Positions 1 to 64,000 of a DNA stretch of 64,000 nt are shown piece after piece. The notes under the pieces were generated by a model that had not been told where the DNA came from, ran no database searches, and saw only the letters and a list, made by a program, of their open reading frames with translations. The first letter of the stretch is position 1. Every line of letters begins with the position of its first letter. Position numbers and translations under genes: made by a program. The stretch spans positions 2,976,001-3,040,000 of the forward strand of contig OU612072.1 in the NCBI GenBank assembly GCA_914767715.1, written 5' to 3'. Source of the DNA: Membranipora membranacea (taxonomy: Eukaryota > Bryozoa > Gymnolaemata > Cheilostomatida > Membraniporidae).

Positions 1-267
1 TTCATGAATAGAAGTTGTTTAGGTGAAGTTTGTGTGGTTCTAACTAAGCTCCAGAATCTAATCTAATAATTCGTGTGAGCACAGACACGAGAATACAAGA
101 GAACTGTGCAGTAGCATTGAGAACAACAACGAGTCAGTGGCTAAAAAAAGAGCATCTCTCATCGTCCATATATCCGTTACCATTAGTTAGCAAACTTATA
201 GGTATCTGGTTAGAGCGACAGTTATTTTTGGAATAATATGTGAGGAACTCCAGATCTATCTGCATGA

Positions 268-553
268 TTCACCACCTCCCTTACACCACCTCCCTTACAC
301 CACCTCCCTTACACCACCTCCCTTACACCACCTCCCTTACACCACCTCCCTTACACCACCTCCCTTACACCACCTCCCTTACACCACCTCCCTTACACCA
401 CCTCCCTTACACCACCTCCCTTACACCACCTCCCTTACACCACCTCCCTTACACCACCTCCCTTACACCACCTCCCTTACACCACCTCCCTTACACCACC
501 TCCCTTACACCACCTCCCTTACACCACCTCCCTTACACCACCTCCCTTACACC
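268..553. repeat. 14-bp minisatellite, about 20 units (copy 1)
   Basis: Almost perfect head-to-tail array of the 14-mer CCACCTCCCTTACA. Because 14 is not a multiple of 3 and the unit lacks stop codons in the plus frames, three units (42 nt) encode a repeating 14-residue peptide (HLPYTTSLTPPP...). This creates long but meaningless open frames. Confidence 0.97.
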
Positions 554-837
554 ATATATTTGTATTTGTAACATAATTTTCACTCTGGCTTTATTCACGA
601 TAGATATGAGAAGTATAAAACAGAATGATTAGGTGATGAGAAAATAAAACAGCCATGGTAATAAAAAAAGCTTCCTCTGTCCTTCCTTTACCTTGATATA
701 ATTAAGATCACCTCTTTTAAACTTGTCTGATCAAAGAGTTGGAGAACCACTTTGTCCGGTATTTAACACTTTAGGGCCGAGTTGATTTTCTGATAAATCA
801 GCAAACCGAAGTTTCTCTCCCTCATCTCAGGATTATC

Positions 838-1561
838 TCAGAGTAATTTGAGTTTCTGTGTCTTGTATGGAGCTATCATCACCTCAGGTGTACAGTTATA
901 ACAGGCTTGCTTTAAGCTATCCTACGCAAATAGAAAAATAATGAAGGAGCCGTTTGTTATTCGATACATTGTATGTAAGGGGAGAAAAGTGTTACAACTA
1001 AGATACTGCTAGTCTATAGCTATCTTATCTTGAAGGTGACAAGTCTTGCTGAACATTTATGATGTACTTCTGAACTAAAGTCTGACCACAAAATGCACTA
1101 CAGATTCGTCTTTTTTACATATTATTATCCTTTACCTCAACAAATAGGCCTTCTCCCTTCATAGTGACCTTACAATTCTTGTCTTTCTTGTCACCAGAGC
1201 TCTTGTAGATACAGAAGGTCTGAGCACTCTGCCATGTCACGTTACACTTCGGGCAGCGATAGTAGCTGCGCTTACGATACCCATTTCCAATTTTAAGACA
1301 TGTTAAGTAGTCATCCTTGTCATCTCCAGTCAAAGGCCAGTATTCATCATCCTCAGGCTCTTCGTACTCCGGAAATGGCTCTTCTTCGGACAGATAGTCC
1401 TCACAGTCCTCAAAGATAGTGTCATAGAAGTCAGAAAAGCCATCTGAGTCATCATGTCGTCTCATGTAGTACCGATCATCAAAGTACCAGTCATCATACT
1501 CCCTGTCATCAAAGTAGGCCTACCTCATATAATATTCATTACTGTAATCTTTGTCATGCAT
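838..1561 (-). pseudogene. ZAR1-like 3CxxC zinc-finger gene A1, early stop
   Basis: Two exons by comparison with its intact sister A2: exon 1 at 1561-1136 (GAG|GTAAAG donor) and exon 2 at 921-838 (TAG acceptor). The body has an acidic stretch and then RCPKCNVTWQSAQTFCIY, which matches the start of the 3CxxC zinc finger of zygote-arrest (ZAR1/ZAR1L) proteins, known as maternal mRNA-binding factors. Exon 2 gives a CYNC pair and ends 27 residues later. Compared with A2, a 6-nt insertion (TAGGCC) after MHDKDYSNEYYMR puts a TAG at codon 14 (1522-1520). A later in-frame ATG at 1465 could still give a shorter protein, so it may not be dead. The exon 1 donor also carries GTAAAG instead of the GTAAGG of A2. 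Confidence 0.6.
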
Positions 1562-1704
1562 TGTGAAGGCGATGGGATTTCAGTGTTTTATATGTCGTCC
1601 TGTGTTTTGCTCTTATTAGTTAGAGAGGATGTTATCTTCTAACGCAATGAATTGGGCTTCAGTCCATTTTTTTTATCTTTTGTCAATGTTGATTGCTGAG
1701 TTGT

Positions 1705-1709
1705 CCAAT
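1705..1709. promoter_or_regulatory. CCAAT box upstream of gene A1
   Basis: TTGTCCAATGAAA lies 144 bp upstream of the A1 start. The same element lies 139 bp and 141 bp upstream of B1 and B2. Its conserved distance in three genes suggests a shared core-promoter element. A2 has a degenerate TACAATG at the same place. Confidence 0.5.
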
Positions 1710-2336
1710 GAAAATTTTTTTATATTGCGCAACTAGACTTGGGCACGTAATAGGAATCCCAAGTCACTCTTGGAATAGCCATTCAGGATTCTTGATTAGG
1801 CCCAAACAACAAGCTCCTGATTAATGAGAAAAACATTGAGGCAAAGCCTTTTTAAACATTTATTTAGGCCTACAGTCAAGCTTTAACCAAATTTGGATAA
1901 ACTGTTAACTGACTCCAAGTACAATGCAGGTAGATGTGGTAGATATCCAAATCTAGAAAAGATTTGCACAAAGCTTGTATGTATTAGGAAATGTCAAGAT
2001 ATTCTCTCAACCGTAAAAATTCATGTTAACCGAAATTGAATGAACATTTCTTAATTGACCTTGTCTCTGAGGCAAAATTGCTACCACCACATATGTTTCC
2101 TGATGTAGAAAGTTGGACGTGAGAAGGTTTTTCTTTTATTGAACTCTATCCAAAAGCACAGTGGACAAGACATCGATAACAGAGAATAAGTAAAATACAT
2201 CATGAGATGATCATTATTGTAATGTACATCAAGGACAGGTCTAAAAAGGACACAGAAATTATCCAAATTGGAAGCACATTTAATTATGATGAAAATTATT
2301 ATTATAATTTTCACATCATTGTCGTCACCGTCTCTC

Positions 2337-3176
2337 TCACATTGTGAATCTACATGATCTTCCCTTCTGACATCTCTCACAGAGATCTGATCTGTGAGCT
2401 TTATCTCCTCCTGATGTATCCACTGTGGGTACTTTAAGCTTCTCAGTCCTATACGGAGCTGTCATCTGCTGAGGTTTGCAGTTTGAACATGCCTGTTTGG
2501 CGTTCGGCTGCAAAAGAGAAAAACAAATAGGAGGATGAGTCTACCTAGCCTTGTCACGCGGCCACAGGTTTTGGTTTTTTAGGTGGCCTTGTATTTATTG
2601 GTATAGTATGAGTAGTTATCTTCTGCCTTTTTAGCTCTAATCTACACCACTTTGAGCTTTGACTCTTTAGTCAAATAAATTAACTTTGTCATTTATCATA
2701 TTCAAAATAAATATAAATAAGTTGATTGCACTAAATATTGCAGAAATCAATGTGAAAACGTGGCTAAGTTGTAAAATTTTAAAACACCCATTACTATGAC
2801 AATGACCTTGACTAGTCTGAGAAATTGATGAGACACATAAACACATTCAAATACACATCATGTTTGTATATTCTTCAATCTTACCTCAAATATGCCTTCT
2901 CCCTTCACAGTGACTTCTTCTTAGGTCGTAGAAATCGCAAGGATCGTAGTCATCTCGTGGATCGTAGCAATCGCCATCATCACCCGGCTCTTCATCATCA
3001 TCTCTTAGGTCATAGAAGTCGCTAGGATCGTAGTCATCTCGTGGATCGTAGCAATCGCCATCATCACCCGGTTCTTCATCGTCATCTGTCAGGTCATAGA
3101 AGTTGCTAGGATCGTAGTCATCTCGTGGATCGTAGCATTCGCCACCATCGTAGTCGCCATAATCGTAGTATGACAT
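2337..3176 (-). pseudogene. ZAR1-like gene B1, finger half deleted
   Basis: Exon 1 (3176-2885) encodes MSYYDYGDYDGG followed by acidic repeats of the type CYDPRDDYDPSDFYDLRDDDEEP (about 2.5 units). The first half of the zinc finger, present in B2, is missing. Repeat sequence joins directly to the piece encoding VTVKGEGIFE, but in the wrong frame (exon length 292, remainder 1), so the direct reading ends at TGA. Exon 2 (2507-2337) is intact: it has CSNC, then HRSDLCERCQKGRSC close to the end, matching the C-terminal CxxC pairs of the ZAR1 finger, and ends at TGA. The intron is 377 bp. Best read as a pseudogene made by an internal deletion. If translated, only the acidic repeat peptide of 96 residues would result. 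Confidence 0.65.
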
Positions 3177-3314
3177 AATTAATGTTGCAATGACCCAATT
3201 ATTTAAGGTTTTTTAGATTGAGGTTTACTGTGTAGCGTCTGTTAATCAAAGCAGTTGTGACAATATCTTGCAATGGTACGGGTCTTGTATTGTGTTCATG
3301 TTGCTTGAGATTGT

Positions 3315-3319
3315 CCAAT
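3315..3319. promoter_or_regulatory. CCAAT box upstream of gene B1
   Basis: GATTGTCCAATGAAATG, 139 bp from the B1 ATG. A GGAATCCCA motif further out (near 3430) is shared with the other copies. A TATA-like TTAAATAA on the minus strand lies just upstream of the ATG (about 3196-3206). Confidence 0.45.
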
Positions 3320-3571
3320 GAAATGTAAATATTGAGTCAGCAAAGAATTTTCCTATGGATTACAAAACCCCTTTCCCACTTCGTTTGATATGCAATAATA
3401 CTTTTACGTGTTGTTGGAATCCCCTTGGAATCCCACATCACCCATGGAATGTAAATAGGGTTTTCCATAACGTCACCATAATCAATAAGGGCAGCTAACA
3501 GTAATTCCATTTGCGTAAAGTAATGTGTTGATCTCCAAGGGCTACACTCTGAAACCTTTCTTTGGATAGAC

Positions 3572-3770
3572 TATAGAAATAATAATAATCCTAGACAGGA
3601 CACTATATGGAGCATTAGCATTGAGGCACTGAGGCATTTAATTGTGGGCGACTTAACCACATTGGAAGGTGTAGAAGCAATGATGCTATCATTGATTGAC
3701 TGTCCAAAATCAAGGTGTTTTGTCGATTACTCATTCAATTTTGATCGGATTTTGAGTTTGAAAAACACAA
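3572..3770 (+). mobile_element. Fragment of an interspersed DNA repeat
   Basis: The sequence beginning CCTAGACAGGACACTATATGG and running through GGAAGGTGTAGAAGCAATGATGC recurs in direct orientation at 8560-8670 and as a diverged inverted copy at about 8790-8965. It has no coding capacity. Probably a non-autonomous DNA transposon or one arm of the palindromic element further on. Confidence 0.55.
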
Positions 3771-3789
3771 TTGCGTTTATAAGCTGCTG

Positions 3790-4630
3790 TTGTCGTGGCT
3801 GTCAATGCTGTTTCCTTTGATTGCAGACGTTGCTTTAGTGCTTGAAACATATTTGAACTGTTTTTTCATGCATTGTTGTGTCTTGTCAAGGTTTGATGCC
3901 CAAGTGCTTGGAAATGGACGCTCAAGTTCTTTTTATATAAGCATGCTCCTGACACTGGGAGCTGGATTAGTGGAATTTCACATAAAAATACATGTCATGT
4001 TTTGCAAAAATTAAGCCAATCAAGCTGCAGACCCTCTCCCAAAGAGCAACTGACTCATTGTGTTCAGACCTGTAGAATGTTCTTGAATAAACATTGGGAG
4101 AATGATAAACATAAATGTTTTGGACGGACGGTATCAGTGAGGTTTTTGGTCTTTGGGAAATCCAGCATGATACCTGGATTAGGTAATACAGCAATAAAAG
4201 TGCTCGTTGTTATGTGAACATTGGACAGGTGCCAAGGTTTTGTTAAATTTGCTTGATTAATACGATGAAAAATAGGTCCTTTTGTAAGCGTTGCTCATAT
4301 CATCAGTGGAATATGTGATAGGAACTTGCCATGATGATAAAACCCTAATGAAACCTTGAGCCCAAACTTTCCTAAAGTTTACACCATAGACAGGGTTTAC
4401 ACTGTCAGCAGTTGTGTTTGTACTAGTTAGCTGAATGTCACAATGGTAAATATGTTGCTGAGATATTTATATTATTGTGTTTGCAGCCAGAAGCCGATAT
4501 TTAGTTCCGAGTGACGATTTTCACATTTTTTAAAGTTTACTTGATTCGCTCCTAGCCCTATGAATGTTATACAACCTCTGCAGAGGTATCCGAACAGAAA
4601 ATTTGGTGGTTCCTTTGGCCTTTCGAGATT
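3790..4630. other. Spacer between the duplicated units, no gene seen
   Basis: About 840 bp separating the two copies. Open frames here are short, overlap on both strands and show no recognisable motif or splice context. I see no gene. Confidence 0.6.
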
Positions 4631-4902
4631 CATTTACATCAACAGAAGTTGTTTAGGTGAAGTTTGTTTGGTTCTAACTAAGCTCCAGAATCTAAACTAT
4701 TAATTCGTGTGAGCACAAACACGGGAATACAAGAGAACTGTGCAGTAGCATTGAGAACAGCAACGAGTCAGTGGCTAAAAAAAGAGCATCTCTCATCGTC
4801 CATATATCCGTTACCATTAGTTAGCAAACTTATAGGTATTTGGTTAGAGCGACGGTTATTTTTGGAATAATATGTGAGGAACTCCAGATCTATCTGCATG
4901 AG

Positions 4903-5160
4903 TCACCACCTCCCTTACACCACCTCCCTTACACCACCTCCCTTACACCACCTCCCTTACACCACCTCCCTTACACCACCTCCCTTACACCACCTCCCTT
5001 ACACCACCTCCCTTACACCACCTCCCTTACACCACCTCCCTTACACCACCTCCCTTACACCACCTCCCTTACACCACCTCCCTTACACCACCTCCCTTAC
5101 ACCACCTCCCTTACACCACCTCCCTTACACCACCTCCCTTACACCACCTCCCTTACACCA
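4903..5160. repeat. 14-bp minisatellite, about 18 units (copy 2)
   Basis: Same 14-mer as the array at 268-553, in the same place within the duplicated unit and about two units shorter. The near-perfect identity of units within and between arrays points to recent expansion or homogenisation. Confidence 0.97.
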
Positions 5161-5443
5161 TATATTTGTATTTGTAACATAATTTTCACTCTGGCTTTAT
5201 TCACGATAGATATGAGAAGTATAAAACAGAATGATTAGGTGATGAGAAAAAAAAACAGCCATGGTAATAAAAAAAGCTTCCTCTGTCCTTCCTTTACCTT
5301 GATATAATTAAGATCACCTCTTTTAAACTTGTCTGATCAAAGAGTTGGAGAACCACTTTGTCCGGTATTTAACACTTTAGGGCCGAGTTGATTTTCTGAT
5401 AAATCAGCAAACCGAAGTTTCTCTCCCTCATCTCAGGATTATC

Positions 5444-6124
5444 TCAGAGTAATTTGAGTTTCTGTGTCTTGTATGGAGCTATCATCACCTCAGGTGTACA
5501 GTTATAACAGGCTTGCTTTAAGCTATCCTACGCAAATAGAAAAATAATGAAGGAGCCGTTTGTTATTTGATACATTGTATGTAAGGGGAGAAAAGTGTTA
5601 CAACTCAGATACTGCTAGTCTATAGCTATCTTATCTGGAAGGTGACAAGTCTTGCTGAACATTTATGATGTATTTCTGAACTAAAGTCTGACCACAAAAT
5701 GCACTACAGATTCATCTTTTTTACATATTATTATCCTTACCTCAACAAATAGGCCTTCTCCCTTCACAGTGACCTTGCGATTCTTGTCTTTCTTGTCACT
5801 AGAGCTCATGTAGATACAGAAGGTCTGAGCACTTTGCCATGTCACGTTACACTTCGGGCAGCGATAGTAGCTGCGCTTACGATACTCATTTCCAATTTTA
5901 AGACGTGTTAAGTAGTCATCCTTGTCATCTCCAGTCAAAGGCCAGTACTCATCATCCTCAGGCTCTTCGTACTCCGGAAATGGCTCTTCTTCGGACAGAT
6001 AGTCCTCACAGTCCTCAAAGATAGTGTCATAGAAGTCAGAAAAGTCATCTGAGTCATCATCATCAGAGTCCCTGCCGTCAAAGTACCTCATATAATATTC
6101 ATTACTGTAATCTTCATAGTGCAT
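5444..6124 (-). CDS. ZAR1-like 3CxxC zinc-finger protein A2 (intact)
   Basis: Two exons: 6124-5741 (384 nt, ending GAG|GTAAGG) and 5527-5444 (84 nt, after a TAG acceptor), phase 0, 155 residues. The N-terminal 75 residues are very acidic and Tyr-rich (MHYEDYSNEYYMRYFDG, then Asp/Ser runs). They are followed by RCPKCNVTWQSAQTFCIY, Lys-rich linker and GEGLFVEV. Exon 2 adds a second pair (CYNC) and a short tail. Pattern and exon break fit the start of the ZAR1/ZAR1L-type 3CxxC finger. The family binds mRNA in oocytes; that role here is inference. The last CxxC pair seen in the B genes is absent because exon 2 stops early, so the finger may be incomplete. It is the only one of the four copies with no internal lesion, which suggests it is the functional member. 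Confidence 0.72.
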
Positions 6125-6996
6125 TTTGAAGGTTTTGAGTGTTTAATATGCCTTCCCGTGTATAGCTCTTGTTTGCTAAAGAGGATGTAATCTTGTAAAG
6201 CAATTTGCTTCAGTTTATGTTTTTTTCTTATCTTTTGTTAATGTAGATTGAAGTGTACAATGAAAATATTCTCATATTGTGCAACTAGACATGGGCACTT
6301 AATGGGAATCCCAAGTCACTCTTGGAATAGTGATTCAGGTTTTGAATGAAAGCTGGATTAAGCACAAACAACAAGCTCCTGATTAGTGAGCAAAATGCCG
6401 AGGGCGGAGCTTCTGAAAACATATATATTTACGATCATGCATGCAGGTATCCAACTCTAGAAGAAATTTGTACTAAGCTTGTATGTATTAGGAAATGTCA
6501 GATATTCTCCCAACCAAGCGACTTGATGTTAAACTGAAATCAAATGGACAATTCTACAATGACCTGTATCGCCGAGGGGCCGTCGGGCGAGGGGCAAAAG
6601 CCTGGGGGGCTCAGACTATTATCTGAGGGCATATTGCTACCACTATACATGTGTTTCCTAATATGGAAAGTTCGATTTATGAAGGTCTTTAATGAATTCC
6701 ATACAAAAGCAAAGTGGACAAGATATTGATAACAGGGAATAAGAAAAGTACATCATAAGGCGATCAAGATTGTAAAATACATCAAGAACAGGTGTAAAAA
6801 AAGTCACAGAAATTATCCAAATTGGAAGCACATTTAATTATGATGAAAACATAAGTATAAAATTATTATAATTTTCATATGTAATGATACATTGTATAAT
6901 TATATATTATCATATATAAGCAATAGTGTTTCACAAAGATGGAATTGTCTATTACTAGATTATGTATATATAATGTATATTATATCACCATCTCTC

Positions 6997-8085
6997 TCAC
7001 ATTGTGAATCTACATGATCTTCCGTTCTGACATCTCTCACAGAGATCTGATCTGTGAGCTTTATCTCCTCCTGATGTATCCACTGTGGGTACTTTGAGCT
7101 TCTCAGTCTTGTACGGTGCTGTCATCTGCTGAGGTTCGCAGTTTGAACATGCCTGTTTGGAGTTCGGCTGCAAAAGGGAAAAACAAATAGGAGGATGAGT
7201 CTACCTAGCCTTGTCACGCGGCCACTGGTTTTGGTTTTTTGGGTGGCCTTGTATTTATTGGTATAGTATGAGTAGTTATCTTCTGCCTTTTTAGCTCTAA
7301 TCTACACCACTTTGAGCTTTGACATTTAAGGCAAATAAATTAACTTTGTCAAATATCGTATTCAAACTAAATGTAAATAAGATGATTGCACTAAATATTG
7401 CAGAAACACCCATTACTATGACCATGACCTTGACTGGTCTGAGAAATTGATGAGGCACACAAACACATTCAAATACACATCATGTTTGTATAATATTCAT
7501 TCTTACCTCAAAAATACCTTCTCCTCTCACGGTGGCTTCACCAACCTTCTTGTCACCAGTACCCTTGTAGATACAGAATGTCTGAGCACTTGTCTATGTT
7601 TTGGCACATTTAGGACAGCGGTAGTGACCGTATCTTCGATGTTCACTCCCAATCTTAAGTCTGTCAAGATAAGCTACCAGGGATTCTACATCATCATCCG
7701 ATTCTTCATCGTCATCTCTTAGGTCGTAGAAGTCGCTAGGATCGTAGTCATCTCGTGGATCGTAGCAAGCGCCATCATCACCCGGTTCTTCATTGTCATC
7801 TCTTAGGTCATTTAGGTCACAGAAGTCGCTAGGATCGTAGTCATCTCGTGGATCGTAGCAAGCGCCATCATCACCCGGTTCTTCATTGTCATCTCTTAGG
7901 TCACTTAGGTCACAGAAGTCGCTAGGATCGTAGTCATCTCGTGGATCGTAGCAAGCGCCATCATCACCCGGTTCTTCATTGTCATCTCTTAGGTCACTTA
8001 GGTCACAGAAGTCGCTAGGATCGTAGTCATCTCGTGGATCGTAGCAGTCGCCATCATCGTAGTCGTCATAATCGGAGTATGACAT
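6997..8085 (-). pseudogene. ZAR1-like gene B2, TAG at the finger Trp
   Basis: Exon 1 (8085-7507, 579 nt, phase 0, GAG|GTAAGA) and exon 2 (7167-6997, 57 codons with the stop) have full-length coding structure. There are four Asp/Tyr-rich repeats of about 31 residues (CYDPRDDYDPSDFCDLSD...), a linker like that of A2 (DRLKIGSEHRRYGHYRCPKC), then AKT-TAG-TSAQTFCIYKG. The TAG at 7596-7594 occupies the position where A1 and A2 have TGG (Trp) in KCNVTWQSAQTF. Everything downstream stays in frame and conserved: CSNC, then HRSDLCERC and RSC at the end. It is either a very young nonsense pseudogene or a gene whose stop is bypassed. Without bypass the product is 163 residues lacking most of the finger. 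Confidence 0.68.
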
Positions 8086-8225
8086 GATTAATGTTGCAAT
8101 GATCCAATTATTTAAGGTTTTTTAGATTGAGGTTTACTGCGTAGCGTCTGTTAATCAAAGCAGTTGTGACAATATATCTTGCAATGGTACGGGTCTTATA
8201 TTGTGTTCATGTTGCTTGAGATTGT

Positions 8226-8230
8226 CCAAT
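8226..8230. promoter_or_regulatory. CCAAT box upstream of gene B2
   Basis: TTGTCCAATGAAATG, 141 bp from the B2 ATG, equivalent to the boxes at 1705 and 3315. Confidence 0.45.
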
Positions 8231-8404
8231 GAAATGTAAATGTTGAGTCAGCAAAGAATTTCACCGGGAATTTTCCTATGGATTACAAAAACCCTTTTCC
8301 CACTTCGTTTGATATGCAATAATACTTTTACGTGTTGTTGGAATCCCACATCACCCATAGAATGTAAATATGGTTTTCCATAATGTCACCATAGTCAATA
8401 AGGG

Positions 8405-8530
8405 CAGCTTAAAGGGGTTCAAGTCCCGGGGTTCAAGGGGTTCAAGTCCCGGCCGTGGCAGATTCTTTTCATGTTTTTCCCATCATGGGAATGGTTAGAA
8501 TCCACTGGATTCTAACCATTCGAAATTGGA
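8405..8530. mobile_element. SINE-like insertion with B-box motifs
   Basis: Contains GGTTCAAGTCCCGG twice (pol III B-box type, GGTTCAANTCC), followed by a short hairpin around CCCATCATGGG and by GGTTAGAATCCA...TGGATTCTAACC. Absent from the same site in copy 1, so it inserted after the duplication or was lost from copy 1. No A box is recognisable. Confidence 0.4.
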
Positions 8531-8954
8531 GTGAACTTCAAAATCGAACCTTGGAAACATAGTGATTGGAAGGTGTAGAAACAATGATGCTATCATTGAT
8601 TGACTGTCCAAAATCAAGGTTTTTTAATGATTACTCGATCAATTTTGATCGGATTTTGAGTTTGAAAATTACAATAGTTTTAGCAGCTTGTCCTGAGCAG
8701 TTTGATTCTAACTTTAGGCAAAAAACATTCTTTGAAGATAAAATAGCATCAAGTTGATAACAAGATGCTGCTGATTGTAAAGCAATTTTCAAATTCAAAA
8801 TTCGATCGAAATTGTTATGAACAAAAGACCTGGATTATGGACAGTAAATCAATGATAGCACCATTGCTTCTACACCTTCCAATGACTGTATGTTGCCTCA
8901 CAATTAAGTGCCTCACTTCAGCTGTATATAGTGTCCTGTCTAGGTTTATTATTA

Positions 8955-9812
8955 AGGTAATGTCAAAGACTGATCCGAATATCAACATATCATATACTGT
9001 TGGAAAGCTGCTGAGCTACTGAAAATGAATACCTCAACAAAAACTTGATTCGATGGCATTGTGTCGTTTTAGGGAGGAAATGAGGCAGACAACGCTGTTT
9101 TTGTCAATGCTGATGGAGGATTCAAATTGATTGCAAGATTTTTCAAAACAGTTGGAATGTATACTTAGAGGTTGCGTTCATTGTAAAATTTGATTTTCTT
9201 TCATATATGGCTAGTCTAAATTGACTTTTTCCGTCACGCCATACAATGCATTTTTTTTGTGAAGCTGTAAAAATATGTGAAATTTCAATCATTAATTCAG
9301 AACAGATCATAGGCTCGAAACAAAATCAAATATGATTTTTCTCTTAGAGTACACTTCAAACGTTATACACATTGACTTTAAACGAATTAGCTTGCATACA
9401 GCTAATATTTTCACCACTTTTGCACAACGTCAAATATGCTGTCCATTTTGACCATTATTGTGACCAAACAAAGTTTTTTTGAAAGTTCTCACATACGAAG
9501 CCGCTTTCATTAACCATGGTGCATACAGGAAAACTTAGTTTGGCCACAATAACGGTTATTTGGTCAGCATATTTGAGTTATGCAAAAGTGGCCACAATAT
9601 TAGCTGTATTCGAGAGTCTACTGTCTTCACAATATGCATGCTAATTCGTTTAAAGTCAATGTGTATGACATTTGAAGTGTACTCTAAGAGAAAATCATAA
9701 TTAATTTTGTTTCGAGTTTTTGATTAGGTATTCATTTTCAGTAGCTCGGCAGCTTTCCAACAATATATGATATGCTGATATTCGGATCGGTCTTTGACAT
9801 TACCTTAACAGT
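8955..9812. mobile_element. Foldback element with long inverted repeats
   Basis: Two nested pairs of inverted repeats. The stretch 8955-9030 (TAAGGTAATGTCAAAGACTG...) reappears as its reverse complement at about 9727-9812. The stretch about 9300-9480 (with CTTAGAGTACACTTCAAACG and ACTTTAAACGAATTAGC) reappears inverted at about 9535-9720. The centre and the part 9030-9300 have no partner. There is no transposase frame. Likely a non-autonomous foldback/MITE-type DNA transposon, moderately diverged between arms. Confidence 0.75.
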
Positions 9813-9829
9813 TCTTTATAAGTCTATGG

Positions 9830-10382
9830 GATAGACTAATAAAAAAGAGATTGGCACGGGACATTATTATGCTGCTGTTGCACCACATTTAGCCTTGTCA
9901 CACGGCTACTTTTTTGTATTGGGACCCCTAATACAAAAAAGTAAGTGTATGACAACATGACAACACGACAACACGACACAAATCGATTATCAGTACATCA
10001 TGAACCCTTTGTTTGTCAATTTGTGCCCCCAGAAAATGAACAATGCATCCAGGGACCTTTTGATTTTTTTATCCTTAGCAAGCATAACAGTACCTCAGTA
10101 TTGTTTATTTCAAATTGACTGTTTCGATATAGGGAACGACAGCTCTTTTCTCATGAAGTCATACCCAATAAGTTGGTCGCATCCATACAACTAAGGTAAC
10201 ATATACTGTGCAGTTCACTTAATTCAAACCTCTGGGCTGGGTACCACCAAAACTTGTTCTAATTAGACAGAGTCTGTGACATTAGAATGCATTGAGATCC
10301 GGCTGAAGGGACCAATTTTCCTTCTCTGAATTATATAGTTTGAATTAACCAGCTTACACTGTATGCCATTGGCTTGTTGCAG
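9830..10382. other. No gene seen; short hairpin
   Basis: Holds a small perfect hairpin, CTTTTTTGTATT...AATACAAAAAAG, near 9912-9942 next to a CCTTGTCAC motif. That motif also occurs in the B-gene introns (2552, 7208) and, inverted, near 47270, so it probably marks a short repeat family. An undetected first exon of the following basic-protein gene may lie here or upstream. Confidence 0.4.
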
Positions 10383-11972
10383 CCGTCCACATCGAGAAAG
10401 AGGAAGTCTGTTGATCCTGGACCTGCTATCACAGCTCCTAAGAAGTCCAGATCATCTACTCCTGCTGCTGCAAAGAGGAAGAAGGCAACTCCTGCTGCTG
10501 GTGATAAAAAGCCAAGGCAAACTAAAGGCAAATCTCCCGCAGCTGCCAAAAAGAAGGCAACTCCAAAGAGATCACCTAAAACTGCTGATCATCCATCAAC
10601 ATCAGGCTGTGAGTATATTACCAACTAATGTGTATAGGTACTCTGAAAGTTGTTGAAATTTAGTGTAGTATTGAAACCAAACTTTATTGATATACAAGCT
10701 AAAATCAACCTTACCTTTTGCAGCATGTGTTTTAATCTCATAGTTCTGTTTGGGTATGAATGGTATTTCTGTATTTATCACAGTATTATCTGACAACAGT
10801 GAGGACTCGATCAAACCAGCCCGAAATAAAAACAACTCTGCTCTCGCCTCTAAGGCTAAGAGAAGACAATCATTAGATCCTAGGGCTATGAAGGCTCTAA
10901 ATAAAGCTAAGACTACTGCAGCCACCAAAGGTACCTAGTAACAAAGTCTAGTTGTTTAGTAACCAAGTGTAAATCTATTCCATTCATTGCAAAATAGTCT
11001 TTTCTCAGGCATCAATAACCCAACATTATTTCTGTTCTGTTGTGCATTATTCTTAATTTTATGGTGGCATCCTCCTACCCTACCTTACTTACGTAAGTAT
11101 CAGCAAAAACCTTTCCTCGAGATTAAACAATTAAGTTGACTATATCTAATATCACACACTTGTCATCCAAAGATGGTTGTAGTTTCGTTATCAAAGTTAT
11201 CAATTTTATAGTTTACATATGATTGTATTTCCATATCAGTTTATAGAATAGATAAGCAGAATAGCCTGATCTTAACATTTCATGGTCAGTACTGTGTGAT
11301 TCTTTCGACAGCTGCTGCCAGTAAAAAGAAAGCACCCATAAAAAAGCCCACCAACGCTGCTGTACAGAGAACAGCGGCGAGTTCTCTAGCTGCACAGTAT
11401 GCTATCAGCCGTAGAACAGCTGCCGCTGCTAGACAGGCTAGACTGTCAGCAAACGCTGTCGGTGAGTTAATTTAAATTGTTTTTAATGATGTCAAGTTGT
11501 ATAAAAAGTGATGTCGGGTAAAGTTTTGCAGTTAACAGGATTATTTACTTAGTATCCCACAATGCAATATTTTAGAATTCCCGACGAGATCAAGCGATTG
11601 GTCAACGATGACATAGGTGTGCAAGAGTGTGGAAAAGGCTCTAGGGTGATTATACAGATCCGAATGTGACTCCATCCTAAAACAGTCCTATCTGCTCAAT
11701 AAAAATCACAAGTTTCTGTTACAACTCTTCCAGATCAAATTTGGTGGATAATTTGTTTCTCATTTTGATTGTTTGGATAACATCTTTTTCATGTGATTTG
11801 TAATATAATGTAATATAATATAATGTTATCCTAACTTTAACTTACAGGATCTCCGATGAAGGCTGCTAAAAGCCCTCGTGTAAAACAGCTCAAGTCTACA
11901 ACAACTATATCTACTCAAACCTCTCCTGGTCTGCAGGGTCTCAAAGGCAGGAAAAAAGCAGCAGCTAAATGA
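10383..11972 (+). CDS. Lys/Ala-rich basic protein, histone H1-tail-like (5' end not found)
   Basis: Four linked exons with consistent phase: 10383-10608, 10784-10930, 11312-11461 and 11848-11972 (TGA). All have GT-AG borders (GTGAGT, GTACCT, GTGAGT). They encode about 215 residues rich in Lys, Ala, Ser and Pro, with motifs such as TSRKRKSV, AAAKRKKATPAAG, KSPAAAKKKATPKRSP, AKRRQSLDPRAM, SKKKAPIKKP and a KGRKKAAAK end. SPxK/TPKR motifs and the composition resemble linker-histone tails or other chromatin-bound basic proteins, but no globular H1 domain is visible in these exons. A nuclear, DNA- or RNA-binding role is inference. The first exon starts at a good acceptor (CTTGTTGCAG) with no ATG, so at least one upstream coding exon is missing from the model. 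Confidence 0.7.
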
Positions 11973-12613
11973 TAAAGTTACTCAGATACTCACCCAGAGG
12001 AAATATGCCTGTCAGAGCTGTGACCAATCAAAATTGTCGAGAAGATATATTGATGTATTAACATGTGTAAATAATGTACATATGACAGAATCGATAAAGA
12101 CGTCTTGTAATGATTTTACTTTACTTGAATATAAGCACATTTTCTATGAATATATGAACTTGTCTGGATAGAGCTGAACTTTTATTTTCCTCCATTGTGC
12201 TCGTTGTATATGATAATAGCCTGTCTTGACAAGATTTTTTCTTGGTAGGGGGGGGGGGACAAAGCCTTCCCTTTTTCAAGGTAAGCTATTATGAGTGTGT
12301 AGAGTGGATAAGATAATACAAATATTAAATTTTAGATACTGTCCGAGAGCTCTAACGTAAAACATTTTAAATCTCAAAATAAGATAGCATTTTAATAACA
12401 AAGCAGGATTTAGACTGGTCACTGTTACTTATATACATTCATTGCGCTGCCAACTTTGCACATTACTAGTCTTACATTCCTTTTTACTTTACTCTTGAGC
12501 CAAGATAATCAAATTTACTCTTATAATGACTTGATCCCTGTATATTATCTAAATCCATCAACTATTTTGTTATCATGTGACTAGCCACATCTCTTGAAAA
12601 TAATGATCTTCTC
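11973..12613. other. Convergent 3' flanks, no gene
   Basis: Space between the converging basic-protein gene (+) and the WSC gene (-). It contains a G run near 12249. A minus-strand AATAAA (TTTATT near 12180) could serve the WSC gene. Nothing else is recognised. Confidence 0.5.
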
Positions 12614-14365
12614 TTAGGCATTAGCTGTTCCATACAGTTTACAGAATTTGGAGTTGCCCTCTTTTCTCCACGCGTAACATAGGCAGTTAACTTCTTCTGT
12701 ACATATCAGCTGGCAGGCCGTCTTAGATCTGATCCCTCTTCCGTACTCCAATAGTAGAGCTCCACAACAGTCTACACTATCAGTGAGGTGAGCCAGTGAG
12801 CTGTGTGACTCTCTACTGAGGAGGTCATAGGATGTATAACCTGCTCTCGTATCGTTATGTCGAGGTGCAGCTGTGAAATAATGAGGTGAAAGTAACAAGA
12901 GAAAAAATCCATCTTTTGATCAAATTTGTGGATTTGGATATTTGTTAGATATTTTATCGAGATAACAGTAGACAATGGTTAACAATAAACAGATCTGGAT
13001 TAGACCAAGGGCTCAGCCAGACAGTCACCAATGTGGAGGCTGACTCTTTTTTTTTTTTTCTCTGTTTATTGTCTAAGTAATTAAAATTTAGTAGTTAGGA
13101 CTGAAAATGAAAAACAATAAAAAAAAAACAAACGGAGTGCCAGATAGCCCGAGACTAGAGTTGGCAACTAGTAGTAGTAGCTAGAGCCTCACTTGAGACA
13201 GTTTCTAGCAAAATAAGACACCCCGCAAGTCTTAGGTCGTAGCTGTCTGCTGTGGTAGATCAGAAAGTGATAATATTTTTTCGATACATTTCATATGGTC
13301 AATGAAGAGTTTAATATTGGAAAAGTTTGCAAACAGTATCCAAATACTCAACATAATGTGTATTAATGTATGTGTGATGACAAACAGAAACACATTGCAA
13401 AGGTTTCTGATGGCAGTAGTTACCAGATGTTTTAACTACTGTATGAGGGATCAATTTTGTTCTCCCTGATTTTCATAAACTGCGCAATACGATTATGGTG
13501 GGAAAAACAAGGCTGATCTATAGCCACTTGAATTGTAAAAATGAGCTTTTTTGTATTATTTTCAAGATATGTGCTGATGAGAATGGCTACCACTTACCAT
13601 TAAGCCACCACACAGAGAATGCCTGATCCCCTCCACAGTACAAACCTGGCATATCTCTACACGGCTCTGTACAGTGTATCCGAGCATCTACTATGTGTGT
13701 GGAGTTAACCTCCCACCATTCAGTTATACAGTGACATATATAAGCCTGTGTAAACCCCAAGTATATTGTATCCCCTACAAAGAGTATACACAATAAAACA
13801 TAGTTGAACCAATCCCATAGCCTTTAATTCTCTTTTGAAAAGTTAGTTTGAGTATATGATGGTGTGAGCAATCTCGCTTTGCAATCACAGAAAAAGCGAG
13901 TAAGCGTTGATATTACTATCCCATGAATCACTTGCATATTTTTACGCTTCACTTCACTTACCAAAGTACTGCTCACAGAGCTGGGCACACTTCCTAAGCG
14001 TCATATCAGATGCAGTGATTGAGTTACCATATGCATATTCTGGTAGGTAGCAGCCTGCGTAATCATAACCCTCAACACCTGTGACTGAGAAATCAAAAAT
14101 CGATTCAACTTGTACATCAGATTAACAAAGCAGTGTATAAACTGTTATTTCATCAACTCTTGATGCCATGGGGCAGTTAGTTTGTTTCTACGAATAGCTA
14201 TGTAGTGTCACCTTGCAAAAAAGAATGCCTTCACTTTCCAATTTGTTTATGAAGGCAAAAAATGACTATAAATAGATGGGAAAACTCACTTGAACTCTGA
14301 ATTGCAAGCTGGTACTGCCATGAAGCCATTGTAAGCATAACCACCTTAGCTGGTGAGAAAGCCAT
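12614..14365 (-). CDS. Secreted WSC-domain protein
   Basis: Four exons: 14365-14290, 14084-13962, 13774-13598 and 12870-12614, all phase 1 at the junctions with GTGAGT/GTAAGT donors, 210 residues. A moderately hydrophobic start (MAFSPAKVVMLTMASW) could be a signal peptide. Residues about 30-125 form a WSC domain: YAGCYLPEY, MTLRKCAQLCEQYFG, GFTQAYICHC, IHCTEPCRDM, YCGGDQAFSVW. The eight cysteines and the CGG signature are in the expected order; the domain is known from putative carbohydrate-binding extracellular proteins. The last exon adds about 85 residues with six cysteines (DCCGALLLEYGRG, ACQLICTEEVNCLCYAW, KFCKLYG), resembling a PAN/apple-type module; this is less sure. No membrane anchor is seen. 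Binding of a glycan or matrix ligand is inference. Confidence 0.82.
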
Positions 14366-17300
14366 AATATTAGTACATTGCTTCTCAAACTCATGGTTTT
14401 ATTCTCTAAATTCATTTATATATATGGCTGAATATTGACTTGCTTAAACCATTGGCACTAATCAATTGCTAAAATGATGCATTTGACTTATTTATAGAAA
14501 GAAAATAGAAGTTTCATTCATGTTATAAGTATCAACAGAATTGTTGACTGCATGTGATTGTAAGTAAAACAGAAGTTTTAGGTCAGTGACCTATGGTTCT
14601 GAGGGTCTCTAATTGATGGCGATCTCAGCCGCCTGTCTTTTAATCGACCAGCTGCAGCTGAGTGGTAAACATTTACAACAATAACGGCATGCTCTATTTC
14701 CTGTTTACATCACGTCATTCCTGTTTACATCGTGTCATTTCAAGGGTCAGGAAGGAACCCATCAGTCTGACGTTAGTTCAACACCGATGCTCACAACTAA
14801 GGAGTTTGAATGACATTCAAAATAATAAATATACCTCTATTGGTCATAAATCTCTTGAAGTCACAATAGTATATGGAGTCGTACTTTCACATTGAAGGAG
14901 AAGACAATCTTAAACATCGAAGTCGAACTGGACTAGTCCACCAGACAAGATAAGATTTATTAAAACCTTTACACAAAGCATTGAAATAATACTTTATTTA
15001 GATGGATAATTATATATACTTAAATATATATATATATCAATTTTACTAAGTGATGGCTGCTAAGTTTGGATTCAGCATGGCGTGTTTCTGTTTTATCAGC
15101 AAAAAGAAACTCAATTTATGTCAGCCAAGCAGTGTGGTATTGGCCTTTCACGAGGTCACATCTTGTGTCGGCAAAACATGAAATGTGGCCTTTCGCGATG
15201 CATTGGCAATCTTGACCAGGCACTAGTTTTTTGTGCTTCAGAATGGTGCAGTGACTTATTTTGTGAACCCCATAGGTTTATGAATTACCATAATTTAAAG
15301 AGAACTGAAGACTTGGGATACCTTATAAATGGACCTTAGAATATTAATTATAACCTTACAGAATAGAACTGCCATTCAGCCTTTTAACGCAATATCTATG
15401 CGGATCAGAGTAGAGGATAAAATTTTGTCTCCAAACAGAAACACGGTGAAAATAATGATTTGATTCAATGCAGGCTTTGGACAAATTTCCACCTAGCTTG
15501 TCTTTCTAAGCCGTGGGTGCTGATGGCTGATGGCTGTTTACTAATCATCATGCAATGTCTAGAAATATTGGTAACAATACTGTAAAAAAGTTGTGTGAGG
15601 CAAGGAGACTGTCTAATTCATAGGACAAGGTTTTCGCTCTGCAGATGCAGATCAATTTTAAAAAGCTGTATATCAAGGGGCCCAATACCTGACTTTTGCA
15701 ATATCACTCCTCCACCCCTGAGGGTACAAACTTGTTCCACCTAATACTGAGCAAAAAAAAAGAGTTTTTATTTATTTTTTTTGTTTCTGGTGACCTCTGT
15801 CAAAAATGAAAGACTACACTACCTATTATGACTCTGATTCATGTTTATACTCCAAAAAATTAAAACTGTTTAATTAAAAATTTCTGAGTTGAAATAAATT
15901 CTTGCCTTTGTGAAGATAATAATTTGAAGCCTTCTTGACCGATATAATCTCCTCAGCAACAACAGTGTTATAATTCATGGCCACATTTATTATATCGGGT
16001 CATGTGTTCACTTTTTCTGTCTCCCTCATTGTTCATAGAGTTACAGGGAGAGAATCGATGGGGCTCTGTCTCATGAATTGGAGCAGAAGCCATAGTATGA
16101 TACTAAATAAATCAGGATATGGATGGGAGGCAGAGTTCACCCCATAAACGCTAACTCACTATGAATTATCGTAGTTCTGCACACCAGACAAGATGGATGT
16201 TTATTTAGATTGGTGTCACGTAGATATCACCATGTATGGTCGGCCAGACCGTGTTGCAAGTATAGAAGGGTATGTTAAGGTCAGGTGAATGAACGAATCG
16301 TTTATCATGATAATTTATTTTTAGATGACTCTCTTTGCGATGACATTTGTTTGATGGCTTGGAACATACATCTCTGATGGGGACGAGTTCAAACTAAGGT
16401 CGCAGCGAGAAGTGGAAGAGATAACAAGGGTTTCTGAATGAATGGGAGACTATTCAGCCTATCAACCAACTTAAAAAATGATTGATTACATTAGCACAGT
16501 CACTGTACATAAACAATGAACTGTGATTGACCTTTACTTGACACACTCTAAGCATGTTTGGTATGAGGAAGATGGCCTGACTGAACTGTAGACGTGATTA
16601 TAGGTCAGGGTTCACTAATCAGGGGGCGCATTCCTGACTCTCCTAGGAAAGCACCGTTGTGGTTGTGCCTGTGGTTGTGCCATCGATCATAGCTCCTGAT
16701 GTATCGACGCAGCATAAAGCGCTCCCATGGAGGTCAAGGGGATATGATTGGCACCAGTCACCTCACTAACAATGTACAAATGGTATAAATAGCTTACAGC
16801 TTTAAGCATGACGAAACCGAATATATCATATACTGATTTTGGGATATCTGTGAACCTTTGTCACCAATTCAAGATTAAGCCGGTTTTCAAGTAAGAAGAG
16901 ATCTAATACTCCACCAGTTGTGTTTTGTTTAACCCGGGTAGGGTTTTTTCATTTAACCAGACCTCCAATCTCTGTTGGTAAGGTTGGCTGGAAAAACATT
17001 ACATGAAAGAATTTTACAGTCGTTGGTCGCATTAAAAACCAGGTAAAATCGTCATACGTAAGATAGCAGTATCTGTTATCAGTCGAAAGGATTTGCTTCT
17101 GAACCAGACACACCTCACACTCAGCGCCACAAGTGGGCGCATGCGTCTTTGATCACAGGTGTGCAAATTTGTCATTTTGTTTTATAGAAATCTTATCAAA
17201 TATGCACTTACGGAAAGGACCTTGGCATACAAATTTAGCTCTCTTTGCTATTAAGTTAGATCTGACAAAAATCAAATCAGTCAAATTTAATTATCGATAT

Positions 17301-20300
17301 CTATTTTTAGTGACACCGATTAATGCCTTCAAGAGATATGCCCATGGATCGGATGATTGGAATTTCTGCCGTTGATCAAGGTTTTGTGTATCCTGAACAT
17401 TTTGTTTAGGGTTAGCGGCAGGTTAAGCCAAACAAGTGCATCTTATCAGGTGTTGATACAACGTGTCAACTTGTGTAGACCCGCAGACACATGTCATGCT
17501 CATCGCGACAGCCTTTGTCTCTCCTTCGCTTCTGTAATACTTCCGGTGGAATTTCATCCATATCATCTTTAACACACAGCAGCCAGAGTTGTTATCTGGT
17601 ACAAAGAACTTCAAAGTTGTTGGTCTACTCAAAGACCTTATTAACACCCCTCAACTCTCTAGCTATAGGCAAACTTTATTAAGAGCTTTGAAATTTAAAA
17701 CAGCCAATCCTTAATTTTGACCACATTACACAGGTTTCCATGCATGGTGTATAGGAATGTATCACTCAATGATTCCACCATCTCCAGCCTTATCTGCAAC
17801 AACTAACTTATATAACCATGCAGCAGCACTTTTATCAAGGGCTGTTTGCAGCAAACATGTGTTTTCATTTCGGTTCACAAAGCAGTACAAAACTGAACAA
17901 GAGTTCAGTGTACTACATTCCAAACCTCAAATGATTTAATGTTGACATTCCTTAATTCGGACTCTTATCATACGACGGAATTGATGAAGATTAGTGCTAG
18001 TGACCTTGTGCAGTGATCACAGCCGACCATGTTGCAATGATTACAAAGGATCCAGTTTACGTCCTTGAATGTTGCTCGAATAGCAGTAAGTTAGTGAGTT
18101 TTTAGTTTCAACCAAACAGGTAGGCGATGGCGATGCCACCAACATCGCTACAGGCAAAATTTGAGCACTTAGATTACATTTGTGTCCATATGCCTAAGTC
18201 CATGAGTAGTATGAATGAGGTGAGACAAGAAAACATCTGATCTTGACATGATAAGTTCGGATCATGACAATATATTTGTGCTATGTTCCTAATAAACGAG
18301 CGTTTAGGGTATTCAAATCCCTAAAAAAGAAGCAGAACAAAAAGGGACTGTGGTTGTCAGACAGTGTCTCAGCAATGACATGTCGTTAACTGAGGCCACG
18401 GTGTGTTACGGTTGTCCTGCTGAGGTCGAGGTCAATCTGAGAGCTTTCTCTTAGAACAGGCACAGGCAACAGTGGGAAAAACACAGAAAAAAATATGAGA
18501 TATTGCATAGGTCATCTTCTGGTAGGTCTTAATGGCTAAAGAATGAGTTAAATGGATCAATGATGTAGTAATCAAGGATAAACAGTGGCCATCTCAGATC
18601 AAATGGAAATTTTCAAGGAGATTAATCACAAGAAGCTATTGTTTCTTCTACATAAGTCGATTAGACAGTGTATTTTCTGGGAGTTGATGCCACTTTTTTC
18701 TCTTCTTCCGGCCAGTTAAGAGAATATCAAGGAATGTCACCTGGTTCGTCATGCTTCTCACACTGTGCATGCTATTTTATAACCTAAGCATTGTCGATGA
18801 AAATTTCGAGCTGGTCAGAATTTAGTACAGAAATCAGGTTTTATAAACATACACGTAACAAGTACATAACTTAGTGTTATGCAAGGCTGGACTGTCTGAC
18901 CAACGTATAAACTTCGTCGACCGAGTTTTCTTAGTAAGCTGTAACTGGAGAAAAGCCAGATGTGGATCTAAGACATTTATGATTTATTACACGGGCTTAA
19001 TGTGTGCCAGCTAATGACACTGAAAGGTTCAGTATAGTCACCACAATTATGTGAATAATGTAGCCAGTCCCATATCGTTAGAAGAATAGAGTTTGGGGCT
19101 CAATATCACGCCGCAAACTTTGTCGCGCGGAAAACCAACAGATTGGCTTATCATGGTAAAAACCGCTTTAGAGACGAAAACAAAAGAAGTCAAGGAACGG
19201 TCAAGGTAACCGCCTTGACCTTGCGATAGAAGAGTTCAAGGTAGACAGTGTCTTTGTTGACCGAATCGGATTGGGGGTAATGTTGCTAATTAAAGAGACA
19301 ATCTATGGACTAGCTGGAGCCTTCTTTTTACATAGGAAAGTTTCTCCAAGGAAAGGACTATTGTTGTTCAAATTGGACCGGTAACAACCTACAGAAATAA
19401 ATCTGCAGATGAAAACATCCCATTTTTAAGCTGAAATAACTTCTTAAAACATCAATATCATATCCTTGTATCGGAAAAAGGGATGGTATCATTTTTTACC
19501 CTCGCCACTAGGGATTTACCCTTGCTCACCCTCGCTTATTCCTTCCCACAAACCACAACATTGAACCACAACATTGAACAACCAAAGATATCCTCTAGAA
19601 ACTATGGTCATGTGTGACTACACTCCAGCTCATAAGATGAAGAAAAAGAATACCCATAACAAAAGTTGGGGTTGATGAAAAAGCTGAAAACTTGGTGTCT
19701 CATTAGTGTTGTAGTGAGCGCTATTCACCGCAAATTTGCAATAATAAGTGTTCCAGCAAACAGTTTATGTCTGGATCGGAAAAAATGTCAACTTTTTATG
19801 TTGTGAAGTGTTCTATCAAGTCCTGCATCCATGAACTTTTCACACCATCCCTAGGTCAATCAATCAAGATGATAAAGACCGTCATACTACATAGCTTCTG
19901 TTATCCTCTAGTTTTTTTGCTCTCATAGAGAAGTTGGGTCGTTATCCCCACTGAGAGGCAAGTTAAAACGCCTAAACTTTCTTCTGTCTAAAATCAAATC
20001 ATATATCGTTGCTCCGTGATCAAATTCAGTATCAGATTTGTAGCCCAGTTCATTGTTTTATTGTTAGTTGATGCCAGGTGGAATGGAATTTCCCATCATG
20101 ATCTGATCTACGATCAGGAAGTAGGCTCACCATCAAGAAGCTGCGACAAGGCGTCTAATGATTTGAATTTGAAAATCGAATGTCCCATTTACCTTGCAAC
20201 AGCGATCAATGTTCAAGCACTCATCCTTGTCTCTGATATGATGATCATGTATGTTTGGTGTGTATACAATATTGTAACAGGATTTTTCCAACCACGGGTA

Positions 20301-20570
20301 TGGGTAGAATTGAGGGCCTCGCTTTTTAATCCCTTATTTTCTTTGCATCTGCTGTGGAGATGATTAATGTTAACACTCTAGTTTACGAAATCTTGATTTA
20401 GAAATGTTTCCGAAGCATTCTGAGTCTCTTACTGAAGTAGATGGTAGGTGTGGTTACAGGATATTTGATGGCAACTCGACCAATCAGATCTTAAGCTTGT
20501 CGCCATAAGCTCAGCTCTCATGCCTAAGACGTTATGTCTCTCTCCCAGGGTATGAGACCATGCAGACACA
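14366..20570. other. Intergenic, about 6 kb, no supportable gene
   Basis: Scattered frames of 60-115 codons (for example 15082-15339 and 20016-20363) lack splice context, composition bias or motifs, and several start at non-ATG codons. A short TA run occurs near 15020. It may carry regulatory sequence for the P450 gene downstream, but I see no recognisable element such as a clear AGGTCA repeat. Confidence 0.55.
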
Positions 20571-20571
20571 G

Positions 20572-20579
20572 TATAAAAG
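20572..20579 (+). promoter_or_regulatory. TATA box of the CYP26-like gene
   Basis: TATAAAAG, about 385 bp upstream of the ATG at 20957. Transcription would start near 20600. The leader may be spliced, since GTGACTTCCAG at about 20912-20922 is a good acceptor, giving a short leader before the ATG. Confidence 0.65.
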
Positions 20580-20956
20580 GGAGGAAACCTGTTATTTACT
20601 AGTCATTAACCTGCATGTTATCTTCCAGTGCACATCTCTGTCTAACATTGCTTCTGTGCAATCAGTGTGTGCAGTCAACCCTCTTAAATATTAACAGAGT
20701 GCGTTCAAACATCACAATTTAGAAATCACTGTCTGGAGGTATAGTTATTTTGTATATATGTAAGTCTAGATACTTGTCAGTCTTTTTCATGGCTAATATT
20801 CTGATGTAAAACTTTGTTGCACAACAACGCATAATATCACTATCCTGTTTTACATGATTATACATAGTGTTGCAACGTTGTATAAAAAATAACTTTGTGG
20901 CATTTCTTTTTGTGACTTCCAGGCGATAAGAAGACATTGCTTACACAGAGAGAACC

Positions 20957-23900
20957 ATGATAGCGGAGTTTCTATACCCTTTTCTTCTGCCTGCAGTGCT
21001 ATTTCTCTTCGCGATCTCACTATGGAAGTTTTACATTGAGTCGTTGAGAGACCGTAGAAACAAACTCCCTCTTCCGCCAGGAACTGTAGGGCTACCATTT
21101 GTAGGAGAAACTCTTAGCATGGCATTCCAGGTATGTTGATACTAGCTGTCTGCTCTAACATTGAAACCTGTTCATGACCTCTAAATGGCAGGATATTTTA
21201 AGCATGTCACATTTACAATATTGAGATGGGTAGGGGGCAGGAATCATAACTGTTTTTGTTTTTATAATATGAAAAAAGTGAAAAATTCTGTGCGACTCAT
21301 GAAATGGTAACACAACGCAACAAAGTAGTACTTTTGTGGTAAACATCAAAACTGTAAGATGACTGGACTAATATCCAAACATAGTTTTCAGATGATTTCA
21401 CACATTAACTTTTAGCGTTTGTTTGCATAAATTATTATGACCAATATTTTGACTTTTTTACCTTTGTTTTCCCCAAAACATGGAATAATTAAGCCCTGTC
21501 GGAATGAAGGTTCTTTGCTACACTGTTGACCTGAACAAATATGTTGTTAGGGCAACTATAAAATTTCCCTATCTTTCTGAGAATTGCTATTATTCTGACC
21601 ATCCTGCTTCACTTCCAGGCTTCCTGTTTAAAGTGAGTTCAATATGCTAATAGTTTGTTTGGATGATGTCACAATTGAGTACACAAATGTCAAAAATCAT
21701 GATTAACACCATTTAGATTTATTTAACCACATTTATATGGCCTTAGAGCGAGTTTGCGTGCATTTGGAGCTGCTACTCCTTTTGCCACAGGCTTACCAAT
21801 AGAATTGAAGCGACCTTAGTTAGATGCAGGTTCAATCGTGAGCCAAAATGGCCTTATACACATTCAACAGCATACATATATACTTAGCTCGAGCGCCCCC
21901 ACCCTCCCCCCTAATCCCCAAAGTCTTACCCTCATCTAACAATATATATTGTGTTGCAGGGCTGGAAGTTTTATCAATCGAGAAGAGAGAAGTATGGACA
22001 CATATATAAAACTCATGTACTCGGTAAACCGACCATCAGAATATGGGGAACTGACAACATCAGGAAGGTATACATCGATTTATTTTTTGTCAACATGAGA
22101 GCAGGTGATAGCCCAGGCCCCAGTGGCGATCCTTGCATAAACATGGCCCTATTTTAAAATGCATTTCCGTTTTGACATACTCATGATTTCACTTGCACTA
22201 TTGGCCAGCTCGACTGGTTGGCTGAACAGCAAGAAAACTTAAAACCCCCTTACATGTATGGAGCCTTGACCTAGATCTAGACCTTGACATCATGAATTCT
22301 CTTATGTCTTGGAACCAATATGTACGTTTTTCAATAATCCATAGGTGGGGCATTTGTTCCAACCATTAATCTGGTTCTTAGAATAATATCATTGACAGAT
22401 CAGAATACATTTATTGATGATAAAATTGGAGTTAAAGGAGGCTTTATTTTTATAGCTTCACTTATTGTTCCCTTAATGCTTTAATAATATCAGTTTTGGA
22501 GGGTGTGCCGGGGTGCCAGAGGGTGTGCCGGATGGAATCACTGGAGTATTTGCGGTTATCGATACAGTTTTATGTGTTGACCTTTATTTACCCTCCACTT
22601 AAACTTTCTCTCTCTGGTGTCAATATTAAGGCAAATATCTGCAGAGTCATAACAATGTCCTATCATCTCAAAGATAATTGAAGTGACTATATTATAATAT
22701 CTCAGCTCTCCCCACTGCCAGCCTTCTCCCTCCCAAGTAGATCGTTAGCAGTTACAGATTAGACCAGACCATTACCATTATGAGCATTTCAGTCCTTTTT
22801 TTGTCCTGGTGCAGTTTTTATGTAAAGTAAATAACATATAGAAAGGCTAGCTATTAGGGGGGTAACGAGATTCCCTAAAATCTTCTTTCTGAGGTTGCGT
22901 ATGATGCATCCTAGAAAATCCTAGAAGTGATAGGCTATAAATGACCTCCTAGGACCTAGGGTTTGCACCAACATGCCGAAACAAACTGGGACGCTAATTA
23001 GCCATTGGCAGTGACACTCTTACCTAAGCCAACAGGCCGAGTTTATTACTGCATCACAAGAATAATAATGTTATATCTTCTTTGAACAGATACTGAAGAA
23101 CGAAGAGATGTTACACACCATGTGTTGGCCAACTTCAGTAATTGGGATATTCGGGCGAGGAGCTTTAGTTGCTTCAACAAGAAGAACTCATACATTTAGA
23201 AGAGCTATGGTGTCTAAAGCTTTCAGCCATAAAGCAATCAATGGTAAGCAGCAGACAGCACAATTTATCAAAGTTTCCCAATCATGAAAGCAATCACCGT
23301 GCAGAAGTAAATACTACTTCAGGTCAGGGCCATGACTTAATTTTAGCTAGCATATATTTTCACTAGCTAAGGCAGCAGTCTAATACTGTTATGAGGTGGG
23401 TAATGTAAGCTAGCTATGAATGTCACTATTTCGAGCTTTCTCAAAATGGTAAAGTTTCCTCTTCTCTGCTAATACTTTTCTCCTCAAAGGTACAACAACG
23501 CCTCAAAACCAAAATAGACACAGATTCCCTACTGGGGAGACAACTCATATTTGTAAACGAAATGAACTTGAGATTCTGTAATAAATTGGTTTTTTTGGAG
23601 GCTGCTGGAATCAGAACTTAGCATAAACTTTGCACTAGTGATCAGCACTTGAATTTTTACTATATGGAAAGTTGCATAATGTATTGACAAATTCACAATA
23701 GAATACACGCTGTACACTGTACACTGAGCACAATATTTTCTTTCAGGGTACAGTAAAGTGACAGAGGAGATACTTACCAAATGGCTGATTGATCGGTGTG
23801 ACAGTAAAGACGTTATGAGATCGATAGAGGAAACTAGAAAACTTTCATTTGAGGTAAGTAAGCCCTACAAACAATGCCTATAATAATTATTCAAGTCTCG

Positions 23901-26900
23901 CAGTGAAAACATTTAGTATTATGGTCATAAGAACCTTGAATAACATTTTCCCCTCTGTTTTAGTGGAGGACAACGACATTCCACCGTCACCACATCAGAA
24001 GGAAAATACTTCCAAATATGGCATGCATGATCGGGGTAGAAGATATAAATTTGCAGTTCGTTTGTGGGACTCTCTTTCTATCCTCTTCCCGAGCATGATC
24101 TTTGATGACAAGTTCTCAAGCTTATTTTGAATATGGCCTCTCAAAGCAGGCAACGGTGTAACCAAATCACAGCAACGCAAAATACGCCAATTCTACTAGC
24201 GAGTAGCCATATTTATTGACCATATTATAAATGACACGATTGACATGAACACAGGATCTCCCCTTTACAGGTTTCAGCTAAAATCCTTCTTGGAACCCAG
24301 TACAGTCAGGCACAGATGGACAAACTAACCACAAACTTCGAGATTATGCAGCAGAATTTCTTCTCACTCCCAGTGAACATTCCAGGCACATCATTTCACC
24401 AGGTACGAACTTAAAGTCTTATCGGATTTCGGTATATTTTTGTCGACGTCAGGGTAATACTAATTTATGGTTCAAAACAGTATATTTGTCCAAATTATGG
24501 GTGAGTCTAGTTCTATCTTGGCACAGGGAACTTTATTATAAACATGACTATATTTATAGGCAAAAAAATATAATGATTCTGATTTTATCTGGATTCCTGT
24601 CCATCAACAAACACATTATCGGGAGATAAAATGTTAAAAATTATCAGGTGTGAGGCCTTGAATTCGGTGATCACTATAAAGTATCCGGAAAGGTGCCAAC
24701 AAGTTACCAAACTGTGATAAAAACAATGTCTACTTCAAAAGTACCTTATGTTGCCATATTTAACTTCTGGTCACGTTTCCTGCCAATGGATTTTAAATTC
24801 CTTAAAATGTTTCCTCCTCCCCAGTGAAGCAGGTGCAAAGTGCAAAGATGAGTCAAAAGTAATAGCAATGTTCAAAGTAAGCACTTGGCAGTGTTTGCTC
24901 TGATTGGTTGGGTGGAGTCCCACAAAACAACCAATCAGAGCCAACGCATCGGCTAGCACTTGGCTGCTTACTTTTACAGAACATCAGTTGATGGTCATTG
25001 GCCACAATAAGGATACTGAAACCTCTTCTTAACCCCTTTGATGTTCTTGCTGCGACATACAAAAGCAAAATCAACATTGGAAAGTAGCACATGAATGATG
25101 ATCATTTATATATTGAACACGGCTCAATGATGATGTCTGCAAATCAATTGTTCGAAAAGAGATGACGATATAATTAATCTACTGTCCAATTGACTGATTG
25201 TTATCTGATTACAGGCAATGACTGCCAGGTCAAAAGTTCTCTCAGTGATACGAGAGATTGTCGACCAGAAGAGATGCAGCCCTGCAGCCGCCGAGGGAGG
25301 CACAGATATACTAAGCATTCTACTACAGAACGTAGACAACGGTCATCTTACTCAGTCAGAAGTGGAGGACCAGCTCATAGAATCCGTCTTCTCATTCCAG
25401 CAAGGTCCGTGTCTGTGTCCGTGTCGGTGTCCGTGTCTGCATCCGCATCCGTGTCCGCCTCATGTTATATCTGAGTATAATTGTTGCAATTTGGTTGTAG
25501 CACAAAACATATAATTCAATTGAACCACAAGGAAACTATGTCAACATCTGTTTTCGAAAAAAAATGAAAAATGTTCAGCCATACAATTATTAGTGGAAGC
25601 CTTAGTTGTTTAATAATCTGGGTAGTCAAAGTTACAGCGTTAAGAATTAGTGTATAAACAGACTTGTGTACATGACTATTACAATCATATGTTTGATATG
25701 TTTGTTTTTACAGGGTTTCCGAGCCTCTTCTGTTCTATTTTGGCGCTGTTAGCCAAGCACCCTGATGTCATAGAAAAACTTCTACAGGAGTTGAGTAATG
25801 CTGACTTACTGGAATCAGAACAGACAAATATAACAGCAGATGTGCTCAAAGATTTACCATATTTGGACATGGTGTGGAAAGAACTAACAAGATTATCACC
25901 TCCATTTGGTGGAGGCTTCAGAAAAGTTATCAAAACTTTTGAAATGGAGGTAAGAATTATGATAGAGTCTGTATAATATCTGCTTCTCTCATTGCTATCT
26001 ATGAGTTGTCTGCTCTGAAGTAGAGGAGTGTGTTGATATTTTTAAAGGCACTAGATTAAGTTTGAGCTTTAGATTAGATTAGATTAGATTAATTTATTTT
26101 GTAATATTGTAAATGACATATTACAATGAAAGTGTTGGAATGTCTCTTTTATTTAAAATCTTAATACTAACAGGTATAAAACTATTTAGAAATCTGCTGG
26201 TCCTTACTTTTGGCAAAAGGTATTGGGATCTTGGGCATGAATAGCAGTTATTTAAAATATGTTCATCCCAGTTGGCATAGTTTGTGGCTAAAATATTAAT
26301 CCTTTCGACTACGTAGCTAGTTATATCTACAGAAAATTGTTACAGATAAAATGTTTAAAAAGTCGAGTTCGTTCTTGAACAGTTGATAAAAAATACACAA
26401 CTTGATATTATAAGTAAGAATTGGAAAAATAAGCGTTTTGATAAAGCGATCTTTCTGAGAGACACTAGGCTTAAAATGTTTAAATTTGGAAAAGGCATAG
26501 AATCTTGAGCGTAACTTGCTATTAATACATAAAGAGTTCTCATGCCATTTAAGGCTATTACTTAAAGTAGTACCATACCAAGGTATTTAAAATGATTAAC
26601 TTATCAATTACTCGACCTGTAATGTATAAAATGTCACAAACAGTAAAAGTTCTACTGAAACTCAGAACCATCTCTTTGGTCTTTTCGGCATTAATCAAAA
26701 GGTTGACCGATCGGCATTTGTCTAAACCTTCTTCTACAGCATAAAAATAAAATGATGCATCATCTTTAAAATCTAAAAGTCCTACTATTGTCATATCATC
26801 AGCATATTTAAAAATTCTAATGTCGGGGCTCCCTGCACACAAAGCTGTCTTCAATGTCTTCAGAGAAAACAGAGCAATCTTCAATTTTAAAACCCTCATC

Positions 26901-28634
26901 TTCAGTATAGATTCTTCAAAACAACTGGACTGTGGTGTCAATGAACCAAACCTAGTTTACTTCATTGGTGGTGTTATCTACTCATTTCTGCTCAGAATGA
27001 CTCTTGTGTTTGAGTTCTGGTTTCGTTTTGATCGGCTGATGAGTTGTTGGACTGAATTCCAGATTAGAATCTTATATAGATTTTTTATTTAAACTGACCA
27101 AATCAACTTTAAAACACTCAATCTTCAATATTCAGTAAAATACGCGTGGAGCCCCAATGTCTTTGTGTTCTGATTGAATAAAATTGGTGTATATTGAAAA
27201 TAAAATGGCTGAGAGCACACAACCCTGAGAACATCCGATATCACAGTTAAGAGTGCTAGATTGACTATTATTGACACGGACAAATTGTTGCCTATCAATT
27301 AAAAAAGAATATACAAAAGATAATAAATATTTTGGCAGTCCCATTTTGTTAAGTTTATCACATAAAATATTTGGCTGAGGAGAAATCAATAAATAATACA
27401 CAGGCGTAAGATCCTGGTTTTTCTAGATGAGCACAAATAAAATAATCAAGAGAATTACATGCATCTTTTGTGCTGCGATTTGCACGATGGGCAAACTGAT
27501 TTTCATCCAACTTAATAAAATATAAAATCTTGTCCTTGATGATATGCTCAAAACATTTCATTGCTACAGAACTGAGCGCAATCGGTCTAAAATCATATTC
27601 CTCTTTAGCATTGGGAAACTTTGGCACAGGTACATTTGATGACAAATTCCAGAGCTTAGATAATTTGCCACTACGCACAAATAAATTAAAAAGTTCACAG
27701 AAAACTGGTGTTAATTCCTTTCAAACTTTCGTACTAAATTAAGTATGCGGGGATAGCTCAGTGTTAAGGGCGCCAGATCCGGGATCACAAATTCCTGGGT
27801 TCGAGCTCCACCAGGTGCATTGTTTGTCTAGTAGTACCTAGTTTGGCCGGTGTGGTCCATTCACCCTAGCTGACCATGAAAGTAAAATCTGGAATACTGC
27901 AATAACCTTCAATTCGAAGTTTATGATTATTCTCTCAAAAAAAAAAGCAAAAAAAACTAGCCTTTCTTGACAAGGATCCAAGCTTGTCAAGACAGGCTAA
28001 TTGTTTATCTGCTGTTGAAACTTCTGAACATGCTAGCCTGCTCTAAGTGGCTAGGGCCGTCTCATTTCCCAAATGTTGATTTATATATGTTTGTGGAATA
28101 TTTGTAAGCTGTTAATTATATCAAGCTAAAATTCCGGGTTAATGTGTATACCAGATAAGTTGACGAAGCCAAACTTTCATACCAAACACCAAACACCAAA
28201 CACCAAACACCAAACACCATATCCTGTAGGCTATCCAATGAAACTCATGACTGTATAAATATTTCCTGTAATAATAATTTTGTATCACTCAGGGTTACCA
28301 GATACCAGAAGGGTGGACAATCCTCTACAGTATAAGAGACAATCATCAGGCTGAAGAGAACTATACATCAGCCTCAGAGTTTAACCCTGACAGGTGGGCG
28401 GAGCCAAGCGGTGTCTCCGACTCATGGATGCCATTCGGAGGACAAGGAATCAGATCTTGCATTGCTCAAAACTTCAATAAAATGTTCTTCAAACAGTTTA
28501 TAACGCTGCTAGTTAAACACTGCGAGTGGGAAGTACATGAACTCAACCCAGGATTCAAACAGTTTCCAGTACTCATCCCAAAAAGTGAATTACCCATTGT
28601 TTTCTACCCGAGGAAGCTGCCTATCTCTGAATAA
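20957..28634 (+). CDS. CYP26-like: CYP26-like cytochrome P450
   Basis: Eight exons: 20957-21130, 21960-22067, 23090-23243, 23747-23853, 24271-24402, 25215-25404, 25714-25949 and 28293-28634; phase kept throughout, 480 residues. There is an N-terminal membrane anchor (residues about 5-25), then LPLPPGTVGLPFVGETLSM and REKYGHIYKTHVLGKPTIR, very like the CYP26 retinoic-acid hydroxylases. ExxR is present (ELTR, 345-348), as is the PERF-type FNPDRW. Two signatures are odd. The I-helix, usually A/G-G-x-x-T-T, reads SFQQGF after ESVF, losing the O2-activating Thr. The Cys loop reads FGGQGIRSCIA: one residue longer between Phe and Cys (Cys423) than FxxGxRxCxG, and lacking the final Gly. The exon 6 donor (GTCCGT) is weak and lies in a hexamer microsatellite, so the I-helix could be mis-spliced in this model. 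ER-bound; a normal monooxygenase role is uncertain. Confidence 0.9.
25405..25460. repeat. Hexamer microsatellite (GTGTCC-like) at the exon 6 donor
   Basis: About nine diverged units of GTGTCC/GTCTGC start exactly at the 5' splice site of P450 exon 6, so the donor GT is the first repeat unit and several alternative GTs follow. If intron retention occurs, the reading continues as a Cys/Pro/His-rich string to a stop. Confidence 0.8.
26076..27742 (-). mobile_element. LINE fragment with reverse-transcriptase remains (non-LTR)
   Basis: Inserted in the last P450 intron, antisense to it. Pieces of one reverse-transcriptase domain lie in different minus frames: FRPIALSSVAMKCFEHIIKD and ENQFAHRANRSTKDA (27678-27358), then GLPKYLLSFVYSFL and GCSQGCVLSAILFSIYTN (27401-27132), then the catalytic KYADDMTIVG and INAEKTKEMV (26941-26558). 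The order and motifs fit a CR1/Jockey-type non-LTR element. The 3' end has a (TAATC)n tail at 26076-26096. Frameshifts, an internal jump between about 26830 and 27130, and 5' truncation make it inactive. Confidence 0.85.
27745..27935 (+). mobile_element. tRNA-derived SINE
   Basis: The head resembles a tRNA gene: A box TAGCTCAGTGTTAAGGGC, B box GGGTTCGAGCTCC, and a CCAGGTGCA end without a good acceptor stem. A non-tRNA body and an A-rich stretch near 27938-27955 follow. Adjoins the LINE end, probably a nested or neighbouring insertion. Confidence 0.7.
28182..28220. repeat. Heptamer microsatellite (CCAAACA)n
   Basis: About five units of ACACCAA in the last P450 intron, some 75 bp before exon 8. 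Confidence 0.85.
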
Positions 28635-28971
28635 CAATCAATGGTAGCAGATCTCTGACAATGACTCACCAATTAACTCAAAACGGCTAAAGCTTCAAAT
28701 TAAACAGTATTAGAACAAATAACACATAAACACAACGTAACATATATGGGACTATTTTTATACATGTATTCAACACTTATTTCTGTAGAACTCACACTTG
28801 CAAATTAACCACACTGCTATATAAAAGTACTATACATATATATATATATACATACATACATATATACATACATACATATTATTAGGTACCTAAAGTAACC
28901 CGAGTGTTTTCTCACAGATTTTCTATTTCAATGATATGCTGTATTTATTTAATTATTGTGAGTAGTTTGTA

Positions 28972-28977
28972 AATAAA
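28972..28977 (+). terminator. Poly(A) signal of the CYP26-like gene
   Basis: AATAAA about 340 bp after the stop codon, following a TG/TA-rich 3' UTR with a (TA)n run near 28836-28880. Confidence 0.6.
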
Positions 28978-28979
28978 AT

Positions 28980-29555
28980 CATGACCAGCATTTTGCTCAG
29001 CATATTCGGTTGAGCGCAATGATTGAGGCTTGGAGTTCATCCACACTCAAGGCATTTTATTTTCAATGCAAAATGACATCACAGAGGAGAGGATATCCAG
29101 AAAGTCAATATCGTGTAACCAGCTCAGAAATGACTTAAATGTAGTAAAGCTTGTTGACGATCATCTACGTTCGTCAGTCTGTTGTCTCTAAGGTCAAGAC
29201 CATATAAATTAGCAATCTCATACTGCCCCATGTCCTATTTAATCTCGGTCAGTCCAATTTTTTCACATTATCACATTTTATCACAATGATTTACGATAAT
29301 ACTATAATTGTTAAAATGCAGTTTGTCATATTTCGGCTTTGTCCCTTGTGCACAAACTTTGAGTAAAAATGCAGCTTGTATAAATATACAATTGGTCACA
29401 AATCTACATGCTGTGTAGATAAATCACAAAGCCTGACACTGCGGATTTCTTGACTCGAGATCAATGGATGGCTACACATATTGATATTATATTTAGATGA
29501 AAAGTTATATTTAGATGAAATACATTACCTCTAGAAATTATTTGGCTTGTTCAAT
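28980..29555. other. Intergenic, nothing recognised
   Basis: AT-rich spacer between the P450 gene and the SINE at 29560. I see no gene, RNA or repeat of note. Confidence 0.5.
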
Positions 29556-29559
29556 AAAG

Positions 29560-29880
29560 GAGTCAGGAGTGGTGTGACGGTTAAGGGTATGGACTTGTGA
29601 TCTTATGATCCAGGTTCGATTCCTGGCGCCGGCTGTCATTTCTGTTTGGAACTGGCAAGCCATTCGTCCTAGCCAGGTCTGTTCGGATCAGGACCATAAG
29701 TACAGGAGGTCTACTGTGTGCTTGCATGCAGTATAAAGATCCCCTCTGCCTCTTCGAAAAAAGAGTAGCCGGCAACGCCGGGCAAGGGTATAGGGTACTA
29801 CCCCGCACAAGCCACCCGAGCTTAAGGGGGCCCGTTAAATAGGGCGGTCAAATAAGACCTAGTGCATAAAAAAAATATTA
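29560..29880 (+). mobile_element. tRNA-derived SINE, second family
   Basis: A-box-like TGGTGTGACGGTTAAGGG near 29570 and a good B box GGTTCGATTCCTGG at about 29612, followed by a roughly 240-bp body (GCAGTATAAAGATCCCCTCTGC, CCGGCAACGCCGGGCAAGGG) and an A-rich end near 29870. Body and head differ from the SINE at 27745, so it is another family. Confidence 0.72.
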
Positions 29881-29999
29881 TAATACAATTGGTAGTGAGA
29901 CAAAGTTGATTAGCATACACCTGGCTCCTGAGCATCAAGACAATATTCGTCGATCACATGAACGGAAGCCAACAATGCATCAATTACAGGGAGTTTTTT

Positions 30000-30621
30000 A
30001 ATTTATTTTTATAATTTTACAGGTATATGTATGTATGTACCTTTATTGATTCACGTACTATCTAAAAAACTATGAAAAATATGAGCTCTTATCAAATAAA
30101 ATAAAAGTCATAAAAAACTGTTCAAAATAAAATGACTTGATTGACTAGAAAAAGATATCGTTTAGCACTTTAGCAGCAAAATTTCGGAAACAAAGCTTGC
30201 GTAAGTTGGTCCTGTGCTTAAGTGTTCGGGACCTTCCTGACGGAAGAGTGTCTAGAGTAAGCACTGGACTTTGACTGCTCGCGACCATTCTGAGCTTTTT
30301 GGTGTTTACTCGCCCTGCCACAATGGTTTTTATAGATGGTAATGTTGTGTTGGCGAGTTTGCTAGCAATTGTTGTGATGTACATGAGGTCACCTTTCTCT
30401 TTCTCTGAGAGATGTGAGTAGATAGCGGTTAGATGGTGTAACATCCCGCTCTCGATGAATGTTCGATAACATGTTAAGGCTAGCTGGTCTGAAGTGCCCA
30501 GAAATCTTAGCTTCCGCATGATGAATAGTTTTTTGCAGGCATTCTTGATCAGGAGGTCTGTGTTTCTATGAAACTTTAGCTTGTTGGTTATGGTAGTGCC
30601 GAGATATTTATAGGCTTCCAC
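30000..30621 (-). mobile_element. LINE 3' fragment (reverse-transcriptase C-terminal part)
   Basis: One open frame of 158 codons (30621-30145) reads MEAYKYLGTTITNKLKFHRN, then LLIKNACKKLFIMRKLRFLG and YRTFIESGMLHHLTAIYSHL. This is the segment that follows the catalytic domain in many non-LTR retrotransposon ORF2 proteins (YLG...RLFFLRKL...FYRSFIES). The 5' part is missing. The 3' end shows a TGTA-type repeat tail near 30025-30040. This open piece is younger than the LINE in the P450 intron. Confidence 0.85.
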
Positions 30622-31499
30622 GTATTCCTAGTTTCATCAGATAAGATGGTGCTGTTTTACTCTTTTTTATTCTGCCACACTTAAGCTCTATTGGAAAGAT
30701 GATTTAAGTCTCCAGGCCATCATCAAATTCTGCACAAGCGGCTGATTTTCAAGTGTATAACAATAAAGCTTGAGAGTGTGCCTAAACTAGGTGGTCTGAG
30801 CCCAAGAGACTCTCCCCCCCCTGCTCAACGGCACACCCCCTCCCTTAAAGTGTGCCACGTAAGGATCGTTCATCATTGAGTAAGGAAAAAATTGCGTGAG
30901 TCAGTCACTTTGCCCATTTTAACTTTCTACTTCATCGTGACCATTATCTCAAGACATGAGAACGCTCTCGCTGAAAAGTGAACAATATAGTTTTTGATCA
31001 AATACCATTCACATAAAGAGTTATCGTCTCTATTCACAAGATAACATAAGCCTAGTAATTGATTAGATGTAACCCTCCTTCATATACAACGAATCAAAGG
31101 ACAATCGACCTTGGAGATTGTGCTCTGACCAAGAGGTGGCAAGGCAATGTTTAGAAAATTGTTTAATGATGTGTAAATACGTCATTCATGGTAACAGCGC
31201 CTTTGTTATAATGTATCAGGCACTTTCACCTAATAAGGAAAAAGAAATAGGGTGCTAGAGACTATGACAATAAAAATGGTACAAGCATTCTTTGGAATTT
31301 ACTAAAACCCATGTACATACACTTCATCAAGTGATCAAGCAGAATGATCTCCATCTTGAGTAGAATTTCATTGGAGACTGGATCAGGCAAGTAAAGTGTG
31401 CTTGCTATATTGAATATTAGTCAAATTCTAACAGCCATCATATATTACTTTGGAGTTGCCCCACCACACATAAATGAAGGCAACTCCCATTTTTACATG

Positions 31500-31628
31500 T
31501 AGTTGGAATACAAAGGTATAAATAACATGTCTCAGCCAGAAACCAGTCAGTCACGTAGCGGCAAACAGATAGTGCAGACTACTATCATATTTCGTACTGA
31601 GGAATCATTTATACCTTTGTACCAACTA
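31500..31628. mobile_element. Small palindromic MITE (about 130 bp)
   Basis: TAGTTGGAATACAAAGGTATAAAT at the left (31500-31523) and ATTTATACCTTTGTACCAACTA at the right (31607-31628) form terminal inverted repeats of about 22 bp around an unrelated core. No coding capacity. Confidence 0.65.
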
Positions 31629-31817
31629 CATATATGTATATATGTTATTACAACATGTTATGGATCCAAACAAAACACCAAAAACTACAACAAAAAAATA
31701 CTATAAAACACCTAAAAAGCAAAAGGAAAACGAAGAAGGCAAGATTGGGAAAGGGACTCTACTTATGACTGTTTACTGTACAGCATGTATGCTCATGAGG
31801 ACAGCTAGATTACTCAT

Positions 31818-34800
31818 ATGAGGATTATATTACTTGTAGACTCATCCAAAAGGCTGGCAGTTAGGAGAGAGGAAAATCCACGGATAGCTGTACTGAGAAG
31901 ATCTTGCTTGAGCAAGTCAGACATTTGTGACAGTGAATTGAGGTGAGCCTGTTCTATCTATTGTATTGAGTTGTATCAGTTATTCCAGAACCCCTAGTTT
32001 CAGATATAACATGCTGACATTGCATGTAAAGCAGATAAATAACATATCTCATTGAAATCGCAACATTCTACCACTACATCAGCATTTAAATAAGATGATG
32101 ACGGTTGTTGGAATGCCTAGAGTATCCTCCCCAAAAATCTCCACCCACGCAAACCCTGCAACTTGTGACCTACGCCTTTCCACTTTCTGTTTAATTTTTT
32201 CCCAGGCGTTTGCCAATTTGCACAAGCCTCAATTCTGTAAAGTTCTCACTGACCGTGATTGAAACTTGATCTTTCCAGATAAACTTCAATAACTCAACAC
32301 AGCTGTTCCAGCTTGCGCATGAACATGGACTCAGTTACCAAACATTGATAACTTGATAACTTTATTGGTGGTTTTGCCTGTCAATTCCAACTGCCAAAAG
32401 ATATTGCGGGCCGATCACTCAGGTGAATCTGTTTGAGACATCCCTGGTTTCAGGCGATGGAAGCCAGCTTGCAGCAGATCGTACCTGGTGGGAGCCTAGG
32501 AAGCGCCATCATCACAATTACCTTCAACTTTCAGCACGCACAACAACCGAATGTTAATTTTGAGCTTACGCCATGAGCAAAGTAAAGACGCAAAGACTTG
32601 TGGTCACGTTTGTAGCATTTTAAGACAGTTTACAGTTTGCGAACCTGTTATGAATGAAACTACTCACTACAAAACTACATTGACGTATATCCTGTCTTCA
32701 CATGGTGATTCAAGTTCATCTACAGGAACTGCCAAACGTGGCAAAACTCAACTAAATACTACACTACAATACACAGATACCAATCCAGAACATACAATAA
32801 CGACGACCTCAACATCAACTAAGATTGTTACTGCAGGCAATAACAATAATCACGTGACAACACAGACTCCTCGGCAAAGAACCAGCACCAGTCAACTACT
32901 AGTACAGTCTAATAATACTTCAACAAGAAAGGCAACTACGAGGATTAAATCAACAACATCTAACAAGGGATCATTTAGAACATCTGACAGTGACCTTGTA
33001 TCAACACAGACCCCTCAGCATAGAACCAGTACTGTGCAGCTACCAGTAAAGTTTAATATTAGTTCTACAAGAAAGGCAACCACAAAAACTAAATCAACAA
33101 CATTTGACAAGGGACTGTTTGGGACAACATACAATGACTTTGATACAACAGGATTTACCACTCCTGTTTACAATGAGACGCCAACACGTTACTTTGACTT
33201 ATTCATGACTATCATACCTATCATCATCTTGATAGGCGTTGTCATAATCCTCATTATAGTCGCTTTCGGTATTTACCAAACAAAGATTCGAAAACAGTGA
33301 GTGTTATAAAAAAGTCTTTCTTGATACCCTTTTTCATTATGCAGTATTTCGTTTTCTGATCCTTACTGCTGTCGGCTTGTTCTGCTGCCCGGCTGTGAAT
33401 ATATGTGCACAGATAGTTATAGACGCATATCATGCCAATATATTCGGGTCATCATAGTGGCCATAGTGTAAATCTCAAAAAGCTTTGTGGTCGAACACTG
33501 CAATACACAAAATGTATAATTGTATATTTATTATTGAAAATTGTAATTCCTGATTTAGCTCAAAGTCCTATGCAGCATCAATTGCTGCAACAGGGAATCT
33601 GGCCTCAGCCCTAGCGCCATTATTGGCTGGACACACTGGGGTGAGAAGGTCTTCAGCCAAAGATATGATTCGTCAAAATGCGGATTACAGGCCGAGCAAA
33701 CAGGATGTTATCTGGAGTGAGAGAAAAAGAGGGCAAGGCAGAGATTCTCATGCACTGTCTGTTGGTATGTTTGATTAAAAAGGTTGATTAAAATCAGGTG
33801 TCTCATCACACGCCACATCCCGAAGCATGGGCAGCAAAATATTAGTGCCTTAGTGGCAAGGTTGTTCTCTGTTTACAGGCAGGTTGGAGAACATTTGGAG
33901 GCCAACCAAACCCAAGTAGTCAATGGATTGCAGTGGCATTCTGACCCACGGCCTTTCACATTTGCATGCTTAAGGAATGGCGTTCTAACCGACTGAGCCA
34001 CCTCCTACTCCCTTGAGCCACCTCTTACTTCCTGTTTGGATAGGAATATAAACACCTCAGCTAGCATCAATTAGTCTTCAGTGAAGAGGTCACTTTTTGA
34101 GAATTTTCAGATTGCCAAAAATATTTACTCTCTAACTATTGAACTAGCAAACCATGTCTTTTCTTTTGACCAAAAGCCTGGAAGAGCCAGTAGCCTCATC
34201 TTTACACACATCATGTTTACCGTCAATAATATCTCCTTTACAGAGAAATCTGGCCTGACACTACAGGAGCCATCAGTCTCTGATACTATGCGGTTACGGT
34301 GAGAGACTAGAGTCAGTTCTTTTTATTTTCATTAAATATATTATGTAAAGAAAAAACAGGGATAAAAGAATGCTGTGGTTGTATGACAATAATATTTGGG
34401 ATTTACGGATCCCTCCAAGAAACAAACACATGATTATTAGCAGTTACAACATTTTCAAAACTTCTGATTCCAGCTTATGAAGATATGCCCTTTACCGCGA
34501 TTCCCAACATTACCAGAGCAAAGGGGAGAGAAATATGGTAAATTTACACTTTGCCCCTCAGGTTGTGACATTACATTATCAACCGCTTCCCAACAAAAGG
34601 AAGGGGGGTAGGGTTAATAGTGTAATGCCCATTACCATAATTTATTGTAGATATTTCATATCAGCCTGTAAACACTTTGTTTTGTTTTGCAGGGAACAGC
34701 TTTGCAAAGAAATGTTGACAGCATGGCAGTATAAAGTTAGAGAGCTGATTATTGAAGCTGACGAAAACAGTATGTCTACATGTCACCAGGGAGGGTGACA

Positions 34801-36177
34801 CCCTCCCTCCTTCCCTGATGTCACTGTTTGGTTAGAACAGACAACCCATTTTATTAATAATTAAATTAATAGCCCAGAAACGCCACATTGATTTTAAAAA
34901 CTGATAAGGGTGATGTGGATGTAGTAGTACATTGTTAATGTCTATTGAAAAAAAACACTGTTTATAAATCTTTTCTGCAGGCGAGGTTTTGAGCGGCGCC
35001 GGCTCCACACCGAAACTGTCCAATAAGAGATCCAATATGTCACAAATGTCTACCCTCAAGATGGCAAAGAGAGATGGTCTACCGGCTGCAAGCAGTGGTG
35101 CACTCGGTGACAAGAAACTGAAAACTACAATGGCGGCTGTAACAATGGGAGCACTGGCTAAATATCACCTTGACCCGACAATAAGAAGGTCAGTCATGTA
35201 ATACCGCCCTGTCCACTGGGGAGGAGGGGGGGGGGGTTTATGGTGCTCCTAGTTATCTAGTGTGACTAGTTTTCTAGTCTTTAATCTCAACCTGTGACTA
35301 CTGCCGCCCCAACCGACCGCTATCACAAAATTCCACCATGTTCTAGAGTGTTCTTCAAAGCATGGTGTTTGGTAGCTACTTGTAACCGCGTGGATTGGCT
35401 GAGCTGGACACAAGCATGCGAACCCCTAAGCAAAATTCATATAGAGATATAATTACAGGAGACCTCTATTATTGGAACGGATAACTATAATTTATCTTTA
35501 AATGATACAGATATTTGTGCCGCGCAATGCAACACTTACAGCATATACAAAAAGTTGCTATTTTATTGAATTGATGACCCTTCACGGGTCAATACAGTGA
35601 AAAGATATTTTGAAATAGTTTCAAATGGTACATAATCAAGAATCCGTAGAAGTTGGGAGTGATCGGAGGTCTATCAAAAAACTTGTGTTAAAAACATTGT
35701 TTGATAGTTATCCGAGGGAACAATCCCTATAAGGGGTTTTGTTCTCAGATAGCTCACTACTTAATATTAGGACTTCATTGCATGAAAATCCCAATTTATA
35801 AATGGGATATCTGTTTTACACATTACAGACACAGCTCAGAAAGGCTGAATGGGAACAAATCTAACAGTAGCCATAGCAAAAATCTAGTGACACCAATCGA
35901 TTCGCCTCTTACAAAGGTTAAAAAACCCAGGAAACCTCTTCAGGGCGCCGGAGTTACCAAAGCATCCGATATAATTATCAAGAGAGACTCCGGTCATTCT
36001 ATAACTTCACAGACAAAAGCAGCTGTCGCTAAATCGCATATCAGCTCAAACACAATAAAGGCTTCAGACTCAAGATCAAGTAGGAAAAAGAAGAGGAAAA
36101 CCTCTACAAGTAACACCACAGTCAAACGTAGAGAGTCTCCGCTTAAAAAACTGAAAACACAAGCTATTGCTGAATGA
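31818..36177 (+). CDS. Single-pass membrane protein, Ser/Thr-rich ectodomain, basic tail
   Basis: Six exons link with exact phase: 32535-33296, 33559-33764, 34244-34298, 34693-34769, 34981-35188 and 35829-36177. A tentative first exon, 31818-31942 (ATG to AG|GTGAGC), fits in phase but encodes no signal peptide, so the start is unsure (593 residues with it). The ectodomain is rich in Thr/Ser with NxS/T sites and two related blocks of about 65 residues (TQTPRQRTSTSQL and TQTPQHRTSTVQL), mucin-like. A strong membrane segment (MTIIPIIILIGVVIILIIV) precedes KIRKH. The roughly 300-residue tail is basic: VRRSSAKDM, SNKRS, LTKVKKPRKPLQG, SRKKKRKTSTS, KRRESPLKKLKTQ, with several nuclear-localisation-like clusters. 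I do not recognise the family. The exon 32535-33296 reads into an in-frame TGA formed by its own donor (CA|GTGAGT), so unspliced RNA would give a tail-less protein. Confidence 0.72.
33850..34008 (-). mobile_element. Degenerate tRNA-derived SINE in an intron
   Basis: On the minus strand: GGAGGTGGCTCAGTCGGTTAGAACGC-type A box (near 34005-33980) and a weak B box (GTGGGTCAGAATGCC near 33950), then an AT-poor body. Lies in the intron between 33764 and 34244 of the membrane-protein gene. Confidence 0.5.
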
Positions 36178-37080
36178 GAGATTAGTGTGATGTTGATAGT
36201 CTATTCTTTATTTTATTCTGTAACAAAAAAGCGGAAGGTACTGCACGGGTGTAAAGTAATAGATTTTGGCTTGAATGAGACAGGAAGGTCTATACTCCTA
36301 GCTAGTAATATTTTTTATTAATAATGGTTTGAGGGCTGCAAGAAAATGGTAACTAACAATTTTACATACCATTATGTGACGGATTATAAAAGTTTAAGGA
36401 TGAGAAATTTACCAGCGGGAATATGAAATGGCCGTGAAAAGGTGAACGGGATTTTGATAAATATATCTGAGCCATAGATATAAATCTATGATCTGAGCAC
36501 AAGTGATTATAAGTTAATAAAATATAAAACTTATTACAAAATATCAACCTGTTTAGAAATTAAGCTGGAAATATGACTACAATCTTTTGCGATTTGGAGT
36601 ATACATATTTCGGCAAGAACTTTCAATATTTTGAATTAAATCATCTATTACAAAAATAGCATGGTCAGTATTTCTACTAAAAATAGACCTTGAAATAAAA
36701 GAACTTGCATCAGGGATCAAGGGGCACATCAGAATGGGTTTTTGGTAAGGCTTTGGATATTTGTTAGACAAAATGACTAATACCCAGCTCTGATGTTGAG
36801 CTTGCCTCTAGTAGTCCAAATTTGAAAATATAGACAACACGCACATGTCCGAGTCGGAGCTACACGACTCTTTTGATGATATGTATAGGCGTGACCTATA
36901 AAAACCCATGATTTCCGAGAGAAAACATGCATAAGTGTAATAATATAGTCTTTTAAAAAGTGCTATTTATCAAATATCACATGGTACTGTTTACTTGTGA
37001 TTTAGGTGAATTAATTTGCGTTTATGAATGACAATATGCCTTATATATGTATAATGACGAAGGTAGCTGAGCTGGCAGCG
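36178..37080. other. Convergent 3' flanks, no gene
   Basis: About 900 bp between the basic-tail membrane gene (+) and ADAM10 (-). A minus-strand AATAAA (TTTATT near 36313) is a candidate poly(A) signal for ADAM10. No further feature. Confidence 0.5.
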
Positions 37081-40000
37081 TTAATGCCTACGCTGCTGGC
37101 GGCTGAGTTGTTGCTGTTGTAGTTCATACTGCTGCTGCCTTGCCTCCCGTGACTGTGAAGGTCTCTGCTGACCTCGAGGTGGCTGATGTGATGCAGGACG
37201 TGACCCCTGAGGCGGCATTGCCGACCGAGGTCGTGACCCCTGAGGCATTGCTGACCGAGGTCGAGGTTGATTGGCCGGTTCGGCGGCTAGTGATGTATAT
37301 GCTGGTGGTTGTGATCGTGTGTCAGCCTGCAAAGAGAAGGAAGAGATGTTATTCTCAAGCGATCAGAATGAGGTGGTGGCTGGTGGGGCTAGAGAAACCA
37401 AACACAAGGCATAATCAGTATAGCAGCTAAGTTTGAGCATCCACAAGTTCATGCCATATGTTATATATATGCAATACATGTTATATATAACATAGGAATA
37501 TATATATATATATAACACAGGATAAAGTTAAACATACAGAACAGCTAACTGCAGGAGCATCATCATAATTATCACAAACAAATAACATAACATAGCATGC
37601 AATGGTGTAGGCCGATTAAGAAGAACCATCACCTTATGAATTACAGCAAACACATATTGACGTACACATTGAGAGTGTGTTGGGTCAACAAATAAATTTA
37701 AACGATCTGCCGAATATAAAGGTGAAGCTTCGTTTATGCAAAAGAGCTACCAATGTTAGACAAGCATTCACAAGTGCTGACCTATAAAGGAACAAAAGCC
37801 CTTTTTAAGAAGCAAAGCATGCAATTTTTGACGCTTTAAGTAATATTCGGCCTTATAGCTTTGTCTAATCCCAGGAAGCAAGCAAAGCTAGGGAGACTGC
37901 TTTAATAGTTTGGCTCATTAACTAGATGAGAGGCATTGAGTATCACATGAAAGTGCCTGCATACTAGAGGCATCTGATGTGCAGACAACATGGTCAGAGA
38001 GCAGACCTAGGACAAAACTGATTTTTAAGTCCATCAATTTTCACTAAAGTGAAAAGTATTTTCTTCTCTGGAATCCATTACAGCAGAGTACTTTGTTTAC
38101 AATGGAGCAGTCATGCTTTGTAGGTACAAACATTCAGGGTTCTGTTTTACATCACATAGCCAGACATGAGAAATATCTCTCTCTCTCTGATGGACCACAC
38201 AAACTGCAGCAGGTTAAGGGGGTTGGTTGGAGGGTTTAGTTTTATTTACCGGAATGTTCATTTGATGGGAGTTTCGTTCTGGTAGCAATGGAGGACCCTG
38301 GAGTGATTCAACAGCATGGAAGATTATAACACAGGAATAATCGAGAAGATATCAGTCTAGCTTTGGTTACAGTGTCGTGGGAGGAGGAAGGGATGGATAA
38401 CATACAGTAGGTCATTTGGTAAAGATTCCGTAGAATGGCCATAATCAATGCGAAGAATTTCAGCTATCTACGCTCTGAACTTCAGTCCTAGTTATTATAT
38501 CGGTCACGTATTTGATTAGAATGATTTAGGAGAATATTTAGAGGTGCTGTGGATCTGTTCAGGTAAGTTGAGTGCACTCTCACATTCTAACTACAGCGTG
38601 AATTAACTGGTGACTAATCATTCAATCATTCCTAATCTCTGAATCTGCTGCAACATAATATGGACTCTCTGGATGTCAGCAAGTCACACACCCACAACAG
38701 AAAAACAGTTTTCAGTTTACTGTCAAGAGTCAAAAGAGTCGTTGCATTATTATCCAATCATTAAGCTACACGGTGCAGCAAATGGATGGCAAGGAACATG
38801 TAGGTGAAAAATTAAAAGTTTGAATCCTTTTTTAATTCTATTGAAAATTACCAAAACAGTCATTTAAGCATGGAGGAAAGCTCCCAAATTCACCACATAT
38901 TATGGAATGATATCACCGCTATGTTATAAAGCTTCACACCCTGAACCCAGAATTAGAGAACACCGACCCAGAGGTGTACAAAAAGGTGTCGTGTACACAG
39001 CTGTCTATATGAGTACCTAGTTTGAGTTTTATAGCGAAGAATCATGGAGCACAGCCTAGAAAGGAATTATCACATGTATGTATACAAATCAAGTCAACAA
39101 CAACAACTTCAGCAATGTATAGATCATATATGGGGGGATGAGCTGATTCCTCCTAAGTGAATTCCCACCCCCTTCTTTGGTTGTCAGGGAATTGCCAGCC
39201 ACAAATCGGAAAGGGAGTTGTAACGCGAGCCGCAGGCTCAAAAGTAGTCTAGCAAAACTACACATACTCAAATGTTGTCCCTGCGCTGTGAAAGATGCGC
39301 TCACCTGACGATTAAATCTTGGCTCTTCACATCAAAGACTATACCCAAAAAATAAGCATTGCATTCCCCATGGTGGAAAAATTGTGCGAAAATTAGAAAA
39401 TCATATAGCATTAGTGAATTTCAGCAAATTATATTGGCTTTGCCGTGTCATCCTTAATGACAAACCTTATTCCCGGAGCTGGTATGATACGACCTAATGT
39501 ACACATATAAGGCATTATATTCTCGATTCCCGCAATCTTCTTTTTCTACATTTCCTAATTTTAATTCTCAGATTCAAGATGTGATTCAAATCGAACCATA
39601 TGGGCCTGATGATTAGCAGAGCGGAGCAGAGCAGATTTTTGCGACGAGAGTAGTCAGAACCCTCTAATTTGAGGCCCTCAGGGATTGAATATTGATGTGA
39701 CAGCTTTGCTGATTGGGCGATTGTAACCACTCACCCAGGCTTCCATACTCATAGAATCCTGTTCATGCCAAGGAGTTACTCCTTGTTTATACTAAATGGT
39801 AAGACGAGCATAACACTTCATACATCACATCGACACCCAAAGCCTCACTAAACCACGCGAAAATATCTACCCTATACCAAGCCCTGAATAATTTGGTAAA
39901 CTTGTGTTACCACTCAGGAAGAAAAGCTGATGTTAGGCAATCAAGCCAATAAGAATATCTGTGTCTTACACTAAGAGTTTTCCAGCCTATGCATAGTTTA

Positions 40001-43000
40001 TAGCACAGTGAATACATTACTGTGACATGAGAAAACCCTATGTTGGGATTGGGGAAATGGGGCTCCTGAACTTAAACTATATTGGTGAAAAACCTAAAAA
40101 CACCAACGGATATACTACATGGCATAATCAATATATTGACACACATGCAATGTGACATATAGGGTTTGGAGGCAGGTATCGGTGACTGAATATACGGCGG
40201 TTCCCATCACTGACAAAGCCTATCATATCGACAAACTAAAAACATACACATTGATATGGCAGTATGATCCAACTTACTCTTTGTTCGGGGGGTCGTCTTG
40301 CACCCCCGCCTGCTTGTCGGCGACGTAATGTGAGAGTTTGGCTAAGTTTTCTAGCCTTTGCTTTCTTAGGATTGGAGCTAGGAGTATGTACTGCGCAGCA
40401 TTTAACAAAGAGTACCATCAGAGCTACGAACCCGATAATACTCAGTGCCACGGCCCACCAGTATACCTGTTAGCATAAATGTGTATACTGTAAGTTAGTC
40501 ATAAAACATTACATCACTGACAGGATTGCCTACCTGCCACATGAGGATAAGGTATGGAGCAATTCAGTTCCAATTTGCCTGCATTTGGAGTTGCTCCTTC
40601 AAGATGGCATAGGCCTACTAGGTAGAACTGGGGCAACCCAAAATGCAGGCAAATTGCATCACACTTGATTTAAATAGTGTATAAACTTTTTTCTCAATAT
40701 AGTGAAGTAAATGTATGTTCCACTATCATTATCAACTTCTGCACCCGGTGTATCAGGGTGTTTGAAGTGATCACATCAACACCCTAGATTTGAAAGGCAG
40801 AGATATCCTCCTTTTCAAATAATTATGATAATATCAGCAAGCTAATTTTTATCGGCATCCAAACTTGATATCACAGCAACTTGAAAAGTGAATGGACTTT
40901 GAATTTCGGGTTTTTGGTTCAATCTTAGACTGATAAGAATCACCTTAGAAGAGTAAATTATTGACAGGAGGAAAAGTTTGTACACGGTTGAACATTTAGC
41001 ATTCAAGCCTAGTTAACATTTACTCCTAAATATGTATGTAAAGTATAGTATATGGAGCTCACCGTGACCCAGTCAGTGACAAGTTGCAGAGTCGATTCAC
41101 TGAATATGAGATCTTTTAGACGAGCTAGTGGACCTTTACCATTGACTAATCTACATTTTTGGAAGTGATCACAGAAGCCTTTCTCCTTATCGCATACATG
41201 ACCTACAAAATAAACTTGTAATCAGCAAGAGATTCATCTGTATAAGTATAAGAGATTCATCTGTATAAGTATAAGAGATTCATCTGTATAAGTTTGCTCA
41301 TACGAGATTCATCTGTATAAGTATAAGAGATTCATCTGTATAAGTATAAGAGATTCATCTGTATAAGTTTGTTCATAAGAGATTCATCTGTATAAGTTTG
41401 CTCATAAGCAAGTGAACCATACGTAGGAGAACAGTTACTCCAAATGGTGGTGCTTCAACAACAACAACCATCTGAATTATTTGACAATATTATAGTGACT
41501 TCTAATCTAGATATTTGGTGATTTGTGTGGTAGTTTTGGACTAGGAACTACTTGTATCATGTCAACTCAGTCTTGTTGAGTTCAGTTTCCCAACAGTTTC
41601 CTTTAGACGTTATAACAATGAGAGAAATTGGATATGAAAATATTCTTACCAGCCAAGTAGGCAATCTTGGTAGTCTCATTAGAAAGGTTCTCTAGCCCCA
41701 GTTTAAAGTCCAGAGGGAAACCATCATCCTCAGAGTTACTTGAGCTGTAGCATTGTGCTGTGGTGTTATCGGGTGGAGCACAGGCTACATGGCACAGTAG
41801 GGTGGGGTCCTCATCGTCCCGTGTTGGCTCACACTCCACCCAGGATTTATCACCAGTCATAATAAGCTCACATATGGATCCCTTGCAATCCTATATAAGA
41901 ATTTAAAAAGAAAGCAAAAAAGCGATCAAAATTTGTGGTTTCAAAAATTGGTCAACAGCTATTGTCTGCAAGACTTCTTTTTTTTCTAAACTAAAATTCA
42001 GAAAAAAGCTTCAAGCAAATTTATAAAGAATCATTGCTTTCAATTTACTGCAACTGATTTGGATATTTTGGCATCCAGATAAAAACGTCCGTTCTAAATT
42101 AGACCCTATCTTCTCACATTGACTTACCCCTTCTTTGCAAACTTGAGTATTTTGATTACACGGCGTATTGTCATCTTTATTGTCTGGTTTAGGACAGGCA
42201 GCCGCACTACCATCACACATAGACTCAGCAGTGCATTCTCCTTCAGAGGCACATTTGGTAGTGGTGTTGTGGTAACCACACATACCATTACAGCATGCTC
42301 CTTGTGACGGATCGCAGACAACTCCTGGAAAATGTCGTCAAATATAAGCACAAAGATTAATGCAAGGGTAAAACGCCAAGCTAAAATAAAACGGTAAAGC
42401 ATCTATGAACTGATATGATCAATTCAAGAAGCCAAATCTACAGAAATCAGTTTGATCCCTTATCAACACTTCATGACAAGCATCTCCCTTCCTCTGATGC
42501 GGTATAGTTTTGAAACCTCATCAGCTGCCTTCTACAGAGTAAGTAATATACAGCTGCAGATAGTACCTTGTCTTAGTTTGCAGGCGTCAGCAAAGTTGTT
42601 CTGGTCATTCTGACCATAACAACATGGGCAGCAGTCCCCGGTCAGACAGTCCTCGGTGTAGCCACAATCACAAACTTCCTCTTCCTCCTTAATCTGATTA
42701 CCGCACCACGCCCCGTCAGACTCTAGAACACATAACAAAATCACAGGCTAACACAGACTTCATTCACTTATTAAGGCGAAATCACTGACCTGGACGAATT
42801 AACAACTCATCCATGCAAAAATGTATAGATAACATCAGAACTATTAGATATGATGTCAGCTAGGCAGGTTGGAGCATATTCTTATTGTTGATTTACCAAA
42901 GTGAAATAGCCCAAGAAATAAAGTCGAGATATGCAATAACGGTTAAAATGAAAGTTTGAATCCTACCTTGGAAGCAGTTTACTTTTCCTGACTGTTCGTT

Positions 43001-46000
43001 GACCACGACTCGTAGTACATCTCCGATTTTTCTGATACTGCAGCTCGAGAAGTTACGATTATTATCTTTGGTTCCCTCAGTTGCACTAGCGAACATGATA
43101 TAGTTACCCTGAGGTGATCCATTATCTGTGAATGGTGTGCAGCTAGGGCTCAATCCCTCTTCATCGTGCTAGAAAGAGCATAGAAGGTATTAGGGCTACA
43201 AAACTGCTATACGACAGTCGGAGAACGATCAGAATAAAGCTGCTCTACGACTATCCAGTGCGTCAAGCATGATCTTACAGTTCATATCATCAGAGATCGA
43301 TCCTTCCATTATACTTCAAAATTTAATGTACACATGCAGTTCGTCATTAAACGAATTTCATACCTAAAATAGTTTTTGTTATTACAAATAATAATTAGAA
43401 GGAAGCTTGGAAATCTACATCCAGGAGCGGGAGAAGACAACAAACTAGCTGTTAATTTTTAAAGATCGGACAGCTACATAGATCGTTCAAGGCCATAAAC
43501 ATATATCATATTACATTATATATACATAACAATTATATATATATAAACACATTATAACGTACCTGTTTATATATATATTTGTAATATATTAGTATGTTCA
43601 TGTTTATAGCAAAGACAAACATGCAGGAGCATAATTGTGCTGACAAGCCTTGCAATCACACATGAGCCAGTCATAAACCACAGTCAAGGAGCGAGATCGT
43701 ACCAGGGGTTTTAGATTCTTTTCCTAATATATGACTTATCTGGAGTTGGAGAGGATAGTGTGTGTCACTATTTTGGTTGGTTGGTTGTGTTTCAAAATTG
43801 ACCAATCAATGTTCACTTCGGAAAACTATTACTTATATGGTTAACACTAAACCTTGACACACACCATTCTTCTCTTAAGATTTACCTGTGAGCCAAAGTT
43901 GTGGCCAAGTTCATGAGCGAAGGTGATCTTAGTGACTAGCGGGGGTACGCGTTTCTGATAATTTTCTATAGTTACTATGCCAGTGTTTAGTGATTTGCTT
44001 TCCGCACCCCCAACAGCAGCAAAAGCTGTATACTCGCTACAGATACCACCTTTATCAGCTGTGGATGGGAAGAGGAAGACAAGGATCGCTTAGAGCATGT
44101 AGCCAGACATAGGTTATAATAACCAGATCTGCTCTGTTCTGGGTTCGTTCAGATTGACATAGCAAAGCTAAAATTAAGGTGAGGAAACAAATCCAAAACT
44201 GAGCAGATATGGTCACTTTGATCAGGGAGTTTGATAGGCTTGTAGCAAGGACAAAGAGCAATGGACAAGCTAGCTGATTGTTAAATCTTTTCCCAGCAGG
44301 CAAGGATTAGCAATTAATTTGTTTAGGATCTTCATCTGCATTAAAACAATTACAGAATTTTGAGCCTGCTGTCTCACACATTCCCTGAGGACAGCTTATT
44401 TTTACACACAATATTACATCATTCTACAAATCGACAGCACTCTACATCTGGAAAACTTGGAATTTGAACCCTCAACCTTGTTGATAAACAAGTTAAGCGC
44501 TTGCAACAAAAATGTGCCAAGCAACATTTCAGCATAAGTTACTCTCCATATTTCATTTTGCATTGTGACTTGCAAAGATCATAACATTTTGCCTGAAAAA
44601 CTAGCGGCATTGAGCCGCACAGTACATCTATAAGTCTCATGTGCCCAATAAATTCATCAAACGCCATGGGATCTTGCGAAGGGACGCTACTCGCTTTTGG
44701 ATTAGCCATTAGCTGTTCTTACTTCCTAATTCTATTTACTGTATTATCTGTATTGTATTGTATGATCGCCAGTGGGCAGAGGAAAGTAGATTATCTACTC
44801 AAACAATGTCAAAGTACTAAAAACAAAACACAGAAGGTTGTCATTCTGTGCAATGCTATCCAGAGGTTGGTTCATGACATACAGGATCACACGCATAAGC
44901 ATGTATCACATGATCATATCACCGAAGACAGAATCGCAGAAGTAGGTGATACTGAGACTGATGTCAATATAGATCAGAGGCAAGAGGAAGACATTGTGGG
45001 AGCTGAAGCTGGTGCAGAAGGTGATCTGAGAAAAGTGGCAGAATGCTATAACAAGGAATACAGTGATAGTATTCGAGTATTGGATCATCTTACTGGTGCT
45101 GCTGAAGAAGGTCTGCAGGAAGCTCCCCCAAATACTCTGAATAAAGATGAGAAGAAGCTACTCTCTATCTGTCACAGAGGCTCGGATATCTCTAATGAAC
45201 CAGGAAGGCTCTCAACTCAACAACCGAAGAGATCAATGGCAACTATGATACAAGAGTATGAGACACAAAGTCATCCTCAATGTCGACCTAAAATATCACA
45301 GAACAGAAAGAGACCAAAGGCATTACAAAAACCCAACATAAAACAGGAGTCCAAGGTACTGAATACTACATGTATTGATTGTGAGGTAAATAACCTGACA
45401 GCAGAGATGAAAAGTGACACAGAAAGAGGCGTCTGGATAAACATGGGGTTCTACCAAAGCCCTGATGGGTATTGCAGAGAAGAATTCTCTCTTCCAACAC
45501 TAGTTGAGGAACAGTCATCCACTGATAATACTCTGCTTTAAATTCTTTTCTTTTTCAAAATGTTGTGAATAAGGCATAATATTTTTACCTGTGTACCTGT
45601 ATTTTCTTGACATTTTGTTATCAAATACCTAAATCATCTACATTGTCCTTTACTTTCTCAACCTTGTAAAAGCTTCACTTCCCTACTGTTTTTCTGTAAC
45701 ATGAAAAATGATACATAATGAAATAATTATATACTATAAGTACCAAAACAAACAATAGTAATTTAATGTTGAATAATGTATATTACAATCTCCGTAAACG
45801 ATTGTTGGTAGATAGAGAGTCAAATACACCGGATGGCTATTCTAAGTCACAACATTTCTCGGAATGGTAACAGTATTCAGCTGTTTTCAAGATGTCAGTA
45901 GCTATGTTTTGATCTTCATTGAGGTATATTGACTTCACATGGCAGCTTTCAAAGCAAACCATTCCAGGTAATCGTTAGATAGCACATCATCATACAAGGA

Positions 46001-49000
46001 TTCAGCCAATGTAACCAAGTCAGCAGACTCAGCACTCATACATCAGTCTCTCCTTGGTCCACTAAACGCAAGGTGAGGTAATTCATTAGCTATAATATGT
46101 GGCTATGCAATAACCGCAAACTTTGGTAACATAGAAAGCCTGTGTCAAGTTATGTACCTCGGACCACTTTCTCAGTAGTGTATGACATATTGTTTCATGG
46201 TTGTGTTGCAGATGGATTCAAGTATGACGATAGCTTTGATTGCATTGAATTCTGTGCTGGCCATAGCCATAGTTGGTGTAGCGGCAGCTATAGAGGTGTG
46301 CCGGTTTAAAATTAGAAAAACTGTTCAGAACAACTCGAGAATCCTGGAGAAGATTGCAAGATATGAATTAGCTATGGAGTATCAGAGTCCAGGTGCCTAT
46401 GTAAATCAACAGAAGATGCCAGAAGCCGGCAAACAGACAAGATACTGACAGTGGGCTAGAAGAGGATTGCAGACTTTCTTTATGAGCCTATTTATATAAT
46501 GTACTCATGTTAAAGTCATATTATTGTATTTACTAACAATACAAGCAAATTCCCCTTTTTTTGTTGCTGAGTAGAAAAAAATAATATGATTAAAAAAGTG
46601 TACTATTTTTTTAATGACACTAATGCAAAATAACCTCGAAAAATGATCTAGATGGCAATAAATGTTGAAAACACTATCATTTGTATTTAATCATATGATC
46701 ATTCTTGAATATCTCAATCAGGCTTTTAGTTTGTCAGCACCAGGCATCCCATCTGAATCATGACGCCCTCAATGTTGTTCAGGTTTGTGATGCCAATATT
46801 TTCTACTGACTAACTTGTCAACATAAGATCCTTCAAACCATACCACATATTATGACCTAGAAGTACTGATATCACAATGTGGCATCTGTCAAACGATGCA
46901 CCACCACATTTTGTTGATGCATTGTTCATCATTCGAGTTTCAAGCCAAGAAGGGGATTAGCTGTGTATTATTACAAGGTAGGATATCTTCCATCCATCAG
47001 CTCAAGTTCTTAACTTAATCTAGTCTTACTCTATGCCTTTCTGTTTTCTATTTGAATTCAGCCAGTTAAAGACTACCCAAAGACCAATGTATATTCTAGT
47101 CAGGCAGTTACTTAGTTATGTCATATTCGCAATCAATGTAAGGTAAGAGGATATTTTTTTAATCAGAGTTGATTGTTCTCTATGCGTTCATGAAGTAATC
47201 AGTTTGTGTCTGGTTTGTACCGTTAGCACCAGACTCGTCACACTGACCCACCAGTGGGCCTATGTGACAAGGCCACCATACCCAAGTAAAACGGCTACTT
47301 CACTTTTTGATTTCAGATGGTTTACATGGATCAAACATACGAGTTTGTGGCGGACATAGGCATATTAGTAATGCTGATGTGCGCTGTTGCAGTACTAGCT
47401 TGGAATTTGTACGGGACTTGGCAAAACTTGATATTAGTTAGAGGAGATAAAGTTATGCTTGAGAGACTTTTGGGTTATATTTGTTCAAGGCCATCAGGTG
47501 ACAACCAAAACAAGAGGCAACATCCATTACCCACAATACCAGAAGCAACAAATGTATGTGTTAAATGCAGATCATCTCTGCAACATCTCCCACAAGACGC
47601 TCATGGTACTGGAGCCAGTATGACCAGGAGCGACATACGCCAAAACAGTCATAGGGGCCGCAGGGTCGAAACTGAAGGCAACAAAATTTTGATCAAAGTG
47701 GACGAGCTTCCAAACAACAAGCATCGACAAGCAGCATGTTTAGCTGCTGGTGCGGCTTTGCCAGAGCGTACCTGGTATGACCTAGTGGGGTCTGAATATG
47801 ACAACCTCTCCTACACTGAAGATAATAATTTAGGCGCCGATATCTCGCCAAGAAGCCTTACAGTACAACAGAGACCAACTACCATTGATGTAAATGTAAT
47901 TAGTGCCGATGGACAGACAGCAAGACATGATGTGATGGAAGTCTGTGTAGCTGCAGCTCACCACTGCAAAAAGTCGAGATCAGAGTATCAGACCAACCGC
48001 TCATCTTCTGGCAAACGTTTGACCACCGTTTAGAGTGAGAACTAACAGGAATATTATTATTTTGATGCGTTGGAGCGCAGATATATTACCCCTACCTGCA
48101 GATAATTTTGATTCAATTATTACAGCCATATTTTTGTGAGTTCAGTTTATTGAGCTGCTGCTTTATTTACCAATATTAAAAAAACAAACTTCATATTAAC
48201 CAGTGAAGGCCGCCCTTATCAAGTTTTCATCAGTGCCACCCAACGCAAAATTGCATAACCGCCCCATAATGGCATCAGGTAGAGACATAATCATCAATAC
48301 AAATAGGTGCATTTTGTACAATTAAATACCACTAAACAGCAGGGACATTACACCTCTATGGCTGATGTCTTCAATAGGTTTAAGTTTTGTAGATCAAGAA
48401 TAGTGGTTGCGAAATTTCAACAACCCTACTAGATTTTTTGGACTTTAGTTTAATTACTGAAAAATTATTTATTTTAAAATCAATGCACCTAATAAGTCTT
48501 CATTTATTATGACTATGTTATGAATAAAGGTTACGAATTTCATTTCATATTCTTGTTATATCACAGTATAAACGTAGTGGGCTCATCCTAGCTAGACCAT
48601 CATTTTGTAGGTAAAGTTGTAGGTACTCTGTGATTTTGCATGGCATCGTCTGGTAATTTGAGGCATTATGACAAATAATACTATTACATTCAACCATCAA
48701 GAACATCTTACAAATGGAATGGTTGGAAAGGATGGTTGCTGATTCGTTGGATCGAGCACTGGCAAACAGTGGAATTTTCTGATAATGCAATATCTGTCCA
48801 GGTCCGTAGTCTATCTCTTACTTTTAGGAACCCCTTGCCGCCTCCTTATTAGAAGATTATGATGACTGCATAGTTTTGACATGCACAGTAAGGGTACGTA
48901 CGAACATGTCAAGGTTGTGTTTTGATGTCTGTTAACGTCACATACTGATCATCAGCACCTCTGTTTTGACTCTGATGTTTGCCATCTACTTATGTTCTTT

Positions 49001-52000
49001 GCTTTTGTTAAGCTGCAGAGAAGGGGTTTATTTTTTTTTTTATCTTACTTCATTCTTTGAGGCTGATCTAACATGGAAAGTGAGTATCATGAGGTCTATA
49101 ACCATTCGCTTTTGCACAAATCATAGTTTAGCAGTTACTATTGTAAATAAATATTGGCTAAAGTGTGTACACTAAATGTTTTTTACATAGTTTCATACCC
49201 ATGAGTATTCGAGTCTAAAAAAGTATGTGTGACCATATGACAGAACTTTTCAGTGAACACTCTGTAATTTGTCTTTGCCAAAATTACGGATTAAACTGAA
49301 TCTTAATCTTAGTTTTAAATTAGTATTAATTAGAGTTAAGGTTTTACCTGGTGACGGAGATCAAAAACTTATAGCAAATTTGCTTTCTTGCAATGCCTGA
49401 TATTGTCCCGCTACTTTTGTCTAGCCTTTGACAGATTATTGGGAACATTGTTAGCTATTATAATAGCATTGAGTATGGCAGTTATAGCTATGGTAGCTAC
49501 CTTCTGCTGGGCCGTTAGAGCCATAAAGCGTACAAACAGTACCACGAGGTCGGAGATGGAAATGATTAAGTCATCACTGCAGGAAGAGTTAGACCATGTC
49601 AAGCTACTTCTGAGTCACCATGTTCCAAATCTACCCACACACAATCACAGGTACAATAATATCTCTGACGGTAATAACTTGATAGCAGAGCTCCACAATA
49701 AGATTACTCAGATTGCGAGATCAACTAACTCTGAAGCCTAGAAATAACACATTTAGGAGATTGTTGTGGACACTACCAACCTTTGATGCCTCAATGCTTA
49801 TATGTGATAATTTGGTTGCTTTACAGTTCGGTGTTCTCAGGCTCAAACGAGAAACTCACCATACCTTATCGCATTCTGACTGATGCATCATGAGCTTTTC
49901 TTGTGTATATTTTTGTATCAAATAGGCAAAGAGCCACTGTCTTGCAAACGGAGACGAGTTTAGTCAGTATGCAAAAACGGTTGAAGAAATATGGGGGCTT
50001 CAATAATGAAGCATACAATGAGGCGAAGTCTGCTACGGACAGGGAGTACTATCTGAGAACACCACCTAGAGATGTCATGGCAAAAACTACTAAAAGAGAC
50101 TTTGAAATGTTCGGGTCTGAACCCGATAAATGTGAGGGAGAGAAAGCGCCTGCAGCAACAGGGGTAGGTGAATATGACCCACATTTGTCTACGAACAGTT
50201 CAGAATAGTGATTCAATATAAATCATTGGGGTTCAAAGTTCATGGTCGCTTTCTTAGCTAGCGCAGGAAGAGGAAAGGTTGATCATCATAGTTACACCTA
50301 TCTTTACTTGCTTTTCAGCTCAGCCATATCAGCCCATCAAGAAGAGGAAGTGAGGGTTATTATGACGTAATCAATGAATCTGAAATGATTAGAGCAGCAA
50401 CAGCAATCAGCATGAGGACAGCAGCAATGACAGATCAGCACTCGAGATCACACAAAGAGCCGCTGTCTGTTACGGCAGCACCATCCAGTACATCGGCAGT
50501 ACTTCCAACGATAGTGGATGACGAGGATGCTTATGTTCCGGCAGACGAAGAAAGAGGTGTATATCTTAAGCCAGCGCCTTGCAGCTCCAACACAGAACCA
50601 GCTTACAGTGGGTATATGAGGATGGATAGCTTTAGAGGAGAGGATCATTATACTAGTATGACTGAGTATGAGGGAAGTACGACCAACGCAGGTCAACAAA
50701 AGAAAGAAAAATCAGTTGTGGACCCAGCTAAGGAATAGTGCTAATATTTTACAATGGAAAATCCATGACAGTTCAATGTATCTCAAACCGCCTTTTTTGC
50801 ATCTTTTGAATCATAATACATCACACTCCTGTAGCGCAACTTTAGCAACATAAACACAATTCGAGTAAATACATTCTCTTGATCTAACAGACCAGTCCCG
50901 CAATCATTGAGCAGACACGATTTAGGTAATAGATGATTTTAGAATCTGGCAGAGCAACAGTAGGTAGGAAGAGAGACAATAAAGACACCTCCACCACCAG
51001 AGAGCAATCACAAGTAGCCTAGTCAGTAATTACATGCACATTCCAATTGCCTTCCTATCTATTGAACAAAGCCATAATTGTTTCCACAAGATGACAGTTC
51101 GCGTAATCTGGCAGAAGAGGCAGAGCGACAATGCTGAGCAGCGGTACCATAGCATTTGGAACAGCTATGATTTAACAGTCCACCAACAGCAGCATGAGAC
51201 ATGCAATAATCTAGCAATCAGCTGTAACAAAGAAGGACATTATTGGCTGACACCAGGAGAGGAATAAGCTAATCAGCCAATCAGCATGGAGGAGCAGCAG
51301 CCGTGCGGAACTCACAGGCGATCCGAAGTTATGTCCAATCTCGTGAGCCAGTGTGATGTAGGACACACGTGGTGCTACTTTCTTCTGATAGTTTTGGAAT
51401 GTGACTATACCGGTATTAAGACTACGGGTTGTTTTGACACGCTGCCCTCCTACTTCTTCCGTGACAGCCCCATTTTGATCACAAACTCCACCCTTTTCTG
51501 TTAATCATCACACAATTTTTATACTGTTTTTACTTGCGTAATAATTAAAATAGCTATAGGAATTCTAAGAAAAGTTACCATCAGTTTCAAACATGGTTCC
51601 ATTTGACTAGCATTTAGGCTACACAACAGTTATAATCTGGAAGGTCAGATGAGCATGGTATTACACAATCGGTTGTTAGTAGACCTAGCTACATCCAATA
51701 AACTCATCTCCCAAGTGCACTTAGTAAAACAATTTTTTGTCGCCAAAGTCACTGCATGAGATTGGTACCACAAACCATGACCATTGTTTTCAAGGGTTAA
51801 AATCAAACAGGTAACCAGCTGGCAGCTGTTTATGTGTTGAAGAGCAAACTTGGCAATGCAATAGATTTTTTCTATTACAGGCCCAGTTTGCTCTTCAACA
51901 CATAAGCAGCTGCCACTCATAATACCTCTTATAATCCAAAACAGCATGGTCACACTTACTATCTAGATATTAGCAGAAAATCGAATGAATTATTGAAAAG

Positions 52001-55000
52001 GGTGCATGTGTACTTACTTCCAGGTTCAGCTACCCACGCTAGACCCAAAGTTCCTCCCTCAAAATCTCGATATGTGAAGATATAAGCGAGACAGTAGGCA
52101 TCGTGGTTGTTGTACGAGTTGATATTCAGCAGATTACTGGCATCTATAGCTGAGTTACAGAGTGTGTTAGTTTGACACTCATTTGTGTTTAGACAGTCGC
52201 AAGTTTGATCCACCTAAAAAGAAAACTGGGTGTTAGATTGGAGTTGCAGACCCAGTCATGTCTTGATTCAACATTGAATAAAATAAAGCACAATGTTTCA
52301 GTGGGCGGTTTGATTTATGATAATCAAGGAAAATAATGCATTCTTGGGAAAATCTCATGGAAAACATGTACCGGATAGCACCACAGTGGTGTAGTTTTAA
52401 GCAAGTATGTACCCAACAACACATCAGACAACTTCCCACAGCCACCAATATTCAATGCGGTTTCCCTGTATCAATTTATTGTTTAAAAATATAAACAGCC
52501 ATTTTTGTTATTTTAACAATTACCAGAACTCGGTCTATCCTGAATCCAAACTGTCTGTAGCTCTGATCAAAGCCATCCTTGAATGTGTGACTTCTGAAAA
52601 TACCATCTACCTCCTTCACATGAGAGTAGAATAGAGAAGTTATCATGTCTCGAATCTGTACATCATCAGCCTATCAAATCAAAAAGAAATGAGATAAATG
52701 TACACCCCATTCTGGCAGATCAGTTGTGTCATAAAATTAGTTAATGCTTTTGAAAGAGGAAGAAATATTGACACAGTTTACGTTATCTAGCAGATCTTAA
52801 ATATTCAATTCCCTAAAAAGTATGCTTTGTTACAATGTCATAACGCTGAATCAAGTATTTAGTCTCTTAATTTTGACTAATGATTAGGATATAGCAAACA
52901 ATAGAACAGGGTAAAGAGGTAAACAAATTTTAGTACAGTACAGAACACTTCAAAGGTCATCTTTAACTATCTCAAAGAAGTACTACCTTACCCCTAATGT
53001 CATCATCCAAAATAAGATCAAGCAATTAGGAACAGAAAGAAGATCAATTAAAATAGGTCAGCCAAACTAGCCAATAAAATCTCCTAAATACACATTCCTG
53101 GGATAACTTAGTCTGAGCCCCCCCCCCCCCCGCCCGACGGCCCCCGGAAAATTGATTTACACTTCCCTGTTTTGAATGTGTATCATAATACTTTTTTCTC
53201 AAAAGGTTGTACATCCAACACTACAGCTCATATCAACACAGCAGAGAAATTTTTCAAAAGATATTTGATCACAGTAACAGCATGGAGTTGTTGTAAATCA
53301 GTCCTGTTATATAAAATGCAGAATTAAGTTGTAAGTCTCGAAAGTTGTAAGTCTCGAAAGTTGCAAGTCTCGAAAGTTGTAAGTCTCGAAAGTTGTAAGT
53401 CTCGAAAGTTGTAAGTCTCGAAAGTTGTAAGTCTCGAAAGTTGTAAGTCCTTTCAACAATCTCTATTCTCATCAGTGGTATGAACAAGGAATTACCTGAG
53501 GGTTGGTTTTCTTAAAATATGTCCACAGCTCAGGATCACCTTGTAGAAAAAGATTACATGTGGTACGGGTATTAGTCTGTCTCTTATCCCGAGAACTATA
53601 ACCATTACTCTCCGCTGTGTACAGGTCATGACCAGCTCTGTGTGAGTAACGCTTCTGCAAAAAATAAAAACAATCGGTGTTATTTGAAGCTGCCCATAAG
53701 ATATATAACGTCAAGGCTTAAACCCACTTAGAAAATAACAAATATAGTCCCCTAGAGAAGTTATGTGTTTGCAGGAGGAAAGTTTCACCATTTTGCTCAT
53801 CACTTTATATAGACTTCTGCCTCTGCGAGCTAAAATATAGTGTTAGCCTACATGATGTAGTAAACCCAGAACTAGGTACATCAATTTAATTTACTTCTCT
53901 GGGAACGAGCACTATTATTATCATCTCACTTTTTAAGAGTAGTCCTCTCTATGTCAATGAGCAAACAACTCCCAAAACAGCCAGCCAAATATCCTCATAC
54001 GACACTCTCTGCTCGCACCAATCAGAGTGGTAACAGTGCATAAGCTTAGCAATATTGCTGGTGATAGAATTCCATCAAGAGACATTGACCAAGGTATCTG
54101 AGACATATGGATGCACTCAGTGACCAAGCCTTACAGCTATCATCACAAGTTTAATTTGACCACATAAATACACTGGTAATGCATATACCTCATAAATAGA
54201 TGAGCTCCTTATTTCTTCCATCCACTCATGGTTGGCGTCATTTCCACAGAATTCCTTACTAGAATCTGCTGAGCGACGCGCACGGATATCTCTACAAATT
54301 ACAAACAGAGGATAGTGATTACATTGTGTCACAAGCTACTATCATCTGCTTGATGTGCAAATCAAGTGGTCTTATGGGATTTTAATGTTATGCAATCTGC
54401 ATAGACAGCAAAGCTTCCTAATTTCACTTTGACCTTACAGGCACTAGGAATAGTTGCTCACAGTGAGTGGTGTGAAATGAGAACAAATCAACTGCTGCTC
54501 TGTCAAAAGGCTTATGTCAAACTATTTATTATAATTGTCAAGGATGCTCAGATAACCTCAACCAAAGAACACTATGTGACTACATCATATTCCATCAACA
54601 TCAGCTGATAAAATATGAAGTAGCCAGCATGAAAACAGAGAAGAATCCTAACCTAATCCTTTAATTCCATGCTTCCCTGCCAAATTTAGTAAACTTTCAC
54701 TCGGTCTAACTTTTAGTGCTGAATTTAACTTGAAAAGGTAGCCAAGCAGTAGAAAACTTTGGTTAATTAGTTGGATCACAGCCAGTTTTTTACCTCCTCT
54801 TCTCAAACCCGATGTTTTCTATGTAGACAGTATTTTTGGGCTACAACTTTGAAGACGTTTGAAGACTGCCTATCATGCGAATTTCACGCGTTATTTCCCA
54901 TACTGAGAAATAATTAGGCCTATGTGTTTGTGCATTAGAATTGTTATATTGAGGAGGTTGTGTGATGTCTTCAACAGGCAGGACTGTCAGAAGCCAATCA

Positions 55001-58000
55001 CAGATCTAACTTACGCAAAGAACTTCTCTACGTCCACATGATCGTCGTTGTAGATAACTGAATGTATGTGGTCTTTACCGCTGAGATCTGTGTTGTCCAG
55101 ATAATGTGATTTACGCTCAATCTGATATTTATCTCCACTTGAGAGCTCTAATCTTCCCTCAAATATGCCATCTATTATAGCACCATGTACCTGACTACCT
55201 GCGTCACCTGAAAATTTAAATCAAATCAAATTTAGTACCATCACACATTCTGTGCCATCTGTTGGACTACATGAAATGAAGTTGTAGATAAAGAAGAAAG
55301 GTTATTCCTGGTGAAGGAATCTCCCATTTATGTATAGGCCTAAATTGATATTATTTTTCGTTACTTGTGATGTAGTTAGAGTGGTCCAAGGGGGTTCTTC
55401 ACACCACCCTTGAAATACTCAAACAGATGTTGGGAGGAGCCTAGCAATCATGACATGGTCTAGACAAAGCATGTAAATTTATTTGTACTTAAATTGAAGA
55501 AAAAAAACAATAGATATATGCGGAACACTAGGTTACTTGAATAATATAACTCTATACGTCTATTTCAGTTTGAAAATTGCTCAGAAAAGTACACCTAATC
55601 TAGATCTAAACCTGAATAGAAGGCCTAAGTCTGTCTGTGTAAGCCCTCCAAGTATTATAACATTGTGTAATTATAAGAACTCTTTGACACAAATATCAAG
55701 AAGTTCCTTATTATAAAGTACCCTTGATATGACATTACACTGTCACAGATACTCTGATACATTGACGCTGTCACATCCAACATTACAATGACGTGTGAAT
55801 GTCACACAATATTTTTATTAGTCACCATGGTCCAAATTCAAAACCTATGAAATTGATAGGCATTGTCATGTGATTTCCACAGACTGTAAATTTTTATTAA
55901 TGTTCTAAATAAAACTGTGTGGGACTTGCACAACCAAGCCATGATAAGTGCATCGCCAATGTTTGGTAACACACATAGCATGGCTTGGTTGTGCGATTAA
56001 TCAGTTTTCTATCGTATCACATACTATGAACTCCGCCACTTGGTTGCTTTCAGACTGAGTCTGGTAACATACCTTCTATGTGACCGATAAATATATGTGA
56101 TGTGTCTAATTTTTGTTGCTTTCCCTTAAAGTCGATGACAGCTTCAGGGTGGAATATCCTACTCTCCGAGTCTGGGTATAGAAGGAGAGGCAGAGTCCTA
56201 TAAATAAAAATAACAAAACAATGAATCATCAGAATAAAAAACGCTGTGTCATCCTCACTGATCTGACAGGAGCCATTCAGTGACATTAGATCTATTCTTG
56301 TCCTTATTCCTCTTTACCTAATCTCTTACTTAATCGCTCATTTCTCATCTGACTGTCGTCACAAGGTAGCTGGAATCAAATCATACAAAAAGGCCAGAAG
56401 ATCACAAGATCAGTTTTCCCCATAGGGCATATCATGCAAAGGTAACCTGCAGAAATGTGTGAATGTTATCTTAGATAGTCCATAGATTAAGAGATGATAC
56501 AATAACACAAGCATAGTATTAGGCCCGAAGGACCAAGGATAGCATGAGAAAACATTTAATTCTTGCATGACTCAACCAAACTTTGAGGCTTTTGAGTCAG
56601 GGTCAATAAAAATATCCCCACTATCATTCCAAATTTACAATTATCGATTCTAATTTAATTTATAGTTCACTCATCAATCAGAATACCTTTATAGATAAGG
56701 CCAATCCTGAACAAACCAATTGAAGACAGTGTCTTGCCTATCAAATTAGGCGGGTCCGAGTTTGGATATTTGAACATAATTGTTTTGATGCCATAAATAA
56801 AATGACTATGTGGGCCAGTATAGCCACAACTCTATAGGCTAGTATATTCACAATGTATCTTAGGTCTGTGATACAGTGATAGAGGAAGCAATCGTCTTAT
56901 CCACAAAGTTAAATACTCTCACAGCCTTGGCCTGACTGACATAACAGTCCTATCCATCAATCAAATGATGATAGACATACTTAGTGAGGTATATAAGGGT
57001 ATATCCTCACCCTGTGAGAGGCTATCTATAGTGACATGTTTTGACGTATTTAGGGTTTGCACCATAATTTGGAATGAGGACACCTCTAATTATTGAGATG
57101 AAGTGTTGAATAATTATTGTTGTCTAACTCTAAACAACAGAGATAGGCACTAGGGCAGATCAGAGTATGATTATATCAATGCGTCATTAGGGCGATTGGT
57201 GAGCATCACAAGCTTCATAGAGTAAAAAATGAGATTCTAGATAGGGGCGACTGGATAAAGTGTCAATTGTGATGAGGAGAACAGACTTAGTAGGCCACTA
57301 CGAAAACTAATTCATAGCACTGCAGCTAGAAGATGACTCACACTAAATCGTATATGAGTCGACTGCAGTGTTTTTTCTATGGTGCAAGGATGCTGGTACC
57401 AGGCACACTATATATTCCATAGGACTAGCCTACTAAGACCTGCACAAACATAACACCAGATTTGGTATGTATATCAACTAAGGGGGTTTGATTAGGTATC
57501 ACAAACCGTAACCTACCAGTCTATTATAATCCCGATCTGATTTACTTATGCTAAAAGCGTCATCTCTGAGAGTGTTATGAATAATATAACTAAATATGTA
57601 TGAATTCCTGAAGGTGAATAATGAGTAACCTATTTTCAGCTGCCGTACATCATTCACAAATTCTGACGTTATATCAGGTAGTTGTCTGTCTTGCTACACA
57701 TCACTGCATAGCTGTTATATGATAATTACCCAGGGTCAACAGTCTAACTCAACCCAATCCCAAGCTATAAGCAGGTCATCAAACCTCACACGAGATGTGG
57801 GCAGAGATTAATGATATAATAACCTCACTCAATAGTATAGACCCACCTCTATGGGTAGGCTCTAATACCTAGAGGCGTTTCACACTAAGTAGCCATTAGG
57901 ACATGAATTAAACCACCAGTCCTCTTGGGTAGGCCCTGCAACTGTTAGTTCATTCACACACTGACAATGTATACCATAGACTTAATATACTATACATATA

Positions 58001-60007
58001 TTAAGTCTAGTAAGTAGTTAGTACTATTATGACATGAACCTACCTGCCGTCTGCTGTGATATTGAATGATATGACTTTGTCATATACGGATCTTTTGGAC
58101 CTTAAATGTCTCTCTCGTAATAAATCCTGACTGTAATCTAACGAATCATAATGTCCAATATGGTCTGTCAGTCTGAGTCCATCTACAACACAACAGACAC
58201 AGGGTTATTACACTGTGAGCCTTAAGTTAATGTGAGTGGCATCTGGTAGTAGAGTAAAGGCTTTACCAGGCACCGAGTTTGTCAGACAAACAACTTTTTG
58301 TACTATGCTCAATATATAAAAATTTCTTAATGCATGCTTAAACACTGATAAATAAAAAATCTTGTGTGTAGACCTTAGACAGAAAACAGGACACCACATT
58401 AAAGAATACCTATCAATATGCACAGGTACATCTTGTCCTCTTATTTGAGGGTAATCAAAGTCATTGACGTAACACCCAGGCAGGGCCAGCAGCACGAGAT
58501 AACACCAACAGTACAAGTACAGTGTTTTATGGTGGAGCTGGGTAAATAACACAGCATAGATAAGGGCCTGACTAGCAGTGTATCTCACAGATAAGTACCG
58601 CTCCAGTATTCTTATTCTGTGAGATTATTCTCAATATACAAGCCTCTGTTTGCTCATTGATGAGAGATAAAGTGCAGTCCTAGAGATAACACTATTTCCT
58701 TGACCAACGCAACAGGGTAGCATGCTTTTCATGAACAATGGAAATTTTTGGGTGGAGCACTCAAAATTTGAACATTTATGACATTGGTCCTACTTATGTT
58801 AAACTATCACGAGATCAAGTAATTTAAATTTATACCAGGCCTAGCTTCAATACGTCAATGTAACAATCAGAATGTCTAGTTTGGCTTCAAAGCAATCATT
58901 ATATGCAGTAAATTCTCAATTTTGTTAACTCTGGGCAAACAAGATAGGCAGATTGAGTAATTCATGTTTGTTCCGTTTTATACCCCAGTCCACTACAGAG
59001 ATGTAAAATTTTGATATATTCTGCAATTCAGTACTTCATTTTTATGTCATGTACAAGCAATTGTCCCCTTTTCCACCAATCTCATTGTCCCACCTACTGT
59101 GTAACAGGGTAGTATATAACTCAGTTAATATCAGAGCAAGCATTTCAATTAACGAAATACATTATTTTACTACCAGAATAAAGGTACTAGATGATCATCA
59201 TGACTACATGCCCCCTTAAAACCCTGATACGTTTTAATAGAATTGCAGTTTTCGAAGACTCTCACATTGCCAAAACGGTTTCTAATTCCACTAGATTGTT
59301 GTAGTGGCCAGCCTGGCACTGTTGTACCATAGGAAAAAATAAACTCTTTCATAGATCATACCAGACACAAACCTGCTGCCTGACATGTTACAATGAAATA
59401 CCGCAACCAAAATATTGATAGAGTTCAACCCAAAGATATGTTTACAGTCCCAAGGACTCAAGGTTCAAACACAGAGCTGGCAGATAAATCTGTGAAGGCC
59501 AAACTGGAAGCCTACAACTAGGGTCAGTAGTCGCTAGTAGTTCATGTTAGTCCCTTTAGCGCAGTGTAGGTCAAGACATACTGATTAAATAATAAGATGA
59601 TGCTATCATTATCAAACTCATATTTGTTTGTGGAAAATAATCATTACAGAATCTATAGATAGTCCTAAATATAAAATGTTGTAACTGTTGGAGCTGTTGT
59701 TATTGGACCTGGTCAGTCAAGGTCGTGTCCAAATTTTGGGCAAAGCACATATAAGCTTATGAGACAAAGAACATCCCCCATGCCATTCCCATGAGAAGAA
59801 GGATATGTTAAATATATTACAGCAGTAGACTGAGTAACAATAAGTAATTTATTTGACTTTCTATTCTTATCAATTACCATCAATCAATCATATATATACC
59901 AGCCAGTCCAATGAATATCAATTACTAGTAACAATACAATACTTACCAATAAGTTGAGTTAAAAATATGTTGAGCAGAAATACAGAGGAAGGAGTGCTAT
60001 ACCACAT
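37081..60007 (-). CDS. ADAM10: ADAM10 (Kuzbanian-type) membrane metalloprotease
   Basis: Sixteen exons in one transcript form, 891 or 888 residues: 60007-59947, 58182-58044, 56197-56073, 55207-55015, 54291-54189, 53654-53496, 52670-52524, 52213-52018, then 51497-51316 OR 44058-43886, 43168-42967, 42722-42567, 42324-42128, 41890-41650, 41202-41063, 40466-40278, 37326-37081. Order: signal peptide (MWYSTPSSVFLLNIF), prodomain with a furin site RDKR (229-232), reprolysin domain with HEIGHNFGSP-H (426-436) and NYIM Met-turn, disintegrin/Cys-rich region (CDCGYTEDC, CDGSAAACP), GPLARLK stalk, membrane segment (748-770), CCAVHTPSSNPKK, an RRR motif, and a Pro/Gln tail with PPAY (817-820) overlapping YTSL. 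These match ADAM10, the sheddase of Notch and many receptors; those substrates are family knowledge. The tail is longer than in vertebrates. Large introns carry other genes and repeats. It starts head-to-head with YY1. Confidence 0.96.
37327..40277. other. ADAM10 last intron, about 2.9 kb
   Basis: No gene or clear mobile element seen on either strand; short TA runs near 37460-37515. Frames such as 39089-39304 (-) have no support. Confidence 0.5.
41220..41405. repeat. Tandem repeat in an ADAM10 intron
   Basis: Units of the type AGAGATTCATCTGTATAAGTATA repeat about seven times, alternating with a longer form that ends in GTTTGCTCATA. No coding sense; intronic. Confidence 0.85.
43886..44058 (-). 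other. ADAM10: ADAM10 alternative catalytic exon 9b
   Basis: 173 nt, same phases as 9a (1 in, 0 out), acceptor CCACAG, donor CAG|GTAAAT. Encodes DKGGICSEYTAFAAVGGAE, SLNTGIVTIENYQKRVPPLV and AHELGHNFGSQ. Clearly homologous to 9a, strongest from SLNTGIVT onward, with different residues in the first half and at the position before the third zinc His (Gln instead of Pro). All catalytic residues are kept. Confidence 0.93.
44639..45541 (+). CDS. Single-pass membrane protein TM1 (adaptor-like), nested in ADAM10
   Basis: Uninterrupted frame of 300 residues in the ADAM10 intron, opposite strand. Starts MCPINSSNAMGSCEG, with a glycosylation site NSS in a very short outside part. One membrane segment follows (residues about 17-43, LLAFGLAISCSYFLILF...), then SGQRKVDYLLKQC and a long polar tail of about 250 residues. 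The tail is acidic near 95-130, then rich in Lys/Gln/Ser. Tyr motifs include CYNKEYSD and GFYQSPDGYCREEF. The layout matches the next three genes. No family recognised. Upstream ATG context is fair and a second ATG (residue 10) is possible. Whether a spliced leader exists is not clear. Confidence 0.7.
   Translation: MCPINSSNAMGSCEGTLLAFGLAISCSYFLILFTVLSVLYCMIASGQRKVDYLLKQCQSTKNKTQKVVILCNAIQRLVHDIQDHTHKHVSHDHITEDRIAEVGDTETDVNIDQRQEEDIVGAEAGAEGDLRKVAECYNKEYSDSIRVLDHLTGAAEEGLQEAPPNTLNKDEKKLLSICHRGSDISNEPGRLSTQQPKRSMATMIQEYETQSHPQCRPKISQNRKRPKALQKPNIKQESKVLNTTCIDCEVNNLTAEMKSDTERGVWINMGFYQSPDGYCREEFSLPTLVEEQSSTDNTLL
46212..46448 (+). CDS. Small membrane protein TM2 with a YVNQ motif
   Basis: 78 residues. 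The ATG stands directly after a splice acceptor (TGTTGCAG|ATGG). A matching donor (AAG|GTGAGG, exon end 46072) implies a non-coding first exon and a 139-bp intron. After MDSSM comes a membrane segment (TIALIALNSVLAIAIVGVAAA), then the juxtamembrane Cys and basic residues EVCRFKIRKT, and a short tail with YELAMEYQSPGAYVNQQ. YVNQ fits the YxN site bound by the Grb2 SH2 domain. This is the layout of transmembrane adaptors such as LAT or NTAL: tiny outside part, membrane helix, juxtamembrane Cys, phosphotyrosine motifs. The family tie is inference from architecture, not sequence identity. AATAAA at 46657-46662. Confidence 0.66.
   Translation: MDSSMTIALIALNSVLAIAIVGVAAAIEVCRFKIRKTVQNNSRILEKIARYELAMEYQSPGAYVNQQKMPEAGKQTRY
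47317..48033 (+). CDS. Membrane protein TM3 with YDLV/YDNL motifs
   Basis: 238 residues in one coding exon. The ATG again follows an acceptor directly (TGATTTCAG|ATGG), and an upstream donor (AAG|GTAAGA, exon end 47142) gives a 174-bp leader intron, the same gene plan as TM2. MVYMDQTYEFVAD is followed by a membrane segment (residues about 14-32, IGILVMLMCAVAVLAWNLY) and a tail with WYDLVGSEYDNLSYTEDN near residues 154-171. YDNL is a YxN-type Grb2 site. Two Cys pairs (CVKCRSS and others) lie in the tail. AATAAA at 48523-48528, about 490 bp after the stop. Cytoplasmic signalling adaptor is the best guess; no homologue is recognised. Confidence 0.72.
   Translation: MVYMDQTYEFVADIGILVMLMCAVAVLAWNLYGTWQNLILVRGDKVMLERLLGYICSRPSGDNQNKRQHPLPTIPEATNVCVKCRSSLQHLPQDAHGTGASMTRSDIRQNSHRGRRVETEGNKILIKVDELPNNKHRQAACLAAGAALPERTWYDLVGSEYDNLSYTEDNNLGADISPRSLTVQQRPTTIDVNVISADGQTARHDVMEVCVAAAHHCKKSRSEYQTNRSSSGKRLTTV
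49073..50738 (+). CDS. Membrane protein TM4 with YxxM motifs, four exons
   Basis: Rebuilt exons: 49073-49079 (ATG GAA A|GTGAGT), 49425-49650, 49926-50163 and 50319-50738, phases 1, 2, 0, 296 residues. METFDR is followed by a membrane segment (LLGTLLAIIIALSMAVIAMVATF), CWAVRAIKR, a short helical stretch (MEMIKSSLQEELDHVKLLL) and a long tail. The last exon is packed with Tyr motifs: GYYDVINE, DEDAYVPADEE, RGVYLKP, EPAYSGYMRMDS, HYTSMTEYEGS. YMRM and YTSM fit the YxxM sites bound by PI3-kinase p85. Like TM2 and TM3, the start codon lies at the first splice junction. The tiny first coding exon explains why no ATG precedes the membrane segment in the main frame. AATAAA at 50978-50983. Function by layout: phosphotyrosine scaffold at the membrane (inference). 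Confidence 0.74.
51316..51497 (-). other. ADAM10: ADAM10 alternative catalytic exon 9a
   Basis: 182 nt, entry phase 1, exit phase 0, acceptor AACAG and donor CCT|GTGAGT. Encodes GGVCDQNGAVTEEVGGQRV, SLNTGIVTFQNYQKKVAPRV and AHEIGHNFGSP. It joins in phase to exon 8 (ending GGA A) and exon 10 (starting CAC GAT, the third zinc His and Asp). Its SP ending matches the usual ADAM10 HExGHNFGSPHD. Confidence 0.93.
53329..53450. repeat. 16-bp minisatellite in an ADAM10 intron
   Basis: About eight units of GTTGTAAGTCTCGAAA, one with C for T, starting about 45 bp inside the intron from the exon 6 donor. Each unit contains GTAAGT on the plus strand, antisense to the gene. Confidence 0.93.
56198..58043. 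other. ADAM10 intron 2, about 1.85 kb
   Basis: No gene or well-defined repeat seen. A CATACTATACATATATTAAG-type palindrome lies near 57980-58010. Confidence 0.45.
58183..59946. other. ADAM10 intron 1, about 1.76 kb
   Basis: No supportable coding sequence. The minus-strand frame at 58588-58208 lacks motifs and splice support. Confidence 0.45.
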
Positions 60008-60430
60008 CTCTATTCTGTCAAAGCCTTCCTCTTGATAGGTTATACCACTGTTCAAAACCGAGAACTTGGTGTAGACTTCAAACTAAAACTTGACAAGTGC
60101 AAAAAGTTTATTGTTTTCCTGGTGAGAAGTGTTTAACTGCAATATGAGAAACAGGTGTTTCCGGTCTTGTTTATCAGTAATGAATTTAAAAGCAAAAATA
60201 ACCTATAGATGTGTTTCCGAGATTTACCTGGAGAAAAATTACTCAGTGTGTGTATTTTATAATAAAAGAGGAATTATTTGAAATAAAATTATTTTTCTGC
60301 AGGAAACCATGTTGCCTTTAGTAATAATATTCATTACAAAATCGTACTAGCCTTTTTTAGCACAGTAATGTATCGTAAAAGGGTCACGTGATAACAAGAT
60401 GCCGGAAATGCACTTTCGCTTTGTTCAAAA
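60008..60430. promoter_or_regulatory. Head-to-head promoter region of ADAM10 and YY1
   Basis: 423 bp separate the two start codons on opposite strands. Near the YY1 start are an ETS-type GATGCCGGAAATG (60399-60411) and AAAATGGCTG over the YY1 start codon, which resembles the YY1 consensus AAnATGGC. A GGTCACGTGAT stretch (E-box CACGTG) lies at about 60381-60391. No TATA box is evident. Such an arrangement suggests a shared bidirectional promoter, perhaps with YY1 feedback (inference). Confidence 0.5.
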
Positions 60431-63056
<2,626 letters not shown>

Positions 63057-64000
63057 GTAACCAGAGTTCTTATAGCGAGTTTCATGCATATTTATGCTAA
63101 GTTGATGGGGCAGATATCAAGAAGAATCATGTAATTACATTGACTTTGGTTAGATAAGGTTGAGTATATGCGCTCCCCCTGCCAAAAATCAGCTGATTTT
63201 CAATTGCCAGCTTGAAAATTTACAGGATTTTTCAAAGTCTGTTCAACATATAGAGCTAAGTTGTTTTAGAGTTGCCTCCCTCTCCATCAATAAGTTTTGC
63301 TCATTCGGCCAATAGCAACGAAGCAATCAATATCCATCTGCAACTTCCAAAATGTTGGTGGATAAATCAAGCTTATATGCTTCTGCAATGTTCTATACAC
63401 ATAATGCTATGAGAACCTTGGTTTACTCAAATCGAGCACAACATGATCCTGTCCCGGACCAAGAAACTTGTGTAAATGTTTTTACTCCATAATCAAAGCC
63501 TTTATTATGGTCATTTTTTAGAACTCGCCCTCCGATGATGACAGAGTATACGAGGACACATGCACCTGTACAGGACTACGGTATACTTGTCTATAGTGAT
63601 GTATCTGTGTCTACCAGTGAATGACTTACCTCTGTCTCCTCTATGTACACAGAATGTCTCTATGCGGGATAAATATCTGTGAGCTTCTAACATTTAGGCA
63701 ATATCTGGTATGCTTGACAAGGCCTGTTCTGTCACATTATTGATGAACTCATAACAGAAGACACTGCTTTGTGCGTTGGATGTAACAGCTGTATTTGTTG
63801 ATCGGCTCCCATGACAACAGCATCGCAGTGGGGTAACTCGCTGCAGGAGTTACCAAAGTGTACAGTACAATATATGTCTCTTATATTTCGTTTTCTTAAC
63901 TCTATTTATGTCTTCAAGAGGAAGAGTATCAATGATTGACAGTCATAATGAATATTTCTTCATCACTCGTTTTCCGTTGTAGAAAGAAAATGAGCAATTG
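63057..64000. other. YY1 3' region, no further gene seen
   Basis: Apart from the possible alternative exon at 63522-63624, nothing supportable. No clear AATAAA close to the YY1 stop; a poly(A) site may lie beyond the part I can judge. Confidence 0.4.
63522..63624 (+). other. YY1: Possible alternative last exon of YY1
   Basis: If the donor at 63052/63053 is used, the acceptor TTTTTTAG at 63521 joins in phase (AA|A) and adds about 34 residues (KTRPPMMTEYTRTHAPVQDY...) before TGA at 63622-63624. The added residues show no known motif, so this is tentative. Confidence 0.35.

Follow-up and report, generated by a model that had tools for sequence, protein, structure and literature searches.

Does the ADAM10 gene of Membranipora membranacea carry two alternative versions of its active-site exon, and would these give rise to two forms of the enzyme? 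Vertebrate ADAM10 is not known to have more than one active-site exon, Kuzbanian is the insect ADAM10, and how one ADAM10 relates to its many substrates is an open question in the field. The window analysed here (the whole stretch of 64,000 nt) contained a single ADAM10 gene on the minus strand, with 15 coding exons found (one exon 9 counted) and the stop at 37081. The exon with the start codon (exon 1) was not located in the window. The earliest coding exon found, exon 2 (58044..58182), encodes a part of the prodomain, and exons 3 to 7 (56197-56073, 55207-55015, 54291-54189, 53654-53496 and 52670-52524) encode the remaining prodomain, an RDKR which we take to be a furin-like motif, and the start of the protease domain. 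The constitutive exon 8 (52018..52213), placed by its splice sites, frame and match to the human ADAM10 structure, encodes NHDAYCLAY..LGLAWVAEPG and ends at phase 1. Two versions of exon 9 were identified by splice sites, frame and homology; 9a (51316..51497, 182 nt) encodes GGVC..SLNTGIVTF..LAHEIGHNFGSP and 9b (43886..44058, 173 nt) encodes GGIC..SLNTGIVTI..FAHELGHNFGSQ, with an intron of 7257 nt (44059..51315) between them. The constitutive exon 10 (42967..43168) opens with the third zinc His (HDEE) and contains NYIMFA. Exons 11 to 15 (42722-42567, 42324-42128, 41890-41650, 41202-41063 and 40466-40278) encode the disintegrin, cysteine-rich and transmembrane parts, the transmembrane stretch being assigned by eye, and the last coding exon, exon 16 (37081..37326), encodes the cytoplasmic tail and the stop codon. 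All of these exons lie on the minus strand. Exons 2-8 upstream of 9a and exons 10-16 downstream of 9b were each present once.

Pfam matches were obtained with Reprolysin_2 (99.4 bits, cut-off 27) and ADAM10_Cys-rich (36.8 bits, cut-off 28), and Disintegrin scored 33.5 bits, slightly below its cut-off of 35.1. The Reprolysin and ADAM10 cysteine-rich matches are shared with vertebrate ADAM10, from which the bryozoan gene differs in having two versions of the active-site exon. The best solved relative was human ADAM10 with 283 bits compared to 143 for ADAM17, and the hybrid proteins with 9a and 9b matched human ADAM10 structures at 1e-26 and 1e-27 and ADAM17 more weakly (~2e-15 and 1e-16). Each exon 9 encodes the catalytic Glu and two of the zinc His, the first and the second (HEIGH in 9a, HELGH in 9b), plus the Cys of GGxC, and the third zinc His is supplied by exon 10 and not by 9a or 9b. 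The zinc motif HExxHxxGxxH is intact in both forms (HEIGHNFGSPH and HELGHNFGSQH). NYIMFA in exon 10 was taken as the Met-turn, with its Met 24 residues past the third His, and both the zinc motif and this spacing agree with the available text of PMC4885070.

At base level, the coordinates, lengths, phases, splice sites and shared neighbours given for 9a and 9b in the preliminary description were exact. Exon 8 ends at 52018 (..CCTGGAA/gtaagt) with one base over, 9a is bordered by cag/AAAAGG..TCGCCT/gtgagt, 9b by cag/CTGATA..TCACAG/gtaaat, and exon 10 starts at 43168 (ctag/CACGAT). Both versions have GT-AG sites, enter at phase 1 and leave at phase 0. By coding score, each exon reads as coding in the frame that is used (0.31 per codon for 9a and 0.12 for 9b), whereas neither of the remaining frames does. 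The joined models 8-9a-10 and 8-9b-10 were open to the natural stop over 870 aa and 867 aa, respectively (without exon 1), whereas 8-9a-9b-10 stopped at the 24th codon of 9b and 8-10 stopped after two codons. The joined models agreed with the earlier claims that skipping or including both exons breaks the frame and that one or the other alone is productive. A full-length enzyme is readable from one exon 9 at a time, which suggests a splicing switch between two forms. As read from the DNA, the likeliest explanation, held with good confidence, is a frame-enforced mutually exclusive pair that would provide two ADAM10 active-site variants. Another explanation is that the pair controls the amount of ADAM10 and not its kind, with wrong combinations giving decay-targeted mRNA or read-through from 9a giving a truncated product. 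The early stops of both wrong combinations would fit this, as would the 34 further open codons when 9a is read on into its own intron, but long retention of a whole active site would be needless for a poison exon and each single choice is fully coding; control of amount is considered improbable.

A frame-enforced exclusive pair has published counterparts. The mutually exclusive pairs with frame-incompatible lengths described by Pillmann, Hatje, Kollmar and colleagues (available text of PMC3228551 and PMC5740500) are, like 9a and 9b, neighbouring homologues of similar length, with the same phases and splice-site type, where either exon gives an open frame and both together are out of frame. Unlike those pairs, 9a/9b encodes the greater part of a membrane sheddase's catalytic zinc site. 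The lengths of 182 and 173 nt are three codons apart, for a default tolerance of 20 aa among candidate mutually exclusive exons (available text of PMC3228551), and splice-site type and reading frame are the same; together with homology, the pair thus has all three properties by which mutually exclusive exons are recognised from sequence in published work. The main text of PMC5740500 has no occurrence of ADAM10 or metalloprotease, that of PMC3923563 none of ADAM or kuzbanian, and that of a 2017 review on ADAM10 regulation (PMC5355436) none of splic-, isoform or exon. Judged by titles and abstract openings, there was no report of such an ADAM10/kuzbanian exon pair among the matches listed from open-licence literature, which is weak evidence. 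The ADAM12 prodomain variants (available text of PMC3792144) are also ADAM forms made by splicing, but concern a three-residue prodomain motif whereas 9a/9b is a swap of a catalytic exon.

In tblastn, 9a and 9b matched each other with 59% identity (E 1e-17), bearing out the homology proposed in the preliminary description; the following matches in the window had E values of 1.4 (9a) and 0.66 (9b). A total of 34 of 56 aligned residues and 97 of 168 nt (58%) were identical, with identity at the three codon positions of 37, 45 and 15 of 56. The dN was approximately 0.29-0.34 and dS was saturated. None of 20,000 unconstrained simulations per copy with an equal count of DNA changes kept 34 identical residues, the best in each set keeping 27. 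The protein has been kept and the third positions have been randomised, which argues firmly that selection long maintained both exons. A doubling produced by an assembly error or by haplotypes laid in tandem was rejected because the DNA identity between the copies is 58%; the window is also without N and the locus sits inside a contig of 27 Mb, making this origin highly unlikely.

The splice-site scores disagreed on which copy is the stronger. Pyrimidines before the acceptor were 15/17 for 9b compared to 7/17 for 9a and the donor scored 8.7 for 9b compared to 3.0 for 9a, whereas the acceptor score, from a matrix of the gene's other acceptors, was 4.6 for 9a and 1.5 for 9b. The pyrimidine-poor acceptor and low donor score of 9a would suit a copy of exon 9 that is preserved but dormant, with ADAM10 made with the other copy alone. 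However, comparably weak sites were present elsewhere in the gene (exon 14 donor 0.9, exon 15 acceptor -5.1), and at saturated dS both copies keep their frame, splice sites, Cys, zinc residues and a residue identity that was never reached in the simulations, a pattern with which a recent disuse would still be compatible. Overall, dormancy of one copy is judged unlikely.

As a case that would go against the pair, the preliminary description had named 9a being the end of a separate, truncated copy of the gene that has flanking exons of its own. The genome does have several ADAM10-like genes, and of 94 exons with features of this kind in a test on the fly, 29 were in multiple-promoter or multiple-poly(A) clusters (available text of PMC3228551). 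For none of the remaining 14 exons was a credible second copy present in the window, and exon 9 alone was doubled; the best second matches of the others (E 0.009 to 0.07) were an acidic repeat, a proline/glutamine-rich match and stop-containing or short stretches. A separate tandem copy was rejected because no other exon was credibly doubled in the window. In addition, 9a is in frame with exons 8 and 10 when joined to them, and the probability that it is what remains of another ADAM10 gene, tandem or partial, with flanking exons, a promoter or a poly(A) site of its own is regarded as very small.

A DNA search placed 9a at one place in the genome. In a genome search with the exon 8-10 protein, the scored matches outside this gene lay at distant loci, and six further ADAM10/17-like loci were found in the same genome with one exon 9 apiece. 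The exon 9 of the paralog at C6:19.99M is one unit with identical boundaries and phases. Locus C11:15.75M is nearly a copy of C6:7.29M, but damaged, and C6:19.20M lacks the first half of exon 9. An exon 9 tree of 8 rows, which left out C11:15.75M and C6:19.20M, had no supported branch under either of two models and did not group 9a with 9b; forcing these together cost 2.4 log units (p 0.061). By pairwise score, 9b was nearer than 9a to the C6:19.99M paralog (181 vs 119) and 9a and 9b were about equally near to human ADAM10 (149 and 144). Scans of two collections, made up of prokaryote genomes and contigs of viruses, gave no relative, which was to be expected of a gene from an animal.

For the mechanism of exclusion, a steric block was ruled out because the 7257-nt intron between 9a and 9b is too long, and U2/U12 incompatibility was ruled out by the donors of exons 8, 9a and 9b (gtaagt, gtgagt and gtaaat). 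Neither is required for mutual exclusion, since they were seen in 5 and 57 of 629 clusters in a human set (available text of PMC5740500). Docker-selector pairing was scanned in three intron pairs with three shuffles each. The best pairing joined the introns that follow 9a and precede exon 10, and was bettered by 1/500 local shuffles; intron RNA pairing is not claimed because 3/36 whole-intron shuffles reached it. Splice-site types, spacing and intron pairing thus produced no positive splicing mechanism.

Eight splicing-factor motif patterns were counted and TGCATG alone, presumably an Rbfox-type hexamer, was taken further. Two copies start at 51205 and 51038 (minus strand, 51033..51205) inside the initial 300 nt of the intron that follows 9a; at the rate of the whole window, 0.10 would be expected there (nominal P 0.005). 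Two more start at 43625 and 43338 (minus strand, 43333..43625) in the intron after 9b, where 0.24 were expected (nominal P 0.025). The four flanks together gave a nominal P of 0.004 before correction for the eight patterns. Elsewhere in the gene, TGCATG occurred three times in intron 15-16, once each in introns 10-11 and 2-3, and a third time in the 9a-9b intron, deeper in. The copies near 9a and 9b are possibly a lead for splicing regulation.

Under the preferred explanation of a frame-enforced exclusive pair, the exon with the post-GGxC loop, SLNTG strand and zinc helix (HExGHNFGS) would have been duplicated long ago within ADAM10. The mature mRNA would be expected to hold 9a or 9b, never both and never neither. 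The reading frame would impose the one-exon choice at the protein level, and double inclusion or double skipping would lead to an early stop and expose the mRNA to nonsense-mediated decay. The choice between 9a and 9b would probably be made by RNA-binding regulators on the introns around the pair. Two ADAM10 enzymes would result, with a common prodomain, disintegrin part, membrane anchor and tail and with distinct protease cores. We infer the use of both exons in RNA, the decay of wrong products, regulation of the choice and some difference between the two forms in substrate preference or activity. A more far-reaching proposal is offered tentatively, as possible rather than probable: in this lineage, the ancient pair may have given a splice-switched ADAM10 with two cores differing in substrate preference or activity, picked per cell type (possibly through the Rbfox-like sites by both exons) and sharing out tasks, for example Notch activation and further shedding. 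ADAM10 has a leading role in Notch and Eph/ephrin signalling (available text of PMC4885070). If the proposal is true, two active-site cores in an otherwise identical protein would be a natural experiment on substrate choice, and a sheddase would be regulated via its catalytic exon, beyond expression, prodomain or partner proteins.

Finally, the preliminary description had pointed to HExGHNFGS in both exons and to the neighbour of the third zinc His, Pro in one form and Gln in the other. Both observations were correct, as the residue preceding this His is P with 9a and Q with 9b, but the importance given to the second was weakened because the position varies among paralogs. It is P in human ADAM10, E in ADAM17 and E, S or Q in paralogs of the same genome, and the Pro/Gln difference is ordinary for the family.

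The ADAM10 gene was located on the minus strand of the window from ~58.2 to 37.1 kb. A total of 15 coding exons (one exon 9 counted) with GT-AG introns and in-frame joins were identified, with the stop codon at 37081; the start-codon exon was not found in the gene model within the window. Pfam search of the protein placed Reprolysin_2, Reprolysin_5 and the ADAM10 cysteine-rich domain over the cut-off and the disintegrin domain slightly under it. The closest solved relatives of the gene product were human ADAM10 (283 bits), followed by ADAM17 (143 bits), and the compared parts of exons 8, 10 and 12 were 70, 52 and 42% identical to human ADAM10, respectively.

Two homologous versions of exon 9, exon 9a (51497-51316, 182 nt) and exon 9b (44058-43886, 173 nt), were present on the minus strand between exon 8, which ends at 52018 with one base over, and exon 10, which starts at 43168 on a codon boundary. 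The preliminary description had proposed that neither skipping nor joint inclusion of the two keeps the reading frame, and the joined models (without exon 1) bore this out. Inclusion of 9a alone produced 870 aa and of 9b alone 867 aa, while the model with both exons stopped at the 24th codon of 9b and the model joining exon 8 to exon 10 stopped after two codons. Because of this frame incompatibility, productive products would be limited to those carrying either 9a or 9b.

Either exon encodes the GGxC cysteine, then a loop, then the SLNTGIVT strand and the HExGHNFGS helix, while exon 10 supplies the third zinc His together with the Met-turn. Divergence between the versions was greatest in the loop from the cysteine to SLNTG (a residue count gives 19 for 9a, 15 for 9b and 12 for human ADAM10) and in the strand and helix residues behind the zinc. 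The Pro/Gln difference described earlier at the residue preceding the third zinc His was present but is unremarkable alone, because human ADAM10 has P at this position, ADAM17 has E and the paralogs have E, S or Q.

A search within the window aligned 9a and 9b at 59% identity (E 1e-17). No exon-copy-like second match was found there for the other exons, the best (E 0.009) pairing exon 13 with an acidic repeat (7.9-8.0 kb) and the rest being weaker. A stray gene copy with its own flanking exons, raised earlier as a possible source of 9a, was rejected since the other exons had no credible second copy in the window. A DNA search with very common words skipped placed 9a at a single position in the 339-Mb assembly. 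Across 56 aligned codons, 9a and 9b were identical at 37, 45 and 15 first, second and third positions, respectively. Different codons were used at 24 of the 34 identical residues, and only 4/19 shared fourfold sites agreed. The dN was ~0.29-0.34 and dS was saturated. None of 20,000 unconstrained simulations from either copy with an equal number of changes retained 34 identical residues (best 27), and for both exons codon usage scored above zero in the frame that is read and below zero in the remaining two. Randomised synonymous sites together with a retained protein indicate that selection has acted on both 9a and 9b.

The exon 8-9b-10 protein matched at least 16 places in the genome. Four of these lay in this gene, and 12 were spread over six further loci (C6:19.99M, C6:7.29M, C6:3.19M, C6:19.20M, C8:2.54M and C11:15.75M). 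A tblastn search of 9-20 kb around each of the six showed one exon 9 per locus, that of C6:3.19M being split in two pieces, and the exon boundaries and phases of C6:19.99M were equal to those of this gene. This comparison indicates that a single ancestral exon was doubled and that, of the seven loci compared, this gene alone has the doubling. The eight-row exon 9 tree did not resolve the timing of the duplication, and constraining 9a and 9b together gained no support but was not firmly rejected either (p 0.061). Identical residues were 34/57 between 9a and 9b and 30/54 and 30/55 against human ADAM10; this similar divergence suggests that the duplication is old. In addition, C6:7.29M and C11:15.75M were closely similar ADAM10-like loci on separate contigs. 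C11:15.75M appeared damaged, as it carried HNLES for HNLGS, DYDCGW for DCDCGW and GNNIM for GNYIM, and is perhaps a decaying duplicate.

Steric exclusion of the 9a and 9b splice sites was ruled out by their spacing and U2/U12 incompatibility by splice-site type, and long-range RNA pairing between the introns around the pair was tested and not significant. Splice-site strength gave no clear default, with 9b favoured by pyrimidine count and donor score and 9a by the acceptor matrix. Two TGCATG hexamers were found within 300 nt past 9a and two in the intron past 9b; these 4 flanking hexamers compare with an expectation of 0.62 (nominal P 0.004 with eight patterns examined). The hexamer also occurred in further ADAM10 introns, with three in the last intron. 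Rbfox sites 3' of an exon favour its inclusion, and possible Rbfox control of the 9a/9b choice through TGCATG is a lead from the sequence.

In a human set, 377 (60%) of mutually exclusive clusters have frame-incompatible lengths, joining reads were seen for 83 of those 377, and other mechanisms were inferred by the authors for 484 clusters (PMC5740500). The pair showed all three sequence features of the mutually exclusive exons of Pillmann and colleagues (PMC3228551). That study reports these features in 0.56% (90/16,180) of fly X-chromosome control exons spliced otherwise. On the other side, among 94 fly X-chromosome exons with the features, mutually exclusive clusters potentially accounted for 65, multiple-promoter clusters for 21 and multiple-poly(A) clusters for 8 (PMC3228551). 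Titles and abstract openings, over a partial coverage of the literature, yielded no ADAM10/Kuzbanian pair of this kind, and "splic-", "isoform" and "exon" were absent from the main text of a 2017 review of ADAM10 regulation (PMC5355436).

The exon 8-9a intron contained an almost perfect foldback at 51820-51915, whose 35-nt arms are 94% complementary. On the ADAM10 transcript strand it folded at -69.4 kcal/mol (z -12.6), and 0/200 shuffles were equally stable. A DNA search of the 339-Mb genome, with very common words skipped, located no further copy. No Rfam family reached the gathering score; five sub-threshold matches were to microRNA precursors. The foldback is a candidate intronic microRNA or hairpin RNA. 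The 9a-9b intron contained stop-free frames of 314, 240, 148, 128, 104 and 89 aa on the plus strand (44597-50735), several of which by eye had a single hydrophobic stretch and a polar tail. The 314-aa frame was longer than any in 200 resampled introns (longest 190), and Pfam gave no match over the cut-off for the five frames searched. At least one nested gene probably lies on the opposite strand of this intron.

A plus-strand zinc-finger gene (60395-63053), which we take to be YY1-like from its finger sequences, was found near the ADAM10 5' side and directed away from it, so the two genes may have a divergent promoter in common. A cytochrome P450 gene, presumably CYP26-like, was found on the plus strand at ~20930-28631; its span also contains, on the minus strand, fragments of LINE-like reverse transcriptase (26.1-27.7 kb). 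Finally, the exon 13-14 intron of ADAM10 contained a short array of ACTTATACAGATGAATCTCTT-like units (41230-41400) by the exon 14 acceptor.
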